Assembly (NCBI GenBank): GCA_016201275.1
Contig: JACQDB010000131.1
Span: 1 to 47,102, forward strand
Origin: Acidobacteriota bacterium
GTDB lineage: Bacteria; Acidobacteriota; Blastocatellia; UBA7656
Reading direction: 5' to 3'
Length of the DNA: 47,102 nt
How positions within the stretch are numbered: position 1 is the stretch's first letter; each line of letters starts with the position of its first letter. The position numbers were made by a program, and so were the translations under genes. Of the stretch, positions 1 through 47,102 are shown in pieces. A model generated the notes under the pieces. That model searched no databases and was not told the DNA's origin. It worked only from the letters and a program-made list of their open reading frames with translations.

Positions 1-3000
1 GAGCGCGGTGTAGAGTTAGGGGTGAGTTTGTTAGGTGTACTCAAAAGCGGCAGAGGCTATGTGGCGCTCGATGCGACGCTGCCGCAAGAGCGTTTACGCT
101 ATATGATGGACGACAGTCACATCACCCTGCTCTTGACACAACTTCATCTGCTCGACAAACTTCCGAAATCGAGTGCCAGAGTCCTCTGTGTGGACTCCGA
201 CTGGGCAAAGATAGCCGCTGAGAGCAAAGAGAATCTTAAGATTGTCAGCCACGCAGACGATGTAGCCTACGCGATTTATACATCTGGGTCCACGGGAAAA
301 CCCAAAGGGGTTGCCATCACTCACCAAGCGATGTCGAATCATTGCGCGGCAATCTCCAATCGTTATGAGCTTCATGCCGACGATAGGGTTTTGCAATTTT
401 GTTCGATAGGTTTTGATGTTGCAGTAGAGGAAATCTTTCCTTCATGGATGAGCGGCGCGGCTGTCGTGATTCGCCCGGACGAGGTGATTTCTGGCACAGA
501 CCTGCTTCAACTGATTGCTCAAACCCGTGTTTCGGTATTGAATTTACCTTCCGCATACTGGAATGAATGGGTGCAAGAGTTGTCGCAAAGCAACGAAGTT
601 TTGCCTTCAACCCTTCGCTTAATGGTGATTGGCAGTGAAAAATCATCACCAGCGGCGATTTCATTATGGTTGAAGCTTTGCGGTGAGCAGGTGAAATTCA
701 TTCACGCATACGGCACTTCGGAAACCGCTGTAACTTCCCTAATCTATCAGCCTGAAAACATCCAGCAACTTGGGCAGGCGAAGAACGCTTTGCCCATCGG
801 TCGTCCCATTGCAAACACCCAGGTTTACCTGCTGGATCGCCATCTGCAAATGGTTCCGTCGGGAGTCGCTGGAGAATTGTGCATTGGCGGAAAAGGGCTG
901 GCGCAAGGTTACCTGAATCGTCCTGATTTGACCGCAGAAAAATTTATTCCGCATCCCTATAGCCTCGAGCCGGAAGCGCGTTTGTACAAGACCGGAGACC
1001 TGGCGCGTTTTCTGCCGGATGGAAATATAGAATTTTTGGGGCGCATAGATGAGCAGGTGAAAGTACGCGGTTATCGCATAGAGCCTGGAGAAATCGAAGC
1101 CGCCTTGCGTGAATACGAAAAAGTAAGTGAGGCGGTGGTGGCAATCTGTGAAGATGAATCAGGCGGCAAGCGCCTGGTGGCTTATGTAGTCCCCGAACGA
1201 CAAGAGATTCCGACAGCCTTTGAACTGCGGAGTTTTCTTCAAGAGAAGCTACCGAAATATATGGTGCCTGTAGCTTTTATGGTGTTGAATGCTTTGCCGC
1301 TTACGCCCAACGGCAAACTAAATCGTCGGGCGCTGCCAGTGCCAAGTTCGCAGCGTTCCGATTGGGGCGCTGATTTTGTCGCTGCCCGCACGCCGGTTGA
1401 AAAAGAGTTGGCGGCAATCTGGACAGAGGTTCTGGGGCTTACCGAAATTGGTGTAGAAGATAACTTCTTTGAGTTGGGTGGTCACTCTCTGCTGGCTACT
1501 CGTGTGGTGTCGCGTTTGCGCCAAGTCTTTCATAAAGACATTCCTCTGCGTTTCATTTTTGAATATCCCACGATTGCTGAACTGGCAACTCATGTTGCGA
1601 ATCATTGTACCGACGATACAGCAATCCCTGTGCTGAAGAGCGTAGCCCGCACTGCCGACCTGCCGCTCTCTTTCGCGCAACAGCGCTTATGGTTTATCAA
1701 TCGGCTTGAGCCTCATAGCAGCGCCTATAACATTGCTGCGGCGCTACGACTCAGCGGTACTTTGGACATCAACGCTATGAAATATGCGTTGACAGAAATC
1801 GTGCGTCGTCACGAAGCCTTACGCACGCGCTTCAGCGAGGTGGAAGGCATACCCGTACAAATCATCGAAGCCGATGTGCAAGTGAACTTTCCGGTTGTGG
1901 ACCTCAGAGGATTAGAGCGCAATGAGGCGCAGAAAGAGTTGATTGAACGCCTGCTACAGGATGAGGCGCAGAGAGCTTTTGATTTAGAGGATGGAGGTTT
2001 GTTGCGAACGCGCTTACTGGCAATCGGAGAGCAGGAACACATTCTGGCTATAACCATGCATCATATCGTTTCCGATGGCTGGTCAATCGAAATTTTCATA
2101 CGCGAGTTTATATCGTTATATGAAGCCTGCAAGGACGGGCAGCCATCATCACTGCCCGCACTGCCGATTCAATACGCCGATTTTGCCCTATGGCAGCGCA
2201 ACTGGTTGCGAGGGGAAGCGCTGGAAAGACAACTGGCTTTCTGGAAAATCCAACTGGCAGGCATACAACCATTGGGTTTGCCTACAGACCGCCCACGCCC
2301 GTCTATGCAAACTTATGCAGGGGCGCACGTGCCGCTGGCGTTTGACAAAAGCTTGACGGCGAAATTACGAGAGGTAAGCCAGCGTGAAGGGGTCACCGTG
2401 TTTATGACTCTGTTAGCCGCCTTCCAACTTCTGTTGTCGCGCTACAGCGGGCAAGATGACATAGCTGTCGGCACTCCTATTGCCGGTCGCACACAGGCAG
2501 AACTGGAACCGTTAATCGGAATGTTTGTCAACACTCTGGTCATGCGGAGCAGAGTTGAGAGTCACCTGGGCTTTCACGAATTGCTTCAAAGAGTGCGCGA
2601 AACCGCTCTCAATGCCTATGCCCATCAGGATGTACCGTTTGAAAAATTGATTGAAGTGCTACAGCCCGTGCGCGATCCCAGTGGCAATCCTCTGGTGCAG
2701 ACGATGTTCATCTTCAACCAGCCGAAGGAAATGTTGCGTCTGCGTGAGCTAACCATTGAACCGCTGACGCAGGATACAGGCACCGCCAAACTCGATCTCA
2801 CGCTGACCATAACGGAAGACGAAGCGCAGATGATTGGCAATCTGGAATTCAACACGGATTTATTTGACCGCGACACCATCGCGCGAATGGGTGTGCAATT
2901 CAAAGTTTTGCTTGAGGCAATCGTTGACAACCCTTATGCCCGCGTTTCAGCCCTGCCGTTGATGAAGGATTCTGAGCGACAGCGAATTCTGCGCCAGTGG

Positions 3001-4902
3001 AATCATACCGAGACGGCTTATCAAGAAGGGCAAAGTGTACAGAGGCTGTTTGAATCTCAGGTCATCAATGCGCCTGATGCTGTCGCCGTCAGCGACCAAG
3101 AGGAAGAAATTACTTATAGCCAGTTGAATCGCAAGGCGAACCAGTTAGCCCGTTACCTGATCGAGCTAGGGGTGCAGCCGGAATCGCCGGTTGCCGTTTG
3201 TCTGCCGCGCTCCATTGATTTAGTGGTGGCGCTTTTGGGGGTAGTAAAAGCGGGCGGTTGTTATGTGCCTATGGATGCTTCTCTGCCGGAAGAACGAATC
3301 AAGTTCATGTTGGCAGACAGCGGCGCGACCATTGTGTTGACGCACCAAGACCTTAAACAAGCGCTGCCTTTTGCCGGCACGCGGGTTGTCAGTTTGGATA
3401 CTGAGCAGTCGCTTATCGCCGGACAGTGTGACGCCAATCTGCCTGTGCAAACGAGCGATGATTCTTTACTGTATGTGATTTACACTTCCGGGTCAACCGG
3501 CAGACCAAAGGCTGTGATGGGCACCCATCGCGGCGCAATCAATCGGTTCCGCTGGATGTGGAAACGCTTCCCTTTCAAAGAAGCGGAGGTCTGCTGTATC
3601 AAAACCTCTTTGAGTTTTGTGGATTCCGTTTGGGAGTGTTTCGGTCCCCTGCTTGCTGGAGTACCTACTGTCGTGATTGCCGATCCGGTGGTTGCCGATG
3701 CCCAAGCCTTCCTCACTTTGCTCACTCAAAAGCGCGTGACACGCATCGTTGTTGTTCCTTCGCTGCTTGACACATGGCTGTCGAGTTACACCAATCTGGA
3801 AGCACTTTTGCCGGAGTTGACTTTGTGGATTAGCAGCGGCGAAGCGCTTTCCGTTCGCCTCGTCGAAGCGTTTACGAGTACCAAACCGGGTAGCCAACTG
3901 GTCAATCTGTATGGTTGTTCCGAAGTGGCTGCTGACGTTACCTGGCACCTGTGCGATGCGCCGCAAAACGCCGGAAGCGTACCCATTGGTCGTCCTTTAG
4001 ACAATACTCAAATCTACATCCTGGACGCGGATTTGAACCCCGCAGGCATCGGCATCCCCGGTGAAATTTATGTCGGGGGATTCGGCTTGGCAAGAGGGTA
4101 CGGCGCTTGTGCAGAGGCAACAGCAGAGCGTTTTGTGCCGAATCCGTTCAGCCAACAAGCCGGAGAAAGGCTCTACAAAACGGGCGATTTGGGACGGTTC
4201 CTTGCCCATGGTGAAGTGGAATATCGGGGACGCGCCGATCATCAAATCAAGCTTCGCGGTTATCGCATAGAAACCGAAGAGATCGAAAGGGCGCTGGCAA
4301 ATCACCCGAAGGTTCGTCAGGTGTTGGTGACGACAAGCGGCGAAAAGGTCTCCGAAAAGCGTTTGGTCGCTTACGTGGCGGCGACGCAGGCAGACGATAT
4401 TTTCAAACGTGAATTACACCTTCAGGCGGCGCGATTATTGCCCTCTTACATGGTTCCGGCAGTCTTTGTCATCGTTGATGCACTTCCTCTGCTGGCGAAC
4501 GGCAAGATTGACAGGAAGGCGTTGCCGAAGATTGAGCGAACGCATACCTTGTCGGCAGGGTTGAACCCGGAGCCTGCCAATTCTCTGGAAAGGTCTCTGG
4601 TAAACATCTGGCAAGAGGTGTTGGGTCTTGAGGTCGTCGGTGTCAATGACAATTTCTTTGACCTCGGCGGTCACTCCCTGGCTTTGCTACAGATCAAAGC
4701 GAAGATTCAAAGCCGGCTTGGCAAAGAGGTCGCTTTGACTGAGCTATTCACCTATCCGACGATCAGCGCCTTGAGCCAACTTCTCAATGAACAAGCGCCG
4801 ACTAACGATATTGTTGCCACTGCCCGTAAGCGCTCGGCGGCGCAACGCAAAGCCCTGCAGCGCAACAGGCAACCTCACAGAGAGCGCGGCGCGGCAGACT
4901 AA
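1..4902 (+). CDS. Nonribosomal peptide synthetase, A-PCP-C-A-PCP (5' end cut by window edge)
   Basis: The frame is open from base 1, where the sequence already lies inside an adenylation (A) domain, so the true start is upstream; the GTG at 22 is not the start. First A domain: A3 core YTSGSTGKPKG near base 274, YGTSE, YKTGDL and NGKLNRRALP. Next is a carrier protein with phosphopantetheine Ser at codon 496 (LGGHSL), then a condensation (C) domain with intact HHIVSDG near codon 687. A second A domain (YTSGSTGRPKA, YGCSE, NGKIDRKALP) and a second carrier (LGGHSL near codon 1559) follow. Aligning by eye to the GrsA pocket gives D-V-E-N-V-G-A-V-T for the first A domain and V-D-W-V-I-S-L-A-D for the second; the latter is the code I recall for beta-alanine activation in bleomycin-type NRPSs. 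There is no terminal release domain, so the chain passes on, probably to the PKS encoded 63 bp downstream. Confidence 0.95.
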   Translation, partial: ERGVELGVSLLGVLKSGRGYVALDATLPQERLRYMMDDSHITLLLTQLHLLDKLPKSSARVLCVDSDWAKIAAESKENLKIVSHADDVAYAIYTSGSTGKPKGVAITHQAMSNHCAAISNRYELHADDRVLQFCSIGFDVAVEEIFPSWMSGAAVVIRPDEVISGTDLLQLIAQTRVSVLNLPSAYWNEWVQELSQSNEVLPSTLRLMVIGSEKSSPAAISLWLKLCGEQVKFIHAYGTSETAVTSLIYQPENIQQLGQAKNALPIGRPIANTQVYLLDRHLQMVPSGVAGELCIGGKGLAQGYLNRPDLTAEKFIPHPYSLEPEARLYKTGDLARFLPDGNIEFLGRIDEQVKVRGYRIEPGEIEAALREYEKVSEAVVAICEDESGGKRLVAYVVPERQEIPTAFELRSFLQEKLPKYMVPVAFMVLNALPLTPNGKLNRRALPVPSSQRSDWGADFVAARTPVEKELAAIWTEVLGLTEIGVEDNFFELGGHSLLATRVVSRLRQVFHKDIPLRFIFEYPTIAELATHVANHCTDDTAIPVLKSVARTADLPLSFAQQRLWFINRLEPHSSAYNIAAALRLSGTLDINAMKYALTEIVRRHEALRTRFSEVEGIPVQIIEADVQVNFPVVDLRGLERNEAQKELIERLLQDEAQRAFDLEDGGLLRTRLLAIGEQEHILAITMHHIVSDGWSIEIFIREFISLYEACKDGQPSSLPALPIQYADFALWQRNWLRGEALERQLAFWKIQLAGIQPLGLPTDRPRPSMQTYAGAHVPLAFDKSLTAKLREVSQREGVTVFMTLLAAFQLLLSRYSGQDDIAVGTPIAGRTQAELEPLIGMFVNTLVMRSRVESHLGFHELLQRVRETALNAYAHQDVPFEKLIEVLQPVRDPSGNPLVQTMFIFNQPKEMLRLRELTIEPLTQDTGTAKLDLTLTITEDEAQMIGNLEFNTDLFDRDTIARMGVQFKVLLEAIVDNPYARVSALPLMKDSERQRILRQWNHTETAYQEGQSVQRLFESQVINAPDAVAVSDQEEEITYSQLNRKANQLARYLIELGVQPESPVAVCLPRSIDLVVALLGVVKAGGCYVPMDASLPEERIKFMLADSGATIVLTHQDLKQALPFAGTRVVSLDTEQSLIAGQCDANLPVQTSDDSLLYVIYTSGSTGRPKAVMGTHRGAINRFRWMWKRFPFKEAEVCCIKTSLSFVDSVWECFGPLLAGVPTVVIADPVVADAQAFLTLLTQKRVTRIVVVPSLLDTWLSSYTNLEALLPELTLWISSGEALSVRLVEAFTSTKPGSQLVNLYGCSEVAADVTWHLCDAPQNAGSVPIGRPLDNTQIYILDADLNPAGIGIPGEIYVGGFGLARGYGACAEATAERFVPNPFSQQAGERLYKTGDLGRFLAHGEVEYRGRADHQIKLRGYRIETEEIERALANHPKVRQVLVTTSGEKVSEKRLVAYVAATQADDIFKRELHLQAARLLPSYMVPAVFVIVDALPLLANGKIDRKALPKIERTHTLSAGLNPEPANSLERSLVNIWQEVLGLEVVGVNDNFFDLGGHSLALLQIKAKIQSRLGKEVALTELFTYPTISALSQLLNEQAPTNDIVATARKRSAAQRKALQRNRQPHRERGAAD

Positions 4903-4965
4903 AACATAGAATCACTCAGCTACGCCTTCAGATTGAGTCGCCAACTTTCAATTTCGGGAGCCGTC

Positions 4966-7900
4966 ATGAACGATATACCCAAGGACAGTATAGCCATCAT
5001 CGGATTGGCATTTCGTTTTCCGGGAGCCCAGACTGCCGAGCAGTTCTGGCAAAATCTCAAGTCCGGGGTTGAATCCATCACGCCAATCTCTGACGACGCT
5101 TTGATCGGCGCAGGCATTGCGCCAGGGCTGTTGCAAGACCCGCGCTATGTCAAAGCCGCAGGGGCACTCGACGACATAGAGCGCTTCGACGCTGCGCTAT
5201 TCAACATGAGTCCGAGCGAGGCGGAACTCATAGACCCTCAACAAAGACTCTTTCTTGAATGCGCCTGGGAAAGTCTGGAGAACGCCGGGTATTGTGGTGA
5301 CCGAGGGCAATGGCGTATTGGCGTCTTTGGCGGCGTCGGCGTCAATCGCTATTTTCTGGATAATTATGATCGCCGTTTGTTCCAGGCAGGCTCGGCTCTG
5401 AAAGCCGTTACTGGAAATGATAAAGATTATTTGACCACCAGAGTCTCCTATAAACTGGGACTGACCGGACCCAGTGTTTGTGTGCAAACCGCTTGTTCGA
5501 CATCGCTGGTTGCCGTGCATCTGGCTTGCCGCAGTCTGTTGGATTATCAAACCGACATTGCCTTAGCCGGAGCCATATCTTTGCGTTTGCCACAGCAGTC
5601 CGGCTATGTCTTCGAGGAGGGCGGCATCCTTTCTCCCGATGGCCATTGCCGCGCCTTCGATGCCGATGCTGGCGGTACGGTTTTTAGCAGTGGCGTTGGC
5701 ATCGTCGTACTCAAACGTCTGGACGAAGCCATAGAAGATGGAGACACCATTGCGGCGGTCATCAGAGGAAGCGCCATCAATAACGATGGGGCAGTGAAGG
5801 TAGGATTTACTGCGCCCAGCATAGAGGCACAAGCCGAAGTGATTGCCGAAGCTCTCGGCGTTGCAGATGTAGATGCGCGCAGCATCAGTTATGTAGAAGC
5901 TCACGGCACAGGCACGGTGCTGGGTGACCCTATAGAAATTGCTGCGCTCACCAAAGCCTATCGCGGTTGGACAACGGAAAGGCAATTCTGCCCCATCGGT
6001 TCCGTGAAAACCAACATAGGACACTTGGACACAGCGGCAGGTATCGCCGGATTGATTAAGACGGTTCTGGCTCTGCAACACCAGCAGCTTCCTCCCAGCC
6101 TGCACTTTCGGCAGCCCAATCCGCGCATAGATTTCGCGGGCAGTCCTTTCTATGTAAACCAAACTTTGACGCAATGGAAAAGCCATGGTTCGCCGCGTCG
6201 CGCCGGCATAAGCTCATTCGGATTAGGCGGAACAAACAGCCACGTCATCGTTGAAGAAGCGCCGATCACCACCCGTGCATCGCGTTCCAGACGCAGCTTT
6301 CACATCGTGCCGCTCTCTGCAAAGACGGAAGAGGCTTTGCAAGCCGCTACCGCATCGCTGGAAAATTATCTTTCGGATAACCCGCAAGCCGATCTTGGCG
6401 ACATCGCATTCACCTATCAGGTGGGGCGCAAAACTTTTTCACACCGTCGCGTAATGATCGCCAATGATCCGAGAGATGCTGTCCGCGCAATCACCGACGG
6501 CAAAGGGCAGTCCCTCTTTGCCTCGGTTGAGGAATCTGTATCCCGTCCGGTGGCTTTTCTGTTTCCGGGGCAAGGCAGTCAATTTGTGAACATGGGACGG
6601 GAACTCTACGAGACAGAGTCGCTTTACAAAAAGATTATAGACACAGCGGCGGAGGTGCTGTCTCCTTACCTGGGCTCTGATCTCAGAGAAATTCTCTATC
6701 CCAAAGCCGGAACGCCAGGGCAGGATTTGTCTCACACCTCCATACTGCAACCCGCCTTGTTTGCAACCGAGTACGCGCTGGCAAAGCTCTGGCAGAAGTG
6801 GGGCATCCCTGTGCAAGCTATGATTGGTCACAGTCTGGGCGAATATGTTGCCGCCTGTATTGCTGGTGTGATGTCATTTGAAGAAGGGTTGACACTGGTA
6901 GCCCAACGCGGGCAGTTAATCGGCAACTTGCCTACAGGAGCCATGCTGGCGGTTCCCGTAAACAAGGCGGATATCCAAGCGCGGCTTGGTAAAGAGCTTT
7001 CTGTCGCTGCCGTAAATGCCGAAGACCGCCTGACGATTTCCGGAACCGTCGAAGCCATCTCCGAACTGGAACAGGCTCTGAGGGCAGACGGCATCTCTTC
7101 TCAACGGCTGCAAACTTCTCATGCCTTTCATTCGAGTATGATGGAGCCTATCCTCGACGAATTCCGCGAGGTGGTTGGTAAACTGACCTTGCGTCCGCCA
7201 TCCATTCCCTTTGTGTCGAATGTGACAGGCGACTGGATTACCGCACAAGAAGCGACAGCGGCGGATTATTGGGTCAGACACCTGCGCTCCACTGTACGTT
7301 TCTATGACGGTTTGCGTAAGCTGACAGGTGATACGGAGATCGCTTTACTGGAAGCCGGTCCGGGGCGCACCTTGAGTTCACTGGCGAAATATTCTTTAAA
7401 GACAACCGACCGAGTGAAGTTCTTTACCTCTATGCCTGCTCGAAACGAACCCGGGGAGCAAGAGGCGCACAGCCATCGAACGCTCGGTCAGTTATGGTTA
7501 GCCGGAGTGCCTGTTGCCTGGGATAGCTTCCAGAAAGAGCAAGGGCGCAAACGCCTGCCGCTACCCGGTTACGCTTTTCAACGTCAGAAATACTGGCTGA
7601 CCGGAAATCACCAGCCTAGGGAAACCGGCGCGATTCAACCCGATGCAGCGCGCGCCGATACGCCGCAACTCTACATCCCCGCTTGGCAGCGAACCCCTCG
7701 CCGTCTGCCAACCCCTGAATCATCTGTTGAGCCGATTCAATTGATCATTTATGACCAGAGAGAAGCTGTGTTGGCAATCGCCAGAGGCTTGCAACAAAAC
7801 GCCAGACGCACGATTATGGTTTGCGCCGGACAGACATTTCGACGGCTTGATGACTCAACCTACACCATCAATGGTGAGCGCGCCCAAGATTATCAACAGT

Positions 7901-9564
7901 TGTTTGCCAGTTTGGTTGCCGACAACTGTCTGCCCTCTCGAATAATTCACCTCTTAAATTGTGGCTCGGATTTTGGCAGACAACCCCCCGATTCGCGCCT
8001 CTTTAGTTTCTACAGTCCGCTATATCTGGCACAGGCTGTTGGCAAGCATTTGCAGGGCAGTGCGGTTGACCTCGCCATCATTTCTTCAAACGCGCAGGCG
8101 GTAAACGGCAGGGAAAGGCTTGAGCCGGAAAAGGCTCTGATTGCCGGACTGTGTACGGTTATGCCCCAAGAATATCCGAATGTTACTTGCCGTTGGATTG
8201 ATGTGGATTTCGTGGACACAGACCCGATATCGCTCGACACCACACAAAGCCGCCTGATAGAAGAATTGCAATCCGATTCAATTGATGCGACGGTCGCTTA
8301 TCGAGGCGGCGAGCGGTTTATCAAAAACTTTGCAGAGGTAAAACTGCCTCCGCAAACTACTGACCGCATGGGCTTGCGCGAGCACGGCGTGTATTTGATT
8401 ACAGGAGGTTTCGGCGGTATCGGCAAGAGCGTAGCTGCCTATCTTGCCAGCCAGGTAAAAGCAAAATTAATCCTCACAGGACGAACCGCACTGCCGGAGC
8501 GCGCGCTATGGGAAAGCTTGATTCGGCAATTGCCGGAAAGCGACGAGGTCGTCGCAAGAATCAAGGTGGCGCAAGAACTTGAACAGGCTGGAGCAGAAGT
8601 CTTGGCGTTGACCGCAGATGTGACGGACGAAGCGCAGATCGGAGCCGCCATCGAACTTGCCGAGCAGAGATTCGGCAAGTTGCACGGCATCATCCATACC
8701 GCCGGAATCGCCAGCGATAATTTGATTCAAACGACGAATCGCAGCAGCGCCGAAGCGGTGTTGGCGGCGAAGATAGAAGGTGCGCGTGTACTGGCGAAAG
8801 GCTTCCCAAATTACAGACTTGATTTCTTTGTTCTGTGTTCTTCTCTGGCAAGCCTTCTGGGCGGGGCTGGGCGAATGGAATACGTGGCTGCCAATGCCTT
8901 CTTGGATGCGTTCGCGCATCACCTTGAAACTGGCGGCATCCAGCCTTGTGTTTCGATCAATTGGGATTCGTGGAGACAGACAGGCATAGCCGCGCAAGCC
9001 GCTGTCCCTACGGCTCTGGGGAGGATGCTGAACCTATCGTCATTGGGGGCTACGGCCGACGGCCTCAATCCGCAGATTGCCGCTGCGCTGCTTTTTCAGT
9101 TGGCGGCAGGTTCGTTCGCACAGGTTGTGGTCTGTCAGGGAGACTTGCATAAACGATTGCAGGACGAAGCGCAGCATAAACTCAGCGCCTTTGCTATAGC
9201 CAATGAGTGCGCTTCCACAGATCACCGCGCCCACCCTCGACCGGATTTGTTTACGCCTTATGTGGCTCCGGCAACGCCTGCGGAACAAATCGTTGCCGAG
9301 GTCTGGCAAGAGGTTTTAGGGCTTGAGCGCGTAGGCATAGATGACAGCATCTTTGAACTGGGCGGCGATTCCGTCAGCGCCATTCGCGTCAGTCAAAAGC
9401 TCAGTGAAAAACTTGGCATCTCGGTGCCGCCAGTGCGCCTTTTTACGGAGAGTACGGTACGCGCTCTAGCGGCAACGCTTGCCCCTGAAGCTTCCCCCTC
9501 CGCAAATATTGCCGAGCGACAAAGCCGGGGACAGCGCCGTCGGGCAAAGCGACTGTCGTCTTAA
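4966..9564 (+). CDS. Modular type I polyketide synthase, KS-AT-KR-ACP
   Basis: The protein has 1532 residues. I chose the ATG at 4966, preceded by GGGAG at suitable spacing; it gives the usual short leader before the KS (DSIAIIGLAFRFPG). A longer TTG start at 4933 is possible. The KS keeps Cys177 (TACSTS) and both catalytic His (EAHGTGT, NIGHLD). The AT has FLFPGQG and the nucleophile in GHSLGEY (Ser623), and HAFHS, which marks malonyl-CoA specificity. The C-terminal half is a KR with TGGFGGIG near residue 1147 and Tyr1306 in YVAAN; the LDD region reads ASD, leaning towards B type. The ACP Ser is about residue 1469 (LGGDSV). No DH or ER is present, so one C2 unit should be added and reduced to a beta-hydroxyl. 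It lies 63 bp after the beta-alanine-coded NRPS module. Confidence 0.95.
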   Translation: MNDIPKDSIAIIGLAFRFPGAQTAEQFWQNLKSGVESITPISDDALIGAGIAPGLLQDPRYVKAAGALDDIERFDAALFNMSPSEAELIDPQQRLFLECAWESLENAGYCGDRGQWRIGVFGGVGVNRYFLDNYDRRLFQAGSALKAVTGNDKDYLTTRVSYKLGLTGPSVCVQTACSTSLVAVHLACRSLLDYQTDIALAGAISLRLPQQSGYVFEEGGILSPDGHCRAFDADAGGTVFSSGVGIVVLKRLDEAIEDGDTIAAVIRGSAINNDGAVKVGFTAPSIEAQAEVIAEALGVADVDARSISYVEAHGTGTVLGDPIEIAALTKAYRGWTTERQFCPIGSVKTNIGHLDTAAGIAGLIKTVLALQHQQLPPSLHFRQPNPRIDFAGSPFYVNQTLTQWKSHGSPRRAGISSFGLGGTNSHVIVEEAPITTRASRSRRSFHIVPLSAKTEEALQAATASLENYLSDNPQADLGDIAFTYQVGRKTFSHRRVMIANDPRDAVRAITDGKGQSLFASVEESVSRPVAFLFPGQGSQFVNMGRELYETESLYKKIIDTAAEVLSPYLGSDLREILYPKAGTPGQDLSHTSILQPALFATEYALAKLWQKWGIPVQAMIGHSLGEYVAACIAGVMSFEEGLTLVAQRGQLIGNLPTGAMLAVPVNKADIQARLGKELSVAAVNAEDRLTISGTVEAISELEQALRADGISSQRLQTSHAFHSSMMEPILDEFREVVGKLTLRPPSIPFVSNVTGDWITAQEATAADYWVRHLRSTVRFYDGLRKLTGDTEIALLEAGPGRTLSSLAKYSLKTTDRVKFFTSMPARNEPGEQEAHSHRTLGQLWLAGVPVAWDSFQKEQGRKRLPLPGYAFQRQKYWLTGNHQPRETGAIQPDAARADTPQLYIPAWQRTPRRLPTPESSVEPIQLIIYDQREAVLAIARGLQQNARRTIMVCAGQTFRRLDDSTYTINGERAQDYQQLFASLVADNCLPSRIIHLLNCGSDFGRQPPDSRLFSFYSPLYLAQAVGKHLQGSAVDLAIISSNAQAVNGRERLEPEKALIAGLCTVMPQEYPNVTCRWIDVDFVDTDPISLDTTQSRLIEELQSDSIDATVAYRGGERFIKNFAEVKLPPQTTDRMGLREHGVYLITGGFGGIGKSVAAYLASQVKAKLILTGRTALPERALWESLIRQLPESDEVVARIKVAQELEQAGAEVLALTADVTDEAQIGAAIELAEQRFGKLHGIIHTAGIASDNLIQTTNRSSAEAVLAAKIEGARVLAKGFPNYRLDFFVLCSSLASLLGGAGRMEYVAANAFLDAFAHHLETGGIQPCVSINWDSWRQTGIAAQAAVPTALGRMLNLSSLGATADGLNPQIAAALLFQLAAGSFAQVVVCQGDLHKRLQDEAQHKLSAFAIANECASTDHRAHPRPDLFTPYVAPATPAEQIVAEVWQEVLGLERVGIDDSIFELGGDSVSAIRVSQKLSEKLGISVPPVRLFTESTVRALAATLAPEASPSANIAERQSRGQRRRAKRLSS
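6034..6102 (+). repeat. 69-bp exact repeat in KS domain (copy 1 of 2)
   Basis: Identical to 10800-10868 in the next gene. The run codes for the KS segment after NIGHLD (AAGIAGLIKTVLALQHQ). Confidence 0.9.
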
Positions 9565-9719
9565 AGCCCAACGGCTTTCACCTCTTTTCAAAGCATCACC
9601 ATTCATCCTGTTGCTCAAGTGAGCGATAGCAAACCACGCATTCACAACTGCCTATTACAAGGGCTGCAAACAGAATTGCCGGGTTGGCTGAAAATCCGAC
9701 AAATCAATAGTAGAAAAAA

Positions 9720-12700
9720 ATGAGCATAACCGAGAGAAAATCAACGGACATCGCCATCGTCGGACTAGCCGGACGTTTTCCAGGAGCAAAAAATGTCCGC
9801 GAGTTCTGGGAGAATCTGTGCCAGGGCATCGAATCCATTTCGTTTCTGTCGGATGAAGAGATGTTAGCCAACGGGGTAAGCGCCGAGTTACTAGCTAATC
9901 CCCGTTACGTCAAAGCCGACGCCACTTTGGAAGGATACGACCTCTTCGATGCGACCTTCTTCGGTTATAGCGCCAGAGAAGCAACCATCATGGATCCGCA
10001 GCAGCGCATCTTTCTGGAGTGTTGCTTGACGGCGCTCGAAGACGCAGGGCATGACGCTGAAGGCTCGAACCAATTGGTGGGGGTGTATGCAGGTGCAGGT
10101 GACAGCGGCTACTTGATGTACCATCTGTACCCGCAACGCCATCAGGTAGGTTTTATAGACCCCTTTGAAATCGGCGCGGGTAACAGCCTCTCTTCGCTGC
10201 CGACGCGGGTCTCCTACAAGCTGAATCTGAAAGGCCCAAGCCTTGCCGTGCAGACTGCCTGTTCCAGTTCCTTAGTAGCAGTGCATCTGGCAGTACAAAG
10301 CCTCTTGAACGAGGAATGCGATGTCGCTCTGGCAGGAGGAGTCAATCTCTGCTTGCCGGTGAAGTCCGGTTACCTTTATCAGGTTGACGGGCTTCTTTCT
10401 CCGGACGGACATTGCAGGCCCTTTGATGCCAATGCACGCGGCACAATATTTGGCAGTGGCGTTGGCGTTGTTGTTCTCAAACGATTGCAGGAAGCTCTTG
10501 AGGATGGCGATTTGATTCGCGCCGTCATCAAAGGTTCGGCTGTCAATAACGACGGCGCTGCCAAAGCGGGATTTACGGCTCCCAATGCCGAAGCTCAGGC
10601 AGAGGTGGTCATTGAAGCTCTAGCGGTTGCCGATGTCTCCCCCGACACCATTAATTATGTTGAGGCGCATGGAACGGGAACCTCGCTCGGTGACCCCATC
10701 GAAATCACCGCATTGACGAAAGCCTATGGCGATGCCTCTCAAACAGATAAATTCTGCGCTCTCGGCTCAGTGAAAGCCAATATAGGACACTTGGATGCGG
10801 CGGCAGGTATCGCCGGATTGATTAAGACGGTTCTGGCTCTGCAACACCAGCAGCTTCCTCCCAGCCTGAACTTCCGGCAGCCCAATCCCAATATCAATTT
10901 TGAGAACAGCCCTTTTCGCGTCAACACGCAACTACGCGAATGGCCTGTGAGCGCCGCACCGCGAAGAGCCGGGGTCAGCTCATTCGGACTTGGCGGAACA
11001 AACTGTCACATTGTTTTGGAAGAAGCCCCCGAACAAACCTCCTGCGGTGTCGCGCGGCAATGGCATCTTCTGCCGCTGTCAGCCAAAACGGCTTCGGCGC
11101 TCGAGGCTACAGAGAATGCTTTGCGCGCCTACCTGAAACAGCCGCACGGCAAGGTCAGATTGGAAGATATTGCCTTTACCTATCAGGCAGGCCGCTGGCA
11201 ATGGCCTTATAGACGCTGCCTGCTTGCCGTCGAGACAGAAGATGCCATCCACAGTTTACCAGTTCACCTTGATGAGCAGCCGTGTAAAGACGCGGTGCCG
11301 CCGAAGCAGCCACCCATCGTTTTTCTGTTTCCCGGCGAAACGGCACAAGCGCTGTCGTTTGCGAAAGGCTTATACAGGGAAGAACCGCTGTTTCAAAAAT
11401 ATGTCGCTGAGAGCGCAAAAGCCTTTGTGGCGTTGACCAATCTCGACCTCAGCGTTTATCTGGCAGAAGAAAATTCGCCGCCCGCCGCTTTTGCAAACGG
11501 CAATACGAATGCGGAGCTTATAGGCGATGCCTGTCTGTTTATTCTGGAATATGCTGTAGCCAGAATGTTGATAGACTGGGGGGTGGTGCCCAAAGCCGTT
11601 GCCGGTATTGGCGTTGGCAATTATGCCGCCGCCTGTGTGGCTGGCTTGCTGAACCTGGAAGAGGCGCTGGCATTGCTTGTTGCCAACACTAACGAAGAAG
11701 CGTTTGCTGTAGTGGACTCTTCAAGCATTGCTGCCCGGTTACGACCAATGCCCTTGCGTCCTGCACCAATCCCTTGCTGGTCAGACTACGCGCAAGGATG
11801 GCTCAGTCCACAAGAAGCTGCACAGGTTGACTTCTGGAAAAAGCGCCGTTGTGATAAAGCGCAAGTTGCCTCGCAACTGCATAGCTTACAAGCAGAAGGA
11901 TTTGACCGGTTCGTGACAGTTGGCCCGGAAAGCCATTTCACATCTCCTGACCGACAAGCGGAAAATGGCTTTGAAGCGGTGCGCTGGATGCCTGCCATAG
12001 CCTCGATTTGGAATCCCAAAGATGGCAACCGATGTCTGCATGAAGTCGTCGGCAGGTTGTGGCTTGAGGGGGTGTCAATTCAATGGCAGCGCTATCATGA
12101 CGGCATCAGACACAGGAAAGCCAGCCTGCCGACCTATCCGTTTGAAGGGCAACGCTTCTGGCCGGATGCGCCAACAAAGGCGGACACTGCGCCAAGCCTC
12201 AAAGCGCCGCTTTCAAAAAGCCAGCCGGAAGCGCAACAACCGCTTGCCGCTGCACAAGAAATCGGCTCAACTGTGCCGTTAGCCAGTTCGCCGACAGAAT
12301 GTCTCAGACAGTTGTTTACGGAATTGCTCGGTATCGAAGAGGTGAGTGAGGCGGAGAGTTTTACAGATTTGGGCGGCGACTCGTTGCTGGCGACGCAATT
12401 GGCGTCGCGCATACGGGATACTTTTGGCGTTACTGTGACGCTGCGAAGCATCCTTGAACAACCGACCATTGCCCAGTTGTCCGCATTAATTTGCGCGGCT
12501 CAAAAAAATGGCAATGATGCACCGCTACCCCCCATCAGTCAGGCAGACAGAAACCTGCCCATCCCCTTATCTTATGGTCAGCAGAGACTGTGGTTTCTTG
12601 ATTCGCTCAATCCCGGCAATCCTTCTGCGAATATCAATTCTGCGGTTCGTATTGACGGCGAGGTTGAAATCAGCGCTCTCGATAAAAGCCTTAATGAAAT

Positions 12701-15700
12701 CATTCGACGCCACGAGGTTTTGCGAACCGCGTTTGTTCAGGAGAACGAGCAACTGCTTCAGGTGATAATGCCAAGCGTAAAAACACGCCTCTCGGTGGTT
12801 GATTTATGCGACATCCCTGCCGATGGACAAAATGCAGTGGTGCTGAAGCTGGCGCAACAGGAATGCCGCAGAGGTTTCGATTTGCGGAAACCGCCTTTGC
12901 TGCGTGTCACCTTTTTCAAGCTCTCAGAGCGTCACGGAGTGCTTCTGTTTACCATTCATCACATCGTTTCTGATGGCTGGTCAACCGGAGTATTGGTGAG
13001 AGAAATGGCGAAGTTGTATGAAGCTTGCCTGCATCATGAGAAGGCGTCTGCGGCGCTTCCTGACCTGGCTTTGCAATATGCCGATTACGCTGTCTGGCAA
13101 CGTCACCAACTCGATAGTCCAGAGATAGAGGCGTCATTAGCGTATTGGCGCGAGCGTCTGGCAGGACCACTGCCCACTCTGGCGCTGCCCACGGATCGTC
13201 CGCGACCCGCAATCCGAAGCACTTCAGGTCGCGGACAAGGCGTGCGTATTCCCGCAGAGATTACCAACAATCTGCGTCTGTTGAGCAATCAACAAGGCGT
13301 TACCCTGTACATGACTTTACTGGCGGCATTCGCTGTGCTGTTGAAGCGCTATAGCGGTCAGCATGACTTACTGATAGGAACTCCGATAGCCAACCGTATG
13401 GACAGCGCTTTGGAAGCGCTCATCGGTTTTTTTGTCAATGTTCTGGTGCTGCGCGTTGATGCGAGCGGCAACCCGAAATTTATGGATTTGCTGGAGCGGG
13501 TGCGCCAGGTAACGCTGGAAGCTTACAGCCATCAGGAAGTGCCTTTTGAAAGGCTGGTCGAAGAGCTTCAACCTCCGCGTGATGCCAGCCGGACACCGCT
13601 TTTTGATGTCATGTTCGTGCTGCAAAATACCCCTGCATCCACCCTTGAGGCAGCCGGGCTAACCATGACAAACTGTGAGCTTGATGCAGGGCTTGCCGTC
13701 TATGACCTGACGCTTTCGCTCGAAGACACTCCTTTCGGTCTTGACGGCTGGCTGCAATACAATGCCGATCTTTTCGATGCAGATACCATCGCGCGATTGA
13801 TCAGTCATTGGCAGACTCTTTTGCAAAACATCGCTTTGGACCCGGAGCGGCGCATTGAAGAAATCGCTATGTTGCCTGCCGCAGAGAGCGAACAACTGCT
13901 CAATGACTGGAGCGGAACGGTTGCTCCCGAACCAGGTTTCCGCTTTGTTCATGACCTCGTGCGTTCCCGCGTTGAAGAGTCACCGGATGCGATTGCCGTT
14001 GTCTATGAAGAGCAGACTCTAACGTATGCGGAGTTGAACCGTCGCGCCAATCAGTTGGCCAATCACTTGCGACGGCTCGGCGCAGGGGCGGATGTTTTGA
14101 TAGGGCTGTACGTAGAGCGTTCAATCGAAATGGTTATTAGCTGGCTGGGCGTGTTGAAAGCCGGAGCCGCCTATGTTCCGATTGATCCGGCTTATCCGCC
14201 AGAGCGCGTTGCGTTAATGCTTAGGGAAGCCGAGGTCGCCATTTGCCTGACGCAGGCATCTTTGCAGGAAAGGCTTCCCCACGACAAAATATCAAGCCTC
14301 TGCCTCGATGCAGAGTGGCAGAAAATTTCCGCTGAACCGACGACAGACCCTTTGGCGCGCCTGTCGCCCGACAACCTTGCTTATGTCATTTACACTTCGG
14401 GTTCAACTGGCTCTCCCAAAGCCGTTATGGTGCCTCACACGGGATTATATAATCTCACCCTTGAGCAGGCGAAAACTTTCCGCGTGACGCCGCAGGATCG
14501 CCATCTGCAATTCTCGCCGTTGAGTTTTGATGCCTCCGTGCATGAATTAACCCTGGCTTTGTGTCACGGCGCACAGTTGGTGATGGCAAAAGCCACCGAT
14601 ATGTTGCCGACCAAAGGTTTCGTCAAGATGCTGCAAAGGTTGTCGGTTACCATCGCCGGAATCCTGCCCTCTTCACTGGCGCTGATTGAAGATAGCGGAC
14701 TCTCTGCTTTGCACACCCTGATCGTTGCTGGCGAAGCCTGTCCGGTCAATATCGCTCGACGCTGGAGCCACGGGCGACGACTGATTGAAGAATACGGCAC
14801 CTCGGAAACGACCATCTGGTCAACCAAAGTCGAGTGCATAGACGCTGCTGACGTAACTTCGATTGGTCGCCCCATCACCAATACTCAGACCTTCATACTC
14901 GATGATCATCTGAAGCCTGTCCCGACAGGTGTGGTCGGAGAACTTTACATAGGAGGCATAGGTCTATCGCGAGGCTATATGCAAAAACCGGAGCTGACGG
15001 CTGAACGGTTCTTAGCGCATCCCTTCAGCTCGCAAGCCGGTGCCAGGCTCTACAAGACAGGGGACCACGCAAAATATTTAAAAGATGGCAGAATTGAGTT
15101 CCTCGGCAGATTGGATCAGCAAATTAAACTTCATGGCATCAGGGTTGAGTTGTCTGAGATTGAAGTGGTTTTAATGCAACACCCGGCTATTAAAGCAGCG
15201 ACGGTTTGCGCGTCCGGGGAAGGACCGGACAAAGCTCTGATCGCTTATGTGATCTATGCGAACCGCGCAGCGTTTACGGTTGGTGACATTCAGCGATTTT
15301 TGAGTGAGCGATTGCCAGCTTACCTGGTGCCGTCTTGCTTCGTTGAAATGGAACACATGCCTTTGACGCCAAACGGTAAGGTAGATCGCAAAGCCTTGCC
15401 CGCACCTGTTCGCAAAGGCTCGCAACCCAACTCCGGTCAGCAAACGGGCGAGTCAAAATTATATAGAGAGATTGCTGCAATTGTCGAAGATGTTCTGCAA
15501 GTGGATGGCATAAACCCGGATGACAATTTGTTCGAGCTTGGCGCTCATTCGCTTTTGATGGTGAAGCTGAAAGGGAGACTGGACGCGGCGTTTAACCGGG
15601 ATTTCCCGATGCTTGAATTGTTCAAACACTCAAGCGTCAAAGCTCTGGCAGAGTTGATAGGCGCAACTTCGGAATCTGATCTGGCGGCTGAATCGGCTGC

Positions 15701-15752
15701 CACAAGAGCCAAACTCCGGCAGCAATTGCGGCGTCGGCGGCAATCGGTTTGA
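9720..15752 (+). CDS. Hybrid PKS-NRPS, KS-(decayed AT)-ACP-C-A-PCP
   Basis: The protein has 2010 residues and starts at an ATG without a clear Shine-Dalgarno site. The KS looks competent: Cys181 in TACSSS, EAHGTGT and NIGHLD. The following region aligns with an AT (FLFPGE near residue 530) but the GHSxG nucleophile motif reads GIGVG, with Gly631 where Ser should be, and the small subdomain including HAFH is missing; the region is about 60 residues shorter than the AT of the preceding PKS. Next are an ACP (LGGDSL, Ser888), a C domain with intact HHIVSDG near 1080, an A domain (YTSGSTGSPKA near 1558, EYGTSE, YKTGDH, NGKVDRKALP) and a PCP (LGAHSL near 1944). The by-eye A-domain code D-A-H-I-I-A-E-I-W matches none I know, but Asp at the first position implies an alpha-amino acid. 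The PKS half needs malonyl loading from another AT or is skipped. Confidence 0.95.
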   Translation: MSITERKSTDIAIVGLAGRFPGAKNVREFWENLCQGIESISFLSDEEMLANGVSAELLANPRYVKADATLEGYDLFDATFFGYSAREATIMDPQQRIFLECCLTALEDAGHDAEGSNQLVGVYAGAGDSGYLMYHLYPQRHQVGFIDPFEIGAGNSLSSLPTRVSYKLNLKGPSLAVQTACSSSLVAVHLAVQSLLNEECDVALAGGVNLCLPVKSGYLYQVDGLLSPDGHCRPFDANARGTIFGSGVGVVVLKRLQEALEDGDLIRAVIKGSAVNNDGAAKAGFTAPNAEAQAEVVIEALAVADVSPDTINYVEAHGTGTSLGDPIEITALTKAYGDASQTDKFCALGSVKANIGHLDAAAGIAGLIKTVLALQHQQLPPSLNFRQPNPNINFENSPFRVNTQLREWPVSAAPRRAGVSSFGLGGTNCHIVLEEAPEQTSCGVARQWHLLPLSAKTASALEATENALRAYLKQPHGKVRLEDIAFTYQAGRWQWPYRRCLLAVETEDAIHSLPVHLDEQPCKDAVPPKQPPIVFLFPGETAQALSFAKGLYREEPLFQKYVAESAKAFVALTNLDLSVYLAEENSPPAAFANGNTNAELIGDACLFILEYAVARMLIDWGVVPKAVAGIGVGNYAAACVAGLLNLEEALALLVANTNEEAFAVVDSSSIAARLRPMPLRPAPIPCWSDYAQGWLSPQEAAQVDFWKKRRCDKAQVASQLHSLQAEGFDRFVTVGPESHFTSPDRQAENGFEAVRWMPAIASIWNPKDGNRCLHEVVGRLWLEGVSIQWQRYHDGIRHRKASLPTYPFEGQRFWPDAPTKADTAPSLKAPLSKSQPEAQQPLAAAQEIGSTVPLASSPTECLRQLFTELLGIEEVSEAESFTDLGGDSLLATQLASRIRDTFGVTVTLRSILEQPTIAQLSALICAAQKNGNDAPLPPISQADRNLPIPLSYGQQRLWFLDSLNPGNPSANINSAVRIDGEVEISALDKSLNEIIRRHEVLRTAFVQENEQLLQVIMPSVKTRLSVVDLCDIPADGQNAVVLKLAQQECRRGFDLRKPPLLRVTFFKLSERHGVLLFTIHHIVSDGWSTGVLVREMAKLYEACLHHEKASAALPDLALQYADYAVWQRHQLDSPEIEASLAYWRERLAGPLPTLALPTDRPRPAIRSTSGRGQGVRIPAEITNNLRLLSNQQGVTLYMTLLAAFAVLLKRYSGQHDLLIGTPIANRMDSALEALIGFFVNVLVLRVDASGNPKFMDLLERVRQVTLEAYSHQEVPFERLVEELQPPRDASRTPLFDVMFVLQNTPASTLEAAGLTMTNCELDAGLAVYDLTLSLEDTPFGLDGWLQYNADLFDADTIARLISHWQTLLQNIALDPERRIEEIAMLPAAESEQLLNDWSGTVAPEPGFRFVHDLVRSRVEESPDAIAVVYEEQTLTYAELNRRANQLANHLRRLGAGADVLIGLYVERSIEMVISWLGVLKAGAAYVPIDPAYPPERVALMLREAEVAICLTQASLQERLPHDKISSLCLDAEWQKISAEPTTDPLARLSPDNLAYVIYTSGSTGSPKAVMVPHTGLYNLTLEQAKTFRVTPQDRHLQFSPLSFDASVHELTLALCHGAQLVMAKATDMLPTKGFVKMLQRLSVTIAGILPSSLALIEDSGLSALHTLIVAGEACPVNIARRWSHGRRLIEEYGTSETTIWSTKVECIDAADVTSIGRPITNTQTFILDDHLKPVPTGVVGELYIGGIGLSRGYMQKPELTAERFLAHPFSSQAGARLYKTGDHAKYLKDGRIEFLGRLDQQIKLHGIRVELSEIEVVLMQHPAIKAATVCASGEGPDKALIAYVIYANRAAFTVGDIQRFLSERLPAYLVPSCFVEMEHMPLTPNGKVDRKALPAPVRKGSQPNSGQQTGESKLYREIAAIVEDVLQVDGINPDDNLFELGAHSLLMVKLKGRLDAAFNRDFPMLELFKHSSVKALAELIGATSESDLAAESAATRAKLRQQLRRRRQSV
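10800..10868 (+). repeat. 69-bp exact repeat in KS domain (copy 2 of 2)
   Basis: Identical to 6034-6102, while the flanking KS sequence differs at synonymous and non-synonymous sites, which points to gene conversion. Confidence 0.9.
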
Positions 15753-16391
15753 AGCTTTCGATGCGCCTCAAGTTAGAAAAGGACAGACAAACGCTCCCCT
15801 AAACCAGAATGCACAAGGTTGGGACACTGCACATTGAGAATAAGCCCTGTTTATCGACTTACTTTCATCATCGAGTGTATCAAGGTCATGCTTTCTGAAT
15901 TAGACAATCTTTGCTTTTTCGCCAACCGCTTGCCGAGGCTTTCTTTTGCCAACCAGGTTTGCAGGGTTCAGGGAATCCTGCCTTGGGCACTTTCCAAGTC
16001 ATGCCTCTTGGCTCAATATGTGCGGCAGGCAAAAGCGAGGGCGGGCAACCTCGGTGAGACCTTTGAAAAAGTTTTGAAACCGTCTTTAAGGAATATTTAA
16101 TCGAGAATTCAAGGCTCTATAAAGACCGGAAAGCGATAATTTTGTATGATCCATCTGTAAGGAATCAAGGATGCCGGAGGCAAAGCATTTGGCTCAAGAG
16201 CTTATCGGCAAAAGTCGTCATCTGGCATCCGAATCACTTCGACAGTAGATTGGTTTCTGGTAAATCGGCGAAGGAAAACCATTCAGGTCAAACAGCCTGA
16301 ATCGTTATAGGATTTGGAGACCTGAAAGTCTTCCTTGAGAAGCTTGCTGAAACCTTCTGCAAGGAAGCTTCCGAAATGAGTTGCTTGGCAA

Positions 16392-16423
16392 CCTGCCCCG
16401 ATTGCCGCGGCAATCGGGGCAGG
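16392..16423. repeat. Perfect 32-bp palindrome
   Basis: Two 16-bp arms are exact reverse complements with no spacer, very GC-rich in the centre. There is no T-run after it on the + strand, so it is not a typical intrinsic terminator for upstream genes. It could be an operator-like dyad, a cruciform-forming site or part of a decayed repeat element. Confidence 0.8.
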
Positions 16424-16821
16424 AAGTAGTATTGATTCCCTTCAAATACTGTAAGGTGTTTCGATAGGAAATTTGATGGTCAACTCGAAAGCCTCTTTCC
16501 TGACTTGACCAGACGTAAAGAATGTTACCTTCTCGAAGGCCACTTGATGTCGGAGTTGGTGCCGTTGTCTGGGGAGTGCGTTCAATCATCAGGTATCGAA
16601 AGGCGGTCGCCTTGTTCGCAAGCAGCAAGAGCGCAAGAGCGGTAGCCCGGCTGGAAGGCAAAAATGACGACGGCAACCGACAAGTCTCAAGGGGCATTTC
16701 CAACCACCAGCAGACTCCTTCGTTACTTTGGCAAACCCGCAAGGACAAGTTGCATAGAACATTTTGAAAGTAATTCCGACTTCATATAGCTTTCCTGAAT
16801 CATTCGTGGATCGCCAGCGAG

Positions 16822-16913
16822 GTATCGCAGACTGCCAGTCTGCGGAAGGCTTGCAGCCCATGTCCTTTTGCAAGTCAAGCAACCTGAGACCGCAGACTAG
16901 CAGTCTGCGATAC
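16822..16913. repeat. REPIN-like element: two inverted copies of a self-palindromic core
   Basis: The left arm is 16822-16845 and the right arm 16890-16913. The arms are reverse complements at 23 of 24 positions, and each arm is itself nearly palindromic around CAGACTG. The 44-bp spacer holds a smaller inverted pair (CTTGCA...TGCAAG). This is the layout of REP doublets (REPINs) spread by RAYT transposases; no RAYT gene is in the window. Confidence 0.75.
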
Positions 16914-17039
16914 ATTTAGAATTTCTATAATTCTTGAAATCAAAAGGCTCATTGATACAGGGCTTGCCTGTGAAGCGATCCTGCATATCAAGCTACAGGC
17001 ATCTGACCATATAAAATCGTACAGCGAAAGGCACACATT

Positions 17040-18611
17040 ATGGCGCAAAAAATCCGCAGAGTTTTGATCGTTGGAGGCGGATCAGCAGGCTGGATGACGG
17101 CTGCTTATCTCACCAAAGCTTTGGAAGCAAATGTTGAAGTGATGCTCATTGAATCTCCCAATATCTCAACCATAGGAGTTGGCGAGGCAACTTTCAGCAC
17201 CATCAAGGTATTCTTCGATTTTCTCGGACTGGACGAACGTGACTGGATGCCGAAATGCAATGCAACTTACAAATTATGCGTGAAGTTTGTGAACTGGAAC
17301 GCCGAACGACAAGCCTTTCACCACCCTTTTCAGAGGTACGAAGTCGTAGATGGCTTCAATGTCGCCGAATGGTGGCTGAAATTGAAAAGAAAGAAAGAAG
17401 CATTCGACTATTCCTGTTTCCATACGCCGGCTTTATGCGACGCCAAGCGTTCGCCCAAATATATGGATGGGCAGGTCTATGAGGAAAAGGTTCAGGAATA
17501 TTTTTTGCCTCAACACGCTTACCGAAAAAATGTGCTGGCAGATTTAAAAATTCAATATCCTTATGCCTATCACTTTAACGCAAGTCTGCTGGCTAATTAT
17601 TTGCGAGAGTATGCTGTCCCCAGAGGCGTCAAGCACATTTTGGATGATGTCCTAAACATCAAACTTGCAGAGGATGGCAGCATCTCTCATATCACCACCA
17701 AAGACCATGGCGACCTAGCCAGCGACCTGTTTATAGACTGTACAGGATTTCGAGGAATGTTAATCAACAAGACGCTCGGCGAGCCATTTGTCTCGTTCGG
17801 CGATTCCTTGCTCTGCGACCGTGCCGTAGCCATGCAGATACCCAAAGATATTGCCAAAGACGGCATCAACCCGTACACGACAGCCACTGCGCTCAGTGCT
17901 GGTTGGGTCTGGAATATTCCGCTTTACGGTCGCGATGGCACAGGCTATGTTTATTCCAGTTCTTTCCTTTCGCAAGAGGAAGCTGAAAAAGAATTTCGCC
18001 AGCATCTGGGCACTGTCTCTGATGACCGCCAGCCTCTGCATATCAAAATGCGAATCGGACGCAACCGCAACTCTTGGGTCAAAAACTGCGTGGCAATCGG
18101 TCTGTCAAGCGGCTTTGTCGAACCTTTGGAATCAACGGGCATTTTCTTCATACAGCACGGCATTGAAGAATTGATTCACTACTTCCCGAACAAAAAATTC
18201 GATGAAGAAACGATTAAAAGCTACAACAAATCTATAGCCGATTGCATAGATGGCATACGCGATTTTCTGGTTCTTCATTATCACGCCAGCAATCGTCTGG
18301 ATACGCCTTTCTGGAAAGCCACCAAAGAAGACATCTTGGTGCCGGAGGCTTTGACAGAACGGATGAAATTATGGAGTACGAGACTGCCAAGTAATCGCAC
18401 AATCAATCCGCAATATCATGGGTTCGAGTTGTTTTCCTACATCACCATGTTGCTGGGACTGGGCTATCAGCCTTCGAACAGTCTGCCGATACTCAATCAT
18501 TTACAGGATCGCAACGCCAGGGCGGCTTTCCGCAGACTCAAGCAAAAGACCGTTCATTTATGTAAGACTTTGCCCTCTCAATATGAGTATTTGTCCACTA
18601 TGTATGCCTGA
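17040..18611 (+). CDS. Flavin-dependent halogenase (tryptophan halogenase family)
   Basis: The 523-residue length is typical for the family (PF04820). FADH2-dependent halogenases make hypohalous acid at the flavin and pass it through a tunnel to a catalytic Lys beside the substrate. Visible landmarks are the N-terminal dinucleotide fold GGGSAGW (residues 10-16), the catalytic Lys78 in a context like PrnA Lys79, the WxWxIP signature at 289-294 (WVWNIP) and Glu364-Ser365 in PLESTG, matching PrnA Glu346-Ser347. All expected catalytic residues are therefore present. AAAGG lies about 9 bp before the ATG. The substrate could be free Trp or an aromatic unit on a carrier protein; the sequence does not decide. 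No flavin reductase gene is nearby. Its place between NRPS/PKS genes and the DAHP synthase downstream fit a halogenated aromatic in the product. Confidence 0.95.
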   Translation: MAQKIRRVLIVGGGSAGWMTAAYLTKALEANVEVMLIESPNISTIGVGEATFSTIKVFFDFLGLDERDWMPKCNATYKLCVKFVNWNAERQAFHHPFQRYEVVDGFNVAEWWLKLKRKKEAFDYSCFHTPALCDAKRSPKYMDGQVYEEKVQEYFLPQHAYRKNVLADLKIQYPYAYHFNASLLANYLREYAVPRGVKHILDDVLNIKLAEDGSISHITTKDHGDLASDLFIDCTGFRGMLINKTLGEPFVSFGDSLLCDRAVAMQIPKDIAKDGINPYTTATALSAGWVWNIPLYGRDGTGYVYSSSFLSQEEAEKEFRQHLGTVSDDRQPLHIKMRIGRNRNSWVKNCVAIGLSSGFVEPLESTGIFFIQHGIEELIHYFPNKKFDEETIKSYNKSIADCIDGIRDFLVLHYHASNRLDTPFWKATKEDILVPEALTERMKLWSTRLPSNRTINPQYHGFELFSYITMLLGLGYQPSNSLPILNHLQDRNARAAFRRLKQKTVHLCKTLPSQYEYLSTMYA

Positions 18612-18733
18612 AACCAGGAATCGGTTGCTGACTGCGGGGCTACGCAAATCGGCAAAACGGCACAGGCATCAAGACCTTGGTTTTAACTCGAAAACCGCAA
18701 CCAACAGATGTTTTAACTCCTCAAGAGGATGAC

Positions 18734-21700
18734 ATGGCAGTCTATACAACCCCTGCAATTCTGTCGCTAAAAGATGAGCGGCAACTCTTATTAAACATTC
18801 TTCGCAATGTGAAGGATGAGAATTTCTCCGGCCTCTCCGCCGAACAACATAGGCTGTGGTTATTACGTCAGCTTGATGCGGCGGTTCCGACGCACGTTTC
18901 CCTGGCAGTGCAGGTCAACGGGTTGCTGCACTTGGACCTGTTGGCACAGAGCGCCAACGAGGTTATCAAGCGGCATGAAATCTTGCGCTCGACCTTTGTA
19001 GACCTCGGCAAACGTCCAGCAAGAATCGTCGCGCCATCGGCAACCGTAAAACTGAACATTATCAATGCCGAGGAGTGGTCAGAAGAAGAAAGCCGACAAC
19101 AACTGTGCAGGGTTGCAGACCGCCAATCGCGAGAACTTTTTGATTTGCGCTCTGCGCCGCTTATGCGCCTCACGGTGATTGTTCACAGCGACAAACGGCA
19201 CACGCTCCTTTTGGTTATGCATGAGCTGGTCGCTGACGCGCTTTCCTTACAAATTTTTATCGAAGAGCTTTTGCAAATCTATGAAGCGCGATTGACCGCA
19301 CCACTCTCTTGGCTGCCCTTGTTGCCGGACGACTTCGGCACCCTCATACAGCGTGAGAATGAGTGGCTCAAGTCCACCGCCTGTGACCAACAATCGCGCT
19401 ATTGGCAGCAGACTCTCGCTGAAGTTCCGCCTTTACAACTGCCCACGGATTTTGCCAGACCGGCAATAAAAACTCACAACGGCGCGATTGAATCTTGTCA
19501 TCTGAAGGCTTCGACAGTCACAGCGTTGGAACAGATCGCTACCAACCGGAACACAACTTTGGAGGCGCTTTTTCTTGCTGCCTTCAATACGCTGTTATTC
19601 TGGCACTCAGGACAGCAAGATTTGGCTGTAGGGATGGAGGGCGAACGGTCCAGAAAACAGGGACTCGGTCCTTTGACCAATACTCTGGTCATTCGCACAA
19701 ACTTAGGCGCGGCGCAGACATTTTTGGATGTGATTGATCTTGTTTATCAGCAGGTAGAGGCTGCACAATTGCGCCAGCACATACCGTTTGCCAAACTGGT
19801 AACCGACCTGCAACCGGAACGCGATTTGAGCCGCACCCCTTTGTTTCAAGCGAAATTCGTCGCCGGTAAGCAGCCGTTTCAAGACATCAAACTACAAACC
19901 CTCGAACTGCGGGAACTGGATTTGCCCAAAGGCGACGGTCGCTTTGACCTCACGCTCTCTGTGATACTGGCAGACATCACGCGACTAACTTTCCACTACA
20001 ACAGCGATTTATTCCAGCCCGAAACCGTTCGCCGGATGCTCGGACATCTGCAATTGATCCTTGATAAGGTCGCCGAAGAGGCTTCGCAGCCGCTTGCCAA
20101 TTTGCTGATTCTGCCGGAAGCCGAGTGTCACCAGCTTGCCCTTGTATGGAATCAGACCGAACAGCCTTTTGCTTACGACCAGTGCATCCATCAACTCTTT
20201 GAAGCGCAGGTAGCACGCACCCCGAACGCAATTGCTATCGCTTGCGGCGAACAACAACTGACCTACAGAGAATTGAGCAGGCAATCCGACCGTCTGGCAA
20301 ATCGCCTGAAACGCTGCGGCATCAGACCGGAAGCGCGAATCGGTATCTGTCTGAGCCGTTCGCCGGAAACCGTGGTTGCTATTTTAGCTGTACTCAAAGC
20401 AGGCGCGGTCTATATTCCGCTTGACCCTGAATTTCCTCCTGAACGACTCGCTTTCATCTTGCGCGATGGCAAGGCACAAATGGTCTTAGCACGACGCGAA
20501 AGGAGCAACAATCTTCCAAACTCTGTAGCTGAAGTTCTGTTTCTTGATGATGAGACAGACGAGCAATGGGAGGCAGACAATGCAACTCCTGAGCAAATTA
20601 CTTCCGATAATTTGGCCTACATCATCTACACCTCCGGTTCAACAGGTCAACCCAAGGGCGTGGCGGTGACTCATCAAAGCGTGGTCAATAACCTGACCTG
20701 GCGTCAGGCTATGTGGCCGCTTTTTTCGACAGACCGAGTACTGCAAAATTACTCTTTCACTTTCGACCCGTCCGTGTGGACAACCTTTTGGCCTTTGCTA
20801 AACGGAGCCTGTGTCATTTTGCCGCGCTCGGAGAAATATTTTGATTCAAGGGCGCTGGCTCGTTTTCTGCTGGAAGAGGGCGTTACGGTCTATGGGGCAG
20901 CGCCAAGTCTGCACGCCGTACTTATGGATGAAAGTTCAACGCTTTCAGGCGCAGCGTTGCGATATGTCTTTAGCGGCGGCGAGAGTCTGGAGGCGGATTT
21001 ACAGGAGCGTCTACACAAAACGCTCAATGCACAAGTCTATAACGTCTATGGGCCTACGGAAGCGACGATAGATTGTACCTACTGGTTTAGCTCGCGAGAC
21101 GAAGCGGCAAAACGCGCGCCCATCGGCAGACCTATAGCAAACACGCAAATCTATCTATTGAATAAAAATTTTGATCTTTGCCCGACCGGTGCGCCTGGAG
21201 AAATTTTCATAGCGGGGCTGGGGTTGGCGCGTGGCTATGTAGAGAATCCCTGTTTGACAGCGGAAAAATTTCTCCCCAATCCATTCAGCCTCAAGCCCGG
21301 CGCGCGTATGTATCGCACGGGAGACCTTGGCAAACAAAATTCTGAAGGCGTACTTGAATTTGTCGGGCGCGCGGATGAGCAGGTTAAACTACGTGGTTTC
21401 CGCATAGAGTTGGGTGAAATCGAAGGCGCTTTGCTGCTTCACCCTGCGGTTCGAGAAGCCGCTGTAAGCGTGACTCCTACACAGAGCGGCGAGCCGAGTC
21501 TTACCGCTTATATGAGTTTTGAGGCTTCCGAGAGTGCGCCTTCGCCCGATGAACTGAAAGCTTTTCTCAAACAACGACTGCCCGTTTATATGTTGCCAGA
21601 CCTGTTCATAGGGCTAGCCGCTTTGCCCAGAACCGCGAACGGAAAAATTGACCGGCGGGCACTGCCGCAACCTGTCGAGACGCCAGCCGATTCGGCGAGT

Positions 21701-23188
21701 GCAGTGGTTGCGCCACGCACGCCGCTTGAAGCCGAGATTGCCCACATCGTTGGTCTTGTGCTGGGACTCGATCACGTCTGTGTGGAGACCGACTTGTTTA
21801 CTCTCGGATGCAATTCCCTGCTGATGGCGAGAATCGCTTCGCGGCTGTCGAATACCTATCAAATGAATATGCCTGTACCGCAAATTTTCAAAGACCCGAC
21901 CATTGCCGGGCTGGCAAAATTCATTGAACAATATTTACGCACAGGTCAGCGAGGCGTCGTTCCTCCCTGGACTTTCGAACAACTGGAAGCAGAAGCCGCT
22001 CTTGATCCAGCGCTCACTGCCGAAGGCTTGCCGCACGCCGACTACTGTTCGCCGAATAACTTCTTTTTGACCGGCGTCACCGGCTATCTGGGGGTCTTTC
22101 TGTTGGAGCAACTTCTTCTGGAAACCAACGCGGATGCCTACTGTCTGGTGCGCGCCAATGATGTGGCTGATGGGCACCGGCGCATTCAGGAAACCATGGC
22201 GCATTATCACATCTGGAACGAAGCTTTCCGTCAGCGCATCCATCCAGTGGTTGGTGATCTGGCAAAGCCGCTTTTCGGTTTGTCGGCGCTAGAGTTTGCC
22301 GAACTTGCCGAAACCGTAGATGTCATCTATCACTGCGGCGCACTGGTCAACTTTGTTTACCCGTATTCCGCTTTGAAGCCTGCCAATGTTCAGGGTACGC
22401 AAGAAGTGATTCGTCTTGCCTGTAGCGAAAAGCTTAAAGCCATCCACTACACTTCAACGGTTGATGTATTGTTGGCAACGCATACCCAGAGACCTTTTCT
22501 GGAAAACGATGAGCCGATTATCAACCCTGCGGAAATTCCCGATGGTTATGCGCGCAGTAAATGGGTAAGCGAGCGGTTGCTGCTGAAGGCGCGTTCCAGA
22601 GGCGTACCGGTTTGCGTTTACAGACCGGGACTGGTTATGGGGCATACCCGAACCGGAGCCACACAGACGAACGATTATTTGCTGGTCGGGCTAAAAGGGT
22701 ACATAGATTTGGGGGTTCTGCCGGAGCCGCAAATCATGATTGATTTTGTCAGCGTGGATTACGTCGCCAAAGTTATGGCGTATTTGTCCAGACAGCCTGC
22801 TTCATTCGGCAAGTATTTCCATATATGGAACCCTGAGCCAGTGCACATGAGCAAGTCTTACGAATGGATTCAATCTTTCGGCTACGGCTTGAAAGTCGTT
22901 CCCAGAAATGTGCTTCTCGAAAGCATCAGCAAAGTGGATGCTTCCAATGCCATGTACCCATTCATTGCCGGATTTCAGATGCAGGAAGATGACCCGCCTC
23001 CGGCTGGCGGCGCACTGTCGCATAGTCCGTCAACCATTGCTGCAATTGATACCTACAGCGAATGCCTCAATACCTTTCAAGGCGTTGCAGGATCAGGCAT
23101 TGAATGTCCGCCGTTGAGCGAGGAGATGGCGCATCTGTGCTTTTCCTATCTGGCAAGCATAGGCTTTTTGCCTCAGCCGACGAATTGA
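18734..23188 (+). CDS. Nonribosomal peptide synthetase, C(variant)-A-PCP-thioester reductase
   Basis: The protein has 1484 residues. The ATG at 18734 is preceded by AGAGGA at good spacing; an upstream TTG at 18677 lacks one. The C domain has a damaged active site: HHxxxDG reads HELVADA (residues 163-169), with Glu164 in place of the catalytic second His. The A domain is canonical (YTSGSTGQPKG near 632, YGPTEAT, YRTGDLG, NGKIDRRALP), with by-eye code D-P-W-A-F-G-V-I-D that I do not recognise. The PCP Ser1028 lies in an unusual LGCNSL. The C-terminal ~400 residues are an NAD(P)H thioester reductase of the SDR type: TGVTGYLG near 1112 and YARSK near 1272. This domain reductively frees the chain as aldehyde or alcohol, making this the likely terminal module although two further biosynthetic genes follow. 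Confidence 0.95.
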   Translation: MAVYTTPAILSLKDERQLLLNILRNVKDENFSGLSAEQHRLWLLRQLDAAVPTHVSLAVQVNGLLHLDLLAQSANEVIKRHEILRSTFVDLGKRPARIVAPSATVKLNIINAEEWSEEESRQQLCRVADRQSRELFDLRSAPLMRLTVIVHSDKRHTLLLVMHELVADALSLQIFIEELLQIYEARLTAPLSWLPLLPDDFGTLIQRENEWLKSTACDQQSRYWQQTLAEVPPLQLPTDFARPAIKTHNGAIESCHLKASTVTALEQIATNRNTTLEALFLAAFNTLLFWHSGQQDLAVGMEGERSRKQGLGPLTNTLVIRTNLGAAQTFLDVIDLVYQQVEAAQLRQHIPFAKLVTDLQPERDLSRTPLFQAKFVAGKQPFQDIKLQTLELRELDLPKGDGRFDLTLSVILADITRLTFHYNSDLFQPETVRRMLGHLQLILDKVAEEASQPLANLLILPEAECHQLALVWNQTEQPFAYDQCIHQLFEAQVARTPNAIAIACGEQQLTYRELSRQSDRLANRLKRCGIRPEARIGICLSRSPETVVAILAVLKAGAVYIPLDPEFPPERLAFILRDGKAQMVLARRERSNNLPNSVAEVLFLDDETDEQWEADNATPEQITSDNLAYIIYTSGSTGQPKGVAVTHQSVVNNLTWRQAMWPLFSTDRVLQNYSFTFDPSVWTTFWPLLNGACVILPRSEKYFDSRALARFLLEEGVTVYGAAPSLHAVLMDESSTLSGAALRYVFSGGESLEADLQERLHKTLNAQVYNVYGPTEATIDCTYWFSSRDEAAKRAPIGRPIANTQIYLLNKNFDLCPTGAPGEIFIAGLGLARGYVENPCLTAEKFLPNPFSLKPGARMYRTGDLGKQNSEGVLEFVGRADEQVKLRGFRIELGEIEGALLLHPAVREAAVSVTPTQSGEPSLTAYMSFEASESAPSPDELKAFLKQRLPVYMLPDLFIGLAALPRTANGKIDRRALPQPVETPADSASAVVAPRTPLEAEIAHIVGLVLGLDHVCVETDLFTLGCNSLLMARIASRLSNTYQMNMPVPQIFKDPTIAGLAKFIEQYLRTGQRGVVPPWTFEQLEAEAALDPALTAEGLPHADYCSPNNFFLTGVTGYLGVFLLEQLLLETNADAYCLVRANDVADGHRRIQETMAHYHIWNEAFRQRIHPVVGDLAKPLFGLSALEFAELAETVDVIYHCGALVNFVYPYSALKPANVQGTQEVIRLACSEKLKAIHYTSTVDVLLATHTQRPFLENDEPIINPAEIPDGYARSKWVSERLLLKARSRGVPVCVYRPGLVMGHTRTGATQTNDYLLVGLKGYIDLGVLPEPQIMIDFVSVDYVAKVMAYLSRQPASFGKYFHIWNPEPVHMSKSYEWIQSFGYGLKVVPRNVLLESISKVDASNAMYPFIAGFQMQEDDPPPAGGALSHSPSTIAAIDTYSECLNTFQGVAGSGIECPPLSEEMAHLCFSYLASIGFLPQPTN

Positions 23189-23196
23189 TTTTGATT

Positions 23197-25848
23197 ATGC
23201 AGCCCCTTATCGCAAAAAATGATTTGCAGGATAATCGCTTAGGCGATTTCGCTAACGCCAAAGCGCCATCGGCGTTGCCTGAGCATTTGATTCAACTGTT
23301 CGGCGAGTGGCGTGTGTGGCGCTGTGTGGTCTTGCGCGGAGCCGGTTTTGCCGCCTCGCAGGTGCTCAAACTGGCGGCTCCCGAATGCGCCAGAGCTGCC
23401 GATAATCTCATCAAAGCTCAGGAAGAGCGCGAAGATAGTTGTCAACAGCTTTTGCAGAATCTGAGAGTCGAACTCGACACTGTAAGGCTTCAACAACCGG
23501 CAGACGAAACCGCCAGACGCGCCCTTTTAAACAAAGCTTTACGGGATGTGAAAAGAGGCAAGCTGCCCAAGCTTTCTGGTTTTTCAGCCAACACGCAGGA
23601 CGCTTTGAGCCGTTTGTGCAAGGCAGATTTACTGCTTGAGCCAGCACGTAAAACCTTCCGCCAACGATTTGCGGAAGGATCGGCAAACACCTTGAAAGAA
23701 TTGGTCGCGACCGCCGCTTCAGAGCCTTTCCGCGAGGCTGTGCTGTGGCAAAATCGCCGCGCTGTGCATAGTGGTCTGGATGCTTTGTTGAGAGAAGCGG
23801 CAGACAAGCAGCAGCGCGGTAGCAAACAACGCCAGCACGAAGAGTTAGTCGCCAGCTATCTGCAACGCTATACGGTCAAGAATGATACCATAGGCTTTTT
23901 TGGACCTGTGGGGTGGGCACGTTTTGTTGACGATGAGGAGTTGATTGTCTGTCGTCCGGGCAGTCGTTTTGTGCAAAAGCGCGAGGTCTATTTTGAAGGT
24001 TGGGCGATTGACAAAGTTGCGGAAACGCTGGCTCAAAATGAAGCCTTGCGCCCTTGGGCGGTGCCGCGCTTAATGCCGTTTCTGCATCTTGACGGCGTCA
24101 GGCTTTATATTCCTTTGCAAAAGCCTTTGCCCATCACGGCGCAGCAATCTGCGGTTTTGCAAGCTTGTGATGGTGAGCAAACGGCAGAGCAACTGGCTGA
24201 CCGCCTATTGCAAAACCATGCACTCGGCTTCAGGAGACGCGAAGAAATTTATCATCTGCTGGAAGCGCTCAATGGCAAAGGGCTGATTGCCTGGACTATC
24301 GAAGTGCCGTTGGTCTTGCGTCCCGACCAACGGCTGCGCCGTATCATTGAAGGCATCACAGACCACAAGCTTCGCCAGCCAATCCTCGAAATTCTTGACG
24401 AATTGGAAGCGGGTCGTGCCGCCGTCGCCGGTGCGGCTGGCGATTGCGAAAGCCTCAATCGTGCCCTCGGAAATCTCGATGAAATCTTCACCAGGGTGAC
24501 TGGCTCAGCCCCTTTAAAACCCGGCGGAGAAGGAAAAACTTACTCGTCGCGGACGCTGGTTTACGAAGATTGTCGCAGAGATATAGAGGTGGAAATCGGC
24601 ACAGAGTTTTTGCGCGCTCTCGGTGAACCGCTGTCTCTGTTACTGACGAGCGCACGCTGGCTGACCTACGAACTAGCCGCTCGAATGAGGAAAATTTTCA
24701 AACAGCTTTATGAAAATCTGGCGCACAAGAGCGGCTCGGCAACCATCGAAGCGGTCAATTTCTGGTATAACCTGGTGCCGATTTTGTTTGAAGGCAAACA
24801 ATCTCCGGTTGATCCACTGGTGCCGATTTTGCAGCAGCGCTGGGCAGATATTCTAGAACTTCCCCAAGCCGATTGCCGTCGTTTGCATTACCACTCTGAA
24901 GAACTGCGTGAGCGCGTTGCGGCAGCCTTTGCCGCCCCGGCTCCGGGCTGGGCTTCGGCTCGTTACCACAGCCCTGACGTGATGATTGCAGCGGCGGATT
25001 TGGCAGCGCTTGAGCGCGGCGATTACCAGTTGGTGTTGGGCGAGATACACTTGGGCATCAATACCGCGGCAGCGAATTTATTTGTGGCACAGCACTCGTC
25101 GCCAGAAGATTTTCAAAAATTTTATGCAGCCGATTTCCCTGAGCCGCGAGTCATCGCCATCGTGCCGAAATCCTGGCCGCAAGCCACCACCAGAACCCAG
25201 ACCCTGATCGCCAATCCGCAGGATTATTTGTTGATGGTGACGCAGGATTCTCTGGGCGCACCCAAGTCTCAGGCGCTCAACATCGGTTCACTGGTCATCG
25301 AGCCAGAGGGCGATGGTTTAGTGATTCGGACACGGGATGGGCGGCTGAATTTCGATCTCATTGAAGCTTTCGGAGATGTTCTCTCGATGTTGGTGGTCAA
25401 CTCCTTCAAACTTCTGCGCCCCCAAAGCCACACCCCGCGCATCACCTTTGACCGCTTAGTAGTGAGCCGCGAAAGTTGGAACTTCACCCCCGAAGATGCC
25501 TATTTTGCCTGGGAGAAAACCGACCTAGAGCGCTTTATAGAAGCCCGACGCTGGCGGCTGGAAAAAGCCATGCCGAGATTTATTTTCTATAAATCTCCCA
25601 TCGAAGCCAAACCTTCTTACGTTGATTTTGACAGCCCCATCGGTTTAGAGATGTTTGCCCGTTCGATCCGGCGTCTGGCTGACAAGGGCGCTTCCAATTC
25701 GACAATTTCGGCTTCAGAGATGCTACCTGGGGCGGAGCAAAACTGGTTGCGCGACCACAAGGGCACGACCTTTACCAGTGAACTTCGCATTATCGCAGTT
25801 GACCCGGCGAGGAAATTCCCAAGTTCAGAAAAGTGCGCCATTGTGTGA
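23197..25848 (+). CDS. LanB-like (lantibiotic dehydratase N-terminal family) protein
   Basis: The protein has about 883 residues. I place the start at the ATG at 23197, 8 bp after the NRPS stop; an in-frame ATG at 23104 would overlap the NRPS by 85 bp and adds residues with no family match. Family signatures of the LanB glutamylation domain (PF04738-like) are visible: a WxxWRxVxLRGAGF-like N-terminus, FREAVLWQNRRAV near residue 178, and RYTVKNDTIGFFGPVGW near 225. Known LanB proteins use glutamyl-tRNA to modify Ser/Thr of precursor peptides, and small LanB relatives (PEARLs) attach amino acids from aminoacyl-tRNA to a peptide C-terminus. I see no clear C-terminal elimination domain. No precursor peptide, cyclase or peptidase gene is nearby; it sits between two NRPS genes. 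Acting on the NRPS/PKS product is an inference. Confidence 0.8.
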   Translation: MQPLIAKNDLQDNRLGDFANAKAPSALPEHLIQLFGEWRVWRCVVLRGAGFAASQVLKLAAPECARAADNLIKAQEEREDSCQQLLQNLRVELDTVRLQQPADETARRALLNKALRDVKRGKLPKLSGFSANTQDALSRLCKADLLLEPARKTFRQRFAEGSANTLKELVATAASEPFREAVLWQNRRAVHSGLDALLREAADKQQRGSKQRQHEELVASYLQRYTVKNDTIGFFGPVGWARFVDDEELIVCRPGSRFVQKREVYFEGWAIDKVAETLAQNEALRPWAVPRLMPFLHLDGVRLYIPLQKPLPITAQQSAVLQACDGEQTAEQLADRLLQNHALGFRRREEIYHLLEALNGKGLIAWTIEVPLVLRPDQRLRRIIEGITDHKLRQPILEILDELEAGRAAVAGAAGDCESLNRALGNLDEIFTRVTGSAPLKPGGEGKTYSSRTLVYEDCRRDIEVEIGTEFLRALGEPLSLLLTSARWLTYELAARMRKIFKQLYENLAHKSGSATIEAVNFWYNLVPILFEGKQSPVDPLVPILQQRWADILELPQADCRRLHYHSEELRERVAAAFAAPAPGWASARYHSPDVMIAAADLAALERGDYQLVLGEIHLGINTAAANLFVAQHSSPEDFQKFYAADFPEPRVIAIVPKSWPQATTRTQTLIANPQDYLLMVTQDSLGAPKSQALNIGSLVIEPEGDGLVIRTRDGRLNFDLIEAFGDVLSMLVVNSFKLLRPQSHTPRITFDRLVVSRESWNFTPEDAYFAWEKTDLERFIEARRWRLEKAMPRFIFYKSPIEAKPSYVDFDSPIGLEMFARSIRRLADKGASNSTISASEMLPGAEQNWLRDHKGTTFTSELRIIAVDPARKFPSSEKCAIV

Positions 25849-25917
25849 CCCCTGCGACCAGCGATTGGCGGCATCTGGTTATGCCACGAAAACTTGCTGA
25901 CAGTCGCACCCTTGGCG

Positions 25918-25937
25918 ACAGGCTTTTACAAGCCTGT
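25918..25937 (+). other. Intergenic hairpin upstream of NRPS gene
   Basis: An exact 8-bp stem (ACAGGCTT/AAGCCTGT) with a 4-base loop lies between the LanB-like and the next NRPS gene. There is no T-run directly after it, so an mRNA processing or stability element is as likely as an attenuator. Confidence 0.4.
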
Positions 25938-25991
25938 GCCTGCATACCAGCGTTTTTTCGTCTGTCAAAATAAAGGAGAGTGCAAGTAGTT

Positions 25992-28900
25992 TTGGAATTC
26001 TTATCGAAAGAGAAGCGGCAGTTACTGGCTCAAACTCTAAATCAAGCGCGGCCTGTGCGCCATTCCTCTGTTGGGCGACGCGAGTCGTTGGCTCCTGCGC
26101 CGCTTTCTTTTGCTCAGCAGCGGCTGTGGTTTCTTCACCACCTCGATCCCAGCAAAGGGCACTGTAACACTCCGGTTGCGATCAAACTGACGGGCGCTTT
26201 GGAAGTTGAGGTTTTCAGGCGAACGCTGTTGGAGGTGGTCAGGCGTCAGGAAAGTTTTCGGACGACCTTTCCATTGCAAAACGGCGAGCCTGTGCAGGTC
26301 ATCTCAACGCAAGCCACTATGGATTTTCAGGTGCGGGATTTATCTGACTTGGCGGCTGCCGAGCGTGAGCCTGCTGCCAAGGCAATTTTGCACGAAGAGT
26401 CGCTCAAGCCCTTTGATATTGCCAAAGAGTTCTGTGTGCGTTTTCGACTTCTGCGGCTTGAGGAAAACCTGCACTGGCTGGTGCTGGTTGCTCATCATAT
26501 GGTGTTTGACACTTGGTCAATGGGAGTTTTCAGTCGCGAGATGTCGGCGATTTATGGAGCCTTGCGCGAAGGGCGGCGTGCCACCTTGCCCGAACTGGAA
26601 ATTCAATATGCTGATTTCGCCTGTTGGGAGAAACAGGCTGAAGAGGAAGGCAGACTGGCAAGACAACTGGCTTATTGGAAAACCAAGTTGCAAGGCGCTC
26701 CGGAAATGCTGCCGTTGCCACTTGACCGACCCAGAAAACCCTTTCAAGGAAGTCGCGGGAAAAGCGAACCGTTTCTTTTCGGCGAGTCGGTGTCGAATGC
26801 TGTTCAGGCGCTGGGCCAACAGGAACGCTCCAGTATCTTCATGATCCTGCTTGCCGCTTTTGCGATTCTGCTACATCGCTATGGCGGCGGTTCTGACCTC
26901 GTCATTAGCTCGGCGGTCGGTAATCGCAAACTGTCTGGCACTGACGGACTCATCGGCTGTTTTATGAACACCCTGCTGTTTAGAGTGCAACTGGCGGGCG
27001 ATCAGAGCTTCCGTGACTTGCTACAGCAAATCCGCGAGGACGGTTTGGCAGCTCACGAACACAGCGATGTGCCTTTTGAACAGGTTGTTGCGGCGCTCAA
27101 TCCCAAACGCAACCCCAACTATAGCCCTTACTCTCAGGTCATGCTGATCAACCAGAATGCCGAATTGCCGGTTTTCAACGGTTCCGGCATCACTATCGAG
27201 CGCCTGCCGACCGCTGACCGTTTCGTTTCTCAACAGGATTTGACCATTCATGTGCGTGTCCTCAAGGGTCGTCTGCAAGGACTGGTGGAATATAATTCAG
27301 ACATCTTTGACCAATCAACGATTCAACGCTTGCTGAACCATTTTGAGCAACTGCTCACTTTCGCAGTAAGCCATCTCGACCTGCCCATTTCGCAATTGAA
27401 TGTGCTGACGCCGCTTGAGCTTGAGCAGGTAAAGAGCCAGTCCTGTAAAGCCGGGAAACCGCCTCTGCATACAGGCTTTTTGCATAAAGAATTTGAACAA
27501 CAGGCAGAGCGTACCCCGGACAGCATTGCTGTCACCTGTGAAGGCAAGCAACTCACTTACACAGAACTGAACCATCGCGCCAATCAACTGGCACAGCATC
27601 TGCAAAAACTCGGAGCGAAACCTGAGCAGCGCGTGGCAATATGCCTTCGGCGTTCCCCTGAACTGGTGACGGCTCTGCTTGGCACACTCAAATCCGGTGC
27701 GGTTGGTGTGGTGCTAGATACGGATCTGCCGCGCCCGCGTCTGCGAGCGATTTTCAGAGAGACCGCGCCGATTGCTGTGATAACGGAAAGTCAGTTGGTT
27801 GAAACTCTCGACTTGCACAATCAACTCACTTTTTGTATGGACTCGGATTGGTCAGCGCTTGAGGCTGGCGGCACACAGAATCTGAACCTGGCACTTGCGG
27901 GGGACAATCTTTCGTTTATTTTGTACACCGCCGGAACCACAGGCAATCCCAAGCCTGTGATGTTGCCGCACAAGGCCACGGCGGAAGCCGTATATTGGCT
28001 GGCAGCAGCCCTTGGTTTGCACAAAACCAACGCCCAGGAGGTCTTTGCAACCCACGAATCAGGGTACGCCGCCCTTGCCTTATTTGCGCCACTGACCACC
28101 GGAGGCAACCTGGCAATCTTCTCAAATGAAACTTCAAGTGATGGTCACCTTTTACTCCACAGCGCCAAGCAGGCAGGGGTGACAACTATGTTTGCTGCGC
28201 CCTTGAGTTGGCGCAAATTGCTCGACAGCGGTGAAGCCATCCCGGAGGGTCTGAAAGTCCTTTGCGGCGGCGAGCCACTGACACAAGAACTTGCCACAGA
28301 CTTACTTGCCCAAGGCGCTCAGGTGTGGAATCTTTATGGCGCTGTCGAATCCCTGTTCTGGCCTATGATGAAACCCATCACTGCGGGCGAGAAGGTGAGG
28401 ATTGGCTCTGCCATTGCGAATACCTGCGCTTTTGGGCTTGACCCATACGCGCAACTTGCGCCAATCGGTGTGCCTTGCGAACTTTTCATAGGCGGCAACC
28501 ATCTGGCGAGGGGCTATCTGAACAGGCCGGAACTTACTGCCGAGCGTTTCTTGCCGAACCCCTTGGCAGACGAACCCGGTGCGCGTCTCTACAAAACCGG
28601 CGATAGGGTTCGCTACTTAGCCGAGCGCCAGTTAGATTTCCTACATCGCGCTGACCAACAGGTTTTGTTTCAGGGTGTGCCGGTTAGACTTGGAGAAATC
28701 GAAGCGGCGCTGTGTCATCATTCTGCCGTTAGTCAGGCCGTTGTCACAGTGCGCGCGACGGCTCAGGGCAACAAAGTTCTAGTCGCTTACGTAGTGCCAC
28801 GCCGCAATCTCGTTGACGCGAGCGCTATGGCAAAGCTATCGCCTCAGGATTTGGAAGAGTTTCTCAAAATGCAATTGCCTGACTACCTGGTGCCTGCGGC

Positions 28901-29333
28901 TTTCCTGATAGTGCAGGACTTGCCGCAAACTGCCAATGGCAAGGTGAACCGCAGGGCGCTGCCTGAGCCTGAAATCGTTGCCGCCGCGCCCTCAAGACCG
29001 GCTTTTCGTGCGCCTACAACGGCGACCGAAATCGCCATTGCAGACATTTGGGCGACAGTGCTTCAACTTGAGCGTATCAGTATAGATGATGATTTCTTTG
29101 CGCTTGGCGGCGATTCTTTGAAAGCGCAGAGAGCGCTTGCGCGTATAGAGCGCGAGTTGGGATTTGCGGTTCCGATTCGCGTCGCTTTTGCAAATCCCAC
29201 GGTAGCTTTGCTGGCTGGTCATATAGACCACACCAGAAGTCTTGTAATGACCGAAGAGGACGAACTCGAAAATATCGTGGAAGGACTCTCGGACGAAGAG
29301 GTTCACGCCCTGCTCAATAGTGCGCTGCAATAG
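25992..29333 (+). CDS. Nonribosomal peptide synthetase, C-A(divergent)-PCP
   Basis: About 1113 residues. A strong AAAGGAG at 25972-25978 lies 1 bp before an in-frame GTG (25980) and 13 bp before a TTG (25992); the TTG spacing is more workable, but the start is uncertain. The C domain keeps both His but reads HHMVFDT (168-174), with Thr for the final Gly. The A domain is unusual: A3 is YTAGTTGNPKP, YGPTE is YGAVE, the region holding the substrate-binding Asp reads HESGYAALAL and has no Asp, and the A8 loop reads QVLFQG where QVKxRG is expected. YKTGDR and NGKVNRRALP remain. The PCP (LGGDSL, Ser1042) looks functional. The A domain may use a non-amino-acid substrate or be inactive, with the PCP loaded in trans. 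The E1 gene follows 29 bp later. Confidence 0.93.
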   Translation: MEFLSKEKRQLLAQTLNQARPVRHSSVGRRESLAPAPLSFAQQRLWFLHHLDPSKGHCNTPVAIKLTGALEVEVFRRTLLEVVRRQESFRTTFPLQNGEPVQVISTQATMDFQVRDLSDLAAAEREPAAKAILHEESLKPFDIAKEFCVRFRLLRLEENLHWLVLVAHHMVFDTWSMGVFSREMSAIYGALREGRRATLPELEIQYADFACWEKQAEEEGRLARQLAYWKTKLQGAPEMLPLPLDRPRKPFQGSRGKSEPFLFGESVSNAVQALGQQERSSIFMILLAAFAILLHRYGGGSDLVISSAVGNRKLSGTDGLIGCFMNTLLFRVQLAGDQSFRDLLQQIREDGLAAHEHSDVPFEQVVAALNPKRNPNYSPYSQVMLINQNAELPVFNGSGITIERLPTADRFVSQQDLTIHVRVLKGRLQGLVEYNSDIFDQSTIQRLLNHFEQLLTFAVSHLDLPISQLNVLTPLELEQVKSQSCKAGKPPLHTGFLHKEFEQQAERTPDSIAVTCEGKQLTYTELNHRANQLAQHLQKLGAKPEQRVAICLRRSPELVTALLGTLKSGAVGVVLDTDLPRPRLRAIFRETAPIAVITESQLVETLDLHNQLTFCMDSDWSALEAGGTQNLNLALAGDNLSFILYTAGTTGNPKPVMLPHKATAEAVYWLAAALGLHKTNAQEVFATHESGYAALALFAPLTTGGNLAIFSNETSSDGHLLLHSAKQAGVTTMFAAPLSWRKLLDSGEAIPEGLKVLCGGEPLTQELATDLLAQGAQVWNLYGAVESLFWPMMKPITAGEKVRIGSAIANTCAFGLDPYAQLAPIGVPCELFIGGNHLARGYLNRPELTAERFLPNPLADEPGARLYKTGDRVRYLAERQLDFLHRADQQVLFQGVPVRLGEIEAALCHHSAVSQAVVTVRATAQGNKVLVAYVVPRRNLVDASAMAKLSPQDLEEFLKMQLPDYLVPAAFLIVQDLPQTANGKVNRRALPEPEIVAAAPSRPAFRAPTTATEIAIADIWATVLQLERISIDDDFFALGGDSLKAQRALARIERELGFAVPIRVAFANPTVALLAGHIDHTRSLVMTEEDELENIVEGLSDEEVHALLNSALQ

Positions 29334-29362
29334 GCGCAGGCAACGTAACCGACGGAATCAAA

Positions 29363-31363
29363 ATGGTGCAAAATCAGCTACTGATGACCCCTGTAAAAAG
29401 AGTGGTCGAGCGCGAAACTCCTTTTGTGGAGAGCGTGGAGCGGCAAGACTGGGGCAGCGCTTTTCTGATTCGCGCCTTTGAGCAAAAGCTGCTTCGTCTG
29501 TTTTCCGAAGGCCAGTTGTTTGGCACAGTTCATACCTGCATAGGGCAGGAATTGACCGGCGTAGCCATCGCTCGTTGCCTTCAACCCGAGGATGTGATTT
29601 TCAGCAATCACCGATGCCATGGACATTACCTGGCTCGCACCGGAGATGTCGAGGGCTTGCTGGCTGAAATTATGGGACGCCAGAGCGGGATTTGCGGCGG
29701 TCGCGGCGGCAGCCAGCATCTATGCGCTCAAGGCTTCTTCAGCAACGGCATTCAGGGCGGTATTGTGCCGGTGGCGAGCGGCTTGGCGATGGCGCAAAAA
29801 CTGCGTCAAGAAGACGGCATTGCCGTGGTCTTCATCGGTGACGGTACGCTCGGCGAAGGCGCTGTCTATGAAGCCTTCAACATCGCTGCAAAGTGGCAAT
29901 TGCCGCTGGCAATTGTGCTTGAAAATAATCTCTATGCACAGAGTACGAGTCAGAGCCAGACCCTGGCAGGTGACATTGGTTTGCGCGCTGAAGCCTTCGG
30001 CATTCGCGCCTTTCAAGCTGACACCTGGGCTACGGAAAGTTTGTTTCAAACCGCTGGCAAAGCTCTAGGGTATGTTCGTCAGACCTCGCAACCGGCATTT
30101 CTGTCCATTGATACCTATCGCCTGATGGCGCATTCCAAAGGCGATGACGAGCGCAATCCCGAAGAAGTGCAACGCTACTGGTCGCTCGATCCGCTGACGC
30201 GCTTTGCCAGGGAATTCTCTGAAGAAGCAAATGATTTCCAGAAAGCCGCCGAACAGCAAATTTCTGAAGCCCTGGCACGCGCCAAAGCCGCCCCCTTTGC
30301 AACTGTCGAAGTATCGGCCTCGGTCTGCGACCTTGAAACCCTCTGGCAACCTACGAAAATCGCTGTCCGTGACCGCCTGGCCAACCGCATCTACTCGGCT
30401 CTGGGCGACAATATGGAGCGCGACGAGCGCATCATTTGCATAGGCGAGGATATAGAGGCTCCTTACGGCGGCGCCTTCAAAGTCACCAAAGATTTGAGCC
30501 AGCGTTTTCCGGGACGCGTACGCAACACACCGATTAGCGAAAGCGCCATTGTCGGTCTGGCGAATGGGCTGGCAATGGCAGGTTACAGACCTGTCGTCGA
30601 AATTATGTTCGGCGATTTCCTGACTCTGGCTGCCGACCAAATCATCAATCATGCAGCCAAGTTCCGTTATATGTACAACGAACAGGTATCTATTCCGGTT
30701 ATCATACGCACGCCTATGGGCGGCAAGCGCGGCTACGGGCCGACGCATAGCCAGTGTCTGGAAAAACATTTCTTCGGCATCCCCGACACGCGTGTTCTGG
30801 CTTTGCATCATCGTTACGATCCGGCGCGAATTTATGACCGCTTGTTTGCTACCCTTGATTGTCCTGCCTTGGTGATTGAGAACAAAATTCTCTATGGCGA
30901 ATTTATTTCGGAAGATGCGCCTGAAGGTTTTGTTTGGGAAAACACGGACGGCGATTTTCCCACTTCGCGCCTGCGTCCGCACGCCACACCAGACGTTACG
31001 ATTGTTTGTTACGGCGGTATGCTCCTTGATGTCGAGCGGGCTGTTGACCGGCTCTTCGAAGATCATGAAATCGTTGCCGAAGTCATCTGTCCTGTTGAGT
31101 TGTATCCTTTACGCATCGCGCCGATTCTGGCATCGGTAGAATCGTCTCGCCGTCTGGTCGTCGTCGAAGAAGGGCAACTGTTTTCCGGGTTTGGCGCCGA
31201 ATTGTTGGCGGCGATTCACGAACGCGCCCCTGGGTTGCTAACGATGGCAAAGCGCCTTGGCCCGCCGCCGTCTCCTAACCCGGCAGCCAAGCCTGCCGAA
31301 CTGAAGATGCTGCCGACAACCGATTCTATAATCAGCAGTATTGTTGAGGTGATCTGTGGCTGA
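29363..31363 (+). CDS. 2-oxoacid dehydrogenase E1, fused alpha and beta subunits
   Basis: The 666 residues hold both halves of a thiamine-diphosphate-dependent E1, which decarboxylates a 2-oxoacid and passes the acyl group to a lipoyl domain. The alpha half has HRCHGHYLA, GGRGGSQHL and the ThDP motif GDGTLGEGA...NN (from about residue 160). The beta half begins near residue 333 (RDRLANRIYSAL) and carries GEDIEAPYGG and the typical FGDF and RTPMGG segments. Fused or separate, such E1s belong to pyruvate, acetoin or branched-chain complexes; sequence alone does not tell me the substrate. It begins 29 bp after an NRPS gene and overlaps the E2 gene by 8 bp, so it is tied to the biosynthetic operon rather than a housekeeping PDH locus. 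No E3 gene is present. Confidence 0.9.
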   Translation: MVQNQLLMTPVKRVVERETPFVESVERQDWGSAFLIRAFEQKLLRLFSEGQLFGTVHTCIGQELTGVAIARCLQPEDVIFSNHRCHGHYLARTGDVEGLLAEIMGRQSGICGGRGGSQHLCAQGFFSNGIQGGIVPVASGLAMAQKLRQEDGIAVVFIGDGTLGEGAVYEAFNIAAKWQLPLAIVLENNLYAQSTSQSQTLAGDIGLRAEAFGIRAFQADTWATESLFQTAGKALGYVRQTSQPAFLSIDTYRLMAHSKGDDERNPEEVQRYWSLDPLTRFAREFSEEANDFQKAAEQQISEALARAKAAPFATVEVSASVCDLETLWQPTKIAVRDRLANRIYSALGDNMERDERIICIGEDIEAPYGGAFKVTKDLSQRFPGRVRNTPISESAIVGLANGLAMAGYRPVVEIMFGDFLTLAADQIINHAAKFRYMYNEQVSIPVIIRTPMGGKRGYGPTHSQCLEKHFFGIPDTRVLALHHRYDPARIYDRLFATLDCPALVIENKILYGEFISEDAPEGFVWENTDGDFPTSRLRPHATPDVTIVCYGGMLLDVERAVDRLFEDHEIVAEVICPVELYPLRIAPILASVESSRRLVVVEEGQLFSGFGAELLAAIHERAPGLLTMAKRLGPPPSPNPAAKPAELKMLPTTDSIISSIVEVICG

Positions 31364-32606
31364 GCCGATAGCGATTCGGGTGCCGAAGGAAACCGTCAGT
31401 GACGAAACGGTTCTCGTCATCAACTGGCTGGTGCCAAACGGCGCATTTGTCACTCAGGATGAACCCTTAGTGGAAGTCGAAACCAGTAAAGCGTTGCTGG
31501 AAATTCAGGCAACATCGGCGGGCTATCTCTGGCAATGTTACAAAGCTGGTGATGAGGTAGCCGTCGGAGCGCCCATCTGTTTTATCACGGACAATGTGCA
31601 ATCACCTCTATTAAATGATTCCGAGTGCGACCATACGGTTGAGCCGGTCTCGGAGGTCGCGGCGTCCGCGCCTGCGCGCTTGACGCTACAAGCCAGGCAG
31701 ATGGCAAAAGAATTAGGCATAGACATCAACACTTTTCAAAACGGCAGCCTGATTCGTAGCCGTGACCTGCTGGTGAGATCGAGTCAGCCGACTCCAGACA
31801 AGCCCTGTCCTTCGGCAACGCAACCGGCTGCTCCCGCCGTTGCAGGCTTGGCTTTGCAATGGGAAAATCTGCCGAAGCGAAAAACGGCAGAAGCGCGACG
31901 GCTTGCCAACGGACAAACGGCAACGGTTTCAAGCTTTGTGACCATGCCTTGTTCGCTAGCCCAGCAGCGCGCAAATTTCGCCGCTCATAAGGCAGAGGTT
32001 TCATTCTCTGCGTTCCTCATTTTTGAGGTAGCGCGGCTGCTGCGTAAATATCCTGTATTCAACTCTGTGTACTGGCAAGGTAAGATAGGGCTATATGAAA
32101 AGGTGAACATCGGCTGGGCTTTGGATGATGGCGAAGGCTTGGTGGTCCCTGTAATTTTTGATGCTGATGACAAAACACTCGATGACATTCAAGCCGAAAT
32201 GGAACGCCACAGCGCGGCTTATGTGCGCCAGCGGCTATCGGCGAAAGACCTTGCAGGGGCTACGTTCACGATTTCTGATCTTTCCGGCAAAGGCGTTTCG
32301 ATGTTTATGCCGCTAATCAGCGAGGGGCAATCTTCAATATTGGGCATAGGCGTAGATTTGCTGACTCTGGCATTCGATCACCAGCTTGCCGAAGGACACA
32401 CAGCCGCACGGTTTCTTAAAGAGTTGAGCGCGCGCTTGAGCGAGTACAACCAGACAGCCAACGAGAATAAGAGACAACAATCCGAATTGTCCTGTGCCTA
32501 CTGCGGCTCAGGGGTTAGTGAATTGCAAGCCAACAAATCATTTCTGCTGGTTTGCCAGACGCCTGCCCGGGCCTACGTTTGCAGTCTTTGTTTAACCAAT
32601 TATTGA
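31356..32606 (+). CDS. 2-oxoacid dehydrogenase E2 (dihydrolipoamide acyltransferase) with Cys-rich tail
   Basis: The 416-residue frame starts at a GTG overlapping the E1 stop by 8 bp, with GAGGTGA just upstream. The N-terminal lipoyl domain carries the modifiable Lys45 in ETSKALLEI. A short peripheral-subunit-binding-like segment (ARQMAKELGID) follows, then the acyltransferase core, which moves the acyl group to CoA or another thiol. The catalytic DHRxxDG motif reads DHQLAEG: His342 stays, Asp is Glu. The last ~37 residues are foreign to normal E2s: CAYCG, then a lone Cys, then CSLC, resembling a zinc ribbon or knuckle. Together with E1 upstream and a lipoyl synthase gene 17 bp downstream this is a self-contained lipoyl-dependent acyl-transfer set. 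An acyl carrier protein or CoA could be the acceptor. Confidence 0.9.
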   Translation: MAEPIAIRVPKETVSDETVLVINWLVPNGAFVTQDEPLVEVETSKALLEIQATSAGYLWQCYKAGDEVAVGAPICFITDNVQSPLLNDSECDHTVEPVSEVAASAPARLTLQARQMAKELGIDINTFQNGSLIRSRDLLVRSSQPTPDKPCPSATQPAAPAVAGLALQWENLPKRKTAEARRLANGQTATVSSFVTMPCSLAQQRANFAAHKAEVSFSAFLIFEVARLLRKYPVFNSVYWQGKIGLYEKVNIGWALDDGEGLVVPVIFDADDKTLDDIQAEMERHSAAYVRQRLSAKDLAGATFTISDLSGKGVSMFMPLISEGQSSILGIGVDLLTLAFDHQLAEGHTAARFLKELSARLSEYNQTANENKRQQSELSCAYCGSGVSELQANKSFLLVCQTPARAYVCSLCLTNY

Positions 32607-32623
32607 CCCCTGGACATCAACAC

Positions 32624-33607
32624 ATGAATAAACTCAGGCAAAACTTGCCGAAGCCGAGTTGGTTGAAAGTGAAGTTGCAAATTGGCAGCGACTTTGAGCA
32701 GGTGCGACAGATGGTTGCTGACTTGCGTCTGCACACCATCTGTCAGGAAGCCCATTGCCCCAATATTTATGAGTGCTGGTCGAACCGCACAGCAACTTTT
32801 ATGATTCTCGGCGATGTCTGTACCCGTCGCTGCGGTTTTTGCGCGGTAACCAAAGGAACTCCTGTTGCCGTTGACCCTGATGAACCAAAGCATCTCGCGG
32901 AAGCTGTCCGCAAGCTCAACCTCCAACACGCAGTAATCACTTCAGTCAATCGCGATGAGCTTGCCGACGGCGGGGCTTTTCATTTCGCCGCGACGATTGA
33001 GGCGGTGCGGGCGCTCAATCCTGAGTGTCGAATCGAAGTGTTAATTCCGGATTTTTGTGGCAATCAAGCAGCCCTCAAGACCGTTTTGCAGGCTCGCCCG
33101 GACATCCTCAATCACAATACAGAGACGGTACGCCGTCTCTATCCTCGGGTGCGTCCCAATGGTCGTTATCAGTGGACTATGGATTTGATGGCTTTTGCGG
33201 CGCAACGGCGCGAACAGGAAAAAACAGGTATGCTAACCAAGTCAGGCGTTATGCTTGGTCTGGGTGAAAGCGATGAGGAAATCATCGAAATGATGGAGGA
33301 TTTACGGCACGTTTCCTGTGACATCCTGACGCTCGGTCAGTACCTGCAACCTGCACCGAATCGCTTACCCGTCGAAAAATATTATACACCAGACGAATTT
33401 GCCCGCTTTCGGCGCCTGGGGCTTGAGATGGGTTTTCGTTATGTTGAATCAGGTCCCTTTGTACGGTCGAGCTATCACGCGCACGCGCACCGCCCACAGA
33501 ACCCAGACGCGCTCTCAAGACCGACTACAGCAGTTGCTCCCGTCGGCGCCAGGCAATTGCGGGTGTTGAATTCGACGGTGCCCGAAAGGGTCCCCGTTTC
33601 GCCTTAA
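32624..33607 (+). CDS. lipA: Lipoyl synthase (radical SAM)
   Basis: A 327-residue protein from the ATG at 32624, 17 bp after the E2 stop; an earlier in-frame start at 32552 would overlap E2 and adds no family sequence. LipA inserts two sulfurs into octanoyl-lysine on lipoyl domains. Both iron-sulfur clusters are visible: the auxiliary cluster in CQEAHCPNIYEC and the radical SAM cluster in CTRRCGFC. SVNRDEL and the C-terminal GPFVRSSYHA Ser motif that ligates the auxiliary cluster are also present. A lipA gene is normally housekeeping; here it sits directly behind E2, so it probably serves this complex. No octanoyltransferase (LipB) is adjacent. Confidence 0.95.
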   Translation: MNKLRQNLPKPSWLKVKLQIGSDFEQVRQMVADLRLHTICQEAHCPNIYECWSNRTATFMILGDVCTRRCGFCAVTKGTPVAVDPDEPKHLAEAVRKLNLQHAVITSVNRDELADGGAFHFAATIEAVRALNPECRIEVLIPDFCGNQAALKTVLQARPDILNHNTETVRRLYPRVRPNGRYQWTMDLMAFAAQRREQEKTGMLTKSGVMLGLGESDEEIIEMMEDLRHVSCDILTLGQYLQPAPNRLPVEKYYTPDEFARFRRLGLEMGFRYVESGPFVRSSYHAHAHRPQNPDALSRPTTAVAPVGARQLRVLNSTVPERVPVSP

Positions 33608-33818
33608 CTTTTATTGTGCTCTGTGCGATTCGATAATTGATTGGCTGCCGATTGCTAAACATTCACCTGGGCTGTGGGAGAAAAAATACGATAATTGTTC
33701 AGGCGCTGCATTCCTGGAAATTATCAGGTTCAATCGGAAAACTTTACTCACTGGTGACAAGAACAGCCCTTGCACTGGTTCACACCTCTTTCATCAAACC
33801 ACATAGGAGTTAGAAACC

Positions 33819-34865
33819 ATGCTTATCGTCATGAAGGCTGATGCCACAGAAAGCGAAAGTCGGGGGGTCGTCAGGGTTATTCAAGATTTAGGGTACCGCG
33901 CTCATCCGATGCCCGGCGCTACACGCACCGCCATAGGCATCACTGGCAATCAAGTCGTGCTCGATACGACACACTTTGAGAATCTACCCGGCGTTGCTGA
34001 AGCCATTCGCGTCAGCAAACCTTACAAACTGATCTCTCTTGATATGCGTCCTGAGAAAACCATCGTTCAGGTCGGCAATGCCACCATAGGCGGAGATGAA
34101 CTGGCAATCATTGCAGGACCTTGTGCAATCGAGAGCCGCGAACAGGCGTTTGCCGTTGCCGAAGCCGTGGCAAGAAGCGGGGCGCGCTTGTTTCGCGGCG
34201 GCGCTTTCAAGCCGCGCACCTCGCCTTATGCGTTTCAAGGGCTTGGCGAAGAAGGCTTGAAGATTCTATCCGAGGTGCGGGAGATCTACGATTTGAACAT
34301 CGTCACTGAAGCCCTCGATGAATACGGCGTTGATTTAATCGAACGCTACGGCGACATGATACAGATAGGGGCGCGCAATATGCAGAATTTTTCATTGCTG
34401 CGGCGCGCGGGTCGTTCCCACTTGCCAGTATTATTGAAGCGTGGCTTGTCGGCAACCTTGGATGAATGGTTGCTGGCTGCCGAGTACATCATGATTGAAG
34501 GAAATTATCAGGTGGTTTTGTGCGAACGCGGGGTGCGAACCTTTGCCCAGCATACGCGCAACACTTTGGATCTGGCAGCCGTTCCTGCGGTGCGACAGGT
34601 TTCGCACCTGCCTGTCGTAATAGACCCTTCGCACGGGACCGGCAAAAATTATATGGTGACACCGCTGGCGCTGGCGGGCGTTGCCGTGGGTGCAGACGGT
34701 TTGATTATCGAAGTGCATAATCAACCGGAGCGCGCGCTGTCTGATGGCGCTCAATCGCTAACTCTGGAACAGTACAATCAATTGGTTTACGAGGTGAAAT
34801 CCATACACCGAGTCATTGCCCCTTTGAGCGATGTTTTCAGCCCTGCTTTGGCTTACCAAATTTGA
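33819..34865 (+). CDS. aroF: 3-deoxy-D-arabino-heptulosonate 7-phosphate (DAHP) synthase, type I beta
   Basis: A 348-residue enzyme that condenses phosphoenolpyruvate with erythrose 4-phosphate as the first step of the shikimate pathway. The N-terminal ~90 residues ([11 protein letters not shown]...) form the ferredoxin-like regulatory domain of the Thermotoga-type enzyme, followed by the barrel with [32 protein letters not shown] and IDPSHGTG, which carry PEP- and metal-binding residues. AGGAG lies 10 bp before the ATG. It follows lipA after a 211-bp gap and precedes the MbtH gene by 93 bp. A dedicated copy in a biosynthetic locus usually signals raised demand for aromatic precursors, which fits the halogenase and a possible aryl-2-oxoacid feeding E1. 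The regulatory domain may still allow feedback by aromatic amino acids. Confidence 0.93.
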
Positions 34866-34958
34866 TGTTGACGGATTTTGTTGCGCCCTAAGGCGTCAAC
34901 GATTCCGGACTTGTGCCGCGCCAACATCGGAAACCATATTCAACAAGGAGAGTGAAAA

Positions 34959-35558
34959 ATGAGTTGGAATGATTCTGAGAAAGAAGACACTACGATTTAC
35001 AAAGTTGTAGTCAACCACGAAGAACAATATTCGATATGGCCTGAATACAAAGAAAATCCCCTCGGTTGGAGAGATGCCGGAATGGCAGGTAATAAAGTTG
35101 AAGTTCTGGCTTACATCAAAGAGGTCTGGACAGATATGAGACCTCTTAGTCTGAAAAAGAAGATGGAAGAACTGGCTAACAATCCGCCGCCAGTGCTGCC
35201 AACTGCCGATAGACCGCGAGAAAAAAGTTTGGTTGACAGACTTTGCGAGGGCGTCCATGAGGTGGAAGCAGACCTGCGCCCGGAACCCTCAGCGCAAGGC
35301 TTGAAAGACGCCATAGACCGCAATTATGTGCATATCAAATTCACCCAGACAAAAGGCACGACCGTGCTGGGCGTGAGGCTTGACCGCGAAACTTGCGATT
35401 TCAGCGAAGCAGATTTCGCAAATGGCACGGGCACGGTTCATTTTGAGGGAAATCTGACATTGGATTTTGTCAAAGTCCGGTGCATTGCCGATATAGACTT
35501 GAAAACCTTTTCAGGAATCGGCTACCTCGTTAAAGCTGAAGCGAAAGTAGCGGCGTAA
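34959..35558 (+). CDS. MbtH-like protein fused to an unknown C-terminal domain
   Basis: MbtH proteins are about 70 residues, bind NRPS A domains and support their folding and activity. Here residues 1 to about 70 hold the full signature: [14 protein letters not shown], and [11 protein letters not shown]. The frame then continues to 199 residues: a Pro-rich linker and a ~110-residue domain (from about [11 protein letters not shown] to the end), predicted rich in beta strands, that I do not recognise. AAGGAG lies 9 bp before the ATG. It sits in the NRPS locus between DAHP synthase and an ABC ATPase. The first domain call is firm; the second could be a binding or targeting module for a partner enzyme. 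A stray fusion by stop loss is unlikely because the tail reads as an ordered protein sequence. Confidence 0.9.
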
Positions 35559-35638
35559 ATTCTCATCATTGCAGGAGCTTGAAACCCGGAGGCTCCCTTT
35601 GCAAACGCTGCTGACCAGGCACGGGAAAAGGAGAAAAC

Positions 35639-36382
35639 ATGAGTACCTTCGATCAACCATTAATTAGTTTAGAAGCCGTAAGCAAGCTGTTTGTCACCGA
35701 CGAGGTGGAAACCCATGCGGTGTCGAATATACACCTCGAAATCAATCGCGGAGAGTTCGTGGCAATTGCCGGTCCGTCCGGTTGCGGGAAATCTACGCTG
35801 CTGTCAATACTGGGACTGCTGGATTCGCCAACAGAGGGCATATACTACTTGAAAGGCAAACCCGTTTCTGATTTGTCTGCGGCAGAACGAGCGCGCATCA
35901 GAAATCGCGAAGTGGGATTTATCTTTCAAAGTTTTAATCTGATTGGCGACCTTACGGTTTATGAGAATGTGGAATTACCGCTCACCTATAGAGGCTTGAA
36001 ACCTTCTGAGCGCAAGCAAAGAGTCAACGCCGCTCTCGAAAAAGTTGAAATGTTGCATCGCGCCAGACATTTGCCCGGGCAGCTTTCCGGCGGACAACAG
36101 CAAAGAGTCGCAGTGGCGCGTGCCGTAGCTGGCGACCCTTCTATCATTCTGGCAGATGAGCCGACGGGGAATCTGGACTCGACCAACGGGGAATCGGTCA
36201 TGGAATTGTTGCGAACCCTTCACCAACAAGGCACGACTATTTGTATGGTGACGCATGACGCTCGTTTCTTGGCTCATGCACAACGCAGCATACACTTGTT
36301 TGACGGGCATCTGATTGAAGAATCTACGCCTTCACAGATAGAGCGGGAATTTAGCTCTCCGCTTTATCAGTCAGCTCTTTAA
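35639..36382 (+). CDS. ABC transporter ATP-binding protein (MacB/LolD type)
   Basis: A 247-residue nucleotide-binding subunit with Walker [11 protein letters not shown]-loop FIFQSFN, signature LSGGQQQR, Walker [13 protein letters not shown] and H-loop THD. The sequence is of the LolD/MacB family, whose members pair with FtsX-like permeases to extrude lipoproteins, peptides or antibiotics. AAAAGGAG precedes the ATG. No permease or periplasmic adaptor follows; the next 470 bp are non-coding. It closes the biosynthetic locus and could power product export together with a permease encoded elsewhere, but that link rests only on position. Confidence 0.92.
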
Positions 36383-36573
36383 CCCTTCAAAGTTGGTTAC
36401 CTATCCAGTAGATAGCGGCTTGCTGATGAACCCATCGGCAAACTGTTTTGACAGGCAAGACAGTGGTTATCTACAGGGGCGAGGAAGCTCTTGGTTAATG
36501 GCAGTAGGTTTAGAAGCGACCCGGTAGAGCTACAAGCTTAAGCGTGGGCGTTTTTCACGAAAGCCCTCCTCTC

Positions 36574-36731
36574 TAACTTAATGCTCTTGGTCTATAGGCT
36601 AATGGCATGAAGTTAAGGCGTGGCAAAAATGTCCAACAAACTTCAGTTTGTTGAAATGCCAGAGAATCAAGCCCTTCGACAAACTGAAGTTTGTCGGACT
36701 TTGCTTAACTTAATGCTCTTGGTCTATAGGC
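36574..36731. repeat. 26-bp direct repeat flanking a palindromic element
   Basis: The copies at 36574-36599 and 36706-36731 are identical over 26 bp and begin TAACTTAATGCTC. The 106 bp between them include a REPIN-like element. This could be a tandem duplication or a duplication made when the element inserted. Confidence 0.8.
36632..36698. repeat. REPIN-like inverted pair of palindromic cores
   Basis: The left arm 36632-36654 and right arm 36676-36698 match as reverse complements at 21 of 23 positions. Each arm is itself nearly palindromic around AACAAACT...AGTTTGTT. The layout is the same as the 16.8 kb element, with a different core sequence. Confidence 0.75.
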
Positions 36732-36837
36732 GCTTATGTCGTGAGACCTGCTTGCCAGTCCGCCGTTGCTTTTTCTCCCTGATCATTGGCAGGCCGCTAT
36801 CAATCTTTGATCTCACTCGTCTCCGACAAACCTTCTC

Positions 36838-36845
36838 AAAGGAGG
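36838..36845 (+). promoter_or_regulatory. Ribosome binding site deciding a start
   Basis: AAAGGAGG lies 5 bp before the ATG at 36851. It identifies that ATG, which begins a clean signal peptide, as the start rather than the upstream in-frame start at 36620. Confidence 0.85.
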
Positions 36846-36850
36846 CTAAT

Positions 36851-37603
36851 ATGATTGGCAAATTTCTGGCTTGGCTGTTTTGGATAACCTTCCTGTTTTG
36901 CCTGAACGCCTCGGCGCAAACAGCCGATGAGTTAATTGGAAAGCACATAGAAGCTCGCGGCGGCCTGCAAAAGATAAAAGCCGTGCGAAGTATAAAAACC
37001 ACCGGCAAGTTGGTCGAGCAAAACATGAGTTTCCCCTTCACGATTTACCAAAAGCGCCCAGCGCTATTTCGTTTTGACGCCGATATTCAAGGCAAAATTC
37101 TCACGCTGGCTTATAACGGAGAGATGGGTTGGAAAATAGACCCGTTTCAAGCAAACCCCGAGTTGATACGCATGGCGGGAGCCGAATTAAGAGAGGCTCA
37201 GGAACAGGCAGATTTAGATGGTGCGCTCGTTGATTACCAGGAAAAAGGCCACCGTGTCGAATTTTTGGGTAAAGAGGAAGTGGGTGGCTCTGCTGTTTAC
37301 AAGCTCAAACTGAGCCTCAAGAATGGTGATGAGCAAACGATCTATCTTGATTGTCATAGCTATCTTGAAGTGAAGACGATTGCCTTGAAAATAACTCCTG
37401 CAGGCGAAATGGAGGTAGAAATCTACAAGAGGGACTACAAAATGGTGAATGGTTTGGCATGGGCGCACTCTATCGAAACCAGAATCCGCAAGCAATCTCT
37501 CTACACTCAATTGATAGACCAGGTTGAGATAGATTTGGCTATTGATAGCGCCGTGTTTAAGATGCCTGTAGAGGCTCAAGAAAAGAAAAGCTCTGGACAC
37601 TAA
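36851..37603 (+). CDS. Secreted LolA-like (outer-membrane lipoprotein-sorting fold) protein
   Basis: A 250-residue protein with a signal peptide (hydrophobic FLAWLFWITFLF, cleavage likely after ASA). The mature part (TADELIGKHIEARGG..., then alternating strands ending in VFKMP) resembles the LolA/LolB-like fold of periplasmic lipid- or lipoprotein-binding proteins common in Acidobacteriota. I see no catalytic motif. The start is fixed by AAAGGAGG just upstream. Nothing ties it to the biosynthetic locus beyond closeness. Fold assignment is by pattern only. Confidence 0.75.
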   Translation: MIGKFLAWLFWITFLFCLNASAQTADELIGKHIEARGGLQKIKAVRSIKTTGKLVEQNMSFPFTIYQKRPALFRFDADIQGKILTLAYNGEMGWKIDPFQANPELIRMAGAELREAQEQADLDGALVDYQEKGHRVEFLGKEEVGGSAVYKLKLSLKNGDEQTIYLDCHSYLEVKTIALKITPAGEMEVEIYKRDYKMVNGLAWAHSIETRIRKQSLYTQLIDQVEIDLAIDSAVFKMPVEAQEKKSSGH

Positions 37604-37776
37604 GCTGCAACGAGTACCCTTACCGATTGAGTATGGGCTTGCCGAATGCAAAGCATCGTTGTCGGCTATGTTTTATGCCCCCCAATGCTGCTTGTCTGAC
37701 TGTACAATCGAAGTGTGACCCAATAAGGTCGCCCTGATGAGGGAACTCCCTGCGCTCGTCAGAGAGTGGTGAGTTG

Positions 37777-37958
37777 ATGCGAATTCATCTTCAAAAACAA
37801 GAACCGACGAAAGAAAGCGTTGCGGAGCAAAGCCTGGGTACACCACCTGCCTTACCGCCCTGTCCCTGTTGTGGCGCGGACACGACTCATTTTTTTCACC
37901 TCAATACCTCCCTGACAACGGTCAACTGTGTTCGCTCTGCGGTGCAAGGCAGTTTTGA
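37777..37958 (+). pseudogene. Small zinc-ribbon protein, frameshifted at a T7 run
   Basis: From the ATG at 37777 (preceded by GGTGAG) the frame encodes CPCCGADTTHFF, the first half of a zinc ribbon. It then hits a run of seven T (37890-37896), and the frame loses sense beyond it. Two bases over, the DNA reads LPDNGQLCSLCGARQF and stops at 37956-37958. Adding one T to the run joins both halves into a ~60-residue protein with a CxxC...CxxC pair. It is either a recent frameshift, a sequencing error in the homopolymer, or slippage. Confidence 0.55.
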
Positions 37959-38285
37959 AAACACCTGCCTGAACCTCCTGGCGTGGCTGTTTTTTGCCTG
38001 ACAACTTTTGCCTGCGAGACCGCAATGGCTTTGATCTTTCATAGACTGGCGCGTTTTAGAAAATCCTTCCTTTACATTTCTTCCAAGGTCATATCACCAC
38101 AATTCCATAGAAAATCAGCCATCACATTGGCAAGCAAAAAAGTTCTGTCGGGCTTTGCGACAGCCCCGAAGGAGAAAAGATTTTGAATCAAATTTGAGCC
38201 GGATTTAAAGACTTTAAAGGGCGCCTGTGAGTATTATGTATAGCGCGGAGGGCAAAAGGCTCTGACTTTGCTACTTCTTGAGGTT

Positions 38286-38326
38286 TCGTTGGGCTGTGAG
38301 GTCTGCCTCAGGCAAGAGCCCAACGA
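38286..38326. other. Nested hairpin about 260 bp upstream of multicopper oxidase
   Basis: The outer stem of 10 bp (38286-38295 with 38317-38326) is exact; a 4-bp inner stem (GAGG/CCTC) lies in the loop. No T-run follows. It may be an RNA element or a leftover palindrome. Confidence 0.4.
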
Positions 38327-38590
38327 TGAAAGTCTGTCTGAAGTTGAAAAAAATCCTGGCGAAGCCGGAAAGCAAAGGCGGCGCGATAGGCGGTAGCTTG
38401 TCTTTGTGAAACGACGAATTATGGCAATCAGGCAATCGCCATTTCCCAGAGGCATTGAGCCGGAAGGGTGAGGAGACTCGAAGCTTTTGCCCGACAGGCA
38501 AGCGAATTTTTGATTACGCTGTAGAACCCCTGTAATCCATCGCCTGAAACTTCTTCCGTAAAATTTCTTTCAAATCGTGCTGGAGATTCT

Positions 38591-40381
38591 ATGCCGAAAA
38601 GGCAGGAAAAGAAGCGGAAAGATTCCAAAATAACCAGAAGGGAGGCGCTCAAGCTTGGCTTGATGACAAGTGGCGTCACGCTTTTGACTTCGACCAAATC
38701 CTTTCGCACACATTTTCTGGAGGCTAAAGTTTGTGCCAATGGTTCTGCTGAAGATGGGGTGGATAGGCCTATAAATAGTCCGCCAACTCGCCCTTTCCTA
38801 CAGCGGCTACCCATTCCTCCAATCGCGGTTCCGCAACCAGGCTTGAACCCTGCGCCCAGCAGAAAAGCCAATATGGCTGGTGGCGAAGCGCTGCGTGCAG
38901 AGCATCAAAGATGGGATGACTTTCCGCAAAAGGTTTTATATAAAATCCATCAGAAGGCTGGCTTGCACCAATTCCATCCTCAACTTCCTCCTACGCCGGT
39001 CTGGGGCTATGACGGAATCGTACCCGGCCCAACGATTCTAGCCCAACAGGGTGTGCCCGCGCTGGTACGCTTTTATAATAATTTGCCCGCAGACCATAAA
39101 GGTTGGGGCATTCCGGAAACCACCATCCATCTGCACAACGCCCATACCGCTTCAGAAAGTGATGGCTTTGCCGCAGACTTTTTTATGCCCGGACAGTTCA
39201 AAGATAATCTCTATTTAAACACCCCTGCCGGGATAGACGCATTTCCTGAAACCAAAGGCGACCCGAGGGAAGCCAGACATACCTTATGGTTTCACGACCA
39301 TCGCGTTGATTTCACCGCGCACAATACCTACAAAGGATTGGCTGCTCTCTACCTGATCTTTGATGATAAGGACACGGGAGTTGAAAAAGACCTCAGACCG
39401 GGAGCTTTGCAACTCCCCGCTGGCTACGGGCAGTTTGATATTCCTTTGATTCTTTCAGATAAATTGTTCAATCCTGATGGCAGTCTGTTTGGCGGCATTC
39501 CCGGCAGTGCGCCTCCACTCGGTGATAAATTCTGTGTCAATGGCGTGATTCAACCATATTTACCGGTCTTCAGGCGAAAATATCGTTTCCGCCTGTTGAA
39601 CACAGGTCCGTCACGTATATGGACGTTCACGCTCAGCGACCAAAGACCGTTTATCATCATAGCGACAGACGGCAATCTTCTGCCGTCGCCGCTTCCCATG
39701 AATATGCTGACCGTGAACGTAGCCGAGCGTTTTGACTTTATCCTGGATTTTTCCAAAGCTCAGCTTGGCGATAAAATATATCTGCAAAACACTCAGGCGA
39801 TGTTTGTCAGAGGAGGCACGGAACCCGTAGCGTTGCCGCCCAACATTGCCAACCTGGTGATGCGTTTCGATGTGGTTGGCGACTGCCCTGACGACAGCCG
39901 AATCCCTGAAACGCTGTGCGAGTTGCCGCCGATTGAACTCAACAAAATTGCCGGTACGAGAATCTGGAATTTCGATCTCGAAAACGGCATCTTTCTAGTA
40001 AACAATCGCATATTTGACGAGACACGTTGCGACGCGCAAGTGCAAAAAGGCACCGCTGAACGATGGATTCTGAGGAATAAACTGCCCCATTCCAGATGGG
40101 TACATCCGGTTCACATTCACTGCGAGGAGTTTCAAATTCTATCGTTCAACGGCGTCCGACCGCCGCCGCATCAGCGCGGCAGAAAAGATGTCATTGCTTT
40201 GTCAGGCGGCGATGAGGCAGAGATTTTTATGTGGTTTCGGGATTTCACGGGGAAGTATTTGATTCATTGCCACAACCTGGCTCACGAAGACGATTTTATG
40301 ATGGTGCGGTGGGATATTGTTGATCAGCCGCTACCCCAACCAGCCGCTACCTTCATCCCTCATGAAAAAAGGATTTTGTAG
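38591..40381 (+). CDS. Multicopper oxidase with Tat-like leader
   Basis: A 596-residue laccase/CotA/bilirubin oxidase-like enzyme that couples oxidation of an organic or metal substrate to reduction of O2 to water. The N-terminus has a twin-arginine-like motif TRREALKLG followed by a weakly hydrophobic stretch, suggesting folded export. Copper ligands are visible in all four motifs: HLHNAH, WFHDH, HPVHIH and HCHNLAHEDDFMM, with Met as probable T1 axial ligand. GGAG lies shortly before the ATG. The SCO-type chaperone gene begins 5 bp downstream, which fits copper delivery to this enzyme. The substrate is not predictable here. Confidence 0.92.
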   Translation: MPKRQEKKRKDSKITRREALKLGLMTSGVTLLTSTKSFRTHFLEAKVCANGSAEDGVDRPINSPPTRPFLQRLPIPPIAVPQPGLNPAPSRKANMAGGEALRAEHQRWDDFPQKVLYKIHQKAGLHQFHPQLPPTPVWGYDGIVPGPTILAQQGVPALVRFYNNLPADHKGWGIPETTIHLHNAHTASESDGFAADFFMPGQFKDNLYLNTPAGIDAFPETKGDPREARHTLWFHDHRVDFTAHNTYKGLAALYLIFDDKDTGVEKDLRPGALQLPAGYGQFDIPLILSDKLFNPDGSLFGGIPGSAPPLGDKFCVNGVIQPYLPVFRRKYRFRLLNTGPSRIWTFTLSDQRPFIIIATDGNLLPSPLPMNMLTVNVAERFDFILDFSKAQLGDKIYLQNTQAMFVRGGTEPVALPPNIANLVMRFDVVGDCPDDSRIPETLCELPPIELNKIAGTRIWNFDLENGIFLVNNRIFDETRCDAQVQKGTAERWILRNKLPHSRWVHPVHIHCEEFQILSFNGVRPPPHQRGRKDVIALSGGDEAEIFMWFRDFTGKYLIHCHNLAHEDDFMMVRWDIVDQPLPQPAATFIPHEKRIL

Positions 40382-40386
40382 GATAG

Positions 40387-40980
40387 ATGAACAGAAGAAC
40401 TTTTCTTACAAAAGCAGCAAAACCTTTTTCTTTGGATGCGCTCTGGCGTAGGCATTACACCAATGTTGTGCTGACGACGCACGAGGGCAAGCAAGTCAGA
40501 TTCTACGACGATTTGATCAAGGGAAAGATTGCCGCCATCAACTTCATATACGTCAACTGCGAAGGGATTTGTCCGCTGACAACCACAAATCTGATCCAGG
40601 TTCAAGAAGCTCTGAAAGACCGAGTCGGTCGAGACATATTTCTGTATTCGATTACTCTCAAACCGGAGCAAGATGATCCGACGGCTCTGAAACACTTCGC
40701 GCAGATGCACGGCGTGAAGTTACCTGGCTGGCTCTTTTTGACTGGCGACCCCGATGAAATCGAAACCCTTCGTTTCAGACTCTTCAGCGTTGACAGCCCG
40801 AACATAGACGAAAACATAGAGCAACACACGGGCATGATTCACCTGGTCAACGAGCCGATTAAGCGAACTTGCAAAGTCCCTGCTCTGGCAACTCCCAGAC
40901 AGATTATACAGTCCATCTCCTGGATGGAACCGACTACTGTCAGAATGATGAAACGAAGCAAACCAACACAAGCCCTATGA
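40387..40980 (+). CDS. SCO1/SenC-type copper chaperone
   Basis: A 197-residue thioredoxin-fold protein. SCO proteins bind copper through a CxxxC pair and a distant His and deliver it to oxidases. The pair is Cys58/Cys62 in NCEGICPLTT and the His is probably His147 (QHTGMIH). The N-terminus RRTFLTKAA looks like a remnant of a twin-arginine leader but lacks a clear hydrophobic core, so localisation is unsure. It lies 5 bp after the multicopper oxidase and its stop overlaps the next start (ATGA), so all three are co-translated. Confidence 0.88.
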   Translation: MNRRTFLTKAAKPFSLDALWRRHYTNVVLTTHEGKQVRFYDDLIKGKIAAINFIYVNCEGICPLTTTNLIQVQEALKDRVGRDIFLYSITLKPEQDDPTALKHFAQMHGVKLPGWLFLTGDPDEIETLRFRLFSVDSPNIDENIEQHTGMIHLVNEPIKRTCKVPALATPRQIIQSISWMEPTTVRMMKRSKPTQAL

Positions 40981-41939
40981 AGCCAGCCCTCTTTTTCCTT
41001 TCCTTCTGTTTTGCTTTCCCTGTAGCAGCAGAAGTGTCTTTCTCTCAGAGCGCGAGTTGCGGGTTTGACATCATAGGGATGTGGCAAGCGAAAAGCTTTG
41101 GAAATGAGGAAGCATCTCCGGTCTTTTATAAGTTTGCGGCCGACGGCACGGTCACAGTGCTGACAGGTAGCCGTAGCCAGAAGTCTTCAACATCTCAACA
41201 GACAGCCAAAGCTCGCTACAGGCTGGATAATTCGACAGCGCCAAAATTCATTGAGTTTACCGCACGCCACGCCGGAGTTTTCTTTCCGGCTGGAAAAAAC
41301 GTTTTCCCGATTGCTGAATTCGATGAGCATCACTTTGCTGCCCGTAAATCAACCGGGAGGTTGTGGCAGTGGATCAGAGTTCCTGAGCATAGATATTTTC
41401 TTACGTTCGTGGCGCGCCAGGGTACACTTGAAGTGGGTGGGGCGGCTTTCGCTATGTGGACGCAATTTGACGGGCGTAAACGTCAGCTTGATGCTCTTGG
41501 CTTTTATACGAATGGTAGCAGCGGAGCCTTCGGCGTGATTCCGGTCAAACTCTATAACCAATTTGTGACAGACCGTATTGCAGATTCTGATGTGATGTTA
41601 CGCCTCGAATTGAGCGCCTCAGAGTTTGCAAGAACGCGCAGGATTTGGCAGGTTTGGCAGCAGCGCGCCCGCACCGGTATGCTGCTTTACACTATTTCTC
41701 ACCTGAATTTGATGAGCTTTTTAACCAGAGTAACCGATAGTCTCAACCAATGCAGTGCGAGACTAAAAGTACATAAGCTGGACTGGTCTGTAGCCGACGA
41801 AATGGCAACTCAATATAATCTGCCACAGATTCCTTTCCAATTTATCAAAGAACTCAGACAACGAAATCACTCGCAACATATTACGGAAGCCGCCATCACA
41901 GAAGCAGAGTGGCCTATACAACGGCTGCCCAAACCGTGA
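40977..41939 (+). CDS. Secreted protein with lipocalin-like N-terminus
   Basis: A 320-residue protein. I chose the ATG at 40977, which overlaps the upstream stop as ATGA and starts a signal peptide (ALFFLSFCFAFPVAA); the longer frame from 40869 has no such signal. Mature residues (GMWQAKSF...YKFAADGTVTVLTG) recall lipocalin-like domains with G-x-W and a DGT turn. The C-terminal ~150 residues are unrecognised and have no catalytic motif. Translational coupling to the SCO-like gene suggests a role with the multicopper oxidase, perhaps substrate binding; this is inference. Confidence 0.7.
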   Translation: MKPALFFLSFCFAFPVAAEVSFSQSASCGFDIIGMWQAKSFGNEEASPVFYKFAADGTVTVLTGSRSQKSSTSQQTAKARYRLDNSTAPKFIEFTARHAGVFFPAGKNVFPIAEFDEHHFAARKSTGRLWQWIRVPEHRYFLTFVARQGTLEVGGAAFAMWTQFDGRKRQLDALGFYTNGSSGAFGVIPVKLYNQFVTDRIADSDVMLRLELSASEFARTRRIWQVWQQRARTGMLLYTISHLNLMSFLTRVTDSLNQCSARLKVHKLDWSVADEMATQYNLPQIPFQFIKELRQRNHSQHITEAAITEAEWPIQRLPKP

Positions 41940-42090
41940 ATTCAAGTTCGGGCATAGACGGAAACCGCATTCAAAGAGTTCGACTTGCGGCGATGGCGGA
42001 TTGTGAACGACCAATACTCCAGCGCTACCTTACAGCCGCTTCTCAAAGGGACGAGAAGCGCTGCACCCAATCATTGATAAGGAGAAACCC

Positions 42091-43809
42091 ATGAAGATCA
42101 ACTACACCTTTGTCTTGATGAACAACAGGCTGATGACAAGCATTGCCCTCTGGCGCGTACTGTTCGTCTGCCTGACCTTGGCTTTAACCCTCTCCCCATA
42201 TCTGCTATCGGTTACAGCAGCAGCAAGCGAACCGACGACCGGCGATTTCAATAGCCCTTCTGACCGCAGCGACAAGCTTGCCAGAGCAGGTGACTTGGAC
42301 AGCCGTTTCGGCACAGGCGGCAAGGTTGTTACAGACTTTGCTGGCGGCCTTGATGAAGCGCACAACGTGGTTTTGCAAAGCGATGGCAAGATTGTCGTTG
42401 CAGGGGATTCGGGAGACGCATCTGATGAAGTTACAACCTCAGATTTTGGGCTGGCGCGTTACAACCCTGACGGCTCACTGGATGCAGGTTTTGGCACAGG
42501 CGGCAAGGTTACCGCAGACTTTGCGAAGGGTTTCGATCAGGTGCTGGGTCTGGCATTGCAAAGCGATGGGCGCATTATCGCTGCCGGTTATGCGAAAACC
42601 AAAACCGGCAAAGACTGGGGGGTGGCGCGCTTCAACACAGATGGCTCACTCGATTCCAGCTTTGGCACAGGCGGCAAGGTTACCACCGATTTTGCCAATA
42701 ATTTTGACTCTGCGGATGCCGTGGTGGTACAAAACGATGGACGCATCATTATTGCCGGATTCGCCACTACCAGTACGAATATGGATTTCGCCCTGGTGCG
42801 TTACAACCGTGACGGCTCGCTGGATTCCAGCTTTGGCAACGGCGGAAAAGTTACCACCGATTTTGCCAAAGGGGCAGACAATGCGCCTGCTGTAGCCCTG
42901 CAAAGCGACGGCAAAATTATTGCTGCCGGAAGGGCGCGCACCAGTTGGTCGGGCTTTGACTTCGCCCTGGTGCGTTACAACCGTGACGGCTCACTCGATA
43001 GCAGTTTCGGGAAAGGCGGCAAGGTCACTACGGACTTTGGCGGCGGGGCAGAAGGCATACGTGCGATGGCTATCCAAAGCGATAGTCGAATCGTTGTCGC
43101 AGGATTTACCAATCGCGGGGAGACCAATCTCAACTTTGCGGTGGCGCGTTACCAGAGCGACGGCTCACTCGATTCCAACTTCGGCAAAGACGGCAAAGTG
43201 ATTACGGATTTTGCCCTCAATTTTGAAGATGCGGCGCACAGCGTAGCCCTGCAAAGCGACGGTCGAATTGTGGTCGTCGGGCATACTGTTCAAGGTGGTA
43301 CAAACTATGATTTCGCGCTAGCGCGCTACCATACCGACGGTTCACTCGATAGCAGTTTCGGTAATCAAGGTCTGTTGACAACCGATCTGGGAACGGCTCA
43401 GGATTGGCCCTTCTGCGTAGCCATTCAAAAAGATGGGCATCTGGTTGTCGTAGGCAGATTACGCAATGTTGCTTCAGATTATGATTTTGCGATTGTCAGA
43501 TACAAAGCTTTTCCATTTGACATCAAGATTCAGGACGAGCGTTCTGGCGATCTCATTCAATTCAACTCTCAAATTGGCGATTATCGCTTCACCAAAGGCA
43601 GTGCAGGCGGTTTGGCATTCAATGGTCGAGGTCTTGTCACGCAGGCAAAATGCAAAATAACCCTGACCGACAGTCCATCGGACAGCACGATTATCGCGCA
43701 GGTCAATCCCTGCAAAAACCTCGGCAAAGCGAAAATCACCCGCCAGGGGCAACCGACCATCGCCATTGTGGACGCCAAGATAGGCGACCATAAGCTTACG
43801 AAACATTGA
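42091..43809 (+). CDS. Secreted delta-60 repeat protein
   Basis: A 572-residue protein with a signal peptide (hydrophobic VLFVCLTLALTL, cleavage near AAA) and AAGGAG 7 bp before the ATG. From residue 67 to about 472 there are seven tandem repeats of about 58 residues, each with GSLDSSFGxGGKVTTDF, a VALQSDGKIIxAG strand and ALVRYNxDG, which matches the delta-60 repeat family thought to fold as a beta-propeller-like array. The repeats are also visible in DNA at about 174-bp spacing (42289-43506). The ~100-residue C-terminal part has two Cys and may be a separate beta domain. Function unknown; surface or matrix role is likely. Confidence 0.9.
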   Translation: MKINYTFVLMNNRLMTSIALWRVLFVCLTLALTLSPYLLSVTAAASEPTTGDFNSPSDRSDKLARAGDLDSRFGTGGKVVTDFAGGLDEAHNVVLQSDGKIVVAGDSGDASDEVTTSDFGLARYNPDGSLDAGFGTGGKVTADFAKGFDQVLGLALQSDGRIIAAGYAKTKTGKDWGVARFNTDGSLDSSFGTGGKVTTDFANNFDSADAVVVQNDGRIIIAGFATTSTNMDFALVRYNRDGSLDSSFGNGGKVTTDFAKGADNAPAVALQSDGKIIAAGRARTSWSGFDFALVRYNRDGSLDSSFGKGGKVTTDFGGGAEGIRAMAIQSDSRIVVAGFTNRGETNLNFAVARYQSDGSLDSNFGKDGKVITDFALNFEDAAHSVALQSDGRIVVVGHTVQGGTNYDFALARYHTDGSLDSSFGNQGLLTTDLGTAQDWPFCVAIQKDGHLVVVGRLRNVASDYDFAIVRYKAFPFDIKIQDERSGDLIQFNSQIGDYRFTKGSAGGLAFNGRGLVTQAKCKITLTDSPSDSTIIAQVNPCKNLGKAKITRQGQPTIAIVDAKIGDHKLTKH

Positions 43810-43973
43810 CGCGAATCAGTTCTCACTCTCCGAACGCCAGGATTTCCAGCCCGAAAAAACAGCCGTAATCAATCTCTGAATTGCACCCTCTGGGAGGGAT
43901 CGTTGCAGAGGGGCAAAGTGGATTTTGAAAAGAGCTTTTATATAGCTCTCACGAGCGAAAAGGGAGATGGCAA

Positions 43974-45101
43974 ATGAAGCCTCATAAAGTAATCACTTTA
44001 ATAGGCACGCGACAAGAAGCCATCAAACTGATGCCGATTGTGCGCGAGTTGAACCGCCGCAAGGAGGTCTTTGAACATACCCTGATTACGACGGCGCAGC
44101 ATCGGGAAATGCTCCATCAAGTGTTGCAGGCTTTCCGAGTAAAGCCCGATATTGACCTATCACTGATGCGCTACAATCAACGGCTGGGTGACTTCGCATC
44201 AAAGGCATACGCCGCCTTATTTAAACTGTTTGGCAGTCTCAAACCGGATGCGGTGCTGATTCAAGGTGCTACGACGACCGTCACCATCGGTGCGCTTGCG
44301 GCTTTCTATCAAGGTGCAAGAGTCGGGCATATAGAAGCCGGTTGGCGGACGTTTGATACTCGGAATCCTTTCCCGGAAGAGAAGAATCGCAGCATTGTCA
44401 GGAGCATTGCCGATTGGCATTTTGCTCCCACAGAGCGAGCGCAACTCAATCTGATAGGCGAGGGCGTTCGGCACGACAATATATTCATCACCGGCAACAC
44501 CATTATTGATGCCCTCAAAACCCTGTCACTCGACACACCTTTCGAGGCTGAGAGGTTGAATGGCATAGATTTTGACCATCAGCGCGTGTTGCTTGTGACG
44601 GCACACCGCCGCGAAAATCACGGCCTGCCGCTGCGCTCGATTTGCCGCGCTCTGCGAAGCATCATTGCCGCCTTTGCCGACGTGGAGATAGTCTTTCCGG
44701 TGCATCGCAATTCTCAAGTAAGCAGAGTTGCAGAGGAAGAATTGGCGGACATCTCTGCCATTCATCTGATAGAGCCGGCCTCTTACACTGACCTGCTCCG
44801 GGTGATGAGCCGCTGCTATTTTGTGCTGACGGATTCGAGCGGTATTCAAATAGAGGCTCCTTCTTTCAACAAGCCTGTACTGGTACTGCGGGAAACGACC
44901 GCGCAACCAGAGAGTATCGCAAGCGGCGCAGTTCAAATCGTCGGAATCGGTGAAGGTCAAATTGTCAACGCCGCCACGCAACTGTTAACCGATTCACAAA
45001 AATATAGCATCATGAGCGCAACCGAAAACCCGTTTGGTGAGGTTCAGGCGGCGGAAAAGATCGTGACCATACTGGAACAGCGTCTCGCCAATTCCTGCTA
45101 A
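43974..45101 (+). CDS. wecB: UDP-N-acetylglucosamine 2-epimerase (non-hydrolysing)
   Basis: A 375-residue GT-B-fold enzyme that interconverts UDP-GlcNAc and UDP-ManNAc for cell-surface polysaccharides. Signatures are GTRQEAIKLMP (normally GTRPEAIK), GHIEAGWRTFDTRNPFPEE, VTAHRRENHG and TDSSGIQIEAP. GGGAG lies just before the ATG. The next gene, 126 bp later, makes a GDP-sugar, suggesting the start of a polysaccharide locus that runs off the right edge. Confidence 0.92.
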   Translation: MKPHKVITLIGTRQEAIKLMPIVRELNRRKEVFEHTLITTAQHREMLHQVLQAFRVKPDIDLSLMRYNQRLGDFASKAYAALFKLFGSLKPDAVLIQGATTTVTIGALAAFYQGARVGHIEAGWRTFDTRNPFPEEKNRSIVRSIADWHFAPTERAQLNLIGEGVRHDNIFITGNTIIDALKTLSLDTPFEAERLNGIDFDHQRVLLVTAHRRENHGLPLRSICRALRSIIAAFADVEIVFPVHRNSQVSRVAEEELADISAIHLIEPASYTDLLRVMSRCYFVLTDSSGIQIEAPSFNKPVLVLRETTAQPESIASGAVQIVGIGEGQIVNAATQLLTDSQKYSIMSATENPFGEVQAAEKIVTILEQRLANSC

Positions 45102-45227
45102 CCGTAACCGATCTTTGCCGCTCACTCGCGGGATGTATTGGTAGCAGAGAATTGGCAACTTACCTGATTTTGAAAAGATTCAACTTGCGGCTGATGCCGT
45201 AAGCTGATTTGGAGGAAGATAAGATTT

Positions 45228-46274
45228 ATGGCAAAACGTGCTTTGATTACCGGAATAACCGGACAAGACGGCTCCTATCTGGCTGAACTGCTACTTGAAA
45301 AAGGCTACGAGGTTTATGGTCTGATTCGCAGGTCTTCCTCTTTCAACACGCAAAGAATTGATCATCTCTATCAAGACCCGCACGCGCCGGATACTCGTTT
45401 GCGCCTGATTTATGGTGATTTGAATGACTCAAGTTCTCTGAATTCGATATTGCGTCAGGTCAATGCCGATGAAGTTTATAATCTAGGCGCTCAATCTCAT
45501 GTTCGTGTGAGCTTTGATTTGCCTGAATACACCTCTGAAGTATCTGGCTTAGGGGTTGTGAGAATGCTGGAAGCGATTCGCCTCTTGGGGATGAAGCCGA
45601 AATTTTATCAGGCTTCATCTTCGGAATTGTTCGGCAAAGTCTTGGAGGTTCCGCAAACCGAGCGCACCTCTTTTTACCCGCGCTCTCCTTATGCCTGCGC
45701 CAAAACCTATGGCTATTACATCACCATAAACTACCGTGAATCTTATAAATTATTTGCCAGCAATGGCATTCTTTTTAATCACGAATCCGAGCGCGGCGGC
45801 GAAACCTTTGTCGGGCGAAAAATTACTCGCGCCGCAACCCGAATCAAGATGGGATTGCAAGAGAAACTCTATCTTGGAAATCTTGACGCAAAGCGCGATT
45901 GGGGACATGCCAGAGACTACGTAGAAGCGATGTATCTGATGCTACAAGCCAATGAGCCAGACGATTTTGTTATTGCAACAGGCGAGGCACATTCTGTAAG
46001 AGAATTTCTTGACGAAGCTTTTACTTATCTGAATCTGGACTGGCAAAAGTATGTCGAAATTGACCCCCGTTACTACAGACCTGCCGAGGTTGATCTGTTG
46101 TTGGGTGATGCCAGCAAAGCTCGACGAATTCTCGGTTGGGAGCCGAAAGTTAGTTTTAAACAGTTGGTTCGCCAAATGGTTGATAGTGATCTGCACCTCG
46201 CCAGGCGAGAACATTTCATCGCCGAGCGAGAAGGTGCCTCTCAGGTTGCAACGATGAGTTGGGGAGCAAACTAA
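45228..46274 (+). CDS. gmd: GDP-mannose 4,6-dehydratase
   Basis: A 348-residue extended SDR that turns GDP-mannose into GDP-4-keto-6-deoxymannose, precursor of GDP-fucose, rhamnose or perosamine. It has the NADP-binding [14 protein letters not shown], family-typical [19 protein letters not shown] and the catalytic YxxxK in [10 protein letters not shown], and [17 protein letters not shown] lies 12 bp before the ATG. Its partner reductase or aminotransferase is not in the window. Confidence 0.95.
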
Positions 46275-46316
46275 AGATTGTTCAAGGCTTGCAAGGCGCG
46301 AGTATTTGCTGGATTG

Positions 46317-47102
46317 ATGAAAAAGCAAAGAATCCTTTGGCGTTTTCTGAGTGTTGCCGCTAACGCTATCTGTGCTGCCACCTTCTGCGGTTTCGCCGGA
46401 GGCTTCTGGTGGGTCTTTGACCTGTTCTCTCATTTTCGCGTTCAATATTTGCTTTCGCTTTCCTTTCTACTGAGTCTTTTCCTGTTAGGCAAAAAGTTTC
46501 GTCTTGCAACCGTCTTGATGTTGTGCGCGGCGATAAATCTTGGCTGCATCCTGCCGTATTATTCAACGCCTCAAACAACCAGCAGTCAGCCCCCAACCTT
46601 CCTGCGAGTGATTTCATTCAATGTTTACAATGAGAATAAAAGCTATGAGCGTGTGAAGCAGTTCCTTGTTGAAAACAATGCCGACATTGTGCTTTTGATG
46701 GAGGTGGACGGCGCCTGGATTGAAGCCCTCGAAGAGTTGTCGCCGCTCTATCCATACCACAAGTACGAACCCGGTAAAGAGGATTTCGGCATCGCCCTCT
46801 ATAGCAAGCAGCCCCCGCTCTCCTGTGAATTTGTTTATCTGGGGCAAGCCGGAGTGCCTTCCGCCGTAGGCGTCTTCGATCTTGCTGGCAAACGATTCAC
46901 CCTGCTTGGCACACATCTTTTTCCGCCGTTAAGCGAAGCGATGGCAAATTTGAGAAGCAATCAGGTCGAAGCGATTGCCACCTATCTGGCAGCCGTGCCG
47001 GAGCCTAAAATCTTGCTCGGTGATTTGAATATGTCGCCCTGGTCGCATAGTTTCAAGTGCTTGCTGGCGACGACGGGATTGACCGACAGCGCCAAAGGTA
47101 GA
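46317..47102 (+). CDS. Endonuclease/exonuclease/phosphatase-fold membrane protein (3' end cut)
   Basis: The ATG at 46317 opens a frame that stays open to the window end (262 codons). Three hydrophobic segments come first (about residues 9-32, 41-58 and 62-76), so the protein is membrane-anchored. The EEP domain follows with SFNVYNEN, the metal-binding Glu in DIVLLMEVD, GTHLFPP and GDLNMSPWS. Such proteins are usually annotated as EEP family proteins; the exact substrate (nucleic acid, phospholipid or phosphosugar) is not known. The start has no clear Shine-Dalgarno. Confidence 0.85.
   Translation, partial: MKKQRILWRFLSVAANAICAATFCGFAGGFWWVFDLFSHFRVQYLLSLSFLLSLFLLGKKFRLATVLMLCAAINLGCILPYYSTPQTTSSQPPTFLRVISFNVYNENKSYERVKQFLVENNADIVLLMEVDGAWIEALEELSPLYPYHKYEPGKEDFGIALYSKQPPLSCEFVYLGQAGVPSAVGVFDLAGKRFTLLGTHLFPPLSEAMANLRSNQVEAIATYLAAVPEPKILLGDLNMSPWSHSFKCLLATTGLTDSAKGR

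Follow-up and report, generated by a model that had tools for sequence, protein, structure and literature searches.

The window, by which we mean the whole stretch of DNA analysed (47,102 nucleotides), is the entire contig C31 of an Acidobacteriota genome and carries an NRPS-PKS gene cluster, the first NRPS gene of which is cut at its 5' end by the contig end (Table 1). In the middle of the cluster, an open frame encodes an 883-residue LanB-like protein. The LanB glutamylation-domain signatures that an earlier note on this DNA had claimed were recovered, since both FREAVLWQNRRAV and KNDTIGFFGPVGW are present in the translation and the protein matches PF04738 at E 3.3e-37 (Pfam; 128 bits, cut-off 28). 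The gene also lies between two NRPS genes, as that note had it, starting 8 bp after the C-A-T-R gene and followed after 131 bp by the C-A-T gene. Use of an alternative in-frame ATG at 23104 would create an overlap with the preceding NRPS gene; the exact start is immaterial because the homology matches for the most part start after about residue 20-25, as does the confidently predicted part of the model. It is the only PF04738 gene in the genome (6.84 Mb, 98.7% complete).

Table 1. Features of the NRPS-PKS cluster in the window.
Feature	Coordinates	Strand	Evidence
NRPS A(cut by contig end)-T-C-A-T; second A code VDWVISL-A	1..4902	+	Pfam, A codes
PKS KS-AT-KR-ACP	4933..9564	+	Pfam
Hybrid KS-AT(degenerate)-ACP-C-A-T	9720..15752	+	Pfam
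Tryptophan-halogenase-type flavoprotein	17040..18611	+	PF04820, E 3e-144
NRPS C-A-T-R, RenF-like; C motif MHELVADA without second His	18677..23188	+	Pfam, RenF comparison
LanB-like ligase, putatively PEARL-type, 883 aa	23197..25848	+	PF04738, model, TbtB fold match, PEARL residues kept
PqqD/RRE-like winged-helix domain within ligase, aa 282-369	24040..24303	+	PqqD profile, structure rows
NRPS C-A-T, degenerate A domain; C motif HHMVFDT	25980..29333	+	Pfam
Fused E1 alpha/beta, 2-oxoacid dehydrogenase type, RenH-like	29363..31363	+	Pfam, RenH comparison
E2-type acyltransferase with lipoyl domain, RenI-like	31356..32606	+	Pfam; 27.7% to RenI
Lipoyl synthase (start uncertain)	32552..33607	+	TIGR00510, 363 bits
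DAHP synthase, one of three over cut-off in genome	33819..34865	+	Profile match
MbtH-like domain with C-terminal extension	34959..35558	+	PF03621, E 4e-19
ABC transporter ATPase	35639..36382	+	PF00005

The AT domain of the hybrid gene matched at 115 of 319 positions and reads GIGVG where PKS1 has GHSLG, and no reliable A code was obtained for the C-A-T gene downstream of the ligase. The halogenase is 64% identical to a homologue adjoining two LanB-like genes in Ca. Angelobacter (L063), and the lipoyl synthase is one of three above the cut-off in the genome. By protein comparison the cluster appears related to those of the tetrahydroisoquinoline (renieramycin/saframycin) type. The C-A-T-R NRPS shares 40% identity with RenF, a key enzyme of renieramycin biosynthesis (1157 bits, 1491 aligned columns), with six of nine A-code positions in common, and thus appears to be the RenF/SfmC-type module by which such pathways are recognized, with a putative Pictet-Spengler activity. 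RenF-, RenH- and RenI-like genes lie in the window (the E1 gene is 47.8% identical to RenH), and RenC-like (46%), RenD-like (32-34%) and RenG-like genes lie outside it on contig C30. The RenC- and RenD-like genes are candidates for supplying the modified tyrosine of such pathways, and the RenH-like E1 is a candidate for handling their ketose-derived two-carbon unit. The E1/E2 pair was discarded as sole proof of this chemistry, since two further genomes of the phylum have E1s of 59-60% identity to that of the window, each with an E2-like gene nearby, among genes that look glycan-like by eye. RenE does not point to the second C-A-T gene, its best match in the window being the hybrid KS gene, and the match of RenA-RenL to the PKS gene is confined to the carrier domain. 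Unlike the renieramycin cluster, the window contains a LanB-like protein and a halogenase, neither of which was matched by any of the 12 proteins RenA-RenL. A literature search of tetrahydroisoquinoline pathways likewise found no such tRNA-using ligase.

In the structure prediction that the earlier note had proposed, the model of the ligase (pLDDT 90.6, pTM 0.88) adopts the glutamylation-domain fold of TbtB and NisB. LanB structures (TbtB, GodF, MadB, MibB and NisB) account for all 11 Foldseek matches at E <= 0.001, and the model aligns with TbtB at Z 21.6 over 711 residues. With the glutamylating halves (TbtB, GodF, and the N-terminal part of NisB and MibB) the fold is common to nearly the whole ligase, at Z 17-22. 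A single-sequence search of the PDB retrieved no LanB, which was reached by profiles only. Residues 282-369 match the PqqD profile (E 0.003 and 0.011), and VIA rows place TruD, TbiB1, PqqD and the PbtF RRE there at Z about 7-8, the top structural row being the methyltransferase 8hkr (Z 11.4). Rows of the same Z range at the long helices 61-174 were taken as common helical arrangements, and the RRE-like call therefore leans also on the profile match.

Ten residues of the characterized PEARL BhaBCTrp were assigned to the ligase by spacing and motif rather than by alignment to a PEARL, giving R47, Y221, R224, R452, D594, E616, R758, F797, E862 and R864. In BhaBCTrp, Tyr205, Arg208 and Arg429 are established by mutation as binding the tRNA end, and Asp558, Glu575, Glu813 and Arg815 serve ATP binding and phosphorylation. 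D458 was rejected as the counterpart of Asp558, lying 404 residues before E862 where the spacing should be 255; D594 fits. Forty proteins were aligned: the ligase itself, plus those 39 among 103 candidate ORFs that were taken as full-length, with no truncation by a contig end. Nine of the ten positions are identical in all 40, including the whole ATP/phosphorylation set (D594, E616, E862, R864) and, of the tRNA-end set, R224 and R452; Y221 is kept in 39. In a more divergent alignment of 12 sequences Y221 and R452 are not invariant, and the ligase family shows no in-register conservation at the positions that touch bases in the BhaBCTrp model (Arg197, Gln201). Six of the mapped residues, E862 among them, are non-discriminating because they are also kept in all eight aligned dehydratase-type LanB controls from the same phylum (six of which entered the tree). 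The other four separate the two groups: in 8/8 controls position 864 is Leu, position 616 is Ala, Gly or Ser, and positions 594 and 452 are gaps. The ligase thus carries the PEARL pair E-x-R where the eight controls have E-x-L, and KNDT where they have KTSP. Consequently, the idea of a PEARL-like LanB relative with its tRNA-site and active-site residues stands, with the correction that the pair is of the PEARL and not of the dehydratase type.

The survey of neighbourhoods for LanB-NRPS pairs that the earlier note had called for shows that the association recurs in most of the relatives' loci read. Relatives were found with the single peptide pattern [DE]TIGFFGP; from the best 80 of 386 confirmed, 77 distinct loci were read, with flanks of at most 10 kb and some contigs short. 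NRPS/PKS domains occur in 64 of these 77 loci; in the remaining 13, tblastn with the domains of the window as queries (E 1e-8) gave neither A nor C nor KS domains, and 26 of the 77 lack a C domain by this search. An NRPS/PKS domain lies within 3.2 kb in 51/77 loci, against 1/8 for dehydratase-type control loci. The closest relative (56%; L050) has no NRPS/PKS domain on its 13.9-kb piece, and a search of plasmids with the ligase returned 16 records, all actinobacterial. Five relatives are C-A-T-LanB fusions (Pfam on three). Their A codes (DLLWLGG.., DALWLGG..) we take to be valine-like, and the idea that the fused A domain loads a residue whose side-chain carboxylate the ligase then uses was therefore dropped for the fusion loci.

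Four observations favor a ligase of the PEARL type: the LanB fold, the lack of an elimination partner (see below), the retained tRNA-end and ATP residues, and the NRPS context. Most likely the protein couples the amino acid of an aminoacyl-tRNA to an ATP-activated carboxylate. It would phosphorylate a free carboxylate using ATP, the amino group of the aminoacyl-tRNA would attack the activated group, and hydrolysis of the tRNA by the ligase would leave the NRPS-PKS-made molecule longer by one amino acid. The acceptor, we infer, would be a product or carrier-bound intermediate of the flanking modules and not a ribosomal peptide. The adjoining R domain would release an aldehyde or alcohol, and the carboxylate must therefore originate elsewhere. 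That chemistry of this kind operates here, with or without reversal of the chain, we regard as highly likely; that the ligase serves a nonribosomal pathway by adding one amino acid, with no chain reversal of the ureido kind in the cluster, is probable.

The pairing of a tRNA-using ligase with NRPS genes is already known. The earlier note had presented a tRNA-dependent step on a nonribosomal product as new chemistry, a claim that falls to a 2024 precedent: SnaE is required to add Thr to an NRPS-PKS product, and about 2,000 NRPS/PKS clusters with such genes were counted (Yu and van der Donk 2024, PMC11212132). Compared by cluster description and not by sequence, the threopeptin cluster of Stackebrandtia nassauensis resembles ours in its LanB-like ligase, NRPS-PKS genes and MbtH and in having no carrier peptide (PMC11212132). 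SnaE acts after a ureido-forming C domain, the source of its carboxylate (PMC11212132), an explanation that does not obviously fit the window, which shows no such domain and has instead a RenF-like C-A-T-R gene, a halogenase and E1, E2 and lipoyl synthase genes. We consider it unlikely, though not negligible, that the same mode operates here, with an EHHxxHDG C domain lost beyond the contig end reversing the chain and the ligase extending the exposed carboxylate. It is the sole characterized precedent found in the literature searched (PMC11212132), the first NRPS gene is cut, and the motif is present in the wider family (L065, L102). However, the four C domains visible on the contig read MHHIVSDG, IHHIVSDG, MHELVADA and AHHMVFDT, none of which fits. 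Within the stretches read, EHHxxHDG occurs in those two alone of the 77 relatives' loci, or 2 of the 51 with a C domain read. Counted by domain, 2 of 124 carry it, the motif being readable in 110. Contig C30 holds the remaining C domains of the genome within its length, and its bases 1-60000 did not show the motif. C30 was rejected as the lost beginning of the first NRPS gene, as it opens with a short methyltransferase-like fragment and not with an NRPS piece, and a search for A-domain starts truncated at a contig end found none, the weaker matches lying in whole frames of 531-591 aa.

A second alternative, which we judge quite improbable, is that the ligase lengthens a carrier peptide of ribosomal origin whose gene lies elsewhere, in the manner of TglB, AmmB and BhaB enzymes, and that the amino acid made on the peptide feeds the NRPS. 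The ligase resembles the carrier-peptide PEARLs (TglB, AmmB2, BhaBCTrp) in its ATP and tRNA residues by spacing, its RRE-like domain, as expected of a peptide-binding enzyme, and its lack of an elimination domain. It differs from them in its NRPS neighbours and in that no carrier peptide was found near the gene, and the RRE is possibly unimportant for substrate binding in PEARLs according to the literature. When 1456 ORFs of 25-150 aa from the window and 85 other loci were compared all against all (ORFs overlapping long frames by less than 35%), no ORF of the window matched any other and no conserved RiPP-type precursor emerged, in agreement, as far as conserved peptides go, with the claim that no precursor peptide lies nearby. 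The comparison recovered MbtH, MbtH antisense, ACP and two small short-ORF groups in at least three loci.

Less probable still is that the protein works as one half of a dehydratase, using Glu-tRNA on a carrier-bound Ser or Thr. The TbtB/NisB fold and the six residues common to the dehydratase-type controls are compatible with it, but the Leu864 of eight controls is Arg and KTSP is KNDT in the ligase, and its elimination partner is missing. Neither a fused nor a partner elimination domain, by which class I lanthipeptide and thiopeptide dehydratases are recognized, was found. No LanC-type or PF14028 domain was detected by Pfam in 21 window proteins, a set beside which stand nine other ORFs of at least 150 aa in alternative or opposite-strand frames, and the whole genome gave no PF14028 match in a search whose control genomes were likewise blank. 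In the same phylum, Pfam does recover PF14028 in 4/4 tested partner proteins encoded at dehydratase-type LanB loci, and the claim that no cyclase or elimination domain lies nearby holds for the proteins and genome searched. A decayed or non-catalytic remnant is extremely improbable, given the open frame, the retained catalytic positions and the confident model.

In conclusion, the data argue for a PEARL-type ligase working within a nonribosomal pathway. A more detailed picture, which we put forward tentatively as one possibility, is that of a PEARL in a tetrahydroisoquinoline-type pathway, using a carrier-bound carboxylate without ureido reversal, with the actinobacterial C-A-T-LanB fusions as modules in which an aminoacyl-tRNA and not an A domain would donate the next residue. 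The sole PEARL of an NRPS system for which the literature searched offers an explanation relies on ureido chain reversal. The ureido feature is unseen in the window and in 49 of the 51 loci with a C domain read (75 of all 77), and the source of the carboxylate thus becomes a testable question. With a tRNA-dependent ligase next to a RenF-like module, a new step would join the biosynthesis of a family of compounds, some of which are antitumour agents.

The LanB-like open frame encodes 883 amino acids, and its product matches PF04738, the glutamylation-type domain of LanB enzymes (Pfam, E 3.3e-37); both motifs on which the earlier note had based this assignment are present. The frame lies between two NRPS genes, as that note had it, and is the only PF04738 gene in the source genome (6.84 Mb, 162 contigs, the window being all of contig C31, 47,102 bases). 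This genome belongs to the Acidobacteriota, as genome G075, a member of its class, yields two LanB-like genes identical to those of the MAG RYN_26. A genome-wide search gave no match to PF14028, the elimination domain, in agreement with its reported absence from the vicinity. The observation of a LanB-like gene among NRPS genes is real. Neither lipoyl synthase nor DAHP synthase is limited to its window copy: the genome has two more genes for the former and, over the cut-off, two more for the latter.

Features of the cluster and of two related loci
Feature	Coordinates	Order and strand	Remarks
NRPS, A(cut)-T-C-A-T	1-4902	first, same strand as LanB-like gene	5' part cut by contig end; second A domain with code VDWVISL-A, without the usual Asp235, resembling beta-alanine codes
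PKS, KS-AT-KR-ACP		second, same strand
Hybrid, KS-AT-ACP-C-A-T	9720-15752	third, same strand	AT degenerate: GIGVG, without the GHSxG serine; partial Pfam match only
Tryptophan-halogenase-type gene		fourth, same strand
NRPS, C-A-T-R	ends 23188	fifth, directly before LanB-like gene, same strand
LanB-like gene	23197-25848		883 amino acids
NRPS, C-A-T	starts 25980	directly after LanB-like gene, same strand	A domain degenerate
Fused E1; E2; lipoyl synthase		in this order after the C-A-T gene, same strand
DAHP synthase, MbtH, ABC ATPase		in this order after lipoyl synthase, same strand
Halogenase homologue	L063:18547-20244		64% identical to the window halogenase; in a cluster of Ca. Angelobacter that holds two LanB-like genes
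Second NRPS-PKS cluster of the same genome (L047-L049)	C30:9085-41045

The assignment as a PEARL-type ligase (peptide aminoacyl-tRNA ligase) is well supported. An AlphaFold2 model built from a 43-sequence alignment (mean pLDDT 90.6, pTM 0.88) revealed the LanB fold in the comparison with NisB that the earlier note had proposed (VIA-align Z 18.9, the aligned part of NisB stopping at residue 706-722). TbtB aligned over 711 residues (Z 21.6, rmsd 4.8), and all 11 Foldseek matches at E <= 0.001 were LanB structures, among them TbtB (E 8.7e-27), GodF, MadB, MibB and NisB. PqqD/RRE-type structures matched residues 282-369 at Z of about 7-8, in a range where values below 8 may reflect a common arrangement; weak PqqD profile matches agree with them. 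A methyltransferase (8hkr) gives the best VIA-align row for this segment, with Z 11.4 over 87 residues.

For BhaBCTrp, published work has reported mutants and named the residues that serve ATP/Mg and tRNA. By motif and spacing, rather than alignment to a PEARL sequence, we infer that these residues correspond to R47, Y221, R224, R452, D594, E616, R758, F797, E862 and R864; the distances between neighbours deviate by 0 to 13 residues. Across 40 family proteins nine of the positions never vary and Y221 occurs in 39; among 12 more divergent sequences, Y221 and R452 vary. In all eight dehydratase-type LanBs of the same phylum used as controls (four were tested, and each has a separate PF14028 partner), position 864 is Leu, position 616 is A, G or S, and positions 594 and 452 are gaps. 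The remaining six residues are present in every control and consequently do not discriminate. Because of the four positions that differ, the window protein looks, from its sequence, like an ATP-using ligase rather than a dehydratase half.

The earlier note had proposed a tRNA-dependent step on a nonribosomal product as new chemistry. This idea was already anticipated by SnaE, the PEARL of the threopeptin NRPS-PKS cluster. Omission of its gene showed that the Thr in a bisarginyl ureido product depends on SnaE (Yu and van der Donk, PMC11212132). The same authors proposed a mechanism dependent on ATP and tRNA, found SnaE-like genes in about two thousand NRPS/PKS clusters, noted fusions of such enzymes to thiolation or thioesterase domains, and attributed the free carboxylate to a ureido-forming C domain (PMC11212132). 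In contrast to the SnaE cluster, no such domain is seen among the visible C domains of the window, which read MHHIVSDG, IHHIVSDG, MHELVADA and AHHMVFDT, and the published rationale for the carboxylate is thus not seen here.

We consider it probable that, in this cluster, aminoacyl-tRNA serves to extend a carboxylate on the NRPS-PKS product, or on a carrier-bound intermediate, with no ureido reversal involved. The carboxylate would be activated with ATP and lengthened by one amino acid donated by aminoacyl-tRNA. Since the terminal R domain would release an aldehyde or alcohol, the carboxylate would have to arise elsewhere, candidate sources being a dicarboxylate at the N-terminus, a two-carbon unit after oxidation, or a domain past the contig end that performs ureido reversal. 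The lost part of the first NRPS gene was not found elsewhere in the genome. Taken with the SnaE mode included, carboxylate-extending ligase chemistry is very likely.

One scan of a collection of 84,980 species yielded 386 relatives, and 77 loci were read. An A, C or KS domain was within reach in 64 and not found in 13; it lay within 3.2 kb in 51 of the 77, as compared to one of eight dehydratase-type control loci. The ureido motif EHHxxHDG occurred in two of the 77 loci (L065, L102), a C domain being present in 51, and in two of the 124 C domains counted, of which 110 had a readable motif. This rarity, and the lack of the motif in the visible window C domains, make the SnaE mode proper unlikely despite its precedent. 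Somewhat more doubtful still is a carrier peptide encoded at a distance, as no conserved small peptide adjoining the LanB-like gene was found when the window and the loci of relatives were compared. Glu transfer is improbable given a genome in which no PF14028 match was found and Arg at position 864, where the controls have Leu, and that the gene is a remnant is scarcely credible.

The relatives display several other arrangements. Salinispora and Saccharothrix carry C-A-T-LanB fusions, five of them full-length (L078, L079, L083, L084, L087; Pfam check made on L078, L083 and L087), with A codes resembling those for valine. At two Streptomyces plasmid loci (L017, L018) the order is LanB, A, PLP enzyme, ACP, LanB. 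The near-constant A code DARS(A/V)SQMTK is found beside LanB-like genes there and in L091, L093, L097, L101, L110, L112, L117 and L126, with a variant, DARSLAHITK, in L121. Two LanB-like genes, mostly adjacent, are present in L022/L061, L053, L063, L064, L098, L100 and L125, and such pairs may add two amino acids. A Rhodanobacter relative (L070, 40%) adjoins genes reading by eye like those for a PLP decarboxylase and for enzymes of fatty-acid type; within the 15.9 kb read there, no NRPS/PKS domain was detected. Nor was one detected within reach in two myxobacterial loci (L094, L099) that hold three LanB-like genes apiece, where the family may serve another purpose.

The setting resembles that of renieramycin, a tetrahydroisoquinoline. 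The C-A-T-R protein and RenF share 40% identity across 1491 columns (1157 bits; the next window protein scores 596) and six of nine A-domain code positions (DPWTLGLID and DPWAFGVID), and the C domains of both lack the canonical HHxxxDG. The window E1 shares 47.8% identity with RenH and 46-49% with the E1s of two actinobacterial LanB loci (L086, L090), compared with 30-34% for the three closest other E1s encoded in this genome. Contig C30 of this genome holds together RenC-like (46%; an O-methyltransferase by Pfam) and RenD-like (32-34%) genes and two RenG-like genes (one a P450 by Pfam). They are housed in the second NRPS-PKS cluster, which also contains a further methyltransferase gene, a homologue (47% identity) of the NusG-like gene beside the closest LanB relative (L050), and a gene with a motif like that of SAM synthetase. 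In published work, tetrahydroisoquinoline pathways employ a terminal reductase module for Pictet-Spengler chemistry and derive a hydroxyethyl unit from ketose, and dnacin has one module with an inactive A domain. Against this reading, two closer E1s (59-60%), from two further genomes of the phylum (L153, L154), each have an E2-like gene close by and sit in surroundings that read by eye like glycan genes; RenE did not single out the second C-A-T gene, and no fatty-acyl loading domain was seen in the window by Pfam. A literature search combining "tetrahydroisoquinoline" and "lantibiotic dehydratase", with most subscription journals outside its coverage, found no paper.

In conclusion, a PEARL within an NRPS cluster is already known. 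What sets this case apart, and makes it worth testing, is the RenF-like module alongside a PEARL, together with the rarity of the ureido motif in the relatives read.
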